A DNA stretch of 64,000 nucleotides from Methanococcus maripaludis C5 (GTDB lineage Archaea > AGJL01 > Methanococci > Methanococcales > Methanococcaceae). This document shows, piece by piece, positions 1-64,000 of this stretch. Under the pieces are notes generated by a model. The model did no database searches. It was not told the DNA's origin and was given only the letters and a program-made list of their open reading frames with translations. Each line of letters opens with the position of its first letter. Positions within the stretch are counted from its first letter, which is position 1. The translations under genes and the position numbers were made by a program. The stretch spans positions 186,001 through 250,000 of the forward strand of contig NC_009135.1 in NCBI RefSeq assembly GCF_000016125.1. The letters run 5' to 3'.

Positions 1-1370
1 TACATTGCTTCTTTTGCATGGTGTTCGAAGCCGTATTTTTCAAGGCCTTCTCTTAATTTCCATTCGCTTTCGCCGCTGAAAATTGTTCCGTCGATTCTTC
101 TGCATTCTAAAGAACCAACTTTACCGCCAATCATTTCAAGAACCTGTCCGATAGTCATTCTCGAAGGAATTGCGTGTGGGTTGATAATTAAATCTGGAAT
201 TACTCCATCTTCGGTGTATGGAAGGTCTTCTTGTGGAACAATAAGTCCGATAACGCCTTTCTGACCGTGTCTGGATGCAAATTTGTCACCAAACTCAGGA
301 ATTCTTAAATCTCTAACTCTAACTTTTCCAAGTCTGTTTCCTTCTTTCGTTTCACTTAAAATTACAAGGTCAACGATTCCTTCTTCACCGTGTCTGATCG
401 TAACGGAAGTGTCTCTTCTTTGTGATTTTGTTTGAAGGGTGATTTCCTGTTCTTCTAAAAATCTCGGAGGTGACGTTTTTCCTAAAATTACATCTCCAGA
501 TCTTACATTGGATTCAAGGTCGATTAAACCATCGTCCCCTAAGTTTCGGTAAGCATCCTCAGCTCTGTAACCTCTAACTCCTTTTTCAGGAACTTCGAAT
601 TTATCGAGTTGTCCCCCCGGGTATCTTTTTTCAAAGCTTTCGTAGCTTCTAAAGAATGTACTTCTACCAAGACCTCTTTCAAGGGATGCTTTGTTGATAA
701 TGAACGCATCCTCCATGTTGTAGCCTTCGTAACTCATAACTGCTACAACGAAATTCTGTCCAGCAGGTCTTTTGTCAAATCCTAAGATTTCCTGGTGTTT
801 TGTTCTTACAAGAGGAACTTGTGGGTAGTGGAGTAAGTGTCCTCTTGTATCCATTCTCCATTTTATGTTTGCCATAGGAATTCCAAGTGACTGTTTACTC
901 ATCGCAGCAGCCATCGTAATCCTTGGAGCTGAATTGTGTTCTGGGTATGGAGCAACACCTGCACCGATACCTAAAATAACAAGAGGGTCGATTTCAATGT
1001 GAGTGTTTTCCTCAGTTATTTCATCTTCGTACATCGCAATTCTTGCGTTTTCTTCTTCTTCAGCATCTAAGTATTCAATAACACCTGAATCAACTAGTTC
1101 ATGAAAAGTTAATTCTTGAGCATCTACTTTTTCGAGTAATTCTTGTGTTAATTTTGAAGCACCGTTTTCAACTACAACTAATGGTCTTACAGCCCTTCCA
1201 CCATCGGTCGAAATGTGTACATCGTTGCTCTCTTCATTGAATGAAATTGACGTACTTGGTGATAATTTTCCACTTCTCCTGTTTTCCCTTAAGTTTTTAA
1301 CAAGTGTTTCAGGGTCTTCTGTGGTATCGATCAATTTCCCGTTAACATATACATTTGTCTGTTTTTCCAA
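1..1370 (-). CDS. rpoB1: RNA polymerase subunit B' (Rpo2C), partial
   Basis: This is the C-terminal half of the archaeal second-largest RNA polymerase subunit, which is split into two genes in methanogens. About the first 456 residues are visible and the 3' end lies outside the window. Conserved beta-subunit blocks are readable: YNMEDAF near the middle and [12 protein letters not shown] further on, which line the active site and hybrid path. I chose TTG at 1370 because AAGGTGG lies just upstream; GTG at 1379 is an in-frame alternative with a weaker site. It follows rpoB2 closely and is surely co-transcribed with it. Identification is very secure; only the start is uncertain. Confidence 0.95.
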
Positions 1371-1413
1371 GGTATCCACCTTCTTAATTGACTAAATTCG
1401 TTCAATATTAAAT

Positions 1414-2913
1414 TTAGTTTTCCTTTGTGAGACCGAGTTCTCTTAATAATTCGATTACGCTATCGTCGCCTTCATCAGTAGTTACTTTGCACATTACAGC
1501 AAGGTTTTTTACCAGACCACAGTTTGGACCTTCTGGTGTTTCGGATGGACATATTTTACCCCATTGGGTTGCGTGCAAGTCCCTAGCTTCGAAGTGAGGT
1601 TGTGATCTTGAAAGTGGAGATACAACTCTTCTTAATTGGGATACTGTTGCAAGATAACTGGTTCTATCGAGAAGTTGAGATACCCCTGTTCTTCCACCCA
1701 CCCAGTTTCCTGTAGCCATCGCATGTCTCATTCTTTCAGTTAAAACATCGCTTCTAACTGCAGCTTGAATTGAAGGTTCTTTGTTTCTAATTGCTTGTCT
1801 TTCGAGTTGGTATTTAATATCTTTAATTAACTGGTTGAATGAATGTCTGAACAAATCTTCCATCAAGTCTCCAGCTAATTTTAATCTTTTATTTGAATAA
1901 TGGTCCTTATCATCTTCAACCCTTAATCCTAAGTAGAGTTCGATTGAGTTTTTAGCCATTCTTCCAAGATATTTACATTTAGCACCTAATTTCTCAGATT
2001 CTACGCCCATGTGTGGCAATAAATAGTTGCAAAGAATTGTTTCTGCTCTTTTTAATTTGTACTCTTTAGGCTGTCCTGGAGCTACTCTTTTTCCGATATG
2101 TTCGAGTGCATCTTCAGTCGTGTTTATTGCATGCTCTTCTCGTGCTTCCTGTAAGTTTGCAATTAATTGCATAACAACTGTTGGTTCGTCCGAAATTAAT
2201 TCGATAATTTCTCTATCTGATTCTGCACCAAGCGCTCTCATTAATATAACTAGTGGAATTGTGCTAGGCATTCCCGGGAATGAAACATTTAATAATCCAT
2301 CTGGATTTCTCTCAACCGTACAAAGTGCCCTAAATCCATGTCTAGTTGAAAATACTTTTGCGATATCTACAACTTTGTTGTTTTTTTCTACCTTTTCACA
2401 TATAATTCTGTTAGGAATAAGGTCTTCTTGAGCAACAACTGCTTTTTCTGAACCGTTAACAATAAAATAACCTAGAGGATCTTGTATATCTTCGCCGTAT
2501 TTTATCAATTCTTCATCAGATTTTCCGCACAAGTGGCAGATTTCTGAACCAAGCATTACTGGAAGTTCTCCGATATAAACTTCAACAGGGGATAATACCT
2601 TTTCTTCTTCATCTTCGCCAACTGTTGGTATCATTTCAAGATAAAGCGGTGCAGAGTATGCAAGGTTTCTAATTCTCGCTTCCATAGGTGTTATTTCTTT
2701 TACAGAACCGTCAGCTTCTTTATTTATTGGTTTTGTAACTCTCACTTTTGCAAAGGATACTTTGTATCCTCCTTTAATTTCTGTTTCGACACCAGTTACC
2801 TCATCGATGATCTTTTGAATTTTATTCTTCACAAAATCATCGTAGGAATCGATGTGGTGTTTTACTAAACTGTTCTCTTTAAAAAATGCATCAACAACGA
2901 CACGGGATTCCAT
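1414..2913 (-). CDS. rpoB2: RNA polymerase subunit B'' (Rpo2N)
   Basis: This is the N-terminal half of the archaeal RNA polymerase beta-like subunit, 499 residues, the usual size for methanogens with a split B. It begins MESRVVVDAFFKENSLVKHH and carries lobe and protrusion motifs such as YFIVNGSEKAVVAQE and SLLDRTSYLATVSQLRR-type sequence. The C-terminus ends near SPSETPEGPNCGLVKNLA-like sequence (here CPSETPEGPNCGLVKN), the conserved rifampicin-region segment where the gene is split. A purine-rich site precedes the ATG. It lies between rpoH and rpoB1 in the order H-B''-B' found in Methanococcales. Confidence 0.97.
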   Translation of the reverse strand: MESRVVVDAFFKENSLVKHHIDSYDDFVKNKIQKIIDEVTGVETEIKGGYKVSFAKVRVTKPINKEADGSVKEITPMEARIRNLAYSAPLYLEMIPTVGEDEEEKVLSPVEVYIGELPVMLGSEICHLCGKSDEELIKYGEDIQDPLGYFIVNGSEKAVVAQEDLIPNRIICEKVEKNNKVVDIAKVFSTRHGFRALCTVERNPDGLLNVSFPGMPSTIPLVILMRALGAESDREIIELISDEPTVVMQLIANLQEAREEHAINTTEDALEHIGKRVAPGQPKEYKLKRAETILCNYLLPHMGVESEKLGAKCKYLGRMAKNSIELYLGLRVEDDKDHYSNKRLKLAGDLMEDLFRHSFNQLIKDIKYQLERQAIRNKEPSIQAAVRSDVLTERMRHAMATGNWVGGRTGVSQLLDRTSYLATVSQLRRVVSPLSRSQPHFEARDLHATQWGKICPSETPEGPNCGLVKNLAVMCKVTTDEGDDSVIELLRELGLTKEN

Positions 2914-2993
2914 GATTTTCCCCCATAGTTTTTAGATAAGGAATAATAGCTTATTTTAAATTTAAAAAATATTTAGCAGGTATTGACAGGCAG

Positions 2994-3230
2994 TTAGGGT
3001 GAAGTTGCTATTACTAATCTGTAATAGGTAGTTTCGCCTGCAGTAGGGCTCATTCTTGTTATTTTTAAAACGTCTCCTGGTGTCGCTTCAACTTCGAGCA
3101 CGAGGGGATCGGTATCGAGCAATTTAGGTAATTGCTGCAATTTTATATCATATTTTTCGAGTAAAAGGGGTATTTCTTCTCTTGGAATAATCTCATGTGT
3201 CGGAACCATTTCATGTGACGATACTTTCAC
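2994..3230 (-). CDS. rpoH: RNA polymerase subunit H (Rpo5)
   Basis: A 78-residue homologue of the C-terminal domain of eukaryotic RPB5, part of the jaw of the archaeal polymerase. The conserved core includes VPTHEI near residues 9-14, KYDI and LP around residues 27-37, the segment DPLVLE, then GDVLKITR and the C-terminal YYRLV. The start is GTG at 3230 preceded by GGAGG. It heads the rpoH-rpoB2-rpoB1 operon and is divergent from the homocysteine-synthesis gene across a 250-base TATA-rich gap. Identification is secure. Confidence 0.96.
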
Positions 3231-3380
3231 AATTTGGCCTCCATTTGTTTAAAATAGTTATAAAAATAAATTTATGCGTATAATATTAATATCATGAAAA
3301 ATAGTGGTAACTCATATATATTATTTTCTATCTTTAAATATATTTCGAAATTATTTCAGATTAGCAAAATAGTGAAATGG

Positions 3381-3404
3381 TTATATATTATAGTTTATAT
3401 ATAC
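3381..3404 (+). promoter_or_regulatory. Tandem TATA-like elements upstream of 3483
   Basis: Two TATA-like strings, TTATATAT at 3381-3388 and TTTATATATA at about 3394-3403, lie in the divergent gap between rpoH and the sulfurtransferase gene. A third AT element (TTTAAATATATAAA) is closer to the start codon. Placement is consistent with an archaeal promoter giving a leader of roughly 60 bases. The start site is not determined by sequence alone. Confidence 0.4.
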
Positions 3405-3482
3405 TCTAGAGCTAACTTGATGGATTATTGTCCAGATATTATACATTCACTGCTTTAAATATATAAAATTAAGGTTGATATT

Positions 3483-5024
3483 TTGAAAACCGTTCACGAA
3501 ATTAACGAGAAGATACGAAATGGCGATGCAGTTGTGGTTACTGCAGAAGAGATGATCGATATAGTCGACAAACTGGGTGCAGAAAAAGCGGCAGTTGAAA
3601 TAGATGTAGTTACGACAGGTACATTTGGAGCAATGTGTTCAAGCGGAGCATTTTTAAATTTTGGACACTCTGATCCCCCAATAAAAATGTACAAGACGTA
3701 TTTGAATGGTGTAGAAGCATATTCTGGACTTGCAGCAGTTGATGCGTATTTGGGGGCTGCCCAAACAAATAGTGATGATGATATTGATATTTCATACGGT
3801 GGTTCTCACGTTCTTGAAGATCTTGTGGCAGGAAAAGAAATTGAGCTCGTTGCTGAAGGTTATACTACGGACTGTTATCCAAGAAAAAAAGTGTCAACAA
3901 CAATAACAATAGATGACTTAAATCAAGCAATTTTGGTAAATCCAAGAAACTGTTTCCAGTCATACAACGGTGCTACAAACAGTACCGATGAAAAAATATA
4001 CACTTACATGGGTGCACTGCTTCCCGAATACGGAAATTTCAATTATTCTGGTGCAGGCCAATTAAACCCACTGCAAAATGATTTCAACAAAGAAACAAAG
4101 AATTACAATACTTTAGGAATAGGTACTAAAATATTCTTAGGTGGAGCACAAGGTTATATTACTGGTGAAGGAACTCAACACAGTCCAAATAGTGGATTTG
4201 GAACTTTGATGGTTCAAGGAAACTTAAAAGAAATGAATACTAAATATTTAAGAGGAGCAACAATTCCAAAATATGGAAGTACGCTTTACATGGGCATAGG
4301 TGTTCCAATTCCGATATTAAATGCAGAAATCGCAAAAACCTGTGCAATAAAAGACGAAGATATTGCAGTTCCAATCATAGATTACGGAATTCCTAGAAGA
4401 GATAAGCCTGAGTTAGGTGTTACTAATTACAGGGATGCAAGGTCTGGAAAAGTAACGATTGAAGTTGAAGTCGAAGGTAAAAAAGTCGATAAATGCATGA
4501 GAACTGCTTCAGTTTCAAGCTACAAAATTTCACGGGAAATTTCAAAAGAGCTTAAAAACTGGATTTCAAATAGTGAATTTACATTAACGGAAAGACTGGA
4601 GCCATTAAAAAGTGCAGTTACAAAACCGATGAAAGCAAAAATGAAACTTGTAAAAGATATATTAAGCAAACCTGCAGTTGTAGGAAGTTTAAACACATCA
4701 ATTACAGAAGCTTCAAGAGTTTTAATTGAAAATAATATAAATCATCTTCCAATTATTGATGAAAACGGCAAACTTTCTGGAATAATCACATCATGGGATA
4801 TTGCAAAGGCAATGGCTCAGGACAAACATTCTATTTCTGAAATAATGACCACATATATAGTATCTGCAACACCAGATGAGACTATCGATATGGCAGCAAG
4901 AAAAATGAGCAGAAATAATATTTCAGGACTTCCAGTTGTGGATTCAAACAACAGGGTTCTTGGAGTGGTTTCAGCTGAAGATATCTCAAAACTTATCGGG
5001 AGAACAGGACTTCATAAAATTTAA
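3483..5024 (+). CDS. L-aspartate semialdehyde sulfurtransferase (DUF39-CBS)
   Basis: A 513-residue member of the homocysteine biosynthesis family (COG1900, DUF39) with two C-terminal CBS motifs (about residues 390-510; LPIIDENG and LPVVDSNN). In methanogens the family converts aspartate semialdehyde and sulfide to homocysteine without O-acylhomoserine. Two conserved cysteines are present, Cys52 in the GAMCSSG loop and Cys131 in TTDCYPRK; these are the family's presumed persulfide-forming residues. The start is TTG at 3483 with GGTTGAT just before it. The next gene, 13 bases on, is its usual NIL-ferredoxin partner. CBS domains suggest nucleotide or SAM regulation, which is inference. Confidence 0.88.
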   Translation: MKTVHEINEKIRNGDAVVVTAEEMIDIVDKLGAEKAAVEIDVVTTGTFGAMCSSGAFLNFGHSDPPIKMYKTYLNGVEAYSGLAAVDAYLGAAQTNSDDDIDISYGGSHVLEDLVAGKEIELVAEGYTTDCYPRKKVSTTITIDDLNQAILVNPRNCFQSYNGATNSTDEKIYTYMGALLPEYGNFNYSGAGQLNPLQNDFNKETKNYNTLGIGTKIFLGGAQGYITGEGTQHSPNSGFGTLMVQGNLKEMNTKYLRGATIPKYGSTLYMGIGVPIPILNAEIAKTCAIKDEDIAVPIIDYGIPRRDKPELGVTNYRDARSGKVTIEVEVEGKKVDKCMRTASVSSYKISREISKELKNWISNSEFTLTERLEPLKSAVTKPMKAKMKLVKDILSKPAVVGSLNTSITEASRVLIENNINHLPIIDENGKLSGIITSWDIAKAMAQDKHSISEIMTTYIVSATPDETIDMAARKMSRNNISGLPVVDSNNRVLGVVSAEDISKLIGRTGLHKI

Positions 5025-5037
5025 TCTGGTGATTTAA

Positions 5038-5436
5038 GTGAAAAAAAGAGTATTTTACTGGATATCTGGAAGCAACGTAAGAGAACCGGTAGTTTCAAAC
5101 GTAGTTTTAGGAACTGGCGTAATGGTTAATATCTTAAAAGCAAAAATGGAACCAAGAGAAGGATTTTTAATTCTCGAATTGACTGGCGATGAAGAACAGA
5201 TCGAAAAATCAATTGAAATATTGAAAAAATTCGGGGAAGTAGAAGATATACCTAAAATTATTCAAAAAGATGACGAAAAATGTATCGACTGTGGTGCATG
5301 CGTTGTTCACTGTCCGGTTGGCGCTATTTCCGTTGACGATGAATTTAAAATATTACTTGATGAAGATGAATGCATCGGCTGTAAAAACTGTGCAAAAATA
5401 TGCCCTGTAAATGCAATTAAAATATTTGAAATCTAA
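5038..5436 (+). CDS. NIL domain, 2x[4Fe-4S] ferredoxin, sulfurtransferase partner
   Basis: A 132-residue protein with an N-terminal NIL ligand-binding domain (about residues 1-75) and two [4Fe-4S] motifs, CIDCGACVVHCP and CIGCKNCAKICP, at about 80-92 and 110-122. The family accompanies the DUF39 sulfurtransferase in methanogens, where it is thought to deliver electrons or assemble the sulfur-transfer site. The start is GTG at 5038, with the GGTGAT-like site between the upstream stop and this codon. The 13-base spacing to the previous gene supports one transcript and joint function. Confidence 0.88.
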   Translation: MKKRVFYWISGSNVREPVVSNVVLGTGVMVNILKAKMEPREGFLILELTGDEEQIEKSIEILKKFGEVEDIPKIIQKDDEKCIDCGACVVHCPVGAISVDDEFKILLDEDECIGCKNCAKICPVNAIKIFEI

Positions 5437-5484
5437 TTATTTTAATTAAATTTAATTTTTTACTGTTTTTTTAGGTGATTTAAT

Positions 5485-5739
5485 ATGGATTTAACAATAA
5501 AATTCTTTGCAAAATGCAGGGAAGATTTTGGCGAAGGTTTAAAAATATCAATAGATCTAGATGAAGTATCTATTTTGAAATTGATTGAAATTTTGGAAAA
5601 TGACTACAATTTACAATTAAAAGAAGATTTTGAAAATGGAAAAATAATTGTTTCAAAAGACTTTGAAATCGTTTCTTCAAACGATGTAATAGACAAAAAC
5701 AGTGAAATTGGGATATATCCTCCAGTTTCAGGCGGATAA
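5485..5739 (+). CDS. ThiS/MoaD-like sulfur carrier (SAMP-like)
   Basis: An 84-residue beta-grasp protein ending in SGG, the C-terminal di-glycine that is adenylated and thiocarboxylated in MoaD, ThiS and archaeal SAMPs. Its pattern, including YPPVSGG at the end, matches MoaD-type carriers. It sits 14 bases before ncsA, so a role as sulfur donor for tRNA 2-thiolation is likely, although molybdopterin synthesis is possible. A clear GGTGAT site precedes the ATG. Carrier identity is firm; the acceptor is inferred from position. Confidence 0.82.
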   Translation: MDLTIKFFAKCREDFGEGLKISIDLDEVSILKLIEILENDYNLQLKEDFENGKIIVSKDFEIVSSNDVIDKNSEIGIYPPVSGG

Positions 5740-5753
5740 TTTAAGTGATTCAT

Positions 5754-6689
5754 ATGAAATGCAGAAAATGTGGTGAACCTTCCGTATATCATCAAAAACA
5801 CTCTGGAAATAAATACTGTAGGACATGTTTCATAAAAGAAACCAAAAGAAAAGTTAGAAAAACCCTTGGAAGGGATGTTCTCAAAAATAATATAAAAGTA
5901 GCAATGGGTCTCAGCGGTGGAAAGGACAGCCTTGTAATGGCTTATCTTTTAAATGAATTTTACAAAGAAATTCCAAATTCCAAAATTATTGCAATAATGG
6001 TTAATGAAGGAATCGAAGGATATAGGCTCGATGGAATAGAGGCAGCAGTAAAATTCTGTGAAAAACATGACATCGAATACAAAATCGTTCAATTTAAAGA
6101 TTACCTTGGAACCAATCTCGATGAAATTGTAAAACTCGCAAAAGAAAAAAATCTTACAATGAATCCGTGTTCATTTTGTGGAGTAATTAGAAGAAAAATA
6201 TTAAATCGGGTTTCCATTGAAGAAAAATGTGATTTCCTTGCAATCGGGCATAATTTGGATGATATTGCACAAGCAGTAATGATGAACTACATTGAAGGCG
6301 ATGTTAAAAAATTGGCATTCTTGGGAAAAAGTTTAAAGCATCCTAAATTTGTTAAAAGAATTAAACCTTTAGAAAAAATCCCTGAAGACGAAGTACTTTT
6401 ACTTGCAGATATGCTCGAATTAACGTATCACAAGTCGCCATGCCCTTATTCATGCCTATCATTCAGGTCAGAAGTCTCTGAAATTACCGATACTTTAGAA
6501 AAAAACCATCCCGGAACAAAATATTCAATTGTAAGGGGATACGAAAGACTTCTCGAACATATAGAACTTCCAGGATACACGGGAGAGTGTAAAATCTGTG
6601 GGGATTTATCTGCAACCGAAGTCTGTAAAGTTTGCAGTTATTTAAAAAATCTTGGAATTTTGGAAAAATCGAAATTTGAAAAAATTTAA
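5754..6689 (+). CDS. ncsA: tRNA 2-thiouridine synthetase NcsA (TtuA/Ncs6 family)
   Basis: A 311-residue PP-loop ATPase of the TtuA/Ncs6/CTU1 family that thiolates wobble U34 of tRNA. Visible features are an N-terminal zinc ribbon (CRKCG, CRTC), the PP-loop SGGKDS near residue 57, a CSFCG pair plus a later SPCPYSC that together would bind the catalytic Fe-S cluster, and a C-terminal zinc ribbon (CKICG, CKVC). M. maripaludis NcsA is known to need a cluster for thiolation. I prefer ATG at 5754, with GTGAT four bases upstream, over GTG at 5745. It pairs with the SAMP-like gene before it. Confidence 0.9.
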   Translation: MKCRKCGEPSVYHQKHSGNKYCRTCFIKETKRKVRKTLGRDVLKNNIKVAMGLSGGKDSLVMAYLLNEFYKEIPNSKIIAIMVNEGIEGYRLDGIEAAVKFCEKHDIEYKIVQFKDYLGTNLDEIVKLAKEKNLTMNPCSFCGVIRRKILNRVSIEEKCDFLAIGHNLDDIAQAVMMNYIEGDVKKLAFLGKSLKHPKFVKRIKPLEKIPEDEVLLLADMLELTYHKSPCPYSCLSFRSEVSEITDTLEKNHPGTKYSIVRGYERLLEHIELPGYTGECKICGDLSATEVCKVCSYLKNLGILEKSKFEKI

Positions 6690-6707
6690 TCAATAAAAAT
6701 AAAAAAA

Positions 6708-7388
6708 TTATTCTTCGCAAATCTTTTTTAATTCTTCAAAGTCATCGCTCATTAAAGTCTTGATACTCGCTTTAATTTTTTCAATTGGCCAGTCCCACCA
6801 TTTTATTTTCAAAAGAAGTTCTATTTTTTCGTCAGAAAATCTTTTTTTAATTATTTTTGCAGGATTTCCACCAACTATTGTATAGGGAGGAACTTCTTTT
6901 GTAACAATGCTTCCTGTTGCAACTACTGCACCGTTGCCAATTTTTACGCCAGGCATAATTGTTACGTTTGCACCGATCCAGACATCGTTTTCAATTACCG
7001 TATCTCCTTTTTTCAAATATCCTTTTCCATTTTCGGATTTTAAATCTTCAGGAGTTTCAGAAATCAAAGTTAGTGGATAAGTTGAAATCCAGTCGTATCT
7101 ATGGCCCTGATTTCCACCCATTATGAATTTAACGCCTGATGCAATACTGCAGAATTTACCAATAAATAATTTATCCATGTTTTTGCAATTGTCGATTTCA
7201 TCAAGATACATTATGCAGTCTTTAAACTTTTTTCCTTCGTAGTATCCCGAATAGTAAGTATATTCTCCAATTTCGACGTTTTCACTTTCTATTTTTTCAC
7301 GAACTATTCCGTCCCCTCTTACAGGGTATTTCGGGTTTTCGTTCATTATTCTAATATCCCTATAAGTTTCAAATGGATTTGAATTCAA
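6708..7388 (-). CDS. Xenobiotic acetyltransferase-like hexapeptide transferase
   Basis: About 226 residues. The protein has the left-handed beta-helix of the xenobiotic acetyltransferase group (CatB/Vat-like): hexapeptide turns such as IGKFCSIASGVKF, a long loop with HRYDW, then VWIGANVTIMPGVKIG and VVGGNPAKIIKKRF-like sequence ending the helix. The family acetylates chloramphenicol, streptogramins or sugars using acetyl-CoA; the substrate here is unknown. The best start is TTG at 7388 with CAGGGGA just upstream; a longer TTG start at 7409 would overlap the end of thiI by 7 bases. It lies in the thiI transcription unit but has no evident sulfur role. Host chemistry or self-protection are both possible. 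Confidence 0.8.
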   Translation of the reverse strand: MNSNPFETYRDIRIMNENPKYPVRGDGIVREKIESENVEIGEYTYYSGYYEGKKFKDCIMYLDEIDNCKNMDKLFIGKFCSIASGVKFIMGGNQGHRYDWISTYPLTLISETPEDLKSENGKGYLKKGDTVIENDVWIGANVTIMPGVKIGNGAVVATGSIVTKEVPPYTIVGGNPAKIIKKRFSDEKIELLLKIKWWDWPIEKIKASIKTLMSDDFEELKKICEE

Positions 7389-7402
7389 GATTTTCCCCTG
7401 AT

Positions 7403-8554
7403 TTAACAATTTTTACATTCATTACAATTTCTTAAATTTAAAAGCTGTTCTTCAATTTTTTCTATTTCTTCAGGTGTTGCATTCGTTATAGGGTGTTTTG
7501 GAACTGCAAAACAGCTTACTTCTTTACTGGTCGAAATACCAAAAGTTCCAATTTTTCTTGCAATATCCATAATTTCAATTTTATCCAATCCGATTAAAGG
7601 TCTTAAAATGGGATAATCAATTCCTTCACTAATCACACGCAAATTTTTAAGAGTCTGGGATGCAACTTGTCCCATATTATCCCCATTTATGATAGCATCA
7701 CATTTATGCCATTTTGCGTATTTTTCAGCCATTTTTAACATGTATTTTTTACAGTAAAGGCACGTGTATTTATCCCTATTAATTTCAGTAAGTTCGGCTT
7801 TAATTTTTTCAAGTTCTTCTTTAAAATCCATGTATACAAATTTAGCTTCTGGATCAAAGTCACTTAAAACATCAGCAAGTTTCTGGGTTTTTTCAAGTCC
7901 TTCATCTGAAGTTTTCATGTGCAAAAGTAAAAGTTTGCATCCTCTTTTTGCCATCATGTATGCAGAAACAGGGCTATCGATTCCATCTGATAATAATACT
8001 AAAACTCTACCTTGGGTTCCAACAGGAATTCCGCCAATTCCACTAATTCTTTCTGCAAATACGTAAGCGTATTCGTTGAATACTTCGATATCAAGAGAAA
8101 TTGTCGGATTTGTTAAATCTACTTGTATTCCATATTTTTCGGAAATTGGCCCCCCAACTTCCATGTTTACTTCAAGAGAAGTTAAAGGGAATTTTTTCTG
8201 CGGTCTTTGAGTTTTTACTCTAAATGTAATATTTTCTTTATTTTCGTATTTTTCAATTTCTTTTTCAAAAAGTTCGGATGAAATTTCCTTTATTTTTTCA
8301 ATATCAGGATCTATGTAATAGCATGGGCTAAATGATACAATTCCAGGTACTTTTTTTAATAGTTCCTTCATCTTTTCAAAATTTTCTTTAGGAATGTCTA
8401 CAATCAATCTTGTATGGATTATTTCAACTTCTGCGGAAATTCCGTGTTTTTTTGCAAGCTTTGAAATGTTTTTTGCAAGCAATTTTTCAAACCTGTGCAT
8501 GGTCTGTCTTGATTTTGTTCCAATTTCTCCGTATCTCACAATAAATTTTTTCAA
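7403..8554 (-). CDS. thiI: tRNA 4-thiouridine synthetase ThiI (no rhodanese domain)
   Basis: A 383-residue ThiI with ferredoxin-like plus THUMP domains (about 1-170) and a PP-loop ATPase domain with LLSDGIDSP near 190. It makes 4-thiouridine at position 8 of tRNA. Like other methanogen forms it lacks the rhodanese domain of bacterial ThiI. It instead carries CLYC in the PP-loop domain and a later Cys in SCFAVP, the residues known to be required in M. maripaludis ThiI. The tail CNECKNC adds a further cysteine cluster. The start is TTG at 8554 with GGTTGA upstream. It is divergent from the TtcA-like gene. Confidence 0.93.
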   Translation of the reverse strand: MKKFIVRYGEIGTKSRQTMHRFEKLLAKNISKLAKKHGISAEVEIIHTRLIVDIPKENFEKMKELLKKVPGIVSFSPCYYIDPDIEKIKEISSELFEKEIEKYENKENITFRVKTQRPQKKFPLTSLEVNMEVGGPISEKYGIQVDLTNPTISLDIEVFNEYAYVFAERISGIGGIPVGTQGRVLVLLSDGIDSPVSAYMMAKRGCKLLLLHMKTSDEGLEKTQKLADVLSDFDPEAKFVYMDFKEELEKIKAELTEINRDKYTCLYCKKYMLKMAEKYAKWHKCDAIINGDNMGQVASQTLKNLRVISEGIDYPILRPLIGLDKIEIMDIARKIGTFGISTSKEVSCFAVPKHPITNATPEEIEKIEEQLLNLRNCNECKNC

Positions 8555-8687
8555 TATCTCAACCTAAAACCGTTTTTAAACCAATAATAAAATGAACTTA
8601 AATAAAATAGCTACATTCCAAATAAATACTTTCAAACATTATGCCTATATATTATGTTATATTTATGTGATGATTTTTGGTGAATTC

Positions 8688-9662
8688 ATGATAGACTTGA
8701 AAGAGTTAAAAAAGTATTGCAATCATTCATATTTAACGATAAGGAACGATAAAATTATTGTGGGAAACAAAGGTTTGGCGAGACTTTCAAAGGAAAAAAT
8801 GAGAAAAATTGAAATGGATTTTGAAATTCCTGTTGTTTATTCTCGAGTTTTTGAAGAAATTTCGGAGAGAATGGGAAGATATGTTTCAAAAAATAATATT
8901 ATTTCTCCAAAAGATAAAATACTCGTGGGTTTAAGTGGTGGAAAGGACAGCCTTGCACTTTTGCACCTTTTAGAACCGTACCGTCGAAAATACGGAGTTC
9001 AAATTTATGCAGTAACCGTTGATTTAAATATAAATGGAATACGGCCATGGACAGAAAGTAACAAAAACGTGAAAATGATTTCGGAACACTGTAAAAACCT
9101 AAATATTCCCCATGAAATAATTGCGCATGATGGAAATGTCGTTGAAATGTCAAAAATACTTTCAGAAAACACGAAAGGAATTGAATATTCACCATGTTTC
9201 TCATGTTCAATGGTTAGAAGACACGTTTTAACTAATTATGCAAAAAATAACTTTGAAAGCGATTCAAATGTAAAAATTGCAATAGGTCACACGTTAGAGG
9301 ACAATTCTGACACAATAATGGCAAATATATTTAAAGGAAATGTAATAAAGGCACTAGAGCCGATTAAAAATTTCAATAAGACAGATGTGGACTTTAAAGA
9401 TTTTAAATTAAATCTTAAAAGCTGCTGTATGATTAGACCTATGCTCAATGTCTCAGAAGAAAAAATTGTAAAGGCCTTAGTCGAATGTGACATCGAATAC
9501 TACAAAGACAAGGATGAATGTCCTTACAGTAGGCATAATGGGGATGGAATAAGGAAAAAATCCCATGAAGTTTTGAAGTCACTTGAAGAAGATGTTCCAA
9601 ATATTCGGGAAATGATTATTTCTTCAATATTAAATAGTATTGAACAATATAAACAAAAATGA
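8688..9662 (+). CDS. TtcA/Ncs6-like PP-loop tRNA thiolase, substrate unknown
   Basis: About 324 residues with the PP-loop LVGLSGGKDSLALL near residue 80, a CFSCSMVRR cysteine pair, and a third cysteine in KDECPYSR. This is the TtcA/TtuA arrangement for an Fe-S-dependent tRNA thiolase. It lacks the N- and C-terminal zinc ribbons of NcsA, so it is a different subgroup, and the modified base is not clear. ATG at 8688 has GGTGAATTC directly upstream; the open frame extends further to 8592 but without a good site. It is the third PP-loop sulfur transferase in 5 kb. Confidence 0.8.
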   Translation: MIDLKELKKYCNHSYLTIRNDKIIVGNKGLARLSKEKMRKIEMDFEIPVVYSRVFEEISERMGRYVSKNNIISPKDKILVGLSGGKDSLALLHLLEPYRRKYGVQIYAVTVDLNINGIRPWTESNKNVKMISEHCKNLNIPHEIIAHDGNVVEMSKILSENTKGIEYSPCFSCSMVRRHVLTNYAKNNFESDSNVKIAIGHTLEDNSDTIMANIFKGNVIKALEPIKNFNKTDVDFKDFKLNLKSCCMIRPMLNVSEEKIVKALVECDIEYYKDKDECPYSRHNGDGIRKKSHEVLKSLEEDVPNIREMIISSILNSIEQYKQK

Positions 9663-9739
9663 TTGATTTAAATATATGATTTTGAAATTCTAAAACAAAA
9701 TCAAATCTAAAAATAAAAAAACTAACAATAAAAATTTAA

Positions 9740-10549
<810 letters not shown>

Positions 10550-10681
10550 ATTCAATTCTTTTTTAATTTTTAAATTTAATTTCTTTTGAAAATCTTTATT
10601 TTGCGTTAAATTTTAATAATTTATTTAATGATATATCATATCAAATCTAATTTCGGATAGAAACCGAATGGTGAACTTATA

Positions 10682-11167
10682 ATGATTATAAATATACGAA
10701 AATTCCGGGAACATGACTTAAAACGGGTAATGGAAATAGAAAAAGAATCTTTTGATAAAAATTATCCGGAATTTTTGATGATGCACATATACACGTCATT
10801 TCCAGACGGTTTTTTGGTAGCAGAAACTGAAGATGGAAAAATTGTTGGATATATAATTGCATTGATGGAATGGGGAAACGGGCATGTTGTATCGATTGCG
10901 GTTGATTCAGCTTACCAAAATTATGGAATTGGAAACGCCCTTTTAAGTGCTACTGAAAACTTTTTATTCAACGAGTGCCATGCAAAACACTGCGTTTTAG
11001 AGGTTCGTTTCGATAACAAAAAAGCGAGAGAATTTTACTACAAGAGAAATTATGTTGATAGAAAAGTTCTCTATAATTATTACGATGACGGTGCAGACGC
11101 AATACTAATGATAAAAAGAAGATTTGATTTATCCGGAAACTATCCTATTTTTGTGAACATGTGGTAG
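10682..11167 (+). CDS. GNAT N-acetyltransferase (RimI/Ard1-like)
   Basis: A 161-residue GNAT protein with the acetyl-CoA loop in SAYQNYGIGNAL near residue 80, preceded by VVSIAVDS. The order and the tyrosine in EFYYKRNYV near residue 120 fit RimI/Ard1-type protein N-terminal acetyltransferases. GGTGA precedes the ATG. It is followed within a few bases by the radical SAM gene, so the two share a transcript. The substrate is not certain. Confidence 0.75.
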   Translation: MIINIRKFREHDLKRVMEIEKESFDKNYPEFLMMHIYTSFPDGFLVAETEDGKIVGYIIALMEWGNGHVVSIAVDSAYQNYGIGNALLSATENFLFNECHAKHCVLEVRFDNKKAREFYYKRNYVDRKVLYNYYDDGADAILMIKRRFDLSGNYPIFVNMW

Positions 11168-11172
11168 AGATC

Positions 11173-12486
11173 ATGAAAATTACAATTTATTCTAAAGATA
11201 TATACACTTACGGCGCTATGCTAGTCGGCGGAATTTTAAAAGAAAAGCATAACCATAACGTAAAGCTTACAAAGGATATAAAAAACAAGAAACTCTTTTT
11301 AAAATCCGATATAGTTATTTTTAGCCTTTATTCTACGCTAAATATTGTCGATCCAGTGATTAAAGATACAATCGACTATTTAAAATCTAAAAATATAAAA
11401 ATTTACATTGCAGGCCCAGTTTCAGCGTATCCTGGGATTATATTGGGTGAATTAAACATTGATGGGGTAATTTTGGGTGAAGGCGAAATTAAAACTCCTG
11501 AAATCATTAACGGAAGTACTGAAGGATTGGCATATCTTGAAAATGGTGAAATAATAATTAATAAACCAAAATCAAAGCCAGATTTGGATTTTTCAAAGAT
11601 TTACGTTCCAAAAGATATAGAAACTCAAAACGTAAGGGGTGCAAATGTATATATTGAAACCCACAGGGGTTGTCTTGGACACTGCACGTTTTGCCAGGTT
11701 CCAGAATTTTTTGGGCGAGATATTCGAAGTAAACCAATTGAATTAATAATTGAAGAAGTAAAAGAGCTTAAAAAAAATGGTGTTAAAAGAATTGCAATAA
11801 GTGGCGGTACTGGAAGCCTCTATAACTTTAAAAACACGGTAAATAAAAATAAATTTATAGAAATGATTGAAAGCGTTTCAAACATAATTGGAAGGGGGAA
11901 TTTATCTGTTCCAGACATGAGGGTTGACTACGTTGACGAAGAGGTTTTGAATGCCATTAAAAATTATTCAATTGGATGGGTATTCTACGGAATTGAAAGT
12001 GGAAGTGATAAACTTTTAAATTCAATGAAAAAAGGAACCAATACAAAGAAAAATTTAAAAGCAATTGAGCTTGCAAAAGACTGCGGAGTAAAAGTTGCTG
12101 GAAGTTTTATTGTTGGACATCCAAAAGAAAAAGAAGTTGATTTTTTAATGACAAAAGATTTTATTGTCGATGCAGAACTTGATGATGTTTTTGTAAGTGC
12201 TGCAGAACCAATTCCAAGAACTGAACTCTGTAATGAAGTATTGACTACTGGGATGGATAAAAATCCAACGTTCATGCCCCATAATGGACCTTATAGAAAA
12301 TATGGATTAAAAGAAAACGAAGCAAGGGCATATGACTTGATGCTTCATTCAGAGATGTGGAAATCAACCCCTAGAATGATTACAAATACTTTATCGAAGG
12401 TATATCTTGATGAAGCAAAAATGCAAGGTTCAGATATACGTAAGGCAACCGAGTTAATATTTAAGTACCGGGATTTCTTAATTTAA
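11173..12486 (+). CDS. B12-binding-like/radical SAM protein (MJ0865-type)
   Basis: About 437 residues. The N-terminal part (1-130) resembles a cobalamin-binding Rossmann domain, with GPVSAYP and ILGEGE. The radical SAM core carries CLGHCTFC at about residues 165-172, the CxxxCxxC cluster motif. A glycine-rich ISGGTGS follows. The family is known in methanogens as uncharacterised B12-binding/radical SAM proteins, and the reaction is unknown. ATG at 11173 is preferred; the frame also allows GTG at 11161, which would overlap the GNAT gene. Confidence 0.75.
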   Translation: MKITIYSKDIYTYGAMLVGGILKEKHNHNVKLTKDIKNKKLFLKSDIVIFSLYSTLNIVDPVIKDTIDYLKSKNIKIYIAGPVSAYPGIILGELNIDGVILGEGEIKTPEIINGSTEGLAYLENGEIIINKPKSKPDLDFSKIYVPKDIETQNVRGANVYIETHRGCLGHCTFCQVPEFFGRDIRSKPIELIIEEVKELKKNGVKRIAISGGTGSLYNFKNTVNKNKFIEMIESVSNIIGRGNLSVPDMRVDYVDEEVLNAIKNYSIGWVFYGIESGSDKLLNSMKKGTNTKKNLKAIELAKDCGVKVAGSFIVGHPKEKEVDFLMTKDFIVDAELDDVFVSAAEPIPRTELCNEVLTTGMDKNPTFMPHNGPYRKYGLKENEARAYDLMLHSEMWKSTPRMITNTLSKVYLDEAKMQGSDIRKATELIFKYRDFLI

Positions 12487-12501
12487 TTAAGAGGTATTAG
12501 C

Positions 12502-13278
12502 ATGATAAGAACAAATGAACAGTTGGAAGAACTCGCAAACAATATCCGTGATTTTATACGGGAACAGGTAGAAAATGCAGACGCAAAAGGCGTTGTAGTG
12601 GGGCTCAGTGGCGGAATAGACAGCGCCCTTGTAGCATATCTTTCGGTAAAAGCTCTTGGTAAAGAAAATGTTTTTGGAGTAATAATGCCGGAAAAAAATT
12701 CAAATCCTGACGACGAAAAGTATGGAAAACTCGTTGCAGAAACTCTTGGAATTAATTACACGGTATTTGATATAACTCCTGTCTTGGTTGCATTTGGTGC
12801 AGGCGGATACGTTGAAGGAAAAGAGTTTGATAGACGTGTCGATGCAAATTTAAAACCAAGAATCAGGATGACTGAAGTATACTACCACGCAAACAAGAAA
12901 AACTACCTTGTTGCAGGAACTTCCAATAAATCAGAAATTTACATGGGCTACGGTACGAAATATGGGGACCTTGGAAGCGACTTTTTAACAATTGGTAACC
13001 TTTTCAAAACCGAAGTAAGGCAGCTTGCAGGCCATGTTGGTGTTCTAAAAGAGATAATTGATAAAGCACCTTCAGCAGGACTTTGGGATGGTCAAACTGA
13101 CGAGGACGAACTTGGAATTTCTTATGAAACTCTCGATAAACTCTTGGATTTAATGGAAAAAGGAAAGGAAATTGAAGATATCTGCGAATTTTTAGGTATT
13201 TCTCTAGAAAAAATAGAAGAATTAATGCTTAGAATTACAACAAACAAACATAAATCTCTTCCTTTACCAATGCCTTAA
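12502..13278 (+). CDS. nadE: NAD synthetase, ammonia-dependent
   Basis: A 258-residue NadE that amidates deamido-NAD with ammonia and ATP. The PP-loop LSGGIDSALVAY is at about residues 34-45, and GTSNKSEIYMGYGTKYGD and the C-terminal KHKSLPLPMP are family signatures. There is no glutaminase domain, so ammonia is the nitrogen source. GAGG precedes the ATG. It follows the radical SAM gene by 15 bases and is probably in the same operon. Confidence 0.95.
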   Translation: MIRTNEQLEELANNIRDFIREQVENADAKGVVVGLSGGIDSALVAYLSVKALGKENVFGVIMPEKNSNPDDEKYGKLVAETLGINYTVFDITPVLVAFGAGGYVEGKEFDRRVDANLKPRIRMTEVYYHANKKNYLVAGTSNKSEIYMGYGTKYGDLGSDFLTIGNLFKTEVRQLAGHVGVLKEIIDKAPSAGLWDGQTDEDELGISYETLDKLLDLMEKGKEIEDICEFLGISLEKIEELMLRITTNKHKSLPLPMP

Positions 13279-13284
13279 ATTTAA

Positions 13285-14388
<1,104 letters not shown>

Positions 14389-14520
14389 TATGCTTCTTTT
14401 TTTCGGATTATTTATTACTTGGATATTCAAATGAATAAATTTAAATGAATCATCCAGATATTTTGAATTACAAACTGATTATCTCTTGTAATTGAAAAAA
14501 GAATACGATTTTTTAGGAAA

Positions 14521-14530
14521 ATTATAAATA
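14521..14530 (+). promoter_or_regulatory. TATA box of the histone gene
   Basis: The string ATTATAAATA stands about 48 bases upstream of the histone ATG in otherwise non-coding DNA, giving a leader of about 20-25 bases that includes GAAGGTGAT. This is a good match to a strong methanococcal promoter and suits a highly expressed gene. Confidence 0.6.
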
Positions 14531-14577
14531 CTGGAAGAATACCATTTTAATTTGTAATAAGAAAAGAAGGTGATTCT

Positions 14578-14778
14578 ATGGCAGAACTTCCAGTTGCACC
14601 AATGGAGAGAATCCTCAAATCCGCAGGTGCTGAAAGAGTAAGTAGGGATGCAGCAGTAATGCTCGCAGAAGCATTAGAAGAAATTGCAGTTGACGTAGCT
14701 AAAGAAGCAGTTAGTTTAGCTAAGCACGCAGGCAGAAAAACTGTTAAAGCAGACGATTTGAAATTAGCAATGAAATAA
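14578..14778 (+). CDS. hmvA: Archaeal histone A
   Basis: A 66-residue single histone fold that dimerises and wraps DNA. The three helices and the loop residues are readable: [31 protein letters not shown] and [15 protein letters not shown]. The length is that of a minimal archaeal histone without tails. A strong AAGGTGAT site and TATA box precede it. It stands alone between riboflavin and MtxX genes. Confidence 0.97.
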
Positions 14779-14906
14779 TTACCTTAACAATTTTTTTACT
14801 TTTCTTCACTACTGCATGTTTTTGTATGTAATTAAATCGATATATAGTTGGTTATTATATTTTGTGAAATATTATTTTTTTAATATTATTGGGTATGGTG
14901 GACACC

Positions 14907-15641
14907 ATGTATGCTATCGGTATCGGTAAAAATCGAGATGAAGTGCTAATTGCAGCTGAAAACCTAAAAAAAGAAGGAATAGAAGTTGAATTAGTGGAAA
15001 ATCCTGAAATTTTAATTGATGGTTTGATTAATAATCGATATTGTGGTGCAGTTAGGGGTTCGCTTTCATCTAGTGAATTAATTCCAATTTTAAGAAAAAG
15101 AATCGGGAAATTTTACCGAGCATCTATTTTAAAAAACCCGTTTAACAATGAAATTTTCATACTCGCCCCAGTTGGAATAGATGAAATTTCTGAAAGTCCT
15201 GAAATAAGGTTCGACGAGAAATTAGAAATAATTAAATATTCATCTGAATTTTTAAAATCAAATGGAATAACTCCAAAAATAGGAATATTATCTGCAGGAC
15301 GGCTTTCAGATATTGGAAGAAGTAAAAAAATAGATGATTCTATACTTGAAGCTGAAGATCTTTTAAAACATGTTAACTCTTTAGATATTTTTGAAAATTT
15401 AGAAATTGAACACAAGGGAATTTTAATTGAAGAATATCTAAAAGATGGATATAACATAATTCTTTCAGAAGACGGAATTTCTGGAAATCTTTTATTTAGG
15501 GCATTTGCGCTTGTTTGTAATATGGAAGGATTTGGTGCTATTATTTTAAATAGTGAAAATATTAAGTTTATAGATACAAGTAGAAGTGGATCTTCTAAAA
15601 GATATTATAATGCGGTTAAATTTTTAAAAGAAGGTTTTTAA
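14907..15641 (+). CDS. mtxX: Methanogenesis marker protein 4 (MtxX)
   Basis: About 244 residues, resembling the MtxX family that is nearly confined to methanogens and distantly related to phosphate acyltransferases. It begins MYAIGIGKNRDEV and has AVRGSLSS, ILSAGRLSDIGR and a C-terminal SGSSKRYYNAVKFL-like end. The early suggestion of methyltransferase activity is not established. ATG at 14907, with GGTGG five bases upstream, is preferred over TTG at 14889. It is followed by uppS with a short gap. Confidence 0.8.
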   Translation: MYAIGIGKNRDEVLIAAENLKKEGIEVELVENPEILIDGLINNRYCGAVRGSLSSSELIPILRKRIGKFYRASILKNPFNNEIFILAPVGIDEISESPEIRFDEKLEIIKYSSEFLKSNGITPKIGILSAGRLSDIGRSKKIDDSILEAEDLLKHVNSLDIFENLEIEHKGILIEEYLKDGYNIILSEDGISGNLLFRAFALVCNMEGFGAIILNSENIKFIDTSRSGSSKRYYNAVKFLKEGF

Positions 15642-15657
15642 AAACTCTGGTGGTACT

Positions 15658-16452
15658 TTGCCGTTATTTAAATTTTATGAATATTTGAGCAAATTTGGAG
15701 CATTAAAACTCTACGAAAAGGAATTGGAATCAAAAATTTCTAAATGCCCACTCCCAAAACACGTTGGAATAATTATGGATGGTAACAGGAGACTTGCAAA
15801 AAAATTGGGCGAAAATCCTGAACTCGGCCATAATTTAGGAGCTTCAAAGGTTCATGAAGTTATAGATTGGTGTGTTTCTTTAGGAATTCATACTATTACG
15901 CTCTATGCATTTTCTTTAGAAAATTTTAATCGACCAGAACATGAAGTAAAAGTTTTGATGGATCTTTTTGAAAGAGAATTTATTGAAATTGCAAATCATC
16001 CGAATACCCACAGAGATAAAATACGTGTAAGTGTTATTGGAAGAAGGGAGATGCTTCCAAAGCATGTTCAAAAAGCAATTAGTTATGCAGAAGATGAAAC
16101 AAAGGATTATTCTAATCATTTTGTTAATTTTGCAATTGCGTACGGCGGGCAGCAGGAAATAATTGATAGTGTCAAAAAAATTGCACAACAGGTAAAAATT
16201 AACGAAATAGGTATTGAAGATATAACTGTAGAATTAATATCTAAAAATTTATACACGAGCAACCTTCCATCGCCAAACCCTGATTTAATTATTCGAACAT
16301 CTGGTGAAGAGAGAATAAGTAATTTTTTAACATGGCAATCATGTTATTCAGAACTATATTTTTGCGAAACCTACTGGCCGACATTTAGAAAAATTGATTT
16401 TTTGAGGTCCATTCGAGAATATCAAAAACGTGAAAGGAGATATGGGAAGTGA
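15658..16452 (+). CDS. uppS: cis-Prenyltransferase (undecaprenyl diphosphate synthase family)
   Basis: A 264-residue UppS-type enzyme that extends isoprenoid diphosphates with cis bonds, probably to the lipid carrier for glycans. Family motifs are present in order: GIIMDGNRRLAKKLG (about residues 37-51), TLYAFSLENFNRP (about 81-93), LIIRTSGEERISNF, and the C-terminal SELYFCETYWPTF. The start is TTG at 15658 with GGTGGTACT directly upstream. The next gene begins almost at its stop codon. Confidence 0.93.
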   Translation: MPLFKFYEYLSKFGALKLYEKELESKISKCPLPKHVGIIMDGNRRLAKKLGENPELGHNLGASKVHEVIDWCVSLGIHTITLYAFSLENFNRPEHEVKVLMDLFEREFIEIANHPNTHRDKIRVSVIGRREMLPKHVQKAISYAEDETKDYSNHFVNFAIAYGGQQEIIDSVKKIAQQVKINEIGIEDITVELISKNLYTSNLPSPNPDLIIRTSGEERISNFLTWQSCYSELYFCETYWPTFRKIDFLRSIREYQKRERRYGK

Positions 16453-16456
16453 AGAA

Positions 16457-16924
16457 ATGAAATATTCGTTTATTTTTTTAATTTCGGCAGTCCTTATTTT
16501 TAGTGGTTGTATCGAAAACAATATCACTACTGAATCAAACGAAACTTTATTTTTAAACAATACTTCATCCAAAAATCCGAATATTGGAGTAGAATTGAAT
16601 AATGGTACTGAATCCGACGATTCTTCTGAAATCGAATCGATATCATTTAAGATATTAGAATTTGGAATTTACGGGGATTCTTACAAGCATTATGAAAGCA
16701 GTATAATTGGGGATAAAACCATTATCGAAGTTTATATGGGTAAAAAATTAGGTTCTGACAATATCATAGAAATTAATTTGATAAAATTGAAAAATGGCGT
16801 ATTAATCGTTTACATCGAAGAAATAACGCCTGAAACCATTTCTGATCGGGCAATCGTCTATCCTTATGAAATAGTTGAAGTTAATGGGATTTACAATAAC
16901 GTTGAATTTAAAACAATCGAGTAG
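16457..16924 (+). CDS. Small lipoprotein of unknown function
   Basis: About 155 residues with a short signal (MKYSFIFLISAVLIFSGC) ending in a lipobox with Cys at residue 18, so a lipid-anchored surface protein is likely. The region after the cysteine is rich in N, T and S, then a beta-rich globular domain of about 100 residues follows that I do not recognise. ATG at 16457, just after the uppS stop, is preferred; the frame also has ATG at 16442. It is co-transcribed with uppS. Confidence 0.6.
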   Translation: MKYSFIFLISAVLIFSGCIENNITTESNETLFLNNTSSKNPNIGVELNNGTESDDSSEIESISFKILEFGIYGDSYKHYESSIIGDKTIIEVYMGKKLGSDNIIEINLIKLKNGVLIVYIEEITPETISDRAIVYPYEIVEVNGIYNNVEFKTIE

Positions 16925-16933
16925 TGATCAACT

Positions 16934-17734
16934 TTGTTAGAGATAATATTTCTTGGGGGCGGGGGGGGCCGATGGGAGAGCATAACTCAAGTAAAAGGTA
17001 CTGGCGGTTTTAGAATTCATTCTGAAGATATGAATATGCATATTGATTCTGGAGCAGGTGCATTAGTTAGGATGAATCAACTAGGGATAAATCCTTGGAA
17101 AACAGATGCAATAATTTCTACACACTGTCATCCGGACCACTATACTGATGCCGAAAACCTCATCGAAGCAATGACTAAAGGAATGACCAAAAAGCAAGGA
17201 ATTTTGATTGGTAACAACTCGGTTTTAAATGGAAGTAGCAGGTTTGAAAAAGGAATTTCAACCTACCACCAATCTAGGGTTGGTGAAAGGCATGTTTTAA
17301 AGCCTTATGATGAATTAAATGTAAAAACTTGGAAATTGACTGCGACAAAAACAAAACACAACGATCCTGAAACAATTGGCTGTAAAATAGAAACAGATGA
17401 TGGGTTAATCGGTTATACTTCGGATTCAGAATATATCGATTCATTAATTGAAGATTTTGATTGTATAGATTTTTTAATCGCAAACGTAATTCGCGTTAAA
17501 TGTCAAAAAGTACCTGGCCACATGTGTTCAAATGATATAATCGAAGTAGTAAATTCGATGAATAAAAAGCCAAAAATGCTCACAATGTATCACATGGGAA
17601 TGAAAATGACCGATCCAGATTCAGAAGCGAAATATATTTCAGAAAAAATTGATATTCCCGTAATTCCTGCTAAAATTGGTTTAAAAATAACAATGGAAAA
17701 TAAATCTTGTAAATATGATTACATTAAGTATTAA
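16934..17734 (+). CDS. Metallo-beta-lactamase fold hydrolase
   Basis: A 266-residue MBL-fold protein with the metal motif STHCHPDHYTD at about residues 61-71 and later histidine in TKTKHNDP and YHMGMKM. It is probably a hydrolase or phosphodiesterase of unknown substrate. The start is TTG at 16934 with GTGATCAACT upstream. The N-terminal glycine loop is encoded by a run of eight Gs at 16961-16968 right after five Gs, an unusual tract here. Function cannot be assigned further. Confidence 0.8.
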   Translation: MLEIIFLGGGGGRWESITQVKGTGGFRIHSEDMNMHIDSGAGALVRMNQLGINPWKTDAIISTHCHPDHYTDAENLIEAMTKGMTKKQGILIGNNSVLNGSSRFEKGISTYHQSRVGERHVLKPYDELNVKTWKLTATKTKHNDPETIGCKIETDDGLIGYTSDSEYIDSLIEDFDCIDFLIANVIRVKCQKVPGHMCSNDIIEVVNSMNKKPKMLTMYHMGMKMTDPDSEAKYISEKIDIPVIPAKIGLKITMENKSCKYDYIKY

Positions 17735-17750
17735 TCTAATTTTTTCACGT

Positions 17751-18146
17751 TTATTTTAAGTAACCCTGAAGTTCAAAGTGGTTATGCTGTTTTACAAGAA
17801 TTACTGGGGTTCCAGTATCGATTAAATCTTTTTTTAGTTTTTTATCGTTAGTACAGATTATTACATCCTTATTTTCCTTAGAATAATTTATAATCATTTC
17901 ATCTGCATATTTTCCGTTTGAATATTCGATAATTTCAAAATTTTTGGCATATTTTAGTGCTAAATTTACAGAAAGCTTTTCTTTTCCTTTAAATTCTAAT
18001 TTTAATTTTTCAAGTTCTTTTAAAACACAATCCATAATGAATATTTTGTAGCCTCTATCAATAGCGCTATTTAATTCGTATTCGAAATTTATGCCCTGTT
18101 TAAATGCATAAATTAAAAAGTTGGTGTCTGGAATTACTCGGTACAT
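17751..18146 (-). CDS. PIN-domain ribonuclease-like protein
   Basis: A 131-residue PIN domain of the Fcf1/VapC9-like group. Acidic residues of the nuclease site are visible: PDTNFLIYA at the N-terminus, ELEKLK in the middle, and TNDKKLKKDL near residue 100. It has no antitoxin neighbour and is downstream of rad50, 9 bases away, so it may be a housekeeping RNA-processing or DNA-repair partner rather than a toxin. Confidence 0.75.
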   Translation of the reverse strand: MYRVIPDTNFLIYAFKQGINFEYELNSAIDRGYKIFIMDCVLKELEKLKLEFKGKEKLSVNLALKYAKNFEIIEYSNGKYADEMIINYSKENKDVIICTNDKKLKKDLIDTGTPVILVKQHNHFELQGYLK

Positions 18147-18155
18147 TGTTTTAAC

Positions 18156-21137
18156 CTATTCTAAAGATACTTTTGAATTTTCGCCGATTTTTCTAACTTT
18201 TACAATGTTATCTGCAATCTGTTCGAGTTCCTGATGGTGCGTAATTATCGCCATCTGGTTTATTGTTTTTATGTTTTTGAATATATTTAAAAGGTTTTTA
18301 CGCCTATCTTCGTCGAGATACGCTGTTGGTTCATCTAATATGATGCATTCAATATTGTTACAAACTGCTTTAGATATTCCAAGCCTTAATGCGAGGGAAA
18401 CTGCAATCTGTTCTCCACCACTCAATGTTTCAACTGGAAGGCCATCGACTATCAAGCTGTAGTCATCTTTTAATTGAATATGGGAATATGGAAGTTCAAA
18501 TTCCTGAAAAATCTGGTTTGTATGCCTTTGAATTAACGGAATATACTTTTCTCTTAAATACTTTTGAAAACCATCTTTTGAGAATATTTCCCTTTTTATT
18601 TTATCGAGATACTCTTTAAATTCTTCAATTTTCCTTCTTTCTTCTTTTTTATTCGCCAAGTTTTGGATTTTTTCATTCAAATAAACTATATTTTCATTTT
18701 TAAGTTTTAATTCAAAATTTATTCGTTCTAAAGTTATGGATATATCATTAAATTTATTGATTATGGATTCATAAGCTTTTTTAGCGTTTTCATGCACTTC
18801 TGGACTGTAATTTACAATTTGTATATTTTTTTCAGTATTTATTCTATTTTCTAAGAGTTTTTTAGATATATTCTGTTTTTCAGCAAGTTTCTGGTTTAAA
18901 AACTCATTTAATTCATTTATTTCTACAGAATATATTTTGGAATGGTTTTTAAGAACTGCTAAACTTTCCATATATTTTTCGTAATTTTCTTTATATTCTG
19001 ATATTTTAGTTTCAAAAGCTGATTTTTCAGTTTCCCATTTAATGTAACATTCAACAATTCCTATTTTTGAAGACATGTTATCTTGAATATCTTTTAATTC
19101 TGATTTTAGCTTATTTTCTCGTTCTAAATTAGAAATAATTATTTTTAATTCATCTTTTAAATTTTCGAGGGATTCTTTCTCATTTTTAATTTTTAAATAA
19201 TCATAGTCTCCGATAATTTTTAAAATTTCAGATTTTTTATTTAAAATTTCAGATTCATCATTTTTAGTCAAAAATTGAACGGAATATGTATATTTTTTGT
19301 AAATTTCTTCTAAATCGTTTAATTTATTTTCAATTAACTTTATTTCATCGTTTAAGGAAGAATATTCGTTGAGTTGTTCAGTTAATTCGTTTAATTTTTG
19401 AGTATTTTCAATTATCGACTCTTCAACTTTCAAAAGGTAATTCTTTTTTTCTTTTAATTCCCCGTATTTTGATTTAAATGAATCAATTTCATTCAATTTG
19501 AGTTTAAGCTGCTCTTTTTTGTTTAATATAACTTCAAGCTGTTTTTTGATACTTTCAATTGATAAACCTTCATTTTGAATTAGAGAGGTATATTTTTTGA
19601 GTAATTCCTGTTTTTTTTCTTCAGTTATTTTGGACTGGCAGACGTGACACGAATCTTTGGTTTTTTCAAGTTCCAGCTTATAATTTTTAGTTTCTAAGAT
19701 TTTACTTTCTTTTTTTGTGATTATTTCATTTAATTTATCTATTTTTTCAGATAAACCTTCATATTTTTCTTTTAATTCATTTTCAAGATTTATTTTTTCT
19801 TCTATTTTTTCAAAAACAGTTAATTCAGAAATTAATTTGATTTTTTCTTCAATAGCACTTTGAAGTTTTTTTTCAAGATCATTTTTTTCCTTTAAAAGAT
19901 TTTCATAACTATTTTTTTTAGTCTTTAGGCCGTCAAAAGTTTTAATCAGATCTTCGTAAAGTTTTGAAGAATCAAAATGTGTTTCTACCGTTTTTTTGTG
20001 ATCGTTTATTCCAGAAATTTGTTTTTCAATAAAATTAAGTTCTGTTATTTTTTCTTTTACACCGTCCAATTTCTGAATTTTTTTATCAATTTCGTTTAAA
20101 TTTTCCTTTAATTCATCAGGATTTTTTTTATTATCCTTTAACGATTCTTTTAAGATATTTAATTCGTTTATTAAAGATTCTACAATTGTTTTTAATTTAT
20201 TGTAAGATTCGTAGTCTGATTTATGACTTATTAATTTAGTATTTAGTTCTTTAATCGTTAATTCAAGTTCTAAGTATTTTTTGTAAATTTCTTCGTTTTT
20301 AAATAAATTTTCCGATTCTTCAACTACTGAACTTAATGAGTTTTCAAGATTCTGAATTTCTAAATTTATATTTTTGATTTCTGAAATAATATCCTTTAAA
20401 TTTTCTTTCAACAGGTTATTTTCAGCAAATTTTTCTTCCATTGAAATTAATTCTGAATTTTTTTCAAGTTTTAATTTTTCAAGATTTTCATATTTTTTCA
20501 AAATTTCTTCTTTTAAAATTTCAGATTCAGAAACTTCATTTTTTAATTTTTCAAGATTTTCTAAAATTTCAGGTTCTTGGACGAGCTCCCCTTCAAGTTT
20601 AAAAAGCATTTCTTCGTAGCTTTTTTTTACAATATTCATTTTTTCAGAGGCTTTTTCGTACTTTTCAATTCCAAGAAGCTTTCCGATAACTTCTTTTCGA
20701 TCTCTCGGAGTCATCTGGATTAAATTTGCAATTTCGCCCTGTTTTATGTATATTGCATTTGAAAATACGCTGTTATCTATTTCTAAAATCTCTTCTATTT
20801 TTTTGTTTATTTCCGATGCAGATTCAGCATTTAATTTCCCGTTAACGTATAGTTTGTCATCTGTTTTATTTTGAAACCTTTTTCTTTTTACAAGATATAT
20901 ATTTCCCATCATTTCAAATTCCAATTCTACAGAAAAAGATGCAGAGCCCTGTTGCATTAAATTTTCAATCCTAAAATTGTTTCCACGCGGAGCAAAAAGT
21001 GCAAAATTCATTGCCTGAAATATTGACGATTTTCCACTTCCATTTTGGCCAATTATTGAAGTTATTCCTTTGTTAAAATTTATCGAGGTGTTTCTGTGGC
21101 TTCTGAAGTTTTCCATTTTGATATTTTTAATAATCAT
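18156..21137 (-). CDS. rad50: Rad50 ATPase
   Basis: An SMC-like ATPase of about 993 residues that works with Mre11 in double-strand break processing. It has an N-terminal Walker A (GQNGSGKSS near residue 37), long coiled coils with the zinc hook DSCHVCQ in the middle, a C-terminal signature LSGGEQIAVSLALRLG, and Walker B CIILDEPTAYLDED. I take ATG at 21137 (MIIKNIKMENFRSH), which overlaps the mre11 stop by 11 bases and implies coupled translation. Confidence 0.95.
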   Translation of the reverse strand: MIIKNIKMENFRSHRNTSINFNKGITSIIGQNGSGKSSIFQAMNFALFAPRGNNFRIENLMQQGSASFSVELEFEMMGNIYLVKRKRFQNKTDDKLYVNGKLNAESASEINKKIEEILEIDNSVFSNAIYIKQGEIANLIQMTPRDRKEVIGKLLGIEKYEKASEKMNIVKKSYEEMLFKLEGELVQEPEILENLEKLKNEVSESEILKEEILKKYENLEKLKLEKNSELISMEEKFAENNLLKENLKDIISEIKNINLEIQNLENSLSSVVEESENLFKNEEIYKKYLELELTIKELNTKLISHKSDYESYNKLKTIVESLINELNILKESLKDNKKNPDELKENLNEIDKKIQKLDGVKEKITELNFIEKQISGINDHKKTVETHFDSSKLYEDLIKTFDGLKTKKNSYENLLKEKNDLEKKLQSAIEEKIKLISELTVFEKIEEKINLENELKEKYEGLSEKIDKLNEIITKKESKILETKNYKLELEKTKDSCHVCQSKITEEKKQELLKKYTSLIQNEGLSIESIKKQLEVILNKKEQLKLKLNEIDSFKSKYGELKEKKNYLLKVEESIIENTQKLNELTEQLNEYSSLNDEIKLIENKLNDLEEIYKKYTYSVQFLTKNDESEILNKKSEILKIIGDYDYLKIKNEKESLENLKDELKIIISNLERENKLKSELKDIQDNMSSKIGIVECYIKWETEKSAFETKISEYKENYEKYMESLAVLKNHSKIYSVEINELNEFLNQKLAEKQNISKKLLENRINTEKNIQIVNYSPEVHENAKKAYESIINKFNDISITLERINFELKLKNENIVYLNEKIQNLANKKEERRKIEEFKEYLDKIKREIFSKDGFQKYLREKYIPLIQRHTNQIFQEFELPYSHIQLKDDYSLIVDGLPVETLSGGEQIAVSLALRLGISKAVCNNIECIILDEPTAYLDEDRRKNLLNIFKNIKTINQMAIITHHQELEQIADNIVKVRKIGENSKVSLE

Positions 21138-22269
21138 CAAACGCGCCCCCGTAGTAATTACCTTTAAAGTAGTCATTTACGTAAAGCAATGAATCTTCAT
21201 CGTTTTCTAAAAGCTTTTTATAGAGCCCATACACGAAATTTACATCCATTTCTTTGTTTTTAATATATTCCTGAAATATTTCTTCAATGCTGCTTTCATT
21301 AATATTAAATGATTCTTCAAGATTTTCATCAATCCTGCTTATCCTTTTGTAAAGTGTTAAATCAGTAATTTCATCGTTAAATGAATTAAATAAATTTTCA
21401 ACGATATCGCAATATAAAACTGGCTTTTTCTTTTCATTTTGAATATTTTGGAGCTCTTTAATTATTTTTTCGTAATCATTTTCATTTTTAATTCTTTTAT
21501 CGATCAAGAAATTCCTACATTCAACATCAATTTTTTGAATCGAGTTAATATCGAAATCTCCGCTTAAATCCCCTAAATAAAATCCTTTTCCATTTTGTTT
21601 GTAATCTTTAACTTCGCTAACTGACATGATATCAGTGGATCCTGCATAAGAAAATACAGAATTTCCCTCATTGATTGGTTTTAAGGCCCTTTGATGAATG
21701 TGACCTCCAGCAATATAGTTAAAATCTTCAGGAAAGTCCGTAACTTGCATTTCAAAGCTTTGCGGGATAAATGGGTTCACGCTTTGATGGAATAAAAGTA
21801 TCTTTTTTTTATAATTTTTAGAATCAAAACTGATTTTTTCCAAGTCTTCGTAAGTTTTTGGAATTTTATTTTGGGATACGTATTCAATTCCTCCAATGAA
21901 TACTTCGTTGTTAAAAACATGGGATTTATTTTTTCCAAAAGTTAACAAACTGTTTCCAAGTATTTTTTTCAAAATTCCAAACGGTTTTCCCTTCTGTTGG
22001 CTTTTTGGGATATCGTGATTTCCATGAATTAAATAAATTGGTATATTTTTTTCCTTTAATTTTAAAAAACCTTCCATTGTGCATCTTATTGCATTTACTG
22101 GAGGCTGAGGGCTTTCAAATAAGTCGCCGCTATGAATTACAAAATCAGGCCTTATCTCAATAATTTTATCGATACATTCTAAAAATGATTCGTAAATATC
22201 GTTTTCCCGCTCATCAAGGTTGTACTGGCGGTATCCTAGGTGATTATCCGCCATGTGAACAAATTGCAT
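21127..22269 (-). CDS. mre11: Mre11 nuclease
   Basis: A 380-residue metallophosphoesterase that is the nuclease partner of Rad50. The metal-binding motifs occur in order: MADNHLGYRQYN, VIHSGDLFESP, LIHGNHDIP, LLFHQSV and GGHIHQRA. GGAGCGAT precedes the ATG at 22269. The gene overlaps rad50 downstream. HerA and NurA, often next to it in archaea, are not here; instead the next genes upstream belong to a probable mobile element. Confidence 0.95.
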   Translation of the reverse strand: MQFVHMADNHLGYRQYNLDERENDIYESFLECIDKIIEIRPDFVIHSGDLFESPQPPVNAIRCTMEGFLKLKEKNIPIYLIHGNHDIPKSQQKGKPFGILKKILGNSLLTFGKNKSHVFNNEVFIGGIEYVSQNKIPKTYEDLEKISFDSKNYKKKILLFHQSVNPFIPQSFEMQVTDFPEDFNYIAGGHIHQRALKPINEGNSVFSYAGSTDIMSVSEVKDYKQNGKGFYLGDLSGDFDINSIQKIDVECRNFLIDKRIKNENDYEKIIKELQNIQNEKKKPVLYCDIVENLFNSFNDEITDLTLYKRISRIDENLEESFNINESSIEEIFQEYIKNKEMDVNFVYGLYKKLLENDEDSLLYVNDYFKGNYYGGAFDDY

Positions 22270-22403
22270 AATATCGCTCCAAAATTACTTAAGGTAACAT
22301 TCAACCGTATTTGTTAAATATTTTTTTGTACAATATACTATCTGTGGTTAAGTACAGCATAAAATAACATTCGTAATATCGATGCCATATTCATGGTGAA
22401 ATT

Positions 22404-22949
22404 ATGTCAAGACCCGTCATATATGTATATTGCAGGGGCGATGAACAAAAAGAAGAATTTACTAAAATGGCAAAAAGAAATGGTTTTGAAAATACTTCAG
22501 AATATGCCAGAACTAGCATGATAATGTATGATAAATTAAAAGATATTTTAGAAACCTTAATGGGATTTGACAATAAATTAAATTCAATTGTTGATAAATT
22601 CGACAGTATTGAATCAAACATAGATGAATCAAACAATAAACTTGTCAAATCTCTTTCAGATATGAATTCAGAATTAAAAGTGCTTTCAACAAATGAGAAA
22701 CGGCAAGATATGCTTTCTCAAATATTCAATATTATGTCAAGAATATACCCTCAAAGGTGTACCTTTGAAGAACTCGGCGAATATCTTGGAGTTCGTGAAA
22801 ATGAATTTAAAAGAAATATTTTCTGGGAACTTGTAAATTCCAATCCCATATTTGATGAATATGTGGAAAGGGATGGAAACACATTAAGAGCCCGTTTAAA
22901 TCCAAAAACTGGAAAATTCGGAATAGGTGAGATAGTTGAGGATTTATGA
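22404..22949 (+). CDS. RHH-like DNA-binding protein with coiled coil
   Basis: A 181-residue protein I do not recognise by name. The N-terminal 45 residues (VYCRGDEQKEEFTKMAKRNG, then SEYARTSMI) resemble a ribbon-helix-helix domain of the kind in plasmid MobC or CopG proteins. A helical coiled-coil segment spans about 50-105. The C-terminus (FEELGEYLGVRENEFKRNIF) looks like a winged-helix or helix-turn-helix. The gene overlaps the recombinase start by 14 bases, so it may be a DNA-binding accessory or directionality factor. This role is inferred from position. Confidence 0.55.
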   Translation: MSRPVIYVYCRGDEQKEEFTKMAKRNGFENTSEYARTSMIMYDKLKDILETLMGFDNKLNSIVDKFDSIESNIDESNNKLVKSLSDMNSELKVLSTNEKRQDMLSQIFNIMSRIYPQRCTFEELGEYLGVRENEFKRNIFWELVNSNPIFDEYVERDGNTLRARLNPKTGKFGIGEIVEDL

Positions 22950-23811
22950 TGGATTTAAATTTAAAGAACAAGACCAGAAAATAATTGATAACTATATGGC
23001 TTTCCGATCAGGACATTCAGATAAAACAGTTATAACAAACATTTCTGGAATCAGAATTTTTATGAGATTTCACAAAAACAAAACTTTTGATGAAATATCT
23101 CTTGAAGACGTGATAGAGTTTTACAGAAAACATGAATCTTCTGAAAACACAAAAATTCAATATCTTTCACGGTTAACCCTATTTTATAATTGGGGAATTA
23201 GTGAAAATTATTTTCTTAGAAATCCTGTTGAAAAGTTTCTCGTAACTTTAAGAAAAAGCAAAAAAGAACGGGAATATTTAACAAAAGAACAGACCAATTA
23301 TTTACTTTCAAATGTTTTTGAATATGAATATCGGTTATTTCTTATGTTTTTCCTGCATACTGGAGTTAGAAACAGCGAATTTAGAAATTTAAAAATCCAT
23401 GATGTAGATATGGATGAAAGAACCATTAGAATTTTAGGAAAAGGCAGGAAAGAAAGATATGTATTCATTGATAATGAATTGTATTCTTATCTTAAAATCT
23501 GGCTCATTCAAAGAGATTCAAAATTTCCAAAATCTGACCATTTCTTTGTAAACCGGCTTGGAAATCCTATACGATTAACACATCTTGTAAGTTTTACAGA
23601 TTATTTAAACGAAGTTTCAAAAAATAAAATAGGTTTTCGAATTACACCGCATATCTTAAGACATACATTTGCAACACGCTGCATAGATATGGGAATGGAC
23701 TTAAAGACCCTTTCTTTAATTTTGGGTCATGAAGACATAAAAACAACTTCGATTTATTTACACAAAAATAAGGAATCTTTAAAAAGAGAATTCTTACGTG
23801 TAATGAATTAA
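22936..23811 (+). CDS. Tyrosine recombinase/integrase (Xer-like)
   Basis: A 291-residue tyrosine recombinase with a SAM-like core-binding domain (about 10-100) and a catalytic domain. The active-site set is complete: Arg in HTGVRNSE, Lys in GKGRKER, His and Arg in HILRHTFATR, His in LGHED, and Tyr in TTSIYLH. The start is TTG at 22936 with GGTGA upstream. Overlap with the RHH-like gene indicates coupled translation. It could integrate the element or be an archaeal XerA resolving dimers; integration is favoured by the accessory genes to its right. Confidence 0.88.
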   Translation: MRIYDGFKFKEQDQKIIDNYMAFRSGHSDKTVITNISGIRIFMRFHKNKTFDEISLEDVIEFYRKHESSENTKIQYLSRLTLFYNWGISENYFLRNPVEKFLVTLRKSKKEREYLTKEQTNYLLSNVFEYEYRLFLMFFLHTGVRNSEFRNLKIHDVDMDERTIRILGKGRKERYVFIDNELYSYLKIWLIQRDSKFPKSDHFFVNRLGNPIRLTHLVSFTDYLNEVSKNKIGFRITPHILRHTFATRCIDMGMDLKTLSLILGHEDIKTTSIYLHKNKESLKREFLRVMN

Positions 23812-23847
23812 AATTATTCTTTTTTAAATTTTTAAGAGTTTTTAAAA

Positions 23848-23888
23848 GGTATAGACAAAGGAGTTGATATTTTACGCCTTGTCGTGTC
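23848..23888 (+). repeat. Imperfect repeat, copy 1
   Basis: The block contains GGTATAGACAA, AAGGAG, TTGAT and CGCCTTGT in that order, the same order as copy 2 at 24141. It has the AAGG...CCTT arms that could pair around a ribosome binding site, but no good peptide frame follows. It may be a decayed copy of the small-peptide locus or part of a recombination site. Confidence 0.5.
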
Positions 23889-24041
23889 AATATCCAAAAT
23901 AAACCTCGTCCAAACACATTCACACTACTGAATATGTATCTCACCTCAGAGGTTATATTATACTTTTCATAATCTGATATTTATAAATTACTTAATTGAA
24001 AAATTTCGGTAATGTTTTTTAAGATTTTTTACTTAAATAGG

Positions 24042-24067
24042 GAGTAAAAATCATTCAGTTTTTACTC
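24042..24067. repeat. Perfect 9-bp inverted repeat
   Basis: GAGTAAAAA at 24042-24050 and TTTTTACTC at 24059-24067 with an 8-base loop. No gene overlaps it. It may be a protein-binding site or RNA hairpin between the recombinase and the downstream small-peptide locus. Confidence 0.5.
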
Positions 24068-24114
24068 AATGTATGGCATTATTATTTATATTAAGTTTTT
24101 AAATGATAAATTAC

Positions 24115-24136
24115 CCCTTTCCCTCAAAAGAAAGGG
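24115..24136. repeat. Hairpin upstream of the small peptide
   Basis: CCCTTTC at 24115-24121 pairs with GAAAGGG at 24130-24136 across an 8-base loop. It lies directly before repeat copy 2 and the strong ribosome binding site at 24156-24163. Confidence 0.5.
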
Positions 24137-24140
24137 CCAA

Positions 24141-24187
24141 GGTATAGACAATAAAGGAGGTGATTTTTTTGACCGCCTTGTTAGTGT
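24141..24187 (+). repeat. Imperfect repeat, copy 2, spanning a strong Shine-Dalgarno
   Basis: This is the second copy of the repeat at 23848. It contains GGTATAGACAA, then AAGGAGGTGAT (perfect 16S complement), then CGCCTTGT. The arms AAGGAGG and CCGCCTT can pair with one mismatch, which would hide the ribosome binding site in a hairpin. Confidence 0.5.
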
Positions 24188-24243
24188 TGGCAGTTGTTTT
24201 ACCCGTAATAGTTAAAATAACTGTTAAAATATATTTGAAATAA
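24169..24243 (+). CDS. 24-residue hydrophobic peptide with a strong ribosome site
   Basis: TTG at 24169 follows AAGGAGGTGAT, the best ribosome site in the window. The frame encodes 24 residues, MTALLVLAVVLPVIV then a basic end KITVKIYLK, and stops at TAA. It is a single membrane-spanning helix with a positively charged tail, the form of many type I toxins and small membrane peptides. The site can be masked by local pairing. Length alone gives weak statistical support, so translation must be shown. Confidence 0.4.
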   Translation: MTALLVLAVVLPVIVKITVKIYLK

Positions 24244-24254
24244 ACTAATTATTT

Positions 24255-24293
24255 GGTAAGGGTCTACTTTTTAGTAGAACACTACCCCTTACC
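24255..24293. repeat. Nested hairpin after the small peptide
   Basis: GGTAAGGGT at the left arm pairs with ACCCCTTACC at the right arm with one bulged C, and inside it TCTACT and AGTAGA form a second stem. It lies 11 bases after the peptide stop. It may be a transcript end or an RNA-stabilising structure. Confidence 0.5.
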
Positions 24294-24332
24294 TATAACC
24301 AAAATTTACAAAATAACTTCAAATACTCTTTT

Positions 24333-24722
24333 TTATTCAATAACTTCAACTTCTCCAAATCCTATCATCTGGAAACTTTTCATCTCTCCGTCTTCAAAAT
24401 AATAAACAGGAATATCTATATCAAATTCTTTTATTATTTTTCTTCCTTCTTTTTTTCTTATCAAACTCTTTTCTAATTCGTATAATCTGATGGAATGCAC
24501 GCCTTTTTCAGTAAGTGAATAATAAGATTTCGTAATTATTAAATATTTCCGTTTTTCGTGCTTTAAAATTAAATTACAAGACTCTAATTCATTTAATATA
24601 CTTTTTAAATAACTATTATCTATCTTAATTTCTTTTTTAAGACTGGAGTATTCAATTTTTCCATCAACTAACTGATAAAGAATTTCTTTTACGTGATTTT
24701 TAGCTAACAATTCAAGTAACAT
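24333..24722 (-). CDS. Winged-helix regulator, paralogue 1
   Basis: A 129-residue protein whose first 90 residues form a winged helix-turn-helix (MLLELLAKNHVKEILYQL, SSLKKEI, SYLKSILNELES, then a wing with YYSLTEKG). It shares layout and sequence pattern with the 130-residue protein at 27287, although the C-terminal 40 residues differ. It is last in a minus-strand run with the membrane-anchored and HEPN genes. It probably represses or activates element genes; the target is not known. Confidence 0.65.
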   Translation of the reverse strand: MLLELLAKNHVKEILYQLVDGKIEYSSLKKEIKIDNSYLKSILNELESCNLILKHEKRKYLIITKSYYSLTEKGVHSIRLYELEKSLIRKKEGRKIIKEFDIDIPVYYFEDGEMKSFQMIGFGEVEVIE

Positions 24723-24754
24723 ATTTGACCCTTAAAAGTTTAAAAATTAAATTT

Positions 24755-25696
24755 TTATTCAATGATTAACTTTTCATTGAATTTTGATGACTGCATTATT
24801 TTTATTCCGTAAACTTCATCCCAAGTTAAATTTATCGAATATTTTGTACTGCCCTGATGATTATAGTCGTAATTATATTTCAAATATACATATTCTGGCT
24901 TATCATAACTGCTATCTATTATTAAAGACCTTGTTTCAATTAATATATTCCTAACTTCTTTTAAAATGTCTTCTTCGTCCAGATAATTAGTTCTTTCAAA
25001 ATATAGGTATAATGTACTTTCATTCAGTAGCGATCCTTCGTAATAATGTGAAAAATCACTTTCTTCAAATCCGGTATCAATATCGTTTGTAAGGGACAGT
25101 ATGACCTCTTCATCGTCTTCAACTATTTCTTTTTCAAGGATTAAATCCCCATATTTTAATTTATAACCTACTGATCCAGTATATTCAATATGGTACCATC
25201 TTGAATTTTCTGGAAGTTCATAGACCAATATCCCGTAAGTTTTACCGCCATTTTTCAAAGTTACCGATTTTAAAAGATCCGGTATATTGTAGTTAAAATA
25301 ACTTGGAGTATATGACACATTATCTACTACAACCTTGTAATTATACGGATTAACTTTAAATTCGTCATATCCATAATTTTCAATTTCTAAACTAACTATC
25401 ATAAACTCCTTATCAGGATTTGCATATTTTGTAAACCTGAAGCTATCATAGAGATAATTAAAATAATATGAAGACACCGCACTACGGTTTATTAAAATAT
25501 ACTTTTCACTAACTGCTTTTACATTTTCAGAGTTATTCTGGTTACTAGTTGAAACAGTAGATGAAACAATATTTTCTGAATTTGAATTATTTTCGGCTGG
25601 AGCAATCATTAAAAGACCTGCAACGGTTACAACTCCACCTAAAACCATTAAAAAAATAATTCCAAATAAAATAACTAATTTTTTACGAATTGTCAT
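24755..25696 (-). CDS. Membrane-anchored protein with DUF4352-like domain
   Basis: About 313 residues. One N-terminal membrane helix (LVILFGIIFLMVLGGVVTV, about residues 7-25) is followed by an N/S-rich linker and an extracytoplasmic beta-sandwich that looks like DUF4352 (EFMIVSLEIENYGYDEF, then YGILVYELPEN). A second domain after residue 200 is not recognised. ATG at 25696 follows AAAGGGG. A perfect 14-bp palindrome at 25727-25740 lies near the expected transcription start. Function is unknown. Confidence 0.55.
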   Translation of the reverse strand: MTIRKKLVILFGIIFLMVLGGVVTVAGLLMIAPAENNSNSENIVSSTVSTSNQNNSENVKAVSEKYILINRSAVSSYYFNYLYDSFRFTKYANPDKEFMIVSLEIENYGYDEFKVNPYNYKVVVDNVSYTPSYFNYNIPDLLKSVTLKNGGKTYGILVYELPENSRWYHIEYTGSVGYKLKYGDLILEKEIVEDDEEVILSLTNDIDTGFEESDFSHYYEGSLLNESTLYLYFERTNYLDEEDILKEVRNILIETRSLIIDSSYDKPEYVYLKYNYDYNHQGSTKYSINLTWDEVYGIKIMQSSKFNEKLIIE

Positions 25697-25726
25697 CAAA
25701 ACCCCTTTTTTATCATTTTAAACCTG

Positions 25727-25740
25727 AATGGATATCCATT
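25727..25740. promoter_or_regulatory. Perfect 14-bp palindrome, probable operator
   Basis: AATGGATATCCATT is an exact palindrome about 30 bases upstream of the membrane-protein gene and just downstream of a TATA-like minus-strand element at about 25752-25765. The core GGATATCC recurs at 27798-27805 in the promoter of the plus-strand operon. The position suggests repressor binding by one of the two winged-helix proteins, which is inference. Confidence 0.5.
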
Positions 25741-25852
25741 TGTTAAAAATCGTATAAATAATTTAAAGGTTTAATCGTGGATTTTATTAAAATTTAAAAA
25801 AAGAGTAATTTTTGAATTTAATTGGAATGGTTATTAAAATTTAAAAATATGG

Positions 25853-27178
25853 TTATTTTTCTGAAATTTCCCCTTTCCAATTCTTTTTTAATTCTATGAC
25901 ATGTTCAATGGTCTTTTGAATGTTTTCTAAATTATTACCATTTTTGGTTAAATATTCATAAATTGTTTTTATTTCATTAAGAGAATACGAATTTAACTCT
26001 TTTATTAAAAATTCAATCAGATTATCAACACAGTATTTTAGTGCATTTCTATCATATTGGGAAATAGATCCGCCTTCATGAATAAAATTGTTTCTAACAG
26101 TATACAGATTTTCAATAACATGGGCATATAATGGATTTCTTTCATTAAATAATGCTTTTGAAATTTTAGGGATCATGTCATGTTTTCCTATATCGGACAC
26201 CATTGTTGCTCGTTCCAATGCCACCCATAAATTAAAAAAGGAATCCGTCTTTTTATCTTGATAAACCCCGCAAGCATAGTTTGTAAATATTTCTTCTAGT
26301 TTTTTTTGAATATCCGGACGTTTTGAATTATAGAATTGGATTAAATAATTTAATTCTGTTTCATAAAACTTTTCAATAGGTATAATACAGTCTTTTGGTA
26401 TTCTTTTACGGGTTATGTCTCCCACAAATACAGTAACAAATTGGGTACCTATTGTTTCTATCATTATTTGCGGATATATTGGGAATATGGCTTCGGTTGG
26501 GCCTTTAAGTGTTCTGTAGCTTGAATTTTTGGTAATAACATATGCAACCATGCCAATGAATAAATTTTGAATTTTACGTGCAGTTAGGCATGCATGGGCA
26601 TCTGTCTGACTATTAACAGTTATTTTTAAAAATTCACTTTCATCGAAATTCACATTTATTTCACATTGCGGGTCTATTTCATGGGCTTTTTTGATACTTT
26701 CGTTTAATTTTGGCTGATTTATAATCCCTTTTATCTTCCTATATTTCACAATTTCTGCACAAAAATTTCTACATTTTATTTTTTCAATGGTGAATTCAGT
26801 TTTTAAATTTAGTGGAATGTACATTTCATACAGAGTATATTGCTTAAACTCACTTTTTAACGATTTAATTTTTAAATCAAGAATATTTTTGAATTCATTA
26901 TAATTATTCAAGTTTTTAGTTTTTAGTTCAGTTAAAACATCAAGAATAAGTTCAAAATTGTTAATATCACTTGAAATCATCGTACAGTATTTTAAATCCG
27001 TTATTTTTTTAGAAATATTTTCATCTTTGAGTAATTCATAATTTAATAATGATAAATAAGTTTCAAATTCAAAAAGGCTTTTATCTTTTCTAATTTCGAG
27101 CTTATTTTCATGAATATAAGTTAAATCTAAAATTTTGTTAATAATTTTAGACATTTCATTATCTGGAAGTTTCTCCAT
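25853..27178 (-). CDS. Apea-like HEPN-domain protein
   Basis: About 441 residues. The C-terminal 150 residues match the pattern of Apea-like HEPN domains: NLWVALERATMVSD-type helix, then RNNFIHEGG, an R-x4-H motif about 75 residues from the end. HEPN motifs of this form are RNase active sites in many abortive-infection and toxin systems. The N-terminal 280 residues are mostly helical and not recognised; they may be a sensor. ATG at 27178 with GGTGTGGAA upstream is preferred to an earlier in-frame start at 27235. It lies between the membrane protein and a winged-helix gene on the same strand. Confidence 0.6.
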   Translation of the reverse strand: MEKLPDNEMSKIINKILDLTYIHENKLEIRKDKSLFEFETYLSLLNYELLKDENISKKITDLKYCTMISSDINNFELILDVLTELKTKNLNNYNEFKNILDLKIKSLKSEFKQYTLYEMYIPLNLKTEFTIEKIKCRNFCAEIVKYRKIKGIINQPKLNESIKKAHEIDPQCEINVNFDESEFLKITVNSQTDAHACLTARKIQNLFIGMVAYVITKNSSYRTLKGPTEAIFPIYPQIMIETIGTQFVTVFVGDITRKRIPKDCIIPIEKFYETELNYLIQFYNSKRPDIQKKLEEIFTNYACGVYQDKKTDSFFNLWVALERATMVSDIGKHDMIPKISKALFNERNPLYAHVIENLYTVRNNFIHEGGSISQYDRNALKYCVDNLIEFLIKELNSYSLNEIKTIYEYLTKNGNNLENIQKTIEHVIELKKNWKGEISEK

Positions 27179-27286
27179 TTCCACACCTTTAATAAAATTT
27201 CCCTCAATCAATAAACATAAATATCCAATATTCAATCAAAATAAACCTTAATTTCAATAAAAACAAAAAAATCAATATCAATTTTA

Positions 27287-27679
27287 CTATTTTTGAAAAC
27301 TGTTATTGCTCATAAAGTTGTTATTTATGTTTATATTTCCAATATTTTGGTTATTGTTACCGATAATGCAGGTTGTTAAATCATTTGACTTTTTTTCTTT
27401 TTCCTTTACCATTTTGTCTTCTTTTTGATATATTTCAACAGCCATTTTTCCCAAATTTGTTAAACTATAATAATTCTTAGGAATTCTTCCGTCGTCGTCT
27501 GTTTCTTCAGTTCTTTTGTTTACAAGACTTTCTTCCTGTAATTCTGATAAAATTCTACTTAAATTACTTTTAGGTTTATCTAATTCCTTTTGAATTTGAC
27601 CGAAGTATAATTCATCGTATTCATTCAAAAGCATTAGAATTTCTTTTGCATTTGACTTGGATAAAATTTTTAGGAACAT
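27287..27679 (-). CDS. Winged-helix regulator, paralogue 2, with Asn-rich tail
   Basis: A 130-residue protein with an N-terminal winged helix (MFLKILSKSNAKEILMLL, IQKELDKPKSNLSRILSEL, then a wing RIPKNYYSLTNLG). A lysine-rich linker leads to an unusual asparagine-rich tail containing IGNNNQNIGNININNNF. Such repeats could form a short beta-solenoid or bind a partner. It is the first gene of the minus-strand cassette and faces the plus-strand operon across a 225-base promoter region, so it may control both. Confidence 0.65.
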   Translation of the reverse strand: MFLKILSKSNAKEILMLLNEYDELYFGQIQKELDKPKSNLSRILSELQEESLVNKRTEETDDDGRIPKNYYSLTNLGKMAVEIYQKEDKMVKEKEKKSNDLTTCIIGNNNQNIGNININNNFMSNNSFQK

Positions 27680-27783
27680 TTTTACCCCTTTTTAAGTTCC
27701 GTAATTATTTAATGTTATATTTTATGTTTCCATTTGAATAAATTATAATATTATCAATATTTCATCCGTTACTAATTTTGGAA

Positions 27784-27853
27784 ACATTTATATAGGCGGA
27801 TATCCACAATTATTATTGTTACCAATACTGGAAACGGTTAATAAGTTGGTAAC
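27784..27853 (+). promoter_or_regulatory. Promoter and operator of the plus-strand element operon
   Basis: A TATA-like ATTTATATAGG at about 27786-27796 is followed by GGATATCC (27798-27805) and a perfect 8-bp inverted repeat, GTTACCAA at 27818-27825 and TTGGTAAC at 27846-27853. The repeat covers the expected start site. TGGAAAC also occurs three times here: 27726-27732 (minus), 27779-27785 and 27829-27835. These are the expected features of a repressed promoter. Confidence 0.55.
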
Positions 27854-27904
27854 AACCCACCCCTCACTAAAAAAATACTCACAAAAACCAAAAAAGAGGC
27901 GATA

Positions 27905-28033
27905 ATGAAAAAAGAAAAAATCATCGAAAAAACGGTTAAACCTTCCGGAAACACCGGACACATAACCTTACCTAAAAAATACATTGGAAAAAAGGTTAAA
28001 ATCAAAATTCAAGGTGAACACAAAGATGATTAA
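27905..28033 (+). CDS. DUF2080/AbrB-like small DNA-binding protein
   Basis: A 42-residue protein reading MKKEKIIEKTVKPSGNTGHI, then TLPKKYIGKKVKIKI. The pattern (GNTGHITLPKKYIGKKV) matches the DUF2080 family of transposon- or plasmid-encoded AbrB/SpoVT-like proteins. AGGCGATA precedes the ATG. Its stop touches the next ATG (TAAATG), so the two are translationally linked. It heads the plus-strand operon. Confidence 0.65.
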   Translation: MKKEKIIEKTVKPSGNTGHITLPKKYIGKKVKIKIQGEHKDD

Positions 28034-28351
28034 ATGACTCTAAAAAGACTCGATATTTCAATTGTACCCAAAATCATTACAATTCGAGAAATAGGCGAAA
28101 TTGAACTAAAAGATGTTCAAAAATTCAACATTACGGGCGAAAGGCTCAACGAAGAAACAAAAAAATTTGTAAAATGCATAGTACAACACGAAGAAGAATT
28201 TTATCAAATGCTGTTACCTGACCACAATTTTAAATTTTATGAAAAAATCGAGGTTAAAAGAAATTTAACCGGAATAGAAATCAAAAGACTCGAAAAAAGG
28301 GTGAACGAACATGAAAATACCGGATTTATCAAAAATACCAGCAAATGTTGA
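28034..28351 (+). CDS. Unknown 105-residue element protein
   Basis: I do not recognise this 105-residue protein. It begins at the ATG right after the DUF2080 stop and ends 41 bases inside the following gene. The sequence is charged with a mixed alpha/beta look (EIGEIELKDVQKFNITGER) and has no membrane segment. The tight overlaps on both sides support it as a real gene in the operon. Confidence 0.5.
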   Translation: MTLKRLDISIVPKIITIREIGEIELKDVQKFNITGERLNEETKKFVKCIVQHEEEFYQMLLPDHNFKFYEKIEVKRNLTGIEIKRLEKRVNEHENTGFIKNTSKC

Positions 28352-28787
28352 ACAAAAAGCAGGACTAGTGACCGTAAAATTTATTGCAGGTTCTGAAGCT
28401 GTCGATGTACTCGACCCTGCAACAGGTCAGCCAATCAAAACCAAAGAAGGCTGGAATAAAAAAGACTGGGTTGTTTCAAAAAGACAGATGGGAAAAGTTA
28501 CATTAACAAAAGGAACCGGTTCTACAAAAAAATACATGGAATTAACTTACCTCGAATTTAAAGAATTAACTGAAATGAACAGTAAACCCCAATCAAAAGA
28601 GTTAATCCAATATTACTCGATGGTTGAAGCACTCTACAACATGAAAAATCTCGTTGCAGCAGGGGCCAGTAAAGACTTCATAATGAAAAATGTTAAGGAA
28701 CTCGGATACCCTGAAAGTCTCGCTAAATTAATCATATTTGGCGAAATTGTTTCAGATGAGCCAAAAAATGAAGAAATAAAGGCTTAA
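28311..28787 (+). CDS. Unknown 158-residue element protein
   Basis: A 158-residue protein of no recognised family. The first 90 residues look beta-rich (AGLVTVKFIAGSEAVDVLDP, then KVTLTKGTGSTKKYMELTY) and the rest is helical. It lies directly before the putative Rep, where filamentous phages and small plasmids often place a DNA-binding protein, but no such motif is proven. A GGTGAACGAAC site lies before its ATG inside the previous gene. Confidence 0.5.
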   Translation: MKIPDLSKIPANVEQKAGLVTVKFIAGSEAVDVLDPATGQPIKTKEGWNKKDWVVSKRQMGKVTLTKGTGSTKKYMELTYLEFKELTEMNSKPQSKELIQYYSMVEALYNMKNLVAAGASKDFIMKNVKELGYPESLAKLIIFGEIVSDEPKNEEIKA

Positions 28788-28813
28788 AAAATCCATTTTT
28801 TAACTTTTAAAAG

Positions 28814-30160
28814 GTGTCTTCTATCAAACCTCCAGCACTCACAGAAGAAGAGCACAAAAGAGTTTCTTATGAAGCCGTAAGGAAAAGAAACCTCCTTGAA
28901 AAAATCAAGGAAAACAATCAGAAAAGACCGCCTACCCTTGCATATCCCAGAATATCACTTGATAGGGTAATGTTTTCAGTATTTTCTCATGACATTTTCA
29001 AATTTGTTTATGATAACAAATACGACCCCGCAGAAATACAGCACCGGATAAACGGTGTTTTGCAAGACCTCAAAGAAAATGGAATTGAGAATTTAGATGT
29101 CGAACTTCCAAAAAAACAGCATATGAAATACAGAAAAGATGTTTTCATAAAATACGAGCAGTTCAAACAGAATATGATTGACCATAAGGGATATTCTAAC
29201 GGTCTTCACTTCTCTTTATGCGATTTTGAAGGTGAATCTATTTTCTGGATTACTATATCGATGAGAGAACCTCATTTAGCTGTTGTATATATTAATTTCC
29301 AAAAATACTACCGCTATAAAAATAAAATCGATAAACCTGTTGGCGGATTCTTCGACACTAACTTTTTAGATATTTCTTATGATAATCGGGATAAAATATT
29401 TAATGATTTTGCAAAATTATTCCTCAGCGTAAAGAATGAGATAAAAAAGGCATATAAAAGTCTTATTTATCAACTATTCGGCTACGATTTGGAAGAAGTT
29501 GATGTTATACCCTCAACTGTGGAAATACCTCTTGAATATTTAGGAAATGACGTTTCTGAATACGAATGGCTGACAGATGAAGCTGTTTGTAAGACCGTTT
29601 TAAAATATACTGACCTTACACACACGATTTACTTTAATAAGAACTGGAAAAAGCTTTTAATTCAAATGAAGCTTTACCAAAAAGCGGCAGGAATTGCACG
29701 TTTAGAGCTTACAGTTCATAAAAATTTCGCATCTCATTATTTCTGTGAAACTGACCTCGAAACACTAAAAGACAAGATTAAAATGTGTATCGATGATGTT
29801 TTAGCATACTATGAGTTATCACTTCACGAAATAAAGCCAGTAAAACTCGACCATGACGAAATAGTCGAACAAATTGCCCTTTCCATGTCACTTGAAAAAG
29901 AACTTTTAATGACCCTGATTTATAATGACGTTGGCGAACTCACATTTTCAGCAGATAATCAAGGTTTAAGAACTCGACTTTTAAAGCGTGGATTGATTGA
30001 AAAGGGTGACAAAAGGGGAGTTTATAAAAAAACTAATCTTTTGAGCTTCTTAAAAGCCTCTCTTGGTAAATACTTTGTTTGTGAAAAATGCGGATTTTTA
30101 ATGATGAAAAAAGCTCGTGGATATGTCTGTCCAGTTTGCAGTAACAAAAAGAGTTTTTGA
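28814..30160 (+). CDS. Putative replication initiator (Rep-like) with zinc ribbon
   Basis: A 448-residue protein, the largest soluble one of the operon. The middle (IPLEYLGNDV... and KLYQKAAGIARLELTVHK near residue 290) recalls gene II/X-type and related phage or plasmid replication proteins. A C-terminal winged-helix-like region (LLMTLIYNDVGELTF to KTNLLSFL) is followed by a CxxC...CxxC zinc ribbon (CEKCGF, CPVCSN). No HUH motif is obvious to me, so the catalytic class is open. The start is GTG at 28814 with only a weak site. Confidence 0.4.
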   Translation: MSSIKPPALTEEEHKRVSYEAVRKRNLLEKIKENNQKRPPTLAYPRISLDRVMFSVFSHDIFKFVYDNKYDPAEIQHRINGVLQDLKENGIENLDVELPKKQHMKYRKDVFIKYEQFKQNMIDHKGYSNGLHFSLCDFEGESIFWITISMREPHLAVVYINFQKYYRYKNKIDKPVGGFFDTNFLDISYDNRDKIFNDFAKLFLSVKNEIKKAYKSLIYQLFGYDLEEVDVIPSTVEIPLEYLGNDVSEYEWLTDEAVCKTVLKYTDLTHTIYFNKNWKKLLIQMKLYQKAAGIARLELTVHKNFASHYFCETDLETLKDKIKMCIDDVLAYYELSLHEIKPVKLDHDEIVEQIALSMSLEKELLMTLIYNDVGELTFSADNQGLRTRLLKRGLIEKGDKRGVYKKTNLLSFLKASLGKYFVCEKCGFLMMKKARGYVCPVCSNKKSF

Positions 30161-30174
30161 AATCAAGGGATAAA

Positions 30175-30228
30175 ATGACTTTCAAACTATCAAAAGCGTT
30201 TAAAAATGTTCCATTTGTCAAAGGTTGA
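30175..30228 (+). CDS. Possible 17-residue peptide
   Basis: ATG at 30175 after AAGGGATAAA opens a 17-codon frame (MTFKLSKAFKNVPFVKG) that ends inside the ribosome site of the next gene. It is basic and amphipathic. It may be a real small peptide or only a leader that couples translation; length alone cannot decide. Confidence 0.25.
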   Translation: MTFKLSKAFKNVPFVKG

Positions 30229-30232
30229 TAAT

Positions 30233-30391
30233 ATGGACATTGAAGTTTACAGCCATATCAAAAATGGCATTTTAATTTTTGAAATCGAAATTCCTGCAAA
30301 TGACCGACTTACAAATCCAAAAATGATTATGGAAGCTGTAAGCGTTTTAAAAAGATTTGCAGAAGAAAAAAGGGAAAAAATGTTTTTTTAG
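30233..30391 (+). CDS. Unknown 52-residue element protein
   Basis: ATG at 30233 with AAAGGTTGAT upstream encodes 52 residues (MDIEVYSHIKNGILIFEIE to KREKMFF). An earlier frame start at 30206 lacks such a site. No family is recognised. It is soluble and charged, between the Rep-like gene and the next small gene. Confidence 0.45.
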   Translation: MDIEVYSHIKNGILIFEIEIPANDRLTNPKMIMEAVSVLKRFAEEKREKMFF

Positions 30392-30398
30392 GGATATA

Positions 30399-30749
30399 AT
30401 GATTGCATTTATAACAGAAATTCCAAAAAATAATCATATTTTCGAAGACAGTAGTGTGTATCATGTAAATTCTAAATTAAAAGAAATTGCAATGGATAGA
30501 ATAAAATATATGATGGATTCATGCAAATTTGATGATTCAATTGAAAATATACTTGATTCTAACAATATCGCTTATGATTCAGATGATATCGATATAACTA
30601 TTTCTGTTGGAATCGAAACAAGAAAAAGACACGTTTTAGGTCTTAGATTAGTTAAAAAATCGGGTTATATAACTTATAAAATGATTTCTCAAAATTCTTC
30701 AAAATATGATTTAAACCCGGTTGTGAGTTGGGAAGATGAAGCATTTTAA
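30399..30749 (+). CDS. Unknown 116-residue element protein
   Basis: ATG at 30399 after AGGGATATA gives 116 residues beginning MIAFITEIPKNN. The region ISVGIETRKRHVLGLRLVKK suggests a small alpha/beta fold, but I recognise no family. It overlaps the membrane-protein gene by 14 bases, which supports a shared transcript. Confidence 0.5.
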   Translation: MIAFITEIPKNNHIFEDSSVYHVNSKLKEIAMDRIKYMMDSCKFDDSIENILDSNNIAYDSDDIDITISVGIETRKRHVLGLRLVKKSGYITYKMISQNSSKYDLNPVVSWEDEAF

Positions 30750-32190
30750 AAAACTATTTTTCATCCTGCTTTTTTTAATTCCTTTCGTAAATGCAGATGA
30801 AGGAGAAGACTATTCAGATGTTTCAAGTTATGAAGCTTTAAATTCTTTTACTGATTCTTCAGGAAGTGATATTTACACGGTAGACGGCTGTGATATAGTT
30901 TCTTTTAAGTATAATACAACTACAAAAGAGCTTAACTTTGAGATTTATAACTCAAATTCTCACTCTGTTACAATGACCGCATATGATATTTATTCTAAAA
31001 GGAATACCGAGATTACTTTAGACCCCGGAAGGAACTATAAAGAATTTCACTCAGTTCAATTAAAATCGGGTCGTTTCTGTTTTGTGTTTTGGAAAGAGGG
31101 TGGAAACATGGCAATTGTAAAAGAGTTTGCAACTCCTTTAACTTTGCAGCAGAAATTCTATATTGCTTCATCAAATGCTTTAGGGTTTCTAAGTCTTCAG
31201 TCCGGTTTTTTATTTGCCTTTTTGGTAGTATTTGGACAATTAACAATTAAAGAACTGCTTTATAAAAGAATGTTAATTGATTACTGGAAACAAGGCTGTT
31301 ATGTTTTAATTTTGGGCTTTGTAGGGTTAATTGCTGCAATGCTTTCAATTAAATATGGCTTACCTTTCAGTATGTACGAAGTATTAACGATTGAAAAATG
31401 GAAATTTGTTTTAAAATTGCCGTTTTTTGATTTCTCAAACTGGAACTTGCTTTATTTAATATCTTATTTCAACTGGATATACCCATTAGCTTTAATAATC
31501 GGTTATTCGTTAGGTTTTAAGCTTTCCAAGCCCGAATACATCAACATTTGGTACATGAATTTTAAAAGTAACATGAGAGATATTAAAATCCTTCCTGTAT
31601 CTTGGGAAAGAGATATTGCTCGTGTTCGATGGGATGATGGAAAAATTAGGGTTTTGAGAATGCCACACGTAAACGCTACTAAGTATATAAATCCAATGAC
31701 TGGAAACCTTGAAGACCTTTATGAAGTTACTTCATTTGAGCTTCACGATACTGAAGAAAAAGTTTACAATGAATCAACTGCAATCAACAGGATTTTAACA
31801 TGGTTTGAAAAATTCGTTGATTGGGTAAAAGATTATTTTGGAAGGATTCACGGGGTTGTAACAATAGATTTCAGTAAAATAATGAATAAAACGGTTGCTG
31901 AATCAATATTTTTACACGATAACCTTGAAACAATTGCCGAAGAAGTTAATAACTGGGCTAAAAAGTTCTATAATGAAAAATATCAAAAATCAATTAAAGC
32001 TCAGGAGTTTACGGCTGTGGCAGTTGAGAAAATTGCAAGAGATTTAAACCCTCTCGCAATGGAAAATGCAACAGACATTCTCGGAGATATTGAAGATTTC
32101 TTTGATAAAGGAATAGACATATTCAAAAAAGATGAAAAGGATGATATTAATGAGCCTGACGGAGATGGAACTGAAAATACTGGTCAATAG
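30736..32190 (+). CDS. Signal-peptide multi-span membrane protein, candidate virion or surface protein
   Basis: A 484-residue protein with a signal peptide (MKHFKKLFFILLFLIPFVNA), an extracellular domain to about residue 135, three membrane helices near 147-172, 188-208 and 236-262, and a large cytoplasmic C-terminal part of about 220 residues ending in an acidic tail. The order of signal peptide, ectodomain and membrane helices just before a P-loop ATPase recalls minor coat or adsorption proteins of filamentous viruses, or conjugation proteins. No family is recognised, so the role is inferred. Confidence 0.5.
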   Translation: MKHFKKLFFILLFLIPFVNADEGEDYSDVSSYEALNSFTDSSGSDIYTVDGCDIVSFKYNTTTKELNFEIYNSNSHSVTMTAYDIYSKRNTEITLDPGRNYKEFHSVQLKSGRFCFVFWKEGGNMAIVKEFATPLTLQQKFYIASSNALGFLSLQSGFLFAFLVVFGQLTIKELLYKRMLIDYWKQGCYVLILGFVGLIAAMLSIKYGLPFSMYEVLTIEKWKFVLKLPFFDFSNWNLLYLISYFNWIYPLALIIGYSLGFKLSKPEYINIWYMNFKSNMRDIKILPVSWERDIARVRWDDGKIRVLRMPHVNATKYINPMTGNLEDLYEVTSFELHDTEEKVYNESTAINRILTWFEKFVDWVKDYFGRIHGVVTIDFSKIMNKTVAESIFLHDNLETIAEEVNNWAKKFYNEKYQKSIKAQEFTAVAVEKIARDLNPLAMENATDILGDIEDFFDKGIDIFKKDEKDDINEPDGDGTENTGQ

Positions 32191-32419
32191 TTTTATGTCC
32201 TTTGAATATGTTTCAAGAGATAACGATATTTTAATGTCTGCGATGGCAAAAGTGAGTAAAAAAATTAGAACAATATGGATGGCTAACCGACTTAGAAGAC
32301 TCGTTTCTTTAAAACCCGAACTTTACCCGATATATATAAAAGCAACAGGGGATAAAAACTCATTTAAGAGCTTTATTTCAGCACTTGAAAATGAAAGAAT
32401 GAAAGAGGAAACGAAATAA
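32150..32419 (+). CDS. Unknown 89-residue element protein
   Basis: ATG at 32150, after GGATGAT inside the membrane-protein gene, encodes 89 residues of mostly helical, basic sequence (MSLTEMELKILVNSFMSFEY, KKIRTIWMANRLRRL). It ends at TAA that overlaps the next ATG. No family is recognised. Confidence 0.5.
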   Translation: MSLTEMELKILVNSFMSFEYVSRDNDILMSAMAKVSKKIRTIWMANRLRRLVSLKPELYPIYIKATGDKNSFKSFISALENERMKEETK

Positions 32420-33054
32420 TGGTTAATTCGGCTTTATATGGTGAATACGATTTAAGTTTGATGAAAGAGCATACTCTTGCAAAAAGTTTAGGTTTTGATG
32501 TAGAAATTGATTTTTCAGATTCGGAAATATCTATACTTGAACTTGTAGATATGTATAAGCCCTATAATGAACATCTTTCTATCTGTATCGATGGAAAACG
32601 TGGTTCTTTTAAGACTACTCACTTAATTGCAATGCATGAAGAATGTAAAAAATTAGGTTTAAAATCCGTATTTATCAAAACAAAAGCCGACTTTGAAAAA
32701 TTAAAAGGTAGAAGGGATTTAGATATCGTATTTATTGATGATATCGCTAAATACTTCTATAAAAGGGATGGAGCAACTAAAATAAATAAAGCATTTGCGA
32801 AGATTTTGCAGATGGTAAGAACTATTGTTCCTGTTATTATTGCAACTACTCCCGATTTATCTCTTTTAGATAAAGATGGTAGGGCTTTCTTTATTGAAGC
32901 TTACGTTTTAAGAAAAGGAACTATTTCAATGATGGGTGTAAATATCGGAGTTGAAGCCCCAAATATTGAATTTTATAATGGATTTAAGGACAAAGAACAT
33001 GATACTCGGTTTAAAGAATTTGATGAACTTGTAGGTATTATTTCACAGAATTAA
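32419..33054 (+). CDS. P-loop ATPase, Zot/pI-like by layout
   Basis: A 211-residue ATPase. Walker A reads GKRGSFKTT near residues 57-65, Walker B reads DIVFIDDIAKYF near 110, and a sensor-like IIATTP is at about 150. The Walker B followed by YF(Y)KRDG is like the morphogenesis ATPases (Zot, gene I) of filamentous viruses, and such a gene closes the structural block there. It lacks the membrane helix usual in gene I proteins, and packaging or partition ATPases remain possible. Overlap by one base with the previous stop (TAATG) shows a shared transcript. Confidence 0.5.
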   Translation: MVNSALYGEYDLSLMKEHTLAKSLGFDVEIDFSDSEISILELVDMYKPYNEHLSICIDGKRGSFKTTHLIAMHEECKKLGLKSVFIKTKADFEKLKGRRDLDIVFIDDIAKYFYKRDGATKINKAFAKILQMVRTIVPVIIATTPDLSLLDKDGRAFFIEAYVLRKGTISMMGVNIGVEAPNIEFYNGFKDKEHDTRFKEFDELVGIISQN

Positions 33055-33464
33055 TTTATTCGCGTTTTTTATTTATTTTGCAATTATTTATATATTCTCG
33101 AAACAATCTATTATACGGGGATGGTCACCCAGATAAATTCGGAATATGGTTTCTAGTGGTCTTTTGAATATCGAGATGCATTTAATTATTACCGTTTAAA
33201 CTTGTTTTTTCAGTCATATATTAATTATTTCTATTTTAAACCTAGCCTGTTCTTTTTACACTTATTAATCTTTATTCTATACTTTATTCGTATTTTATCT
33301 CATAATTACTTTCTATTTTTACCTTAAAATCTTCTTCTGAGGTATGGCATGGAGTAAGTAAAACTAATTCATATTCTAAAAATTTAAAAAATAATTTACA
33401 ACTAAATCGTTGCTTTAAACATATCCAAATCAAATAAAGCGATTAATTTAAAACATTCTTAAAA

Positions 33465-33809
33465 ATAAAATCAAGTTACTTTCTATTTTTTACACGTTTC
33501 TGTAACGTTTCGGAGTTATCCCAACCCGAAGGGAATAAAATCAATCTGCCCAAAGCACAAAAATCGCCATTAGGCGACATATACCCAAAGGGTATATAAG
33601 CCATGGCTTGACCTCTGGAAATTCCTAATTTGCGTGGGCTACCGTCGAAAAACCGAACTCCCTAAAAATAAAATCAATCATCGGTTTTTCAGGTAGGTCT
33701 GAGCAGGTCAAGACCTGCGAAAGCAAATGAACCATTTGACCGGAGTGTTAAAATCCAAGCTTAATTAAATGAATTGCGACAGCAATTCTTAACTCCGATA
33801 AAATCAATC
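33465..33809 (+). repeat. Iterated ATAAAATCAATC motif
   Basis: The 12-base motif ATAAAATCAATC occurs at 33535-33546, 33668-33679 and 33798-33809, with a shorter ATAAAATCAA at 33465-33474. Spacings are 70, 133 and 130 bases. The second and fourth are followed by near-identical sequence (TGCCcAAA-GCAC and TGCCaAAAgGCAC). The third sits in the loop of a 10-bp hairpin (33647-33656 with 33681-33690). This resembles iterons of a plasmid origin. Confidence 0.6.
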
Positions 33810-33920
33810 TGCCAAAAGGCACTTTTCGAAGGGCGAAGCCCTTCCCCCGGTGTGGTAGCCCGACACCCGTGTCGGGCGTAACCCCCTGCCCCGAAGTTAT
33901 GAAGTTCCGCCCGACAGGGC
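33564..33920. repeat. Cluster of perfect hairpins
   Basis: Perfect stems read in order: TCGCC/GGCGA (33564-33577), ATATACCC/GGGTATAT (33579-33597), the 12-bp palindrome at 33598-33609, GAAAAACCGA/TCGGTTTTTC (33647-33690), GCAGGTC/GACCTGC (33703-33718), CAAATG/CATTTG (33724-33738), GAATTGC/GCAATTC (33771-33788), TGCC/GGCA (33810-33821), GAAGGGC/GCCCTTC (33828-33844), GCCCGACAC/GTGTCGGGC (33858-33877) and GCCC/GGGC (33909-33920). Confidence 0.75.
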
Positions 33921-34230
33921 TATTACTAGATAGTCATACTTTGTAAGTGAAATTAGGCGATAACTCAAAAAAAGCCCTAATTAAAAACCCTTAAAAATCA
34001 TATTGTTTTAATCGTTTAATCTGTTAAACTCTTTATTTTAAAAAAATAATCGTTCTATAAATATCCGTTTTCCTGCCGTTTTAGAGCTAACGAAGACCAT
34101 TGAATATTGTCAATGTTATAAACTTAAAATATCGTAATACTGTTTTTATCATGTATCACACGACATACATAATTATATAGTTTTTTATATCATTGTACCA
34201 TCAATCCTTTTAAAATAAAATGTGAAAACC

Positions 34231-35025
34231 ATGAAACAGGAACCTCTAGAACTCGGACTGAAAATTGAAGATGCAATTTTGGTAAATGAAAAGTTGAAAG
34301 ATTTTGTAGTTTACAAGTCTGGAAAACCAAGAATCGATTTTAAGAATAAAGAAGCAATGAAAGAATATAATATTGCAATATTAAGACATGTTTTTGGATT
34401 AGATATGGATTTTCATGAAGACGCACTCATTCCGACACCCATTAACAGATATTTATTTATAAAAAATATTTTTGATGAAAAAGAGGATATTAAAGAGGTT
34501 CTCGAGATTGGAACGGGTTCGGGAATCATCTCAATATTGATTGCAAAATATTTTGAGTGTAATGTCACTGCAACAGACACAGTTTTTGATTATTTGAAAA
34601 TTGCAGAAGAAAACATATCAAAAAATAATCTCAATTCAAAAATAAATCTGGTAGATTCAAAAGGAAAAATAATTTTTGATATTCCTGAATTAAAAAACAA
34701 AAAATTCGATTTAATTATTTCTTACCCTCCATACTATGCAGATAATTCGGTTGCATCGAAAAGAAGTTTTGGGGGAGCTTTTGCAAGTGAAGTTGAATTG
34801 ATTGGTGGTGGAAGTTACGGGGAAGTATTTTCTCAAAAAATAATTCAGGAAGGAATGAATTATTTGAATAACGGCGGAATCATTGCAATAATGTTTCCAG
34901 AAAAGCCTTTTGAGCGAAGAAAACTTGTCGAAGATAAAATTTTGGAACTTGGATTGACTCTTGAAAAATCGGAAATAACGACTGGAAAAAGAATCAGGCA
35001 CATCATAAAAGCCAAAAATGAATAA
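34231..35025 (+). CDS. METTL16/RlmF-like methyltransferase
   Basis: About 264 residues of a class I SAM-dependent methyltransferase. Motif I is VLEIGTGSGIISILIAKYF near residue 93, and the catalytic motif region reads LIISYPPYYADN near 167. Sequence before it (ALIPTPINRYLFI) and the long basic loop SKRSFGGAFASEVELIGGG match the METTL16/RlmF group, which methylates N6 of adenine in rRNA or snRNA. The usual NPPF/Y is here YPPY, a change at a catalytic residue. ATG at 34231 is preferred over GTG at 34222, which doubles as the ribosome site. It lies just right of the element. Confidence 0.72.
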   Translation: MKQEPLELGLKIEDAILVNEKLKDFVVYKSGKPRIDFKNKEAMKEYNIAILRHVFGLDMDFHEDALIPTPINRYLFIKNIFDEKEDIKEVLEIGTGSGIISILIAKYFECNVTATDTVFDYLKIAEENISKNNLNSKINLVDSKGKIIFDIPELKNKKFDLIISYPPYYADNSVASKRSFGGAFASEVELIGGGSYGEVFSQKIIQEGMNYLNNGGIIAIMFPEKPFERRKLVEDKILELGLTLEKSEITTGKRIRHIIKAKNE

Positions 35026-35048
35026 AATCGAAGAATTTATTTGTAGTT

Positions 35049-35243
35049 TTACAATATATTGTACCCCAATATTTCTATTTTTGAAAGAATTTCAAAAGAT
35101 TTATCTTTGATTCTTGGTGTGACTACCCCATATTTTTTTAAAAGCATTTCTTTTGCTTCAAAAGGATTTTCAGCTTCAACAATTTCTGTCTTTACACTAT
35201 CCTCATCGCCCGTGAAAAAAAGCTTTATTTTGTAACTTTTCAT
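35049..35243 (-). CDS. Unknown 64-residue protein
   Basis: ATG at 35243, preceded by GAGGGGGAA, encodes 64 residues (MKSYKIKLFFTGDEDSVKTE). A longer frame starts at 35285 without such a site. It has a simple alpha/beta look, IVEAENPFEAKEMLLKKYG in the middle, and no recognised family. It lies convergent with the methyltransferase. Confidence 0.5.
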   Translation of the reverse strand: MKSYKIKLFFTGDEDSVKTEIVEAENPFEAKEMLLKKYGVVTPRIKDKSFEILSKIEILGYNIL

Positions 35244-35370
35244 AAATTCCCCCTCTAAAAAACCAATAATAAATTTGTGTTTCAAATGGGTTAATGTAAT
35301 TTTTGATTGATCAAAATTAATTATTAAAAAAAGTATTTTTAGATATTTTTTAATTCTTAAATTTATTCGG

Positions 35371-35853
35371 TTATTCGCTTATTTTTTCAAGAACCAGTTT
35401 TACTGCACCATCAAGGGACGCTTTAACTTCATCAGTTAAACCAACTTCGATATCAGGCATTGTTACTCGTTTTGCTTGACATCCGATAACTGTTACATCG
35501 ATTCCAGATTCTTGTGCTTTTATTAAATAGTCTGAAAGTGGCATATCGTGTGCATCAAAGGTGTATTTGTCTATTTTTGTGAGTTCATCAGTCGAGAGTA
35601 TTTTTAGGGTTCCGGGAGGAAGCTGAAAATCAATGATATCAACAATAATTATTTTTTTAGTAACGCACTCTTCATCCATTATGGACATTAAATAGTACGG
35701 CGCTCCAGTTCCCGCATCGATTATCCCAACGTTTTCGGGAAGTTCCATCTTTTCGAGCTTTGAAATTACTTCGTATCCAAAACCATCGTCTGCAAATACT
35801 AAATTTCCGCAACCAAAAACTAAGATTTCGTATTTTAAAGAATCGGGAATCAT
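35371..35853 (-). CDS. Coenzyme F420-reducing hydrogenase maturation protease
   Basis: About 160 residues of the HycI/HyaD-type hydrogenase protease family, closest to FrcD/FrhD. The pattern FGCGNLVFADDGFGYEV, then IIDAGTGAPY and the histidine in FDAHDMPL are family signatures; Asp and His of these motifs bind the nickel of the precursor. It trims the C-terminus of the large subunit of the F420-reducing hydrogenase. GGTGATGAAT precedes ATG at 35853. It is divergent from selB; hypC is at 42862. Confidence 0.85.
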   Translation of the reverse strand: MIPDSLKYEILVFGCGNLVFADDGFGYEVISKLEKMELPENVGIIDAGTGAPYYLMSIMDEECVTKKIIIVDIIDFQLPPGTLKILSTDELTKIDKYTFDAHDMPLSDYLIKAQESGIDVTVIGCQAKRVTMPDIEVGLTDEVKASLDGAVKLVLEKISE

Positions 35854-35960
35854 ATTCATCACCAAAAAAATCAGTTCAAAATTTATTTATCCTTTTATAT
35901 CTAAGTGAATATATAATCAAGGTATATTATGTTATAGGAATCGGTATCAAGGTAATGAAA

Positions 35961-37367
35961 ATGGACTTTAAAAATATCAATCTCGGAATTTTTGGACACA
36001 TCGATCATGGAAAAACAACACTTTCAAAAGTTTTAACTGAAATCGCATCAACTTCAGCACACGATAAACTGCCGGAATCTCAAAAACGTGGAATTACAAT
36101 AGATATCGGGTTTTCAGCATTTAAACTTGAAAATTACCGAATAACTTTAGTTGATGCACCGGGACACGCAGATTTAATTCGTGCTGTTGTAAGTGCTGCA
36201 GATATAATCGATCTTGCATTGATTGTGGCTGATGCAAAAGAAGGGCCAAAAACCCAGACTGGGGAACACATGTTAATCCTTGACCACTTTAACATCCCAA
36301 CAATCGTTGTGATTACAAAGTCAGATAATGCACAAAATGAAGAGATTAAAAGAACTGAAATGTTTATGAAGTCCATTTTGCAATCAACACAAAATTTAAA
36401 AAACAGCCCACTTATTCCAATCTCTGCAAAAACAGGATTTGGTGTGGACGAACTTAAAAATTTAATAGTAAATATGTTGAATAGTACGGAAATTATTAGA
36501 AATACCGACAGCTATTTTAAAATGCCACTTGATCACGCATTTCCTATAAAAGGGGCAGGAACTGTTGTAACCGGAACTATCAACAAGGGAATTGTGAAAG
36601 TTGGTGATGAATTAAAAGTTCTTCCAATAAATATGTCTACGAAAGTTAGAAGCATACAGTGCTTTAAAGAAAGCGTTATGGAAGCAAAGGCAGGGGATAG
36701 GGTTGGAATGGCAATTCAGGGAGTTGAATCAAAACAGATCTATCGAGGATGTATTTTAACTTCGAAAGATACCAAATTACAGACTGTTGATAAAATAGTT
36801 GCTAAAATAAGAATTTCAGATATTTTCAAGTACAATTTAACTCCGAAGATGAAAGTCCACTTAAATGTCGGAATGTTGATAGTTCCTGCAGTTGTAGTGC
36901 CTTTTAAAAAAGTAAAATTTGGCAAATCGGAAGAAAATGTAATTTTAAATGAAGTAGTTTCTGGAGACGAATGCTACTGTGCATTCGAACTTGAGGAAAA
37001 GGTGTTAGCGGAAGTTGGAGATAGGGTTTTAATTACAAGGCTTGATCTTCCACCAACAACACTTAGAATCTGTGGCCATGGTTTAATCGAGGAATTTAAG
37101 CCAATAAAAGATTTAAATATTAAAAAAGAAGTATTGCGCGAAGGAAAAGTTAAAATTGATAAAGGAAGGACGGTAATCGATGAACTAGCTCAATCAAAGG
37201 TTGCAGCTGAAAAATTGATTGGTGAAGAAATATCTATTGGTGGAAAAGATGTTGTTGGAAAAATAAAAGGAACTTTTGGAACAAAGGGACTTTTAACTGC
37301 AGAATTTAGCGGAACTGTTGAAAACCGTGATAAAGTCCTATTAAATAGGCTTAGAAGATGGGGTTAA
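35961..37367 (+). CDS. selB: Selenocysteine-specific elongation factor SelB
   Basis: A 468-residue archaeal SelB. The GTPase domain has GIFGHIDHGKTTLSK (G1), VDAPGHADLI (G3) and ITKSDN (G4), followed by two beta-barrels and a short fourth domain (LRICGHGLIEEF onward). The archaeal form is shorter than bacterial SelB, which carries winged-helix RNA-binding repeats. It delivers selenocysteyl-tRNA to UGA codons. ATG at 35961 matches the known M. maripaludis N-terminus MDFKNINLGIFGHIDHG; a longer frame is open to 35760. Confidence 0.95.
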   Translation: MDFKNINLGIFGHIDHGKTTLSKVLTEIASTSAHDKLPESQKRGITIDIGFSAFKLENYRITLVDAPGHADLIRAVVSAADIIDLALIVADAKEGPKTQTGEHMLILDHFNIPTIVVITKSDNAQNEEIKRTEMFMKSILQSTQNLKNSPLIPISAKTGFGVDELKNLIVNMLNSTEIIRNTDSYFKMPLDHAFPIKGAGTVVTGTINKGIVKVGDELKVLPINMSTKVRSIQCFKESVMEAKAGDRVGMAIQGVESKQIYRGCILTSKDTKLQTVDKIVAKIRISDIFKYNLTPKMKVHLNVGMLIVPAVVVPFKKVKFGKSEENVILNEVVSGDECYCAFELEEKVLAEVGDRVLITRLDLPPTTLRICGHGLIEEFKPIKDLNIKKEVLREGKVKIDKGRTVIDELAQSKVAAEKLIGEEISIGGKDVVGKIKGTFGTKGLLTAEFSGTVENRDKVLLNRLRRWG

Positions 37368-37377
37368 GGTGGATTAG

Positions 37378-38331
37378 ATGAAAAAGATAAAAACCCCCTC
37401 AAAAATCATATTGTTTGGGGAACACGCGGTAGTTGATGGATATCCTGCAATTTCAATGGCACTTGATTTAAAAACAACTGGCGAAATTGAAGAAAATTCA
37501 GATACAATTTCGATAGATCTTGTAGATCTAAACGAAATTTTTGAAATAACTCCAGAATTAATTAAAAATTTAGAAATTTCAAATTTCAGCCCTGCGTTAA
37601 AGTATGTAATTTGCGCTGTAAAATCTGTAATATTTTATTTATCCGAATTTAAAGATTTAAAAGAGATAAAACCTTTTAAATTAAAACTATATTCTGAAAT
37701 ACCGCTTAGTTGTGGATTGGGCTCATCTGCATCTGTAGTTGTAACTGTTATTCGTTCAATTTCAAATTTTTATGGAATTGAATTGGACAATGATGAAACA
37801 ATAAATCTTGCATATTCTGTCGAAAAAGAGGTTCAGGGGAGAGCAAGTGTGACTGACACTGCAACAATTTCTCTAGGGGGAATGATTGAAATTATAAATG
37901 GTGAATACAAACCAATGCCAAAAGACTTGGAAGAATTTATAAAAACTTGCAAGTTTTTGGTTGTGAATGTTGAAGAAAGGACAAGAAAAACTGCAGAACT
38001 TGTACACGATGTTTCAAAGCACCCTGAAAAAGAGCAGATTTTTGAAGAAATTGGAAATATAATTCAAAAGGTAAGGCAAGTTACAGAAAAAGCAGAACTT
38101 GGAAAATTGATGAATGAAAATCATGAACTCCTTCGAAAATTTGGAATTTCAACTGAAAAATTAGATTTAGTTGCAAAAGCAGGTCAAAAATATGGTTACG
38201 GGGGAAAATTAACTGGTGCCGGAGGAGGGGGTTCTGCAATAATACTTTTAAAAGAAGATCAAAATGAACTTTTAAACGAACTAAAAAAAATAGGGGTAAT
38301 TGGAATTTACGAATGCAAAATGGCCAATTAA
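37378..38331 (+). CDS. mvk: Mevalonate kinase
   Basis: A 317-residue GHMP kinase that phosphorylates mevalonate for archaeal lipids. Motifs are KIILFGEHAVVDGYP at the N-terminus, the ATP loop PLSCGLGSSASVVV near residue 107, and KLTGAGGGGSAIIL near 280. GGTGGATTAG precedes the ATG, 10 bases after selB. Identification is firm. Confidence 0.95.
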   Translation: MKKIKTPSKIILFGEHAVVDGYPAISMALDLKTTGEIEENSDTISIDLVDLNEIFEITPELIKNLEISNFSPALKYVICAVKSVIFYLSEFKDLKEIKPFKLKLYSEIPLSCGLGSSASVVVTVIRSISNFYGIELDNDETINLAYSVEKEVQGRASVTDTATISLGGMIEIINGEYKPMPKDLEEFIKTCKFLVVNVEERTRKTAELVHDVSKHPEKEQIFEEIGNIIQKVRQVTEKAELGKLMNENHELLRKFGISTEKLDLVAKAGQKYGYGGKLTGAGGGGSAIILLKEDQNELLNELKKIGVIGIYECKMAN

Positions 38332-38348
38332 AATATTAATTTTATCTT

Positions 38349-39464
38349 TTACCTTTTTTCGCCTACTCCAACGTAAATTCTATGCTTTCCAATTCTTCCA
38401 CCGCCAAGAGAATACAGTTCAATATCGTCTGTTCTTGCAAGTTCTTCAACTTTTTTTCGACCAGTATCTCTTGATTTTTCAGAAAACGAAATAATTACAA
38501 AAGCATCATCTAATTCTTTTATTCCAATGACTGGTCTTGTATTCATTCTTCCAAGTTCATCTATATTTTCAAGATGCGAGATAATCTGATCAGCGTCATT
38601 GATAAATGGGAAGTTTTCAAGATTTTTTGTTATAAAATCAATGTTTTTAGTTCTTTTCTGTTCGTATTTTTTTAAGTTCATTCGGTGGTAGTTTAATTTA
38701 CCGTTTTGGAACTCTCGAATTATGCTTTTTGAAGTCCTATCTATGTCAATTTTACCGTCTTTTGTAAGGAAATTTAGTTTAGTTCCAATTTTTTCAAGAA
38801 GTTCCATATTTATGTCTTCTCCGATATCAAAACCATAATATTCTTTCAAAATCGTGTTATCAAAGGTATGAATACGATTTAATATCTTTAATGCCGGGGA
38901 TATAACATCATCGGCCTTTTCATACCTCAATGCACCTGAAATTACGAGTTCATCTTCATCTTTTGGTTCAATTATTCCTGGAGAATCGAGTAATTTGATA
39001 TCTTTTGTTAATTTTACCCACTGTTCTCCAACCGTAAGTCCTGCGGTAAGTCCACTTCTTGCACTTTTTTTACCCGTCAGTGCATTGATTACTGATGATT
39101 TTCCAACGTTTGGGTAGCCTACGATTCCAACTTGGCCGTATTTTATATTGTTTGAATTTAAATAAACTTTAATTTCGTCCCTTAACATTTTTGTACCCAA
39201 TTTTTCTTTGGCACTGACAAAAACTACAGAAGAATCGGGGTTTTCAGATTTGAATTGTTCTTTCCATTTTTCGAGAATTTTTTTTGGAACTAAATCTGAT
39301 TTGTTAATTACGTAAATTAATTTTTTATTTTTTTCAATGGTGTATTTTTCAAGAGCCCTGTTTCGGGTAGTTTCGGGATCCCTTGCATCAACAACGAGAA
39401 GCACGATATTGCATTCGTATATGATTTTGTGAACCATTCTTTTCATGGGAATTTTGTTTTCCAT
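38349..39464 (-). CDS. YlqF/MMR1-type circularly permuted GTPase
   Basis: About 371 residues of a circularly permuted GTPase: G4 (INKSDL near residue 58) comes before G1 (GYPNVGKSSVINALTG near 125), then G3 (LLDSPGII). Proteins of this group assist ribosome large-subunit assembly. The C-terminal 130 residues (FQNGKLNYHRM to GGGRIGKHRIYVG) extend beyond bacterial YlqF. The start is unclear: ATG at 39464 is used, and a longer frame to 39503 is possible. It is convergent with mvk. Confidence 0.8.
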   Translation of the reverse strand: MENKIPMKRMVHKIIYECNIVLLVVDARDPETTRNRALEKYTIEKNKKLIYVINKSDLVPKKILEKWKEQFKSENPDSSVVFVSAKEKLGTKMLRDEIKVYLNSNNIKYGQVGIVGYPNVGKSSVINALTGKKSARSGLTAGLTVGEQWVKLTKDIKLLDSPGIIEPKDEDELVISGALRYEKADDVISPALKILNRIHTFDNTILKEYYGFDIGEDINMELLEKIGTKLNFLTKDGKIDIDRTSKSIIREFQNGKLNYHRMNLKKYEQKRTKNIDFITKNLENFPFINDADQIISHLENIDELGRMNTRPVIGIKELDDAFVIISFSEKSRDTGRKKVEELARTDDIELYSLGGGRIGKHRIYVGVGEKR

Positions 39465-39721
39465 ATTATCCATCTTTAGGTGTTTTACTGAGTTATTTAA
39501 CATAATCTGACTTCGTATATAATATAGCCTGTCGATCTAAAATAATATAAAATTTGAAAAATGTCTTTAATTTTAGTTTTAACTTTAAACATATATTGGG
39601 TAATTAAATTTTAGAAGAAAGTGATGACAATTGTTATTAAACTAGGCCAATAAATCTTTTAAATATTATTTGGTCCATTTTAATGCATTTTTGCGGTTAA
39701 TCCCCCCCATCTCTCACATAA

Positions 39722-39732
39722 CTTATATATAG
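39722..39732 (+). promoter_or_regulatory. TATA box of the candidate small RNA
   Basis: CTTATATATAGC lies 25-30 bases upstream of the start of the hairpin series at 39755. There is no open frame to explain it. It is in the right place for an archaeal promoter on the plus strand. Confidence 0.5.
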
Positions 39733-39749
39733 CATAATATGAAAATAGT

Positions 39750-39860
39750 ATATTGCACTTGCTTGTGGACAACATACAGGTGCTATTATCGTTGGATTAA
39801 TGGGGATTAATCGTTAGGATGCAGGATCTTTTGGATTGAGTTTTGCATCCACTTTTTTTA
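39750..39860 (+). ncRNA. Candidate independent small RNA with terminator hairpin
   Basis: Three stems follow the TATA box: GCAC/GTGC with inner TTGT/ACAA (39755-39783), GATTAAT/ATTAATC around GGGG (39795-39812), and GGATGCA/TGCATCC (39817-39850) followed by ACTTTTTTT. A 3' stem with a T run is a terminator-like end. The surroundings have no gene. The family is not known to me; it is not a C/D box, RNase P or SRP RNA on inspection. Confidence 0.5.
39844..39860 (+). terminator. T-tract after the third stem of the small RNA
   Basis: The right arm TGCATCC (39844-39850) runs into a seven-T tract at about 39853-39859. In archaea a T run alone can end transcription, and the stem adds strength. Confidence 0.45.
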
Positions 39861-39894
39861 TTATTTTATGAAATTTAAGGTTTTTTTACTAGTT

Positions 39895-41016
39895 TTATAT
39901 TCTACAAGGATCAATATACCCACTTGAAATCATTAAATCTGCAACTGTTATTGCAGCCATTGATTCGAGTACAGGAATTACTCTTGGAACGATTATCGGG
40001 TCATGTCTTCCGCCAATTTCGATTTTTTCATTTTCATTTGATATTAAATTTACACTTTCTTGAATTTTTGAAATCGATGGGGTTGGTTTTATCGAAACTC
40101 TAAGAACTACTGGGGAACCTGTGCTGATTCCACCGATAATTCCGCCGGTATTGTTAGTTTTTCCTTTTATTGAATCTTTATTCATGTAATATGAATCGTT
40201 CATTTCACTTCCGTAAAGTTCTGAAGATTCAAAACCGCGGCCTATTTCAAATCCTTTCACGGCATTAATTCCAATGAATGCACTTCCAAGTTTTCCTTCT
40301 AATTTATTAAATACTGGATTTCCTACTCCTTGCGGGATTCCTTTTATAATTATTTCAATTATTCCTCCAACGCTGTCTTGTTTATCCATCGCATCAAGGA
40401 CGTAATCTTTCATTTCATCGCTATTTTTTGAAGGGCATCTTAGGGGATTATTTTCGATTTTTTCAAATAATTTTTCGATATTCGAATTACTTTCAAAGAA
40501 TTCTGGGTTTTTGTAGTAATCAAAATCTCCGTTTATTTTTCCAATTTTAGTAGAATACCCGATTATTTTGATATTATGTGTAAATTCGATTAATTTTTTA
40601 GCAACTGCTCCGCCAATCACGTTTCCAATCGTGGTTCTACCACTGCTTCGTCCACCGCCCCTGTAATCATAATTTCCGTATTTTAAAAAGTAGTTTAAAT
40701 CAGCATGTCCTGGTCTCGGGGTATTTTTAATTTTACTGTAATCTTTTGATTTTTGACCTTTGTTAAATACGAGTCCTGAAATCGGAGTTCCTGTAGTTTT
40801 TCCTTCGAAAATTCCTGAAAGAATTTCCAATTTATCTTCTTCTTTTCGCGGTGTTGAGAAGATGCTGTAGCCAGGTCTTCTTCTATTGAGTTCATTTTGG
40901 ATATCTTCTTCTGAAATGGGTAGATTTGAAGGACATCCATCAATTACTGCGCCCAATGCTTTTCCGTGGCTTTCTCCCCATGTCGTTACTCTAAAATTAT
41001 CTCCAAAAGTGTTCAA
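39895..41016 (-). CDS. aroC: Chorismate synthase
   Basis: A 373-residue AroC that forms chorismate from EPSP with reduced flavin. Family signatures are GDNFRVTTWGESHGKALG, RRPGYS near residue 45, RGGGRSSGRTTIGNV near 118, and GGRHDPIIVPR near 330. I use TTG at 41016 because GGTGATACA stands just before it and the protein then starts MNTFGDNFRVT as in other AroC; the frame is open to 41055. It is divergent from the flavoprotein gene. Confidence 0.95.
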   Translation of the reverse strand: MNTFGDNFRVTTWGESHGKALGAVIDGCPSNLPISEEDIQNELNRRRPGYSIFSTPRKEEDKLEILSGIFEGKTTGTPISGLVFNKGQKSKDYSKIKNTPRPGHADLNYFLKYGNYDYRGGGRSSGRTTIGNVIGGAVAKKLIEFTHNIKIIGYSTKIGKINGDFDYYKNPEFFESNSNIEKLFEKIENNPLRCPSKNSDEMKDYVLDAMDKQDSVGGIIEIIIKGIPQGVGNPVFNKLEGKLGSAFIGINAVKGFEIGRGFESSELYGSEMNDSYYMNKDSIKGKTNNTGGIIGGISTGSPVVLRVSIKPTPSISKIQESVNLISNENEKIEIGGRHDPIIVPRVIPVLESMAAITVADLMISSGYIDPCRI

Positions 41017-41098
41017 TGTATCACCGTGATTTCGTAAGATATAAACATAATACATTCAATACATTAGATATACTGGTTTAAAAAATGAGGGGATGGTT

Positions 41099-42253
41099 AT
41101 GATTGCAGTTGTAGGGGGAGGGCCTGCAGGTCTTTCTTGTGCACACGCACTTGCTAGATATGGACTTAAAGTTGAACTCTATGAAATGGATAAACTTGGT
41201 GGAACCTGCTTAAATTATGGTTGCAGGTATGTAAATGCTTTAAAGGAAGTTTCAGACTTAATTGATAATTTAAATACGATAACTGGAAAAAAACATGATT
41301 TAGAAGATATAATTTCACTTAACGAGCTGCATGAAAAAGTTTATAAAATTCACAGATCAATGCGGGAAGGCGCCAAAAAAACACTTGATGAACTAGGAAT
41401 TTTTGTAAAATTTGAAGAATTTAAAGAAGAATATGAAAAAAACTACGATTACGTGATTTATGCGAACGGACAAAATTATGCTAAAAATTATCTTGGTGTA
41501 GAATGTGCAATTCATAGTGAACTTCCGTATCTAAAAAAATTACCAAGAAAAATTCTTATAATTGGTGCAGGAACTGTTGCAGCAGAGTATGCTTCGATTT
41601 TTTCAACATTTGGAAGTGAAGTAACTGTTTATGTGCGGTCAAAATTTTTAAAAAAAATCGAAGACGATGAAATCAGGGATTATATTATCAATGACCTTTC
41701 AAATTTTAAAATAACTCACAGCGAAGAAGAATTGAAAAAGATGCTTTATGATGACGAGTATTTTAATATTTTGGCAATAGGTGGAACTCCGAGATACACA
41801 ACAAACGAATATTTTCAAGTTGATGGAAAATCAAAAGTTTATGCTTGTGGAGATTCCGTAAGGGGGGGATATACCCCAATTGCTAATCGTGAAGGCAAAA
41901 CTGTTGCAGAAAATATTTACAACGAGATAAATAATCTTCCACTAAAAAAAATGGACTATGGAATTGAGATTGCTACAATTCGGATGCCAATTAGTATTTT
42001 AGTTGTCGGAAAACAGACAAAAGATTTCAAAACTTCATACAACCGCCCCGGTAAAGGATACTATTTCCGAAAAACCGAGAAGCGTGGAATGAATAGAATT
42101 TACTATGAAAATGGAAGAGCAGTTGGTGCAGTTGTAATGACTACTGCAACTGAACTTGCACCGTACTTTGCACAGTACTTAAAAGGAATCGATGTTTACA
42201 AAGACTTTTTAGAAGTTTACCCCTCAACCGACCCCTATTACTGGCAGGTTTAA
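41099..42253 (+). CDS. Lpd-like flavin disulfide oxidoreductase, short form
   Basis: About 384 residues. The FAD motif VVGGGPAGLSCAHAL at the N-terminus, the disulfide motif GGTCLNYGC near residue 35, and a second dinucleotide motif IIGAGTVAAEYASIF near 155 place it with dihydrolipoamide dehydrogenase-like enzymes. ACGDS (CGDSVRGGYT) is the FAD-binding end. The usual dimer domain of about 110 residues with its His-Glu pair is reduced and I cannot see the HP...E motif, so the substrate disulfide is unclear. ATG at 41099 follows GGGATGGTT. Confidence 0.8.
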   Translation: MIAVVGGGPAGLSCAHALARYGLKVELYEMDKLGGTCLNYGCRYVNALKEVSDLIDNLNTITGKKHDLEDIISLNELHEKVYKIHRSMREGAKKTLDELGIFVKFEEFKEEYEKNYDYVIYANGQNYAKNYLGVECAIHSELPYLKKLPRKILIIGAGTVAAEYASIFSTFGSEVTVYVRSKFLKKIEDDEIRDYIINDLSNFKITHSEEELKKMLYDDEYFNILAIGGTPRYTTNEYFQVDGKSKVYACGDSVRGGYTPIANREGKTVAENIYNEINNLPLKKMDYGIEIATIRMPISILVVGKQTKDFKTSYNRPGKGYYFRKTEKRGMNRIYYENGRAVGAVVMTTATELAPYFAQYLKGIDVYKDFLEVYPSTDPYYWQV

Positions 42254-42291
42254 ATATAAATTAATTTATATTTTTTTAAAAATGGTATACT

Positions 42292-42765
42292 ATGGATTTT
42301 GTTGCAATAGGGATGGATCTCGTTAATACATATGGACTTTTGGCTATTTTTTTGATTGGATTTTCAGAGCCAATTTTTCAGCCAATTCCAACCGAAGTCT
42401 TCATGCTTGGAGGACTTGCTCTCGGACTTGATTGGGGGTATGTAATATTGGCATCCACGTTAGGAAGTACGTTAGGGGGAATTGTAACCTACTTTATAGC
42501 TTCAAAATACGGTGAGAATCTTTTTTTAAAAATATTTAATAAAGAAAAATATTCGAGCGCAGAAGAGTTTTTAAATAAATGGGGCCCCTTTGGAATAATC
42601 GTGATAAGTTTTACTCCGATTCCTTTTGAGGTGATCTGCTGGCTTTCAGGGATATTTAAGATGCCTTTTAAAATTTACGTTTCAGCATTAATTGTAAGTA
42701 GAATTGTAAAACACGGACTCGTAGTGCTGCCATTTGCAGCTTTATCAACTATACTTCCGTTTTAA
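42292..42765 (+). CDS. DedA-family membrane protein, short
   Basis: A 157-residue DedA/SNARE-associated membrane protein, a little shorter than typical. It has membrane helices near residues 10-32 and 40-70 with the re-entrant pattern PIFQPIPTEVFMLGG and GSTLGGIVTYFIA, then FGIIVISFTPIPFEVICWLSG and a final helix. Relatives may flip undecaprenyl or other lipids. It lies between the flavoprotein and hypC. Confidence 0.8.
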   Translation: MDFVAIGMDLVNTYGLLAIFLIGFSEPIFQPIPTEVFMLGGLALGLDWGYVILASTLGSTLGGIVTYFIASKYGENLFLKIFNKEKYSSAEEFLNKWGPFGIIVISFTPIPFEVICWLSGIFKMPFKIYVSALIVSRIVKHGLVVLPFAALSTILPF

Positions 42766-42861
42766 TGATCTTTTTTTAAAAATTTTATCGATATTTATAA
42801 ATAGATTAATTACAGATTTAGAAATATTATTTTTATCTCTACTTATTTCAGGTGAAATCAC

Positions 42862-43128
42862 ATGTGTCTTGCAATTCCATCCGTAGTTATCGATATATTT
42901 GAAGAAGATGGTGAGAAATACGCGCTTGCTGAATACAAAGGCGTAAAACAAAAAGCAAAACTTGCACTCATTGAAGGCGTTGAAATCGGGGATTACGTAT
43001 TAATCCACACGGGATACGCTCTTGAAAAGATGAGTGAAGACGAAGCAAAATTGAGTTTAGATGCATGGGAAGAATTGTTCGATGTACTCGATGAAATGGA
43101 CGGAGTTAAAAAAGAAAATTCCGAATAA
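42862..43128 (+). CDS. hypC: HypC/HupF hydrogenase maturation chaperone
   Basis: An 88-residue HypC that begins MCLAIPSVV; the Cys2 holds the Fe(CN)2CO unit before it enters the nickel-iron hydrogenase. [15 protein letters not shown] is the family's C-terminal signature. GGTGAAATCAC precedes the ATG. It stands alone but complements the hydrogenase protease at 35371. Confidence 0.93.
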
Positions 43129-43149
43129 TTTAATTAAAAAAATAAATAT

Positions 43150-43338
43150 TTAGTCTTCTTTTACAGTTATTGCACCGGTCGGGCATACGTCAACGCATAC
43201 TAAGCAAAAAGTACAGTCTGATTCTCTTGCAACAACTACTTTGTCCCCTTGAATTTCAAAAACTTCTACAGGGCAGGTATTTACACATTCGGCACATTCC
43301 GGGCCTTTACATTTATCGTAATCAATTACAACACTCAT
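43150..43338 (-). CDS. 2x[4Fe-4S] ferredoxin
   Basis: A 62-residue ferredoxin with two cluster motifs, CKGPECAECVNTCP near residues 10-23 and CTFCLVCVDVCP near 42-53; the first spacing is lengthened by two residues. GAGGGGATAA precedes the ATG. It follows the enolase-like gene by 46 bases and may be the last gene of the ribosomal operon or have its own promoter. Confidence 0.9.
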   Translation of the reverse strand: MSVVIDYDKCKGPECAECVNTCPVEVFEIQGDKVVVARESDCTFCLVCVDVCPTGAITVKED

Positions 43339-43384
43339 TTTATCCCCTCATTTTTTTACAATATATTTTTTAAAAGTTAAAGTA

Positions 43385-44320
43385 TTAAAATCTTGTAATA
43401 TTCGGGCTGTTTAAAATCCTTTCAATATTCCAGATTTCGTTTAATGCTTTTGAGTTGATATTTGCACGTAAAAATGGAACTTTAAATCCAATTGCTATGT
43501 GCGGGAATGAGGTGTTGTTTCCTGAAATCGTTGGAGTTAATCCTTTTTCAATTGTGTAATTGATATAATAGTTCATTTCTGTAAGGGTTCCCATGGAATA
43601 AGGGTCTATTTTTGAAAAATCCGCTTCTTCATCGATATTTTCAGTACACAAAATTCCATCGAATTCAATTATTTCAGAACTTTCCAAGTAATCGAGTTCT
43701 TCAATTTCTTTTCTAAATTCCGAGATATTTGCACCGGATAAAATTTCGATATCTTCATCTTCAGAAATGTTTGAAATAATTTCTTTGAATTTTCCAATAT
43801 CTTTAAAAATGTTTTTAGAAACGTATTCTCCGTAGTTATTTTTAAAATCGTATTCTTCAGAGAGTTTTTCTAATATTTTGTTGTAAACATATATCATTTC
43901 GCCAATTGATTCTGCCATCGGAATTGTCAAAAGCTGATTCATTCCGTCTGAAACTAAAGAGCATCCTACAATTGGAAGGTTTGTGGATAACACTCCCCCA
44001 ATATGCTTAAACAACGGAATTTCAACGCTGTTCGCGGCAGCTCTCGCAACACTCAAAGAAGTACCCATTGTAACTTTCGGACTGTCTACTGAAGTATCGC
44101 ATATTATTGAATCAATAATATCTTGATCATAAGCAGGATAGCCAACAAGTTCTGGAGCAATTACATTTTCGACGTCAGAAATTACATAGTCGGGATTTTC
44201 CGCATCTATTACATCGTAACCAATTCCTTTATTGGTCAATGTAGCAATCCGGACTTGAATTTTTGAGTCTTTAAAAACCTTCTTTGCAGTTATCCTTTTT
44301 ATGGATGTACTGTTTTCCAC
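43385..44320 (-). CDS. Degenerate enolase-like protein
   Basis: A 311-residue protein about 110 residues shorter than enolase. The match is clear in MGTSLSVARAAANSVEIPLFKHIGG (enolase core helix) and in the C-terminal region (GTLTEMNYYINYTIEKGLTPTISG). Catalytic elements are lost: the NGGxHAxN loop reads SLVSDGMNQ, the SHRSGE loop reads SGNNTSF, and the lysine of the KTG loop is LRANIN. It is therefore unlikely to dehydrate phosphoglycerate. In many archaea the true enolase gene stands at this operon position after rpoK. Start GTG at 44320 with GGGGGAA. Confidence 0.8.
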   Translation of the reverse strand: MENSTSIKRITAKKVFKDSKIQVRIATLTNKGIGYDVIDAENPDYVISDVENVIAPELVGYPAYDQDIIDSIICDTSVDSPKVTMGTSLSVARAAANSVEIPLFKHIGGVLSTNLPIVGCSLVSDGMNQLLTIPMAESIGEMIYVYNKILEKLSEEYDFKNNYGEYVSKNIFKDIGKFKEIISNISEDEDIEILSGANISEFRKEIEELDYLESSEIIEFDGILCTENIDEEADFSKIDPYSMGTLTEMNYYINYTIEKGLTPTISGNNTSFPHIAIGFKVPFLRANINSKALNEIWNIERILNSPNITRF

Positions 44321-44352
44321 GAAAATTCCCCCAAGGAGTTTAAAATAGTTAG

Positions 44353-44529
44353 TTATTGTTTTTTAGCCTGTTTTTTAACACATAGTGGGAGTTTACCCTG
44401 TTTTACTTCATCTTCAGCTAAATTTAATGACGAAGTTTTGTCTGATTCTATTGTGAGTGGAGCACCGTCAGAAATTTGGAGGGATCTTGCACCAACTAAT
44501 CTTGCAGTTTCAAATTTGGTTAATTTCAT
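44353..44529 (-). CDS. rpoK: RNA polymerase subunit K (Rpo6)
   Basis: A 58-residue RPB6/omega-like subunit: MKLTKFETARLVGARSLQIS then DGAPLTI. GGGTGAT precedes ATG at 44529. The open frame runs upstream through the tRNA-Pro gene but is not translated there. It lies between tRNA-Pro and the enolase-like gene in the long operon. Confidence 0.95.
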   Translation of the reverse strand: MKLTKFETARLVGARSLQISDGAPLTIESDKTSSLNLAEDEVKQGKLPLCVKKQAKKQ

Positions 44530-44566
44530 AAAATCACCCAAGCGGACTTTATAGATTAATAAAAAA

Positions 44567-44640
44567 TGGGGCCGCCGAGATTCGAACTCGGGTTGCACGC
44601 CCCCCAGACGCACAGGATGGCCAGGCTACCCCACGGCCCC
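44567..44640 (-). tRNA. tRNA-Pro (GGG)
   Basis: The minus strand gives acceptor GGGGCCG paired with CGGCCCC, a D arm starting GGGT, an anticodon loop CTGGGGG with anticodon GGG, and a T arm CCGAG-TTCGAAT-CTCGG. The discriminator is A at 44567 and CCA is not encoded. The anticodon stem has several G-U pairs. It lies inside the operon between rpoN and rpoK, so its ends must be cut from a mRNA. Confidence 0.92.
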
Positions 44641-44674
44641 GTCTGAATAGATAGGTAATTAGTAAATAATAAAA

Positions 44675-44881
44675 TTATTTGTATTCAACGATGTCGTCAA
44701 ATAACTCTCTGTCGTTGTCCAATCTGTGGGATGCGAACATTCTTCTACAACAGTATTTTTTAACTTCTAAGTCGTTTAAAATTTCTTCTGGGTTTTCGCC
44801 ATTTTTAAGTCTAGTTCTGTATTCTTCATAGACTTCTGATATTACAGCCCCGCAGGAAAAACATCTGATTGGAAATATCAC
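44675..44881 (-). CDS. rpoN: RNA polymerase subunit N (Rpo10)
   Basis: A 68-residue RPB10-like zinc subunit: FPIRCFSCGAVISE at the N-terminus and KKYCCRRMF near residue 43, the four zinc cysteines CxxC and CC. The start is GTG at 44881 with GGTGGT upstream; the frame is open three codons further. It is located between rpsI and tRNA-Pro. Confidence 0.96.
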   Translation of the reverse strand: MIFPIRCFSCGAVISEVYEEYRTRLKNGENPEEILNDLEVKKYCCRRMFASHRLDNDRELFDDIVEYK

Positions 44882-44919
44882 TATTACCACCTAAAAAACG
44901 TAAAGGGAAAGAAAAATAA

Positions 44920-45324
44920 TTATCTGTATGATTTTTGTCTTTTAGCTCTTGGACCTTTTGAAGACTTACTTGGTTTGTGTGGTTCTGTTCTTCTTGCGTC
45001 ACTGACAAGTAATGTTCTGTCGTAACTTAAGAATTTTTCTTTCAATTCCATTTTACCAGTAAATTCAACAATAGCCTTACCTAAAGCGGTTCTTGTAGCA
45101 TCCATTTGGCTTACGATACCGCCGCCTTTAACATCAATATCTACGTCAATGTCGCTTAAAGCTTCGCCTGCTAAGATAACAGGTTCCATTAATTTCATTT
45201 TGATGTATTTAGGTTCCATTAATTCTAATGGTTTTTTGTTAATTCTGATTTTACCGCTGCCTTCTTTTGCCGTAGCTCTTGCAATTGCGGTTCTTCTTTT
45301 ACCTACTGTGTGGACTACTTTCAC
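44920..45324 (-). CDS. rpsI: Ribosomal protein uS9
   Basis: A 134-residue S9 with VGKRRTAIARAT at the start, GGGIVSQMDATRTALGKAI in the middle, and the basic C-terminal tail SKGPRAKRQKSYR that reaches tRNA in the P site. GGTGAAAGT precedes GTG at 45324. It follows rplM closely in the operon. Confidence 0.97.
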   Translation of the reverse strand: MKVVHTVGKRRTAIARATAKEGSGKIRINKKPLELMEPKYIKMKLMEPVILAGEALSDIDVDIDVKGGGIVSQMDATRTALGKAIVEFTGKMELKEKFLSYDRTLLVSDARRTEPHKPSKSSKGPRAKRQKSYR

Positions 45325-45337
45325 ACTTTCACCTCAA

Positions 45338-45751
45338 TTAGAATTTAGCACCTAAGTATTGGCTCAATTCTCCAACGGTTACATATTTGATTGTGTTTGG
45401 TGCGCTACCTAAGTTAATGTCGATAGAAACTCCTTCAGGAACTCCAACTTCAATTTTAATTTTTTTGAAAGCTTCTACTCCTCTAGGTTTTTTGTATGGG
45501 AGCATTCCTCTGATAACTCTTCTTACGATGTCATCAGGCCTTCTTGGATATTTTGGACCCATTTTTTTAGGGTTTGAAATACTTTTTCTTGTTCTGAGTT
45601 GTACATATTTTTGGAATATGTATTCTTTGTTTCCGGTCATAATTGCTTTTTCAGCGTTTACAACGGTTACTTCTTCACCGCTTAATGCAAGTTTAGCAAC
45701 GTATGAAGCTAATCTTCCAACAACTGCGTTTTCAGCGTTTACAACAACCAT
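45338..45751 (-). CDS. rplM: Ribosomal protein uL13
   Basis: A 137-residue L13 beginning MVVVNAENAVVGRLASYVAK with GPKYPRRPDDIVRRVIRGMLP in the middle, the family signature. AAGGTGGAATT precedes the ATG. It is located between the eL18 and uS9 genes. Confidence 0.97.
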   Translation of the reverse strand: MVVVNAENAVVGRLASYVAKLALSGEEVTVVNAEKAIMTGNKEYIFQKYVQLRTRKSISNPKKMGPKYPRRPDDIVRRVIRGMLPYKKPRGVEAFKKIKIEVGVPEGVSIDINLGSAPNTIKYVTVGELSQYLGAKF

Positions 45752-45771
45752 AATTCCACCTTCGTGTTTAA

Positions 45772-46134
45772 TTACGCCATAATGGTTACTTTAGAACCTT
45801 TAGGGTTTTCTGCAATAAGTTCTTCGATTGTTAAGCATTTTCCGCCTACAGCTTCAATTGCTGATTTTGCAGTTTCTGAGAATGAAAATGCTGCAACAGT
45901 TACGTTTATTTTTAATGACCCAGCACCGAGTACTTTGCCTGGAATTAAGATTACATCGCCTTCTGACGCGTATCTGCTGATTTTGCTTACGTTTACTTCA
46001 ACTTTTTTTCTAGCTGGTTTAGCTAACTTTTTAGCAACATCTTTCCAGATTGGTGCACTGTTTTTGAATGATTCTTCTTTTAACTTCTGAATCAATTCAG
46101 GAGTTTTTGGGTTTGTTGACATGATTTTTTTCAT
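45772..46134 (-). CDS. rpl18e: Ribosomal protein eL18
   Basis: A 120-residue L18e with PELIQKLKEESFKNSAPIWKD at the N-terminus and GDVILIPGKVLGAGSL in the middle. GGGTGAAATT precedes ATG at 46134. It joins rpoD and rplM in the conserved archaeal order. Confidence 0.97.
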   Translation of the reverse strand: MKKIMSTNPKTPELIQKLKEESFKNSAPIWKDVAKKLAKPARKKVEVNVSKISRYASEGDVILIPGKVLGAGSLKINVTVAAFSFSETAKSAIEAVGGKCLTIEELIAENPKGSKVTIMA

Positions 46135-46194
46135 AATTTCACCCTATGATATTGATTCATAATTTCCAATAATTTGGAAGAAATAATTAGGTAA

Positions 46195-46782
46195 TTAATT
46201 TTCGTCACTTAATTCTTGGCCTTCTAGTTCTGATAAGAATTTTTCAGCTTTATTTTTCAAAATTTCAAGTGAAGATCTTATAATGTCTTCAGCATCCATG
46301 TTTCCGAATGACTCAATTTTAAATTCCACTTCGTCATTTGATATCTGTTTGTAAACTGCATTACAAGGTTGCCATTTTGCATGAATTTTTCCTGTGCCCA
46401 CAAGAGCTTCAGCTTCTAACTCAAGTTTCTGGCCTTCTGCTAATTTTACAATTGGAATATTTTCAAAAGCAGGCTCACCGGATTCAGATTTTATGTCTGA
46501 TGAGTATACCATACAAGGTCCTTCTTTGGATATTGTAAGTACAATAACTTCATCTCCACTTACTGGAACTCCTTTTATTGGAACTAATCCAAGTCTGTGA
46601 GCTAGAACTTCATCGTACATTGAAGATGTGTTTTCGTAAAAGTATACATTTTCAATAGCATATGTAGGGACTTCTGAAATCATTATTCTTCTTAATGCAC
46701 TGGAAAAAGATAAAGGGGCTTTTAATTCCATTTTCATGATTTCCCCTGTTCTCTTTTCCTCTTTTTGGATGTTTTTTATCAA
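46195..46782 (-). CDS. rpoD: RNA polymerase subunit D (Rpo3)
   Basis: A 195-residue alpha-like subunit. FSSALRRIMISEVPTYAIE is the dimerisation helix, and MYDEVLAHRLGLVPI follows. The Fe-S or zinc insert present in some archaea is absent; only scattered cysteines are found. The start is TTG at 46782 with GGTGATTTTT upstream. It lies between rpsK and rpl18e. Confidence 0.96.
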   Translation of the reverse strand: MIKNIQKEEKRTGEIMKMELKAPLSFSSALRRIMISEVPTYAIENVYFYENTSSMYDEVLAHRLGLVPIKGVPVSGDEVIVLTISKEGPCMVYSSDIKSESGEPAFENIPIVKLAEGQKLELEAEALVGTGKIHAKWQPCNAVYKQISNDEVEFKIESFGNMDAEDIIRSSLEILKNKAEKFLSELEGQELSDEN

Positions 46783-46794
46783 AAAAATCACCAA

Positions 46795-47169
46795 TTATCT
46801 GTTCTTTCTTTTTGGTGTAGTTCCATCGTGTGGAATTGGTGTAGCATCTTCAATTCTTCCGATTCTGATTCCTGCTCTTGATAATGCCCTAATAGCAGCT
46901 TGAGCACCAGGTCCTGGATTTTTGGATTTCTGGCCACCTGTAGCTCTGACCTTTACGTGTACCTGATCAATTCCTTTGTCCCTCATCAAATCTGCGATTT
47001 TGAATGCAGCTTGCATTGCAGCATATGGAGATGATTCATCTCTCTGATTTCTTACAATCATACCGCCTGAAACTTTAGCGATAGTTTCTGCTCCAGTTAA
47101 ATCAGTAACGTGGAGAATTGTGTTGTTGTACGATGCATAAATGTGTACTAATCCCCATTTTTGACTCAT
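46795..47169 (-). CDS. rpsK: Ribosomal protein uS11
   Basis: A 124-residue S11 with [19 protein letters not shown] at the start and the C-terminal [19 protein letters not shown] typical of archaea. GGTGATTAC precedes the ATG. It is between rpsD and rpoD. Confidence 0.97.
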
Positions 47170-47178
47170 GTAATCACC

Positions 47179-47715
47179 TTATTGATTTTCTTCGCTTACT
47201 GCGGCAGTTCTTTCAGGGTGGTTTTCTGAAGCCATTGGTGAGTTAGGCACGTATTCTATCGCATCATTTTCAGCTACTGAAACTAAGTATGCTGGAGCGG
47301 TAACTCTTTTGCCGTTTACTGCAATGTGGCCGTGAACGATGAACTGTCTAGCTTGTTTTGCTGTTTTAGCGAGACCTTTTCTGTATACGATGGTCTGTAA
47401 TCTTCTTTCTAAGATACTTTCAATGTTCAATGAAAGAACGTGGTCGAGTGTTGGTTCTGATTCAACTAAGATCGCGTATCTTTTTAAAACATTGAATAAC
47501 TGAACGGCTTCTTTTCCACCTTGTGTTGTGGTATCGCTGATTAATTTTCTTGCCTGTCTTCTGTAGTTCCTTAATTGGGTTTCCATTTTCCAAAGTTCTT
47601 TTTTGTTAACTAAACCGTATTTTTGGCTAATTTCTTTTTCGCTTTGGATTCTTTCCCCAATCCATGGATGGTTAGGCGTGTCGTATTTTTTACCCAATCT
47701 TCTTGGATCTCCCAT
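47179..47715 (-). CDS. rpsD: Ribosomal protein uS4
   Basis: A 178-residue archaeal S4. It begins [18 protein letters not shown] and carries the S4 RNA-binding domain at [20 protein letters not shown] and [23 protein letters not shown] precedes the ATG. It is followed by rpsK. Confidence 0.97.
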
Positions 47716-47735
47716 TGTTTCACCTTTTTATCCTT

Positions 47736-48185
47736 TTATTTCCTTCTCTTAACTCCCATTGAAGTTCCTTTTCTGAATGAACCTCTGGTTCTCTGTCCCC
47801 TACAAGGTAATCTTAACTCGTGTCTGACTCCTTTGTAGCATCTTATCTTTTTCATGTTTGTGATGTCTTCTTGTACTGTGAGTACGAGGTCTGTTTCGAT
47901 AAGGTGTTTATCGAGTCCTGAGTAAACATCTTTTTTCCTGTTGAACATCCATGAAGGGATTCCATGTGTTGCAGGGTCTTCCAATACTGATTCTATTTTC
48001 AAAACATCTTCGTCAGCTAAGTAACCAGCCTGTTGTTTAGGGTCTAATTCAGTAACTCTGATTACTGCTCTAGCCATCGCTCTACCAATACCTTTCATTT
48101 CTTGTAGTGCGTATTCAAGTGGATTTTTACCTTCAAGGTCTGTTTTTGAGATTCTAATTCTGTGTTTGAATTCTGTCTGAGTCAC
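47736..48185 (-). CDS. rpsM: Ribosomal protein uS13
   Basis: A 149-residue S13. Residues 20-45 read NPLEYALQEMKGIGRAMA and the C-terminal LPCRGQRTRGSFRKG is the family signature. The start is GTG at 48185 with GGAGGTGCAAAGA upstream. An open frame extends into tRNA-Ser but is not translated. It is the first protein gene of the operon. Confidence 0.97.
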   Translation of the reverse strand: MTQTEFKHRIRISKTDLEGKNPLEYALQEMKGIGRAMARAVIRVTELDPKQQAGYLADEDVLKIESVLEDPATHGIPSWMFNRKKDVYSGLDKHLIETDLVLTVQEDITNMKKIRCYKGVRHELRLPCRGQRTRGSFRKGTSMGVKRRK

Positions 48186-48244
48186 TCTTTGCACCTCCAG
48201 AGATCTTCGTGTTTGACTGATAAGTATAGTAATAAAAAAATAAA

Positions 48245-48332
48245 TGGCGCAGAGAGGGGGATTTGAACCCCCGCGAGGCAAAGCCTCATACGGTTTCCAG
48301 CCGTACGCCTTCCCAGGCTAGACTATCTCTGC
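48245..48332 (-). tRNA. tRNA-Ser (GGA)
   Basis: The minus strand gives acceptor GCAGAGA/TCTCTGC, anticodon stem TACGG/CCGTA with loop CTGGAAA (anticodon GGA), a long variable arm GAGGC-TTT-GCCTC, and a T arm GGGGG-TTCAAAT-CCCCC. The discriminator G and CCA (48245-48247) are encoded. It leads the ribosomal operon 60 bases before rpsM. Confidence 0.95.
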
Positions 48333-48697
48333 ACACAGATAGCTACTGATAGATATGATATATATGGAGTTATCACACTGTGTAATTAGTGTCTTTTTAA
48401 CCGTGTTTTATTTATGGTCTCGTGTTTTCTATCACACTATACCTTATAAAATTTCATTTATATAGATTTCGATTTAGTCTGTGGTTCGCCAATTTTGACG
48501 TCGTGTTTTAATCTACCTTAATGATTTCTTTAATTATCAACGCATTTATTGTATATATTCCTTTGCATGGATTAACAACATTTTTTAATTAGATAAGTAA
48601 TATATGAGTATGGTGGATTACAAAATTAACCGATAAACCAATAAGTTTATATATTGGAACTATAATTCTTATTCATGCGTCTAATCGTAGGAAATGT
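48333..48697. other. Divergent promoter gap between two tRNA genes
   Basis: About 365 bases with no gene. On the minus strand, CTATATAAAT near 48452-48462 is a fair TATA box for the tRNA-Ser/ribosomal transcript. On the plus strand, TTTATATA at 48646-48653 is placed for tRNA-Cys. No frame over 60 codons and no strong hairpin was seen. Confidence 0.5.
48646..48653 (+). promoter_or_regulatory. TATA box of tRNA-Cys
   Basis: TTTATATA lies 45 bases upstream of the mature tRNA 5' end, giving a leader of about 20 bases. Its flanks (AATAAG before, TTGGAAC after) fit a methanococcal tRNA promoter. Confidence 0.5.
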
Positions 48698-48771
48698 GCC
48701 AAGGTAGTCTAGTCCGGCGAGGCAGCGGACTGCAGATCCGCTTCAGAGGGGTTCAAATCCCTTCCTTGGCT
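48698..48771 (+). tRNA. tRNA-Cys (GCA)
   Basis: Acceptor GCCAAGG/CCTTGGC, D arm with GTCTAGTCCGGCGAGGC, anticodon stem GCGGA/TCCGC with loop CTGCAGA (anticodon GCA), and T arm AGGGG-TTCAAAT-CCCTT. The discriminator is T and CCA is not encoded. Six T residues follow and probably end the transcript. Confidence 0.95.
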
Positions 48772-48951
48772 TTTTTATTTTGGAAATATTAATTTATAAA
48801 TTTCAATTAATTAATATATTTTTATTTTTAAAAATTTTTTTAACACATAATTATATAAAATGTTTCAGCTATAACCTAAAAAATCATGAATTTCTATTTA
48901 ATTCAATTATTTTTTTGTTTTTGATTGTTTAAAATTTTAGGAGGAAACACA

Positions 48952-50553
48952 ATGCACTGGGCTGATGCAACATCGGAAAAAATAATGAAAAAAAGAAATG
49001 CAGACGAATATGTGGTATCAAGCGGCATTACGCCATCAGGTCATATCCACATCGGAAATGCAAGAGAAACACTAACTGCCGATGCAGTTTACAAAGGAAT
49101 TGTAAAAAAAGGTGCAAAAGCTAAATTAATTTTTGTTGCGGACGATTACGATCCTTTAAGAAAATTATATCCGTTTTTACCACAGGAATTTGAAAAATAC
49201 ATAGGAATGCCTTTAAGTGAAATTCCATGTCCAAAAGGTTGCTGTAAAAGTTATGCAGATCACTTTTTAATGCCGTTTTTAAATAGTCTCGAAGAGTTGG
49301 GTGTTGATATTACAACACACAGGGCAAATGAATGTTATAAGGCTGGAATGTACAACGATGCAATTATAAATGCTCTTGAAAACAGGTTAAAAATCAAAGA
49401 GATACTAGATTCATACAGAAAAGAGCCTCTTGCTGATGACTGGTTCCCTTTAAACGTTGTATGTGAAAAATGCGGTAAAATGCACGAAACAAAAGTTACC
49501 GCATACAATTCCGAAGACAAAACAATAACTTATGTCTGCAAATGCGGATTTGAAAACACGGTTCAACCATTCAATGGCGTCGGAAAGCTTCCGTGGAGAG
49601 TTGACTGGCCTGCAAGATGGGGTATCTTTGGAGTTACTGCTGAACCAATGGGAAAAGATCACGCAGCATCAGGTGGATCATACGATACAGGAATTAAGAT
49701 TGCAAGACAGATATATGGCTACCAAGCACCCGAAAAAATGGTTTACGAATGGATCCAGTTAAAAATTGGTGACAAGGCAATGCCAATGTCTTCATCTTCC
49801 GGAGTTGTATTTGCAGTAAAAGACTGGAATGAAATTTGCCATCCTGAAATTTTAAGATTCTTAATTTTAAAAGGAAAACCCACAAAACATATAGATTTCG
49901 ATTTAAAAGCAATTTCAAATCTGGTTGACGATTACGATGAACTCGAGAGAAAATACTTCGAATTAATCGAAAAACAAAAAATTGAAGAATTAAATGACAA
50001 TGAAAGCGAAAAAATAAGTTTATACGAACTTGTAACTCCAAAAATACCTGAAAGATTACCATTACAGGTTGCATACAGGTTTTGTTCAATTATTGCTCAA
50101 ATTGCACTCGATAAGGAAACTCAAAAAATTGACATGGAAAGAGTTTTCGATATTTTGGGAAGAAATGGATACAATCCAGCAGAATTTTCAGAATACGACA
50201 AATCAAGGCTCGAAAAAAGGCTTTACATGTCTAAAAAATGGGCTTCAGACTACGGTGAAAATTTAGAAATAAACGATCTTGAGCAAGCAAAAGAACAGTA
50301 CGAAACACTCTCAGAAGAGCAAAAAGCATGGTTAAAAGCATTTTCTGAAGAAGTAGAACAAATCGAAATCGATGCAACTACAATTCACGAATTAATGTAC
50401 GAAACTGCAACAAAATTGGAACTTGCACCAAAAGAAGCGTTCGTTGCATCATACAAAATACTTCTCGGTAAAAACTACGGGCCAAAGTTAGGAAGCTTTT
50501 TAGCATCCCTTAAAAAAGAGTTTGTAGTTGGGAGATTTTCATTAACTGAATAA
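48952..50553 (+). CDS. lysS: Class I lysyl-tRNA synthetase
   Basis: A 533-residue class I LysRS, the form first found in methanogens and unlike the class II enzyme of most organisms. The HIGH-like motif is [11 protein letters not shown] near residue 30, and the KMSKS-like motif is [10 protein letters not shown] near 280. A zinc ribbon with CEKCGKMHE and CKCGFE lies in the insert. GGAGGAAACACA precedes ATG at 48952; the frame extends nine codons earlier. Confidence 0.95.
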
Positions 50554-50703
50554 TATACATTAAAAAAACTTTTTTTCATTTTTTAAAGAATTTAAACCAA
50601 TTTATCAATTTTTACAAAACGGTTTTAAATCACCCAAATCTTATAAAGTTATAAAAATAGTAAGGCAATATACATAAGTCCTAATGAGTTTGAAGAGGAT
50701 ATT

Positions 50704-51480
50704 ATGATTGAAACTATATCATACCAAGAATTAAAGGGAAATAACAAAGAAATTGTTGATGAACAGTTTGAAAAGTTGATTGCAGAAATAACGGAAAAAT
50801 ATGGTGCAAAAGTTCTATCAAACGAATCAGATGAAGAAGGGGAACTTTATACGAGGATTACAGAATTAAAAATAAAATTTGAAACAGTTTTGGACTACAT
50901 TAAGTACTGTTTGATGTATGGTGCGGATTTGGATGTAGTATCCCCTACAAAATTGAAAATTTCTGGAAATGAAATGGGAAACACTATCGGTTATATCATC
51001 GATTTTTTCAAAAAATTTGCTCAAAAATACGGTGTCGCATTTAATGTATATGTAAAAAATGAAATTGATGCAGATCTAAACGCTTTAAAAGAAGGACGTT
51101 GTGACGAAGACGATATTTACTTAATGGAAAGTGAAGAAGGACTTTTAAGGGTAAAAGCAGTATTTGAAGGCGATGGAAAAACCGAAGAAATAATTATTAA
51201 AAAAATACTTGCATCATTAAATCAGGATATCGTTGTAAACAAGGTAATTACAAAATCCATGGACGAATCAAAAGGTATTTTTTCAGGACTTGTTGCAATA
51301 GAGATGTTTTGCAAACCATTTGACATTGTAGAAGTTGCATATAAATTTTTGCCAGTTGCAATTTCATTTGAAAATTCAGATATTGAACTCGATATTTCAG
51401 AATTACAGGATATCGGAAATGACCTTGGTGGCGCAGTATTCGAGCTTACACATGCCGCTGCAAACATGAACAAAAAATAA
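50704..51480 (+). CDS. Unknown 258-residue methanogen protein
   Basis: I do not recognise this family. The protein has no signal or membrane segment and is acidic. Two halves look similar in layout: strand-helix units around LKIKFETVLDYIKYCLMYG (about 55-75) and VAIEMFCKPFDIVEVAYKFLP (about 200-220), so it may be an internal duplication. AGAGGATATT precedes the ATG. It stands between lysS and korB with its own gap on both sides. Confidence 0.55.
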   Translation: MIETISYQELKGNNKEIVDEQFEKLIAEITEKYGAKVLSNESDEEGELYTRITELKIKFETVLDYIKYCLMYGADLDVVSPTKLKISGNEMGNTIGYIIDFFKKFAQKYGVAFNVYVKNEIDADLNALKEGRCDEDDIYLMESEEGLLRVKAVFEGDGKTEEIIIKKILASLNQDIVVNKVITKSMDESKGIFSGLVAIEMFCKPFDIVEVAYKFLPVAISFENSDIELDISELQDIGNDLGGAVFELTHAAANMNKK

Positions 51481-51579
51481 CGATAAACATTAAGAATAAC
51501 TTAAACAAATTATATTTGGATTTTAATTATTTTTATTATTCGACTTATTAAACATGGTTTAGAGATTTAGGTGAGATAA

Positions 51580-52377
51580 ATGCATCCTTCGCTAAAATAC
51601 ATGAGAAAGGACCGGTTACCACACATATTTTGTTCTGGTTGTGGTAATGGTATTGTTTTAAACTGCTTTACAAATGCTCTTGATAAATTAGCCCTCAAAA
51701 ACGAAGATTACATCGCAATTTCAGGTATTGGATGTTCTTCAAGGGTTCCAGGATACCTTTTCTGTGATTCACTCCACACAACTCACGGAAGACCGATTGC
51801 TTTTGCTCTTGGAACGAAAGTAATTCAAAATGACAAAAAAGTTGTTGTATTTACTGGAGATGGTGACCTCTCAGCAATTGGTGGAAATCATTTTATTCAC
51901 GGATGTAGGAGAAACATCGACATAACTGTAATCTGTATAAATAACAATATTTACGGAATGACTGGAGGACAATGTTCGCCAACAACTCCGCACGAGAAAA
52001 AAGCAACAACTGCACCTTACGGAAACCCTGAAAACCCGCTTGACTTGTGCGAACTTGCAAAAGCAGCTGGGGCAACTTATGTAGCAAGGTGGACTACTGC
52101 AAATCCGATCCAGCTTGCAAATTCAATTAAAAAAGGAATGGATAAGAAAGGATTTTCATTTATCGAAGTAGTTTCACAGTGTCCAACTTATTATGGAAGA
52201 TTCAATGTTTCAAGAAAACCTTCTGAAATGATGAAAAATTTAAAAGAAAGTGCAATAACTGTTCGAAAAGCAGAAAGTATGGAAAAAGAAGAACTTTTAA
52301 ACAAAATAGTTGTTGGAGAGTTTTTAAATATCGAAAAACCAGAATATGTCGAACAGCTTAAAAAATTACAGGAATAA
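51580..52377 (+). CDS. korB: 2-Oxoglutarate:ferredoxin oxidoreductase, beta subunit
   Basis: A 265-residue beta subunit that binds thiamine diphosphate. Visible are FCSGCGNGIV at about 18-27, ISGIGCSSRVPGY near 45, and the ThDP motif GDGDLSAIGGNH followed by NNNIYGMTGGQ. HTTHGRPIAFALGTK is typical of the 2-oxoacid family. It forms 2-oxoglutarate from succinyl-CoA in the reductive direction. The alpha and delta subunits are not adjacent. Confidence 0.9.
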   Translation: MHPSLKYMRKDRLPHIFCSGCGNGIVLNCFTNALDKLALKNEDYIAISGIGCSSRVPGYLFCDSLHTTHGRPIAFALGTKVIQNDKKVVVFTGDGDLSAIGGNHFIHGCRRNIDITVICINNNIYGMTGGQCSPTTPHEKKATTAPYGNPENPLDLCELAKAAGATYVARWTTANPIQLANSIKKGMDKKGFSFIEVVSQCPTYYGRFNVSRKPSEMMKNLKESAITVRKAESMEKEELLNKIVVGEFLNIEKPEYVEQLKKLQE

Positions 52378-52386
52378 TGTGATACC

Positions 52387-52920
52387 ATGAGAAAAGAGAT
52401 AAGATTTTCAGGTTTTGGCGGTCAGGGAATAATTTTAGCAGGAGTTATTTTAGGACGTGCTGCATCCCTTTACGCTGGAAAAGAAGCAGTTCAGACACAA
52501 AGCTACGGCCCTGAAGCAAGAGGCGGTGCAAGTAAGTCTGAAGTTGTAATTTCAGAAATCGAAATAGATTTTCCAAAAGTAATTCAGCCAGATATCCTCA
52601 TTTCAATGTCACAACCTGCTTTTGATAAATACGGTTATGATTTAAAAGAAAATGCAAGAGTAATCGTTGACAGGGACTTAGTAAACCTCCCTGAAGGTTA
52701 CGAAGAAAAATACGAAGTATACAAAGTTCCATTTACAGAAATTGCAAACAAGGAAGTTGGACTTGGAATAGTTGCAAATATCGTAATGCTTGGTGCTTTA
52801 ACAAAATTGTCAGGATTAGTTCCAAAAGAGGAAGTTGAAAAAGCGCTTCTCGACAGTATACCCAAAGGAACGGAAAAAAAGAATTTAATGGCTTTTGAAA
52901 AAGGATACGAATACCTTTAA
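52387..52920 (+). CDS. korG: 2-Oxoglutarate:ferredoxin oxidoreductase, gamma subunit
   Basis: A 177-residue gamma subunit: IRFSGFGGQGIILAGVILG at the start and TQSYGPEARGGASKSEVVIS near residues 37-56 are family signatures. It begins 10 bases after korB. The KorAB partners (alpha and delta) must be encoded elsewhere, so the complex has a split locus. Confidence 0.9.
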   Translation: MRKEIRFSGFGGQGIILAGVILGRAASLYAGKEAVQTQSYGPEARGGASKSEVVISEIEIDFPKVIQPDILISMSQPAFDKYGYDLKENARVIVDRDLVNLPEGYEEKYEVYKVPFTEIANKEVGLGIVANIVMLGALTKLSGLVPKEEVEKALLDSIPKGTEKKNLMAFEKGYEYL

Positions 52921-53247
52921 CTTAAATTATATCTATTAAATTTTCAAAATCTTTAATTTATGAAATACGGCTTTAACAGATTTAATTTTTTAAAATACTA
53001 TTTTTTAATCATTAAATTGGATATTGGTTAATACAATGATAATATTTTTAAAATTAAAAAATAATTATTCCTTATATTTATATTTAAAGTTTATAAAATT
53101 CTGGAAAGTAGATAAAAACCCCTAAAATCTTTTTTTAATCCTGTAATTTTTTAATTAATTATTTATAATTAAATCAACATTCTTTTTTAAAGAACTTGAT
53201 TAATTTTCATGATTTGGATATTTATCAATCTAATTTAAGAGGATACT
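52921..53247. other. AT-rich gap, no gene seen
   Basis: About 327 bases, extremely AT-rich, without an open frame of note. Several TATA-like runs near 53080-53090 and 53158-53170 could serve the RecJ-like gene. No hairpin or repeat stands out. Confidence 0.5.
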
Positions 53248-55533
53248 ATGATAGAAAACTGCAAAATATGTGGCGGAACCGGAAAAAAAGTGGTAAAATA
53301 CTCTGAATGTCCGGAATGCGAAGGAAAAGGCTATTTAGAAGAATTTGAAACAAAAAGTCATTTTAAAAATGCTTCCAAAAATTCAAAGTATGATTTTGAT
53401 GACGAAGAAATTCCATGCCCAACATGCAACGGAACTGGAAAGATTCCCGAATATGAAGATTGCGAGTACTGCAATGGAACCGGAAAAGTTGTAAAATGCG
53501 ATTCATGCGGTCGTGAAATTGGAAAATATCCTGAAGATAAAGATTTAAACACCTGTGAGAACTGTAGTGGTAAGGAAGAAGCGCAAAAAGAGAACAAAAA
53601 GGTTGTTTATGTTTTAGACAACATGTTTACCATGAGCGATCTTGAAGAAGGTAAATTTTACAAGGGAAAAATTAACCGAACCGAAAAATACGGAGTATTC
53701 GTTCAGTTAAATGAAAAAACAAGAGGTCTTTTAAGATTTAGGGAAGTTGTTGGAAAAAGGCCAAGCGATTTTAAAATCGGAGACGAAATTATTGTACAGG
53801 TGTCCGAATTAAAACTCGAAAAAAGAGAACTTGATTTAAGATACGTTCCAATTACCGGATACAAACTCGAAAAACTCGAAAAAGAACACGAATTAATCGA
53901 TATCAAGGAAATATTCGATACCGGATTAATGAATATGAAAGATAAGGTTATTAGAGTTCAAGGAGAAGTTCTTCAGGCAGCTCAAACTCCGGGTCCAACC
54001 GTATTTACAATTACAGATGGTTCAGAAGTTGCATGGGTTGCAGCATTTGAATCTGCAGGAGTTAGGACTCACCCTGACGTAGTAATGGGCTCAATTATTG
54101 ATGTAGTTGGTTCAGTATCTGTAAGGGATGGAAAACTTCAGATCGAAAGAATGAAGCTTGTAAAACTCGAAGGCGAAGCTGAACAAAAAGTAATGGATAA
54201 AATTGACATTGAACTTGATAAAAAAGCAGAACCTGAAAGCGACATTGAATTTTTAGTTGAAAGCGATATCTTGGAAAAATTAAGGCCAAAAATGGCAGAT
54301 GTAGCAAAAAGAATTCGAAGAGCAGTTTTGGATGGAAGACCTGTAATTATCAGGCATCACGCAGACACGGATGGGTACTGTGGTGGGATTGCTCTTGAAA
54401 AAGCAATAATTCCAGTTTTGGAGAAATATTCAATGGATTCTGGTGCACAATGGCACTACTTTAGAAGAAGTCCTTCAAAAGCTCCATTTTATGAGTTAGA
54501 AGACGTAACAAAAGATCTGTTGTTTTCAATTGAAGATTTTTTAAGATTTGGACAGAAAATGCCATTAATTGTTCTTGTGGATAACGGAAGTACTAATGAA
54601 GATATTCCTGCAGTGTCACAAGTTAAAGCATACGACATTGAAGTTGTAGTTGTTGACCACCACTTCCCCGGTGAAGTAATCGATGGAAAAGTAGAAATTG
54701 ATGAATTCGTCGAAGCACACGTAAACCCATACCTTGTTGGGGGAGACAGCAACCTTACAGCAGGTGCTTTAGCAACAGAAGTTGCAAGAATGATAAATTC
54801 AGAAGTTACCGAACTCGTTGAACATTTACCTGGTATTGCAGTTGTTGGGGACCACGCAAAAGGTGAAGCTGTAGAAGCTTACATAAAAATAGCACTCGAA
54901 AGACTTACAAAATGCAGTTCAGAGTTTGGAACTGGAAAAATATATTCAAGAGCAGACGTTGAAAAAATTGGTCAATGCATGGATTTTGAAGCATTTTACT
55001 TAAAATTCATGAATGGAATGGGTATCGTAGAAGATATCTATGGTATGAACAAAAAAGACTTTGCAAGACATGAAAAACTTATAAACATACTCTACGAAAG
55101 AGCAATGGCAATGGTTGACAGGCAGATGAAAGCAGTACGCCCTGCAATAAAAACACAGATCTTGCCAAATGGAATTGTTTTCAACACTTTGGATGTTGAA
55201 AAATATGCACACAAGTTTACATTCCCAGCTCCGGGAAAAACCTGTGGATTTGCACATGATTCAATAGTTGAACAGTATGAAGCAGGTACTCCGGTAATCA
55301 CTCTGTCTTATGGTCCTGATTTTGCAGTAGTCCGTGCAACCGATGCAGTAAGCGAAAAATTCAACTTCAACTTAAACCACATTGTAACCCGATTTATCGA
55401 AGAAATTCCTGAAGCATCCCTTGATGGTGGTGGACACGAATGTGCAGGAAGTTTGAAATTTGTTGAAGGTTTGAGAGAAAAAGTAATAAATAGATTTGCA
55501 GAAGTAGTTTTAGAAATGAAAGAAAAAGATTAA
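53248..55533 (+). CDS. DHH-family RecJ-like protein with zinc-finger, S1 and OB domains
   Basis: A 761-residue protein in four parts. Residues 1-105 hold DnaJ-type zinc repeats (CxxCxGxG: CKICGGTG, CPECEGKG, CPTCNGTG, CEYCNGTG) and a further CDSCG ribbon. Residues 127-200 are an S1-like RNA-binding domain. An OB-fold follows (about 225-315, VIRVQGEVLQAAQ). The DHH domain carries HHADTDGYCGG near 372, VDNGS near 450, VVDHHFPGE near 474 and a DHHA1 end with DGGGHECAGS. It is like archaeal RecJ homologues that act in replication or RNA turnover. Confidence 0.85.
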   Translation: MIENCKICGGTGKKVVKYSECPECEGKGYLEEFETKSHFKNASKNSKYDFDDEEIPCPTCNGTGKIPEYEDCEYCNGTGKVVKCDSCGREIGKYPEDKDLNTCENCSGKEEAQKENKKVVYVLDNMFTMSDLEEGKFYKGKINRTEKYGVFVQLNEKTRGLLRFREVVGKRPSDFKIGDEIIVQVSELKLEKRELDLRYVPITGYKLEKLEKEHELIDIKEIFDTGLMNMKDKVIRVQGEVLQAAQTPGPTVFTITDGSEVAWVAAFESAGVRTHPDVVMGSIIDVVGSVSVRDGKLQIERMKLVKLEGEAEQKVMDKIDIELDKKAEPESDIEFLVESDILEKLRPKMADVAKRIRRAVLDGRPVIIRHHADTDGYCGGIALEKAIIPVLEKYSMDSGAQWHYFRRSPSKAPFYELEDVTKDLLFSIEDFLRFGQKMPLIVLVDNGSTNEDIPAVSQVKAYDIEVVVVDHHFPGEVIDGKVEIDEFVEAHVNPYLVGGDSNLTAGALATEVARMINSEVTELVEHLPGIAVVGDHAKGEAVEAYIKIALERLTKCSSEFGTGKIYSRADVEKIGQCMDFEAFYLKFMNGMGIVEDIYGMNKKDFARHEKLINILYERAMAMVDRQMKAVRPAIKTQILPNGIVFNTLDVEKYAHKFTFPAPGKTCGFAHDSIVEQYEAGTPVITLSYGPDFAVVRATDAVSEKFNFNLNHIVTRFIEEIPEASLDGGGHECAGSLKFVEGLREKVINRFAEVVLEMKEKD

Positions 55534-55571
55534 TTAAAATTAACTTTTTTTAATTACAATTCGGTGTTAAC

Positions 55572-56546
55572 ATGGGAGTTCAATTTGGAGATTTGATACC
55601 CAAAACGGAAATCTCTTTAAAATTTTTAAAGAATAAAACTGTTGCAATAGATGCGATGAACGTAATTTACCAGTTTTTATCAAGCATTCGTTTAAGGGAT
55701 GGAAGTCCTTTAAAAAATAAGAATGGAGAAATTACTTCAACTTACAACGGTATTTTTTATAAGACAATTTACATGCTAGAAAATGAAATGACCCCAATAT
55801 GGGTTTTTGATGGTAAATCTCACGATTTAAAAGAAAAAACAAAAGAAGAAAGAAGGAAATCCCGAAATGGTGCACTCGATAGTTATTTGGAAGCAAAAGA
55901 GCAGAATAACTTGGAAGAAATGCAAAAATATGCTAAAAGAGCAAATTTTTTGGATAAAAAAACAATAGATAATTCCAAAAAACTCCTTGAGTTGATGGGA
56001 ATTCCATACATCAATGCTCCATCAGAAGGAGAAGCACAGTGTGCAGAACTTGTAAAATCAAACGATGCATTTTGTGTGATAAGTCAGGATTACGATTCAA
56101 TCCTTTATGGTGCAGAAAATGTTGTAAAAAACATAACTTCATCAAATAAAGACATTGAATTGATAGAACTGGAAAAAACTTTATCTGAACTGAACGTTTC
56201 TCTTGATCAGCTTATTGATGTTGCAATATTGATTGGAACTGATTACAATCCTGGTGGGTTGAAAGGATTCGGTCCAAAAAAAGCAATTGATACCGTTAAG
56301 AAAGGTAAAATGGAAAATTATATATCCGAAATTGAAAATTATTCTGAAATTAGAAAAATATTTGATGAACCTAATGTAACATCAGAATACGATACAAAAT
56401 TGAAAACCCCTAAAAAAGAGGAGCTGGCAGAATTTTTGATCGAAGAAAATGATTTTTCAAAAGATCGAATTTTACCAAACATTGAAAAAATTAGCAATCT
56501 TTTGGGCAATAAAAAATCCCAGAAAAGTCTTGAAGCCTGGTTTTAG
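55572..56546 (+). CDS. fen: Flap endonuclease 1
   Basis: A 324-residue FEN1 that cuts 5' flaps at replication and repair forks. Metal-site acidics lie in AIDAMNVIYQ (about 30), WVFDGKSHDLK, APSEGEAQCAEL (about 150), SQDYDSILYG and IGTDYNPGG. The C-terminal QKSLEAWF is a PCNA-binding PIP box. CGGTGTTAAC precedes the ATG. It follows the RecJ-like gene, a possible functional pairing. Confidence 0.95.
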   Translation: MGVQFGDLIPKTEISLKFLKNKTVAIDAMNVIYQFLSSIRLRDGSPLKNKNGEITSTYNGIFYKTIYMLENEMTPIWVFDGKSHDLKEKTKEERRKSRNGALDSYLEAKEQNNLEEMQKYAKRANFLDKKTIDNSKKLLELMGIPYINAPSEGEAQCAELVKSNDAFCVISQDYDSILYGAENVVKNITSSNKDIELIELEKTLSELNVSLDQLIDVAILIGTDYNPGGLKGFGPKKAIDTVKKGKMENYISEIENYSEIRKIFDEPNVTSEYDTKLKTPKKEELAEFLIEENDFSKDRILPNIEKISNLLGNKKSQKSLEAWF

Positions 56547-56554
56547 GTGTAAAT

Positions 56555-57181
56555 ATGATGAAAATATACAGTTTAAATAAAATCTCCCCGATATTTTGGA
56601 TATTTTTAATTCCATTAATAATAATTGGTTTAATTTTAATTATCCCAATAATATTCTTAGCAATAGTTTTGGGAGCAATTTATTTATGTTATAAAAAACT
56701 TAAATCTGGAATAAATGGAATTATTAGAAAATTAAAGACTAAAAAGATCAAAGTTACAGGCAGTTCTGATAACGGCGAAGTTCAAATAAACTTTTCAAAA
56801 AAAGTGGAAATTGAAGAAGAAACTATCGAAGAAAATATTCCTGTAATTTCTGAAGATACTGGCGAAAAATGGGAACATAAGCAGTTTATTAATTATTTAA
56901 TGAATAACGGATTATCTGAAAACGATGGAAAACTCTATTATTTTGATAAATCAGTTTATCCAATTTATAAAAAGACATACCCTGTAAATGAAGTTGTAAA
57001 ACTTTACGATGAAATTCCAGAAGAAGATATGATTGTTTTAGGTTTGAAAGGCGACTACGACGACCCTAAATTATTATATTTAATTCCAAAAGAGAAATGT
57101 AAAAGCAGAATGGGTATTTCAGAGCTTAAAGAATACGAAATAAATTTAAAAAACCAAGAAATAAATAACCTTAGTTTATAA
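56555..57181 (+). CDS. Unknown membrane protein, 208 residues
   Basis: The protein has two membrane helices near residues 14-48 (IFLIPLIIIGLILIIPIIF onward) and then a soluble part of about 150 residues not matching a family I know. The end (YDDPKLLYLIPKEKCKSRM) is mixed alpha/beta. GGTGTAAAT precedes the ATG, 8 bases after fen. Confidence 0.55.
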   Translation: MMKIYSLNKISPIFWIFLIPLIIIGLILIIPIIFLAIVLGAIYLCYKKLKSGINGIIRKLKTKKIKVTGSSDNGEVQINFSKKVEIEEETIEENIPVISEDTGEKWEHKQFINYLMNNGLSENDGKLYYFDKSVYPIYKKTYPVNEVVKLYDEIPEEDMIVLGLKGDYDDPKLLYLIPKEKCKSRMGISELKEYEINLKNQEINNLSL

Positions 57182-57199
57182 TGTAGTTAATGTGAAAAC

Positions 57200-57358
57200 A
57201 TGGAAATATTGGACAAATGTGTAGGATGTGCAGGATGTGTTCCATTCTGTCCGGTCGGAGCCATTTCTGCGTTTGGTAAGGCAGAAATTGATAATGAAAT
57301 ATGTACAAATTGTGCAGTATGTAAGGATTATTGCCCATTAGATGCGATATCTGAATAA
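57200..57358 (+). CDS. Small 2x[4Fe-4S] ferredoxin
   Basis: ATG at 57200 after GTGAAAAC encodes 52 residues with CVGCAGCVPFCP and CTNCAVCKDYCP, two full [4Fe-4S] motifs. It is shorter than 60 codons yet clearly a ferredoxin. It lies between the membrane protein and purO. The partner enzyme is unknown. Confidence 0.88.
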   Translation: MEILDKCVGCAGCVPFCPVGAISAFGKAEIDNEICTNCAVCKDYCPLDAISE

Positions 57359-57383
57359 TTAGACTTTAAAATCAGGTGGTTTA

Positions 57384-57989
57384 ATGTATATTGGTAGATT
57401 TTTAGTTTTTGGAAAAACGGAAGAGGGATATCCTTTTGTAACGTACAGAGTTTCAAGCAGGAGCTTTCCAAACAGGCTTGCAAAAGTAATGGATGACGAT
57501 ACTGTTTCAATTTTACCAAAAGAATTGGAAGAAATGTTTAAAAACCCATATATTACATACAACTGTGTAAAACTTGTAGGCGATGTTGCAGTAGCTACAA
57601 ACGGCTCACACACGGATATAATTGCAGACAAAATTAAACTTGGACTTCCAATAAGAGATGCGTTATCATATTCATTATTAACAATGGATTATGAAAAAGA
57701 CGACTACAACACTCCAAGAATTGCAGTAGTTATAACAAAAGATGAAGCTTACATGGGATATGTAACTGACAGCGATGTTAGAATCAAAAAAGTTGAACTT
57801 GAAGCTGGAAAAGCATACTACTTGGGCGTCTACGATGCATGTAAAATTACGGAACATCAGGTAATTTCAGTTACTGGAAAAACGGCAGAAGATTTAACTA
57901 AATTTGTAATGGACTACGAAGAATTTGAAAAACCAGTAACTGCAGCAACAGTTTTAGTAAAAGATGGATTTAAGCTTGCAACACTTTAA
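57384..57989 (+). CDS. purO: Archaeal IMP cyclohydrolase
   Basis: A 201-residue PurO, the archaeal enzyme for the last step of IMP synthesis, unrelated in sequence to bacterial PurH. It starts [20 protein letters not shown] and has [11 protein letters not shown] and [12 protein letters not shown], which are family signatures. AGGTGGTTTA precedes the ATG. Confidence 0.95.
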
Positions 57990-58022
57990 TTTTTCTATTT
58001 TTTTAACTTTTTTGGTGAAATT

Positions 58023-58634
58023 TTGAAAATTTACAATAATTTTGAAAATAAATGTCCAAAAAAGCTCTTTTTAGCAGGAATTCACGGGAACGAATCAAAA
58101 TATACATCACAGATTTTAGAAAATTTACAAAAAAATATTTCAAAATTAAAAGTTTCTGGAAACATAATAATTATTCCCGAACTTGTAAACGATTCAAAGT
58201 ACTATTCAACCCTAACTCCAAAATACTACGAAACAGAAGAAGGAATATCTCTTTTAAAATTAATTGAAGAATATACTCCTGAATTTTATTTTGAAATCCA
58301 TTCGTATTCCGAAAAATCTTATTCCAATTTAACCGAATTAAAAAGAGTCGATTTAAAAGGAATTCCTCCATTTGTTGATTTAGATAATGGTGTTTTGATG
58401 GCATCGATTTCTCCAATATTGCGAGAAAAATTTAAAGAAACTAACTTTTGTATGGCCCTCGAAGTTCCAAACGGGAAGGTTTTGGAAGTTGAAAAAATTG
58501 TACTTGAAATTTTGGAATTTGGAATAACTTCAAAAGATAGAAATGAACTGATTGAAAAAATTTTTAATAAATATCCTAAATCCGCAAAAACTGCAAAATG
58601 GCTCGCTGAAGAATTTAATCTAACCTTTTTATAA
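58023..58634 (+). CDS. DUF2119 putative zinc carboxypeptidase-like protein
   Basis: A 203-residue member of DUF2119. The pattern AGIHGNESK near residue 18 gives the HxxE zinc ligands and FEIHSYS near 92 a third His; ALEVPNG near 143 may hold the catalytic Glu. This layout resembles M14/aspartoacylase-type hydrolases. The start is TTG at 58023 after GGTGAAATT. The substrate is unknown. Confidence 0.65.
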   Translation: MKIYNNFENKCPKKLFLAGIHGNESKYTSQILENLQKNISKLKVSGNIIIIPELVNDSKYYSTLTPKYYETEEGISLLKLIEEYTPEFYFEIHSYSEKSYSNLTELKRVDLKGIPPFVDLDNGVLMASISPILREKFKETNFCMALEVPNGKVLEVEKIVLEILEFGITSKDRNELIEKIFNKYPKSAKTAKWLAEEFNLTFL

Positions 58635-58708
58635 AATTTTCAAGCTACATTACTTATAAATATCTTTATTTATAACTCTAATAAAAGCGAAACACAAATG
58701 GTGAAAGG

Positions 58709-59356
58709 ATGAAGTTTTTTTTAGACACTGCAAATGTTGAAAAAATTAAAGAATTTAACGCACTTGGTTTAGTTGACGGAGTTACAACAAACCCAAGTTT
58801 AATTAAAAAAGAAGGAAGAGACTTTTATGAGGTAATCAAAGAAATCTGCTCAATCGTTGATGGGCCAGTAAGTGCTGAAGTTATCGCACTTGATGCGGAA
58901 GGAATGGTTAAAGAAGCAAGAGAACTCGTAAAAATTGCAGAAAACGTCGTAGTTAAAATTCCAATGACAAAAGAAGGAATGAAAGCAGTAAACACACTTT
59001 CAAATGAAGGAATAAAAACAAACGTTACATTAATCTTTTCAGCAAACCAGGCATTACTCGCAGCAAAAGCTGGAGCTTCATACGTTTCCCCATTCGTTGG
59101 AAGACTCGACGATGTTGGGCAGGATGGAATGTTTTTAATTTCAGAAGTTATGCAAGTATTTGGCGCATACGGAATCGAAACAGAAGTTATCGTAGCTTCA
59201 GTAAGACACCCAATCCACGTTTTAGAATCAGCAAAAATGGGAGCAGACATTGCAACAATTCCATTTGATGTACTCGATAAATTATTCAACCACCCGTTAA
59301 CAGACAACGGAATTGCAAAATTCCTCGCTGACTGGGAAGCACACACGAACAGATAA
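58709..59356 (+). CDS. tal: Transaldolase (TalC/Fsa-like)
   Basis: A 215-residue short transaldolase. [20 protein letters not shown] at the start, GVTTNPSLI near 25, and [10 protein letters not shown] near 82 with the Schiff-base lysine are family signatures. Such enzymes serve ribose synthesis in methanococci. GGTGAAAGG precedes the ATG. Confidence 0.95.
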
Positions 59357-59407
59357 TTTCTTTTAATTTATTTTATTTCGATTTTTTTTATAAATCCGGT
59401 GGTTTTT

Positions 59408-60550
59408 ATGTCATTTCAAATTGATAAACGGGCTTATCAGTCTTTAAAAAATTTTTCAAACATAATTTACAAAAACGCCATAGTTAACAAAGACGATTTT
59501 TCTAAAACGGAAGAAATTGTTGACATAACTTATAATGGAAATTTCGTTGCAAAAGCGTTATACGATCCAAAATTTCCATTAATTAAAATTTTAACAAGGG
59601 AAAACGAAGAAATCGATAAAGATTTCTTTTTTAAACGGATAAATAATGCGAATAGATACAGAACCGATATATTGAATTATAAAGATACTTACAGGATGAT
59701 TTATGCCGAAGCAGATTATTTACCGTCAATTATACTCGACAAATATAATAAAATTGCTTCAATTCAGATTTCGTCAAATATTATGGATAATTATTCAGAT
59801 TTAATTTTTGAGTGCATTTCTGAAATTACCGACGTTGAAACGATGTATGTTCAAAGCGGTAAAAAGGGAAGTGACGTAAAAACAAAGATTTTTGGCGATA
59901 AATCACAAATTGAAACTGTAATTTCTGAAGGAAACGCTAAATTTAACGTAAACATGAACGGCCACAAAACCGGATTTTTCCTAGATCAAAGGGACAACAG
60001 AATTGATCTTGAAAATTATGTGAAACCTGGCGATAAAGTACTCGATATCTGCAGTTACACCGGAGGATTTGCAGTTCACGCAGGAATTAAAGGTGGGGAA
60101 GTTACAGCAGTTGATTTATCCGACAAAGCACTTGCTGTTGCAGAAGAAAACATGGAATTAAACGGAGTTAAAAATTATAACTGTATAGTTTCAAATGCGT
60201 TTGATGCAATGAAAGAAATGATTAAAAATAACGAGAAATTCGATGTAGTAGTGCTTGATCCTCCAGCATTTACAGATTCTTCAAAAGATATCAAAAATGC
60301 GTTAAATGCTTACAATTCAATGAATTACCTTGGATTGAAACTGGCAAAAAGAATACTCGTAACGTGTTCTTGTTCGCACCATATCGATAGGGAAAGTTTT
60401 AAACATACAATTGTTTCTTCATCATTGAGGGCTAAAAAAGAAATAAGACAAATCGGGTCATACCGAACACAGGCGCCTGACCACATAATAACGATGGCAA
60501 ATAAAGACCTTGAATATTTGAAGTGTTTGTTCTTCAATGTAGTAAACTAA
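59408..60550 (+). CDS. RlmI-like rRNA cytosine methyltransferase
   Basis: About 380 residues. An N-terminal PUA-like segment is followed by DQRDNR (about 196), motif I VLDICSYTGGFAVHAG (about 211) and motif IV VVLDPPAF (about 283). CSCSHH near 323 gives the catalytic cysteine region. This is the RlmI family, which makes m5C in 23S rRNA, although the target may differ in archaea. GGTGGTTTTT precedes ATG at 59408. Confidence 0.85.
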   Translation: MSFQIDKRAYQSLKNFSNIIYKNAIVNKDDFSKTEEIVDITYNGNFVAKALYDPKFPLIKILTRENEEIDKDFFFKRINNANRYRTDILNYKDTYRMIYAEADYLPSIILDKYNKIASIQISSNIMDNYSDLIFECISEITDVETMYVQSGKKGSDVKTKIFGDKSQIETVISEGNAKFNVNMNGHKTGFFLDQRDNRIDLENYVKPGDKVLDICSYTGGFAVHAGIKGGEVTAVDLSDKALAVAEENMELNGVKNYNCIVSNAFDAMKEMIKNNEKFDVVVLDPPAFTDSSKDIKNALNAYNSMNYLGLKLAKRILVTCSCSHHIDRESFKHTIVSSSLRAKKEIRQIGSYRTQAPDHIITMANKDLEYLKCLFFNVVN

Positions 60551-60613
60551 TAAAAATGATCAATGCATATCTTTGAAAAATAAACATTGTGAGAATAAAA
60601 AAACGGTGAGAAC

Positions 60614-61375
60614 ATGATGGTTCCAGAATCCCATCCAAGGTACAAATCATTATTGAATCGAGACAGAATTGTAGAAGCATTTGAATCAGGAGTCCTGGCA
60701 AAAGGCGGAATGATTGCTCATGGAAGGGGCGAAACTTTCGATTATTTGATCGGAGAAAACACGACCGATGTTGCACTAAATTCCATAAAAGTTTCAGCAG
60801 CTCTTTTAGTTTTAGCAGAAAATCCTGTAATTTCAGTAAATGGAAACAGTGTAGCTTTGGCAAAAGACGAGTTTGTTGAGCTAGCAAAAGAGTTAAACGG
60901 CAAAATCGAAGTTAATTTGTTTTACAGGACAACTGAGCGGGAAGAAAAAATAAAGGACGTATTTGAAAATGATATTAAAAATGGAATCGTTCTTTTAGGC
61001 ATAGATAATGCAGATAAACAAATTCCAGGTGTTGATCATTTGAGGGGAAAAGTTTCAGAATCTGGAATCTACACTTCAGATGTGATTTTAGTTCCTCTCG
61101 AAGATGGTGACCGGGCTGAAGCACTAGTTAAAATGGGAAAAACAGTAATTGCAATTGATTTAAATCCCCTTTCAAGAACTGCAAGAAAATCAACAATTTC
61201 AATAATTGATGAACTTACAAGATGTATTCCATTAATCACAGAATATGTAACAGAATACAAAAAAATGGATAGAAATGAACTCTTAAAAATTGTTGAAAGC
61301 TACAATAACGAAGAGAATTTGCGAAATATATTAAATTTGATTTCAAAAAGGTTAACTTCAGTAGATTTAATTTAA
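60614..61375 (+). CDS. 4-Phosphopantoate--beta-alanine ligase
   Basis: A 253-residue archaeal phosphopantothenate synthetase (formerly DUF137). [18 protein letters not shown] at the start, [17 protein letters not shown] near 35 and [19 protein letters not shown] near 190 are its signatures. With pantoate kinase it replaces the bacterial PanC/PanK route to CoA. GGTGAGAAC precedes the ATG. Confidence 0.92.
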
Positions 61376-61400
61376 AAATTTTTTTATTTTATTTTTTTAA

Positions 61401-62804
61401 TTAAAATTCGAATTTAAGCAGTAGTTTTCCAAAATCTGTTATAGTAATAACTGCCTGATCTTTTTCGATAAATCCATATTTTAAGAGCGGATCGATCCTA
61501 TCGTATGCGGATCTTCTATGAATTCCAAGCGCTTTTGCAAGTTCTTCAACTTTTACGGAACCTCCAAGCTCATGGATTTTTAAAAGTGTTTCTTTTGTTG
61601 CAGGGTGTTTTGTAAACATGTGAATTCCTTCTTTAGCACTTATTGTAACTAAATCTGGTGCAAAAGAACACATGCTCATTGAATAGTTTCCGTATTTTCT
61701 AAAAGAAATTTCTCCAAACGTTGAACTTCCAAAAAATGGATTTACGTCTGAATTTTCAATTAGTTTTCCAATTTTTTCAGGATCAATCTCTGACAAGAAT
61801 GATGAAATATTGCAAAATGTGAATGCAGGATCGTAATGTGGTTGAGTATTTTTTAAAACATTAGTATTCGTTTCAAATATATGTTTTAACTCGTTTTTAT
61901 CAATATTTTCTATTTTCAATTCATTTGAATTGCTTATATTCGATCCAGTAATTAATTTCTTGTTTTTAATTGCTATCGGACCTTTAAAGTGGATATCTCC
62001 TGCTGTATCTAAAATACCTAATGGATGAGATAAATAAAATTCTGGATCTTTTTCAAGCTCTTTTTCAGAACCTTCGTATCCTGAAATTTCAATATATCTT
62101 TTTACTGCCGAAACCTTGCCTATTTCTTCAATGGAACGTTTTTCTGATTTAGTAATTAAATTTTCTAATTTTCCCTGATTTTCGTTATACTCGTAGTTAT
62201 TATATGAAATTTTGGGCACTATATCTCCGCCAAATGCGACACAAACGATACTGTCTAGATAAACATCGTTTCCATATTGGTATGTATGTTCAAATTCGAA
62301 ATTATCTGAAGAAACTCCTCCAAAAACAGGTATCGTGACACCGAGTTCTTCAACAACTCCTTTTAAAACCTGTTCTTCGCATTTGCAAAAATCCATTATT
62401 ACATAAAGCAGCTTTGGAAGCATTCCGAGGTTTTCAACTGCATCTTTAACTGCTTTTTTTCCAGATTCTTTTGGATTTATCGAAATTCCAAGTCCAACCC
62501 CCATTCCAGTACTGAAGTATTTTGAACCCAAAATTCCAATTGAAACGCCGTTTTCTAAAAATTTATTTCCACAAACTTGAAATTTTGAACTTCCACCAAC
62601 TATCTGGACAGTATTTCCAAGTATTAATTTAACACCATTAAGCACTTCTTCAGGATCGTAATCTGGAGAAGAATACAAAAATACAATATTGGGCTTTTCC
62701 GAATACTTTTTCATCATTTTCAAAGCATCGGATGCAGCATGTGCACCAGCCTTTAAAGAATTTTTATCTGTTGAAGTACCATACCCGAATTCGATAAATT
62801 CCAC
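61401..62804 (-). CDS. FIST sensor protein with C-terminal winged helix
   Basis: A 467-residue protein. The FIST N domain (about 1-210; KPNIVFLYSSPDYD, VQIVGGSSKFQVCG, IPVFGGVSSDNFEF) and the FIST_C domain (about 220-390; PFFGSSTFGEISF) are small-ligand sensors found with signalling proteins. The last 65 residues read HPATKETLLKIHELGGSVKV and HRRSAYDRIDPLLKYG, a winged-helix. This makes it a likely one-component regulator. The start is GTG at 62804 after GGTGTTATT. It is divergent from the receiver gene across 220 bases. Confidence 0.8.
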   Translation of the reverse strand: MEFIEFGYGTSTDKNSLKAGAHAASDALKMMKKYSEKPNIVFLYSSPDYDPEEVLNGVKLILGNTVQIVGGSSKFQVCGNKFLENGVSIGILGSKYFSTGMGVGLGISINPKESGKKAVKDAVENLGMLPKLLYVIMDFCKCEEQVLKGVVEELGVTIPVFGGVSSDNFEFEHTYQYGNDVYLDSIVCVAFGGDIVPKISYNNYEYNENQGKLENLITKSEKRSIEEIGKVSAVKRYIEISGYEGSEKELEKDPEFYLSHPLGILDTAGDIHFKGPIAIKNKKLITGSNISNSNELKIENIDKNELKHIFETNTNVLKNTQPHYDPAFTFCNISSFLSEIDPEKIGKLIENSDVNPFFGSSTFGEISFRKYGNYSMSMCSFAPDLVTISAKEGIHMFTKHPATKETLLKIHELGGSVKVEELAKALGIHRRSAYDRIDPLLKYGFIEKDQAVITITDFGKLLLKFEF

Positions 62805-62884
62805 AATAACACCAGTATTTAGATTAAATAATAATTTTAAAGTACCAGTAATTTAAATAACAATATAAATGTGCTTCGTAATCT

Positions 62885-63000
62885 ATAAATATTATATGGT
62901 CATAGTTTTTTTTTGCTTAGTATATGAGGTCATATTTATATATTTGATGTGTGCTCTGAGTACCACAAACCCATCTTTTTTAAATTAAAGATAATTACAA
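62885..63000 (+). promoter_or_regulatory. AT-rich divergent promoter region
   Basis: TATA-like strings (ATAAATATTATATGG near 62884-62898 and TTTATATATTTG near 62935-62946) lie between the FIST gene and the receiver gene. The second is well placed for the receiver transcript with a leader of about 60 bases. No operator repeat was found. Confidence 0.35.
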
Positions 63001-63027
63001 TGATTTAACCCCAATTAGGTGTGCATA

Positions 63028-63387
63028 ATGAAAAAAATTTTAGTAGTTGAAGACGAAGAAGATATACTAAATTTAGTTAAAATTATTTTAGAAATTAACA
63101 ATTATGATGTTATTGTGGCCCATGATGGATATCAAGGTCTCGAACAGATTAAAGAAAATCCTGATCTGATAATACTTGATATTATGATGCCAGGAATGAC
63201 GGGTTGGGAGTTTTTAGATAAAATTAGACAAGATGGTTTTGATATTCCGGTAATTGTGTTGACTGCAAATGCTCAAATGAGTACTCTTGAAACTGCAATT
63301 GATAAAAAAGTTGATGATTGCATTGTTAAACCTTTTGATAGGGAAGATTTGATGGAAAAAGTTAGCACCATACTTAATAAAAATTAA
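63028..63387 (+). CDS. Single-domain response regulator (CheY-like receiver)
   Basis: A 119-residue receiver. The acidic pocket is VVEDEED, the phospho-Asp is in DLIILDIMMPGMTGW, and VLTANA and CIVKPFDRE carry the conserved Thr and Lys. It has no output domain. AGGTGTGCATA precedes ATG at 63028. It is followed within 24 bases by the sensor, its likely partner. Confidence 0.93.
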   Translation: MKKILVVEDEEDILNLVKIILEINNYDVIVAHDGYQGLEQIKENPDLIILDIMMPGMTGWEFLDKIRQDGFDIPVIVLTANAQMSTLETAIDKKVDDCIVKPFDREDLMEKVSTILNKN

Positions 63388-63411
63388 TTTACATAGGGCT
63401 AGGGGATTAAA

Positions 63412-64000
63412 ATGAACACTATACCACCTATTAAACGATTAGGAACTAAATTGATAATTTATTCCATAATCACGGCATTGATTCCAATAGTAATGCTTGG
63501 TGCAGTATCCACCGATACAATAAACACTGAGATGACAAAACAAGCACAGGAAAAGATAAATGACGATTTAAACACTGCAGAAAGTGTGGTAAATCTTAAA
63601 TTGGATAAAATATCTGCAATGAACAGATATATTGTTTTAAATGAAAATACTGTTGATATTTTAAAGAATAAGGATATTTCTGAACTAAAGAATCTGGCAC
63701 TATCCTACAAAGATGCATCAGATCCTGATTTCGTAGTTTTTTTCGATAACACTGGACAAGTAATTGCAAGATCAAATTCTGATGTAAGTGGGGATATATC
63801 TTATGATAATCTTTTTAAAAAGGTGGTAAATAGTACAGGGTATACCTCGATAGAAGTTCTCGATAAAGAAGCCATAAAATACGAAGATGTCGATGAAGTT
63901 GTAAATATTGATATAAAAGGAACGGAAGATTCAATAGATTCAACAGACAGTGTTCAGGATAGTGCAATGGCTTTAATATCCATGGAACCAATTTATGATG
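63412..64000 (+). CDS. Membrane sensor protein, 5' part
   Basis: ATG at 63412 after AGGGGATT opens a frame that runs off the window (196 codons seen). A membrane helix (LIIYSIITALIPIVMLGAV, residues 14-32) is followed by an extracellular domain that looks like a CACHE sensor (TEMTKQAQEKINDDLNTAE, then DPDFVVFFDNTGQVIARS). The output end is outside, so histidine kinase or chemoreceptor cannot be told apart; the receiver before it favours a kinase. Confidence 0.7.
   Translation, partial: MNTIPPIKRLGTKLIIYSIITALIPIVMLGAVSTDTINTEMTKQAQEKINDDLNTAESVVNLKLDKISAMNRYIVLNENTVDILKNKDISELKNLALSYKDASDPDFVVFFDNTGQVIARSNSDVSGDISYDNLFKKVVNSTGYTSIEVLDKEAIKYEDVDEVVNIDIKGTEDSIDSTDSVQDSAMALISMEPIYD

Follow-up and report, generated by a model that had tools for sequence, protein, structure and literature searches.

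The tract at 33465-33920 of the window (the whole 64,000-nt stretch of Methanococcus maripaludis C5 DNA analysed here) very likely encodes a functional RNA, and the family to which it belongs, borne by integrative elements of Methanococcaceae, is previously uncatalogued. A structured RNA had been offered in the original prediction as an alternative, and homologous copies with compensatory changes now strongly favour it. The tract is probably a stand-alone non-coding RNA of the element's life cycle, about 430 nt in length and possibly longer at the 5' side. In this reading, an integrative element of Methanococcus, plasmid- or virus-like in kind, carries the RNA gene on its + strand, and transcription would start from an element promoter. 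The transcript is predicted to fold into a three-way-junction core and a 3' domain made up of two neighbouring hairpins, whose conserved loops, GNNA and UAAUAG, probably bind a partner. The RNA would act while the element is excised or replicating, a state that brings RNA, attP and integrase operon next to one another.

The tract was first singled out as a GC-rich, hairpin-dense and gene-free region in AT-rich DNA, and all three features were borne out. GC content was 0.452 in 33465-33920 vs 0.322 in the whole window (45% against 32%), with AT-rich flanks of 0.24-0.27. Ten perfect hairpins (stem of at least 5 bp, loop of 3-8) were counted in the same interval, compared with a mean of 2.3 and a maximum of 6 in dinucleotide shuffles, none of which (0/300) reached ten. 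Folding of 33465-33945 yielded -155.1 kcal/mol, with z=-7.0 on the + strand and z=-4.8 on the - strand, and 0/100 shuffles folded as well; the structured part overruns the tract, reaching about 33936 and possibly 33990. Between 33054 and 34222 the ORF list had no entry of at least 60 aa. Among the RNA copies we found no shared open frame, the longest open stretch per frame being 22-83 aa and no frame being open beyond chance length across all copies; the absence of a shared open reading frame argues against a protein-coding gene. Judged from its reading frames, the tract is non-coding, and the lack of coding conservation in relatives is in line with the RNA reading. A search of the tract for tRNA and tmRNA genes returned none. 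It should be added that ARAGORN called a tRNA-Pro elsewhere in the window (44567-44640, - strand), which overlaps an ORF, was not confirmed with Rfam and is probably spurious.

Positions of the features discussed below are collected in Table 1.

Table 1. Features of the RNA and of its host element (positions in the window)
Feature	Position	Strand	Basis or remark
Structured RNA, full-length type A core, 13 helices	33510..33936	+	five homologues, covariation, z=-7
5' hairpin CCC-GAA-GGG, then recurring linker AUAAAAUCAAU	33525..33533	+	invariant in 6/6 copies
Two hairpins, UCGCC/GGCGA and AUAUACCC/GGGUAUAU; GAAA/AAA loops	33564..33597	+	
Three-way-junction core, closing stem UUGC/GCAA	33629..33727	+	helices 5-8
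Core long arm GGGCUACC/GGUAGGUC, internal loop, large loop holding AAAAUAAAAUCAAU	within 33629..33727	+	
Core arm GCAGGU-CNNG-ACCUGC; conserved junction GAAA	within 33629..33727	+	
Hairpin GAAUUGC/GCAAUUC, absent in e3 copy	33771..33788	+	helix 9
Second AUAAAAUCAAUCUGCC module and hairpin GAAGGGC/GCCCUUC	33797..33844	+	
3' domain hairpin GUAGC...GCGUA	33858..33880	+	helix 11
3' twin hairpins: GCCC(GNNA)GGGC and adjoining hairpin, loop UAAUAG (UACUAG in e1)	33909..33933	+	alignment A5; G003, G006
Possible RNA promoter TTTATATATTC and 5' end hairpin GGGGAUGGUCACCC	33087..33130	+	suggestive only
Tail motif, consensus CTAAAAAAATAAGCGTTTTCC	34038..34058	+	127 nt after 3' hairpin in e1
attL, left attachment site	22314..22330	.	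empty site G001/G002
attR, right attachment site	34173..34189	.	empty site G001/G002, 17-bp overlap
c0, 181-aa protein, always adjoins integrase	22404..22949	+	in 6/6 full-length-RNA elements
XerA-like tyrosine integrase	22936..23811	+	in circle just past attP from RNA, same strand
c3, 448-aa zinc-ribbon protein	28814..30160	+	alignment A4; order-wide search
c5, P-loop ATPase, last gene before RNA	32419..33054	+	

The tract had been placed beside a mobile element; comparison with empty sites puts it inside one. In two relatives, G001 and G002, the DNA left of 22330 and that right of 34173 are contiguous with an overlap of 17 bp, which sets the limits of the integrated element, designated e1, at about 22314-34190 (~11.9 kb). 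These limits came from the empty-site comparison, a simple search for terminal direct repeats in e1 having returned none long enough. The tract ends ~240 bp inside the right end of e1, with the integrase at the left end, and it is missing from the empty sites of both relatives, which again is in line with the RNA reading.

A DNA search across the genus added five full-length copies with 74-81% identity, of which G000 (the genome of the window) has two, G001 one and G002 two, so that G000 carries three full-length copies at unlinked sites, and four counting all. A search with c3 (alignment A4) exposed five more elements of the family, and reduced RNAs were recognised by eye in e7 (G000) and e11 (G023). 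The 3' domain model, R2, recovered both and matched G003:C1:1656304-1656394 (E=1.7e-6) and G006:C4:141740-141826 (E=3e-4). Altogether, at least ten copies were present in Methanococcaceae elements, six of them full-length (about 430 nt) and four divergent or reduced; elements e1-e6 carry type A, e7 and e8 carry type B with a 5' part of its own, and the copies of e10 and e11 are divergent. The family is element-borne, and all six full-length copies reside in elements with c0, integrase, c2, c3 and c4.

Searches with the covariance models covered 36 genomes, one per species, and gave no convincing copy in G004, G005 or the 28 genomes of other genera, G023 excepted. Since a G005 relative with the same backbone has no detectable copy, the RNA does not appear essential to this type of element. 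Weak R2 matches in G019, G015 and G010, without the UAAUAG twin where shown, were not counted; in G019 and G015 a recurrent hairpin, ACCCUACUCCA-AGUGAGUAGGGU followed by GUAU, that weakly matches the 3' domain model was seen, possibly an unrelated dispersed repeat. Phage and plasmid records, IMG/VR and prokaryotes at large yielded no copies; 16 pattern matches in genome contigs and two in viral contigs were dismissed as chance (model E about 0.3 or worse). On these searches, all known members fall within one archaeal order. With Rfam 15 covariance models, the tract gave no match at gathering score, and at E<=1 none was obtained in seven loci (the full-length copies and the plasmid), with GOLLD, ROOL, OLE and HEARO among the models. 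The open-access literature, most subscription papers being outside reach, describes no such Methanococcus RNA.

The six-copy alignment A2 supported a consensus fold of 73 pairs in 13 helices, of which 27 pairs show two-sided changes that keep pairing among the six type-A copies. Paired cells amounted to 94.6% vs 83.2% in shuffles, and all five measures were reached in 0/500 shuffles. Sliding the partner by 1-3 columns lowered pairing to 31-43%; the structure having been predicted on the same sequences, this control leans its way, and more weight goes to the two-sided changes. They include ten pairs in helices 5-7 and 6/11 pairs in helix 11. Conservation reaches furthest across the family in the 3' twin hairpins, in which 5/7 pairs have two-sided changes across eight sequences (alignment A5; shuffles 0/500). 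Here GCCC(GNNA)GGGC and UAA(UAAUAG)UUA keep their pairing via GCGC/GCGC, GCAC/GUGC, CUCU/AGAG and UUA/UAA, the G003 copy having GCAC/GUGC with the loop GGCA. Among 63 invariant unpaired columns read on the + strand, 34 were A, 13 U, 10 G and 6 C. The + strand was taken as the likely transcribed one because the GNRA/GNNA-type loops and the A-rich conserved linkers fit only that strand.

The 5' end of the RNA is uncertain: a possible promoter at 33087-33097 would give a transcript of up to about 880 nt, and a stretch resembling 33087-33130 lies upstream of the RNA in e6 (80% match over 46 nt). Furthermore, e3 and e6 have, upstream of the RNA, an extra 5' module of ~200 nt, alike in both and with the same CCCGAAGGG-AUAAAAUCAAU signature, a pattern that suggests module duplication within the RNA.

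The type-A elements e1-e6 (12-32 kb) share c0, the XerA-like integrase, c2 (HTH regulator), c3 and c4, and most also contain a P-loop ATPase (c5) and a membrane protein (c6). In e1-e6, e10 and e11 RNA and integrase occupy opposite ends of the element and share a strand, so that in the excised circle the order becomes RNA -> attP -> c0 -> int. Moreover, the att repeat starts 256-267 bp past the 3' hairpin in 8/9 elements measured (e1-e6, e10 and e11) and 199 bp past it in e7; the value for e1 was taken from the empty-site comparison, and the repeats of e4 and e6, at 10-11 bp, are short enough to have arisen by chance, albeit falling at the expected place. The tail motif CTAAAAAAATAAGCGTTTTCC recurs at +141/142 from the 3' hairpin in six other copies and is probably part of the attP arm; a duplicated att was ruled out by its single occurrence per element. 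The att sites examined, those of e1, e2, e3 and e5, are not in tRNA genes.

Such near-fixed spacing could reflect a cis or DNA-level role in recombination. As RNA and integrase operon meet only in the excised circle, one may propose that the RNA is coupled physically and functionally to the attachment site and reports or controls the integrated or excised state, which would constitute RNA-based integration control in Archaea; we put this forward tentatively and consider it rather unlikely as yet. The near-fixed link to attP makes the hypothesis on function a testable one, M. maripaludis being genetically tractable and one genome holding four copies.

Three other explanations were weighed against a stand-alone RNA. 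According to the first, the tract and the T-rich 33180-33480 form the element origin, and the RNA is a pre-primer similar to ColE1 RNAII or a copy-number controller for c3. A gene-free AT/T-rich stretch of ~300 bp does precede the RNA in e1, e4 and e6, and c3, which we infer to be a candidate replication protein, is present in every RNA-bearing element, although its identity was not clarified by searches of PDB (no significant match) and PHROG (two marginal single-member matches only). However, a long AT-rich tract is missing ahead of the RNA in e2 and e5, c3 is several kb from the RNA in most elements, iterons were not found near the RNA, and locations of ori vary in the nearest archaeal plasmid study (PMC6972569), all of which makes a replication-control or primer RNA improbable.

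A cis-acting leader is the second: on the circle, transcription would run from the RNA through attP into the c0-integrase operon, with the RNA as a 5' leader that integration would sever, thus switching the integrase. The common strand, the order from RNA through attP to the operon in e1-e6, e10 and e11 and the near-constant distance to att all agree with such an arrangement, but most elements have TATA-like sites between att and c0, the operon's own, a leader that exceeds 700 nt and spans a recombination site would be out of the ordinary, and in e8 the RNA is located upstream of c3 instead; we therefore judge it quite improbable. Selection on folded DNA, as an attP accessory region or single-strand origin, is consistent with the significant folding of both strands, with a wobble-pair test favouring neither strand (7 vs 8 cells) and with the near-fixed distance to att, yet thirteen helices, conserved A-rich GNRA/GNNA-type loops and invariant junctions are typical of RNA and scanning of element proteins turned up no HUH relaxase, so that this explanation is highly improbable.

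The original prediction had likened the tract to the ORF-less replication regions of plasmid pURB500, and the comparison did not sustain this. The resident 8,285-bp plasmid of G000 (C2), which we take to be pURB500/pMMC501, gave no match to the tract by blastn or either covariance model, and the repeats in its gene-free regions (ACACGATATCGTGT, TCGAACATTTT) are of a different sort. What the two share is a stretch with repeats and without genes on a mobile element of Methanococcus. Structured plasmid or virus RNAs that act in replication or packaging include ColE1 RNAII and phi29 pRNA; ours resembles them as a structured RNA of a plasmid- or virus-like element and differs in having no Rfam match.

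Closer in layout are GOLLD and ROOL, large ornate RNAs of bacterial phages and prophages whose function is unknown (PMC12286853). The Methanococcus RNA looks like an archaeal counterpart of these, analogous and not homologous. In common are a large, ornate, non-coding RNA on mobile elements, which some members lack or have in reduced form, and a conserved 3' with a variable 5' region, as described for GOLLD (PMC12286853); the comparison covered the large conserved fold, the non-coding nature and the carriage on elements, all of which were found. GOLLD and ROOL have also been seen to form oligomers. In contrast, the Methanococcus RNA is archaeal, shorter (about 430 nt, against 659 nt for ROOL env-120 and over 800 nt for many GOLLD; PMC12286853), has no Rfam sequence or covariance match and is linked to the attachment site instead of tRNA islands. 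The described large ornate mobile-element RNAs that we found, GOLLD and ROOL, are bacterial, and the occurrence in archaea of an RNA that is laid out alike but not homologous suggests repeated evolution of such RNAs in both domains.

Regarding the elements themselves, a 676-aa protein of e2 matches the solved PT26-6P structure (2wb7, E=4e-14), and its homologues occur in e4, e5, e9 and e10 and were not found in e1, e3 and e6. By this homologue, several RNA-bearing elements would fall within or next to the pT26-2 plasmid family of Thermococcales and Methanococcales, the placement relying on t26-6p out of the seven core genes (t26-5p, 6p, 7p, 11p, 13p, 14p and 15p; PMC6972569). Both groups comprise integrative Methanococcus elements, whereas e1 has no pT26-6p homologue and the RNA-bearing backbone has a XerA-like integrase and att sites outside tRNA genes (e1, e2, e3 and e5). 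In the survey of that family, M. maripaludis C5 is entered only as a 'remnant' without detectable limits, and a term search of the paper found no mention of a structured RNA (PMC6972569). The elements at G001:C1:626480-653555 and G000:C1:1212190-1244155 combine a pT26-6p homologue with a non-tRNA att site.

CRISPR arrays were observed in two sister elements. In e7 (G000:C1, about 729-746 kb; oriented interval 16609-21765), an array of 29 repeats (CTAAAAGAATAACTTGCAAAATAACAAGCATTGAAAC) adjoins the type-B RNA copy, with apparent Cas1 and Cas2 genes, read by eye; the pT26-2-like e10 (G006:C4) has a 36-repeat array (oriented 29233-31863) and the RNA at its far end. Spacers of both had only short partial matches to sister elements. 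An RNA anti-CRISPR mimicking the repeat was considered by eye against the repeat of e7 only, which ends in AAGCATTGAAAC, and was rejected, a similar string appearing just in the e2 and e4 copies and not being conserved. Finally, e2 and e5, different elements from two species, share both their chromosomal site and their att sequence, CTCGATGATGATTGT, and in each an ArdC-like gene, so named by eye, points away from the RNA.
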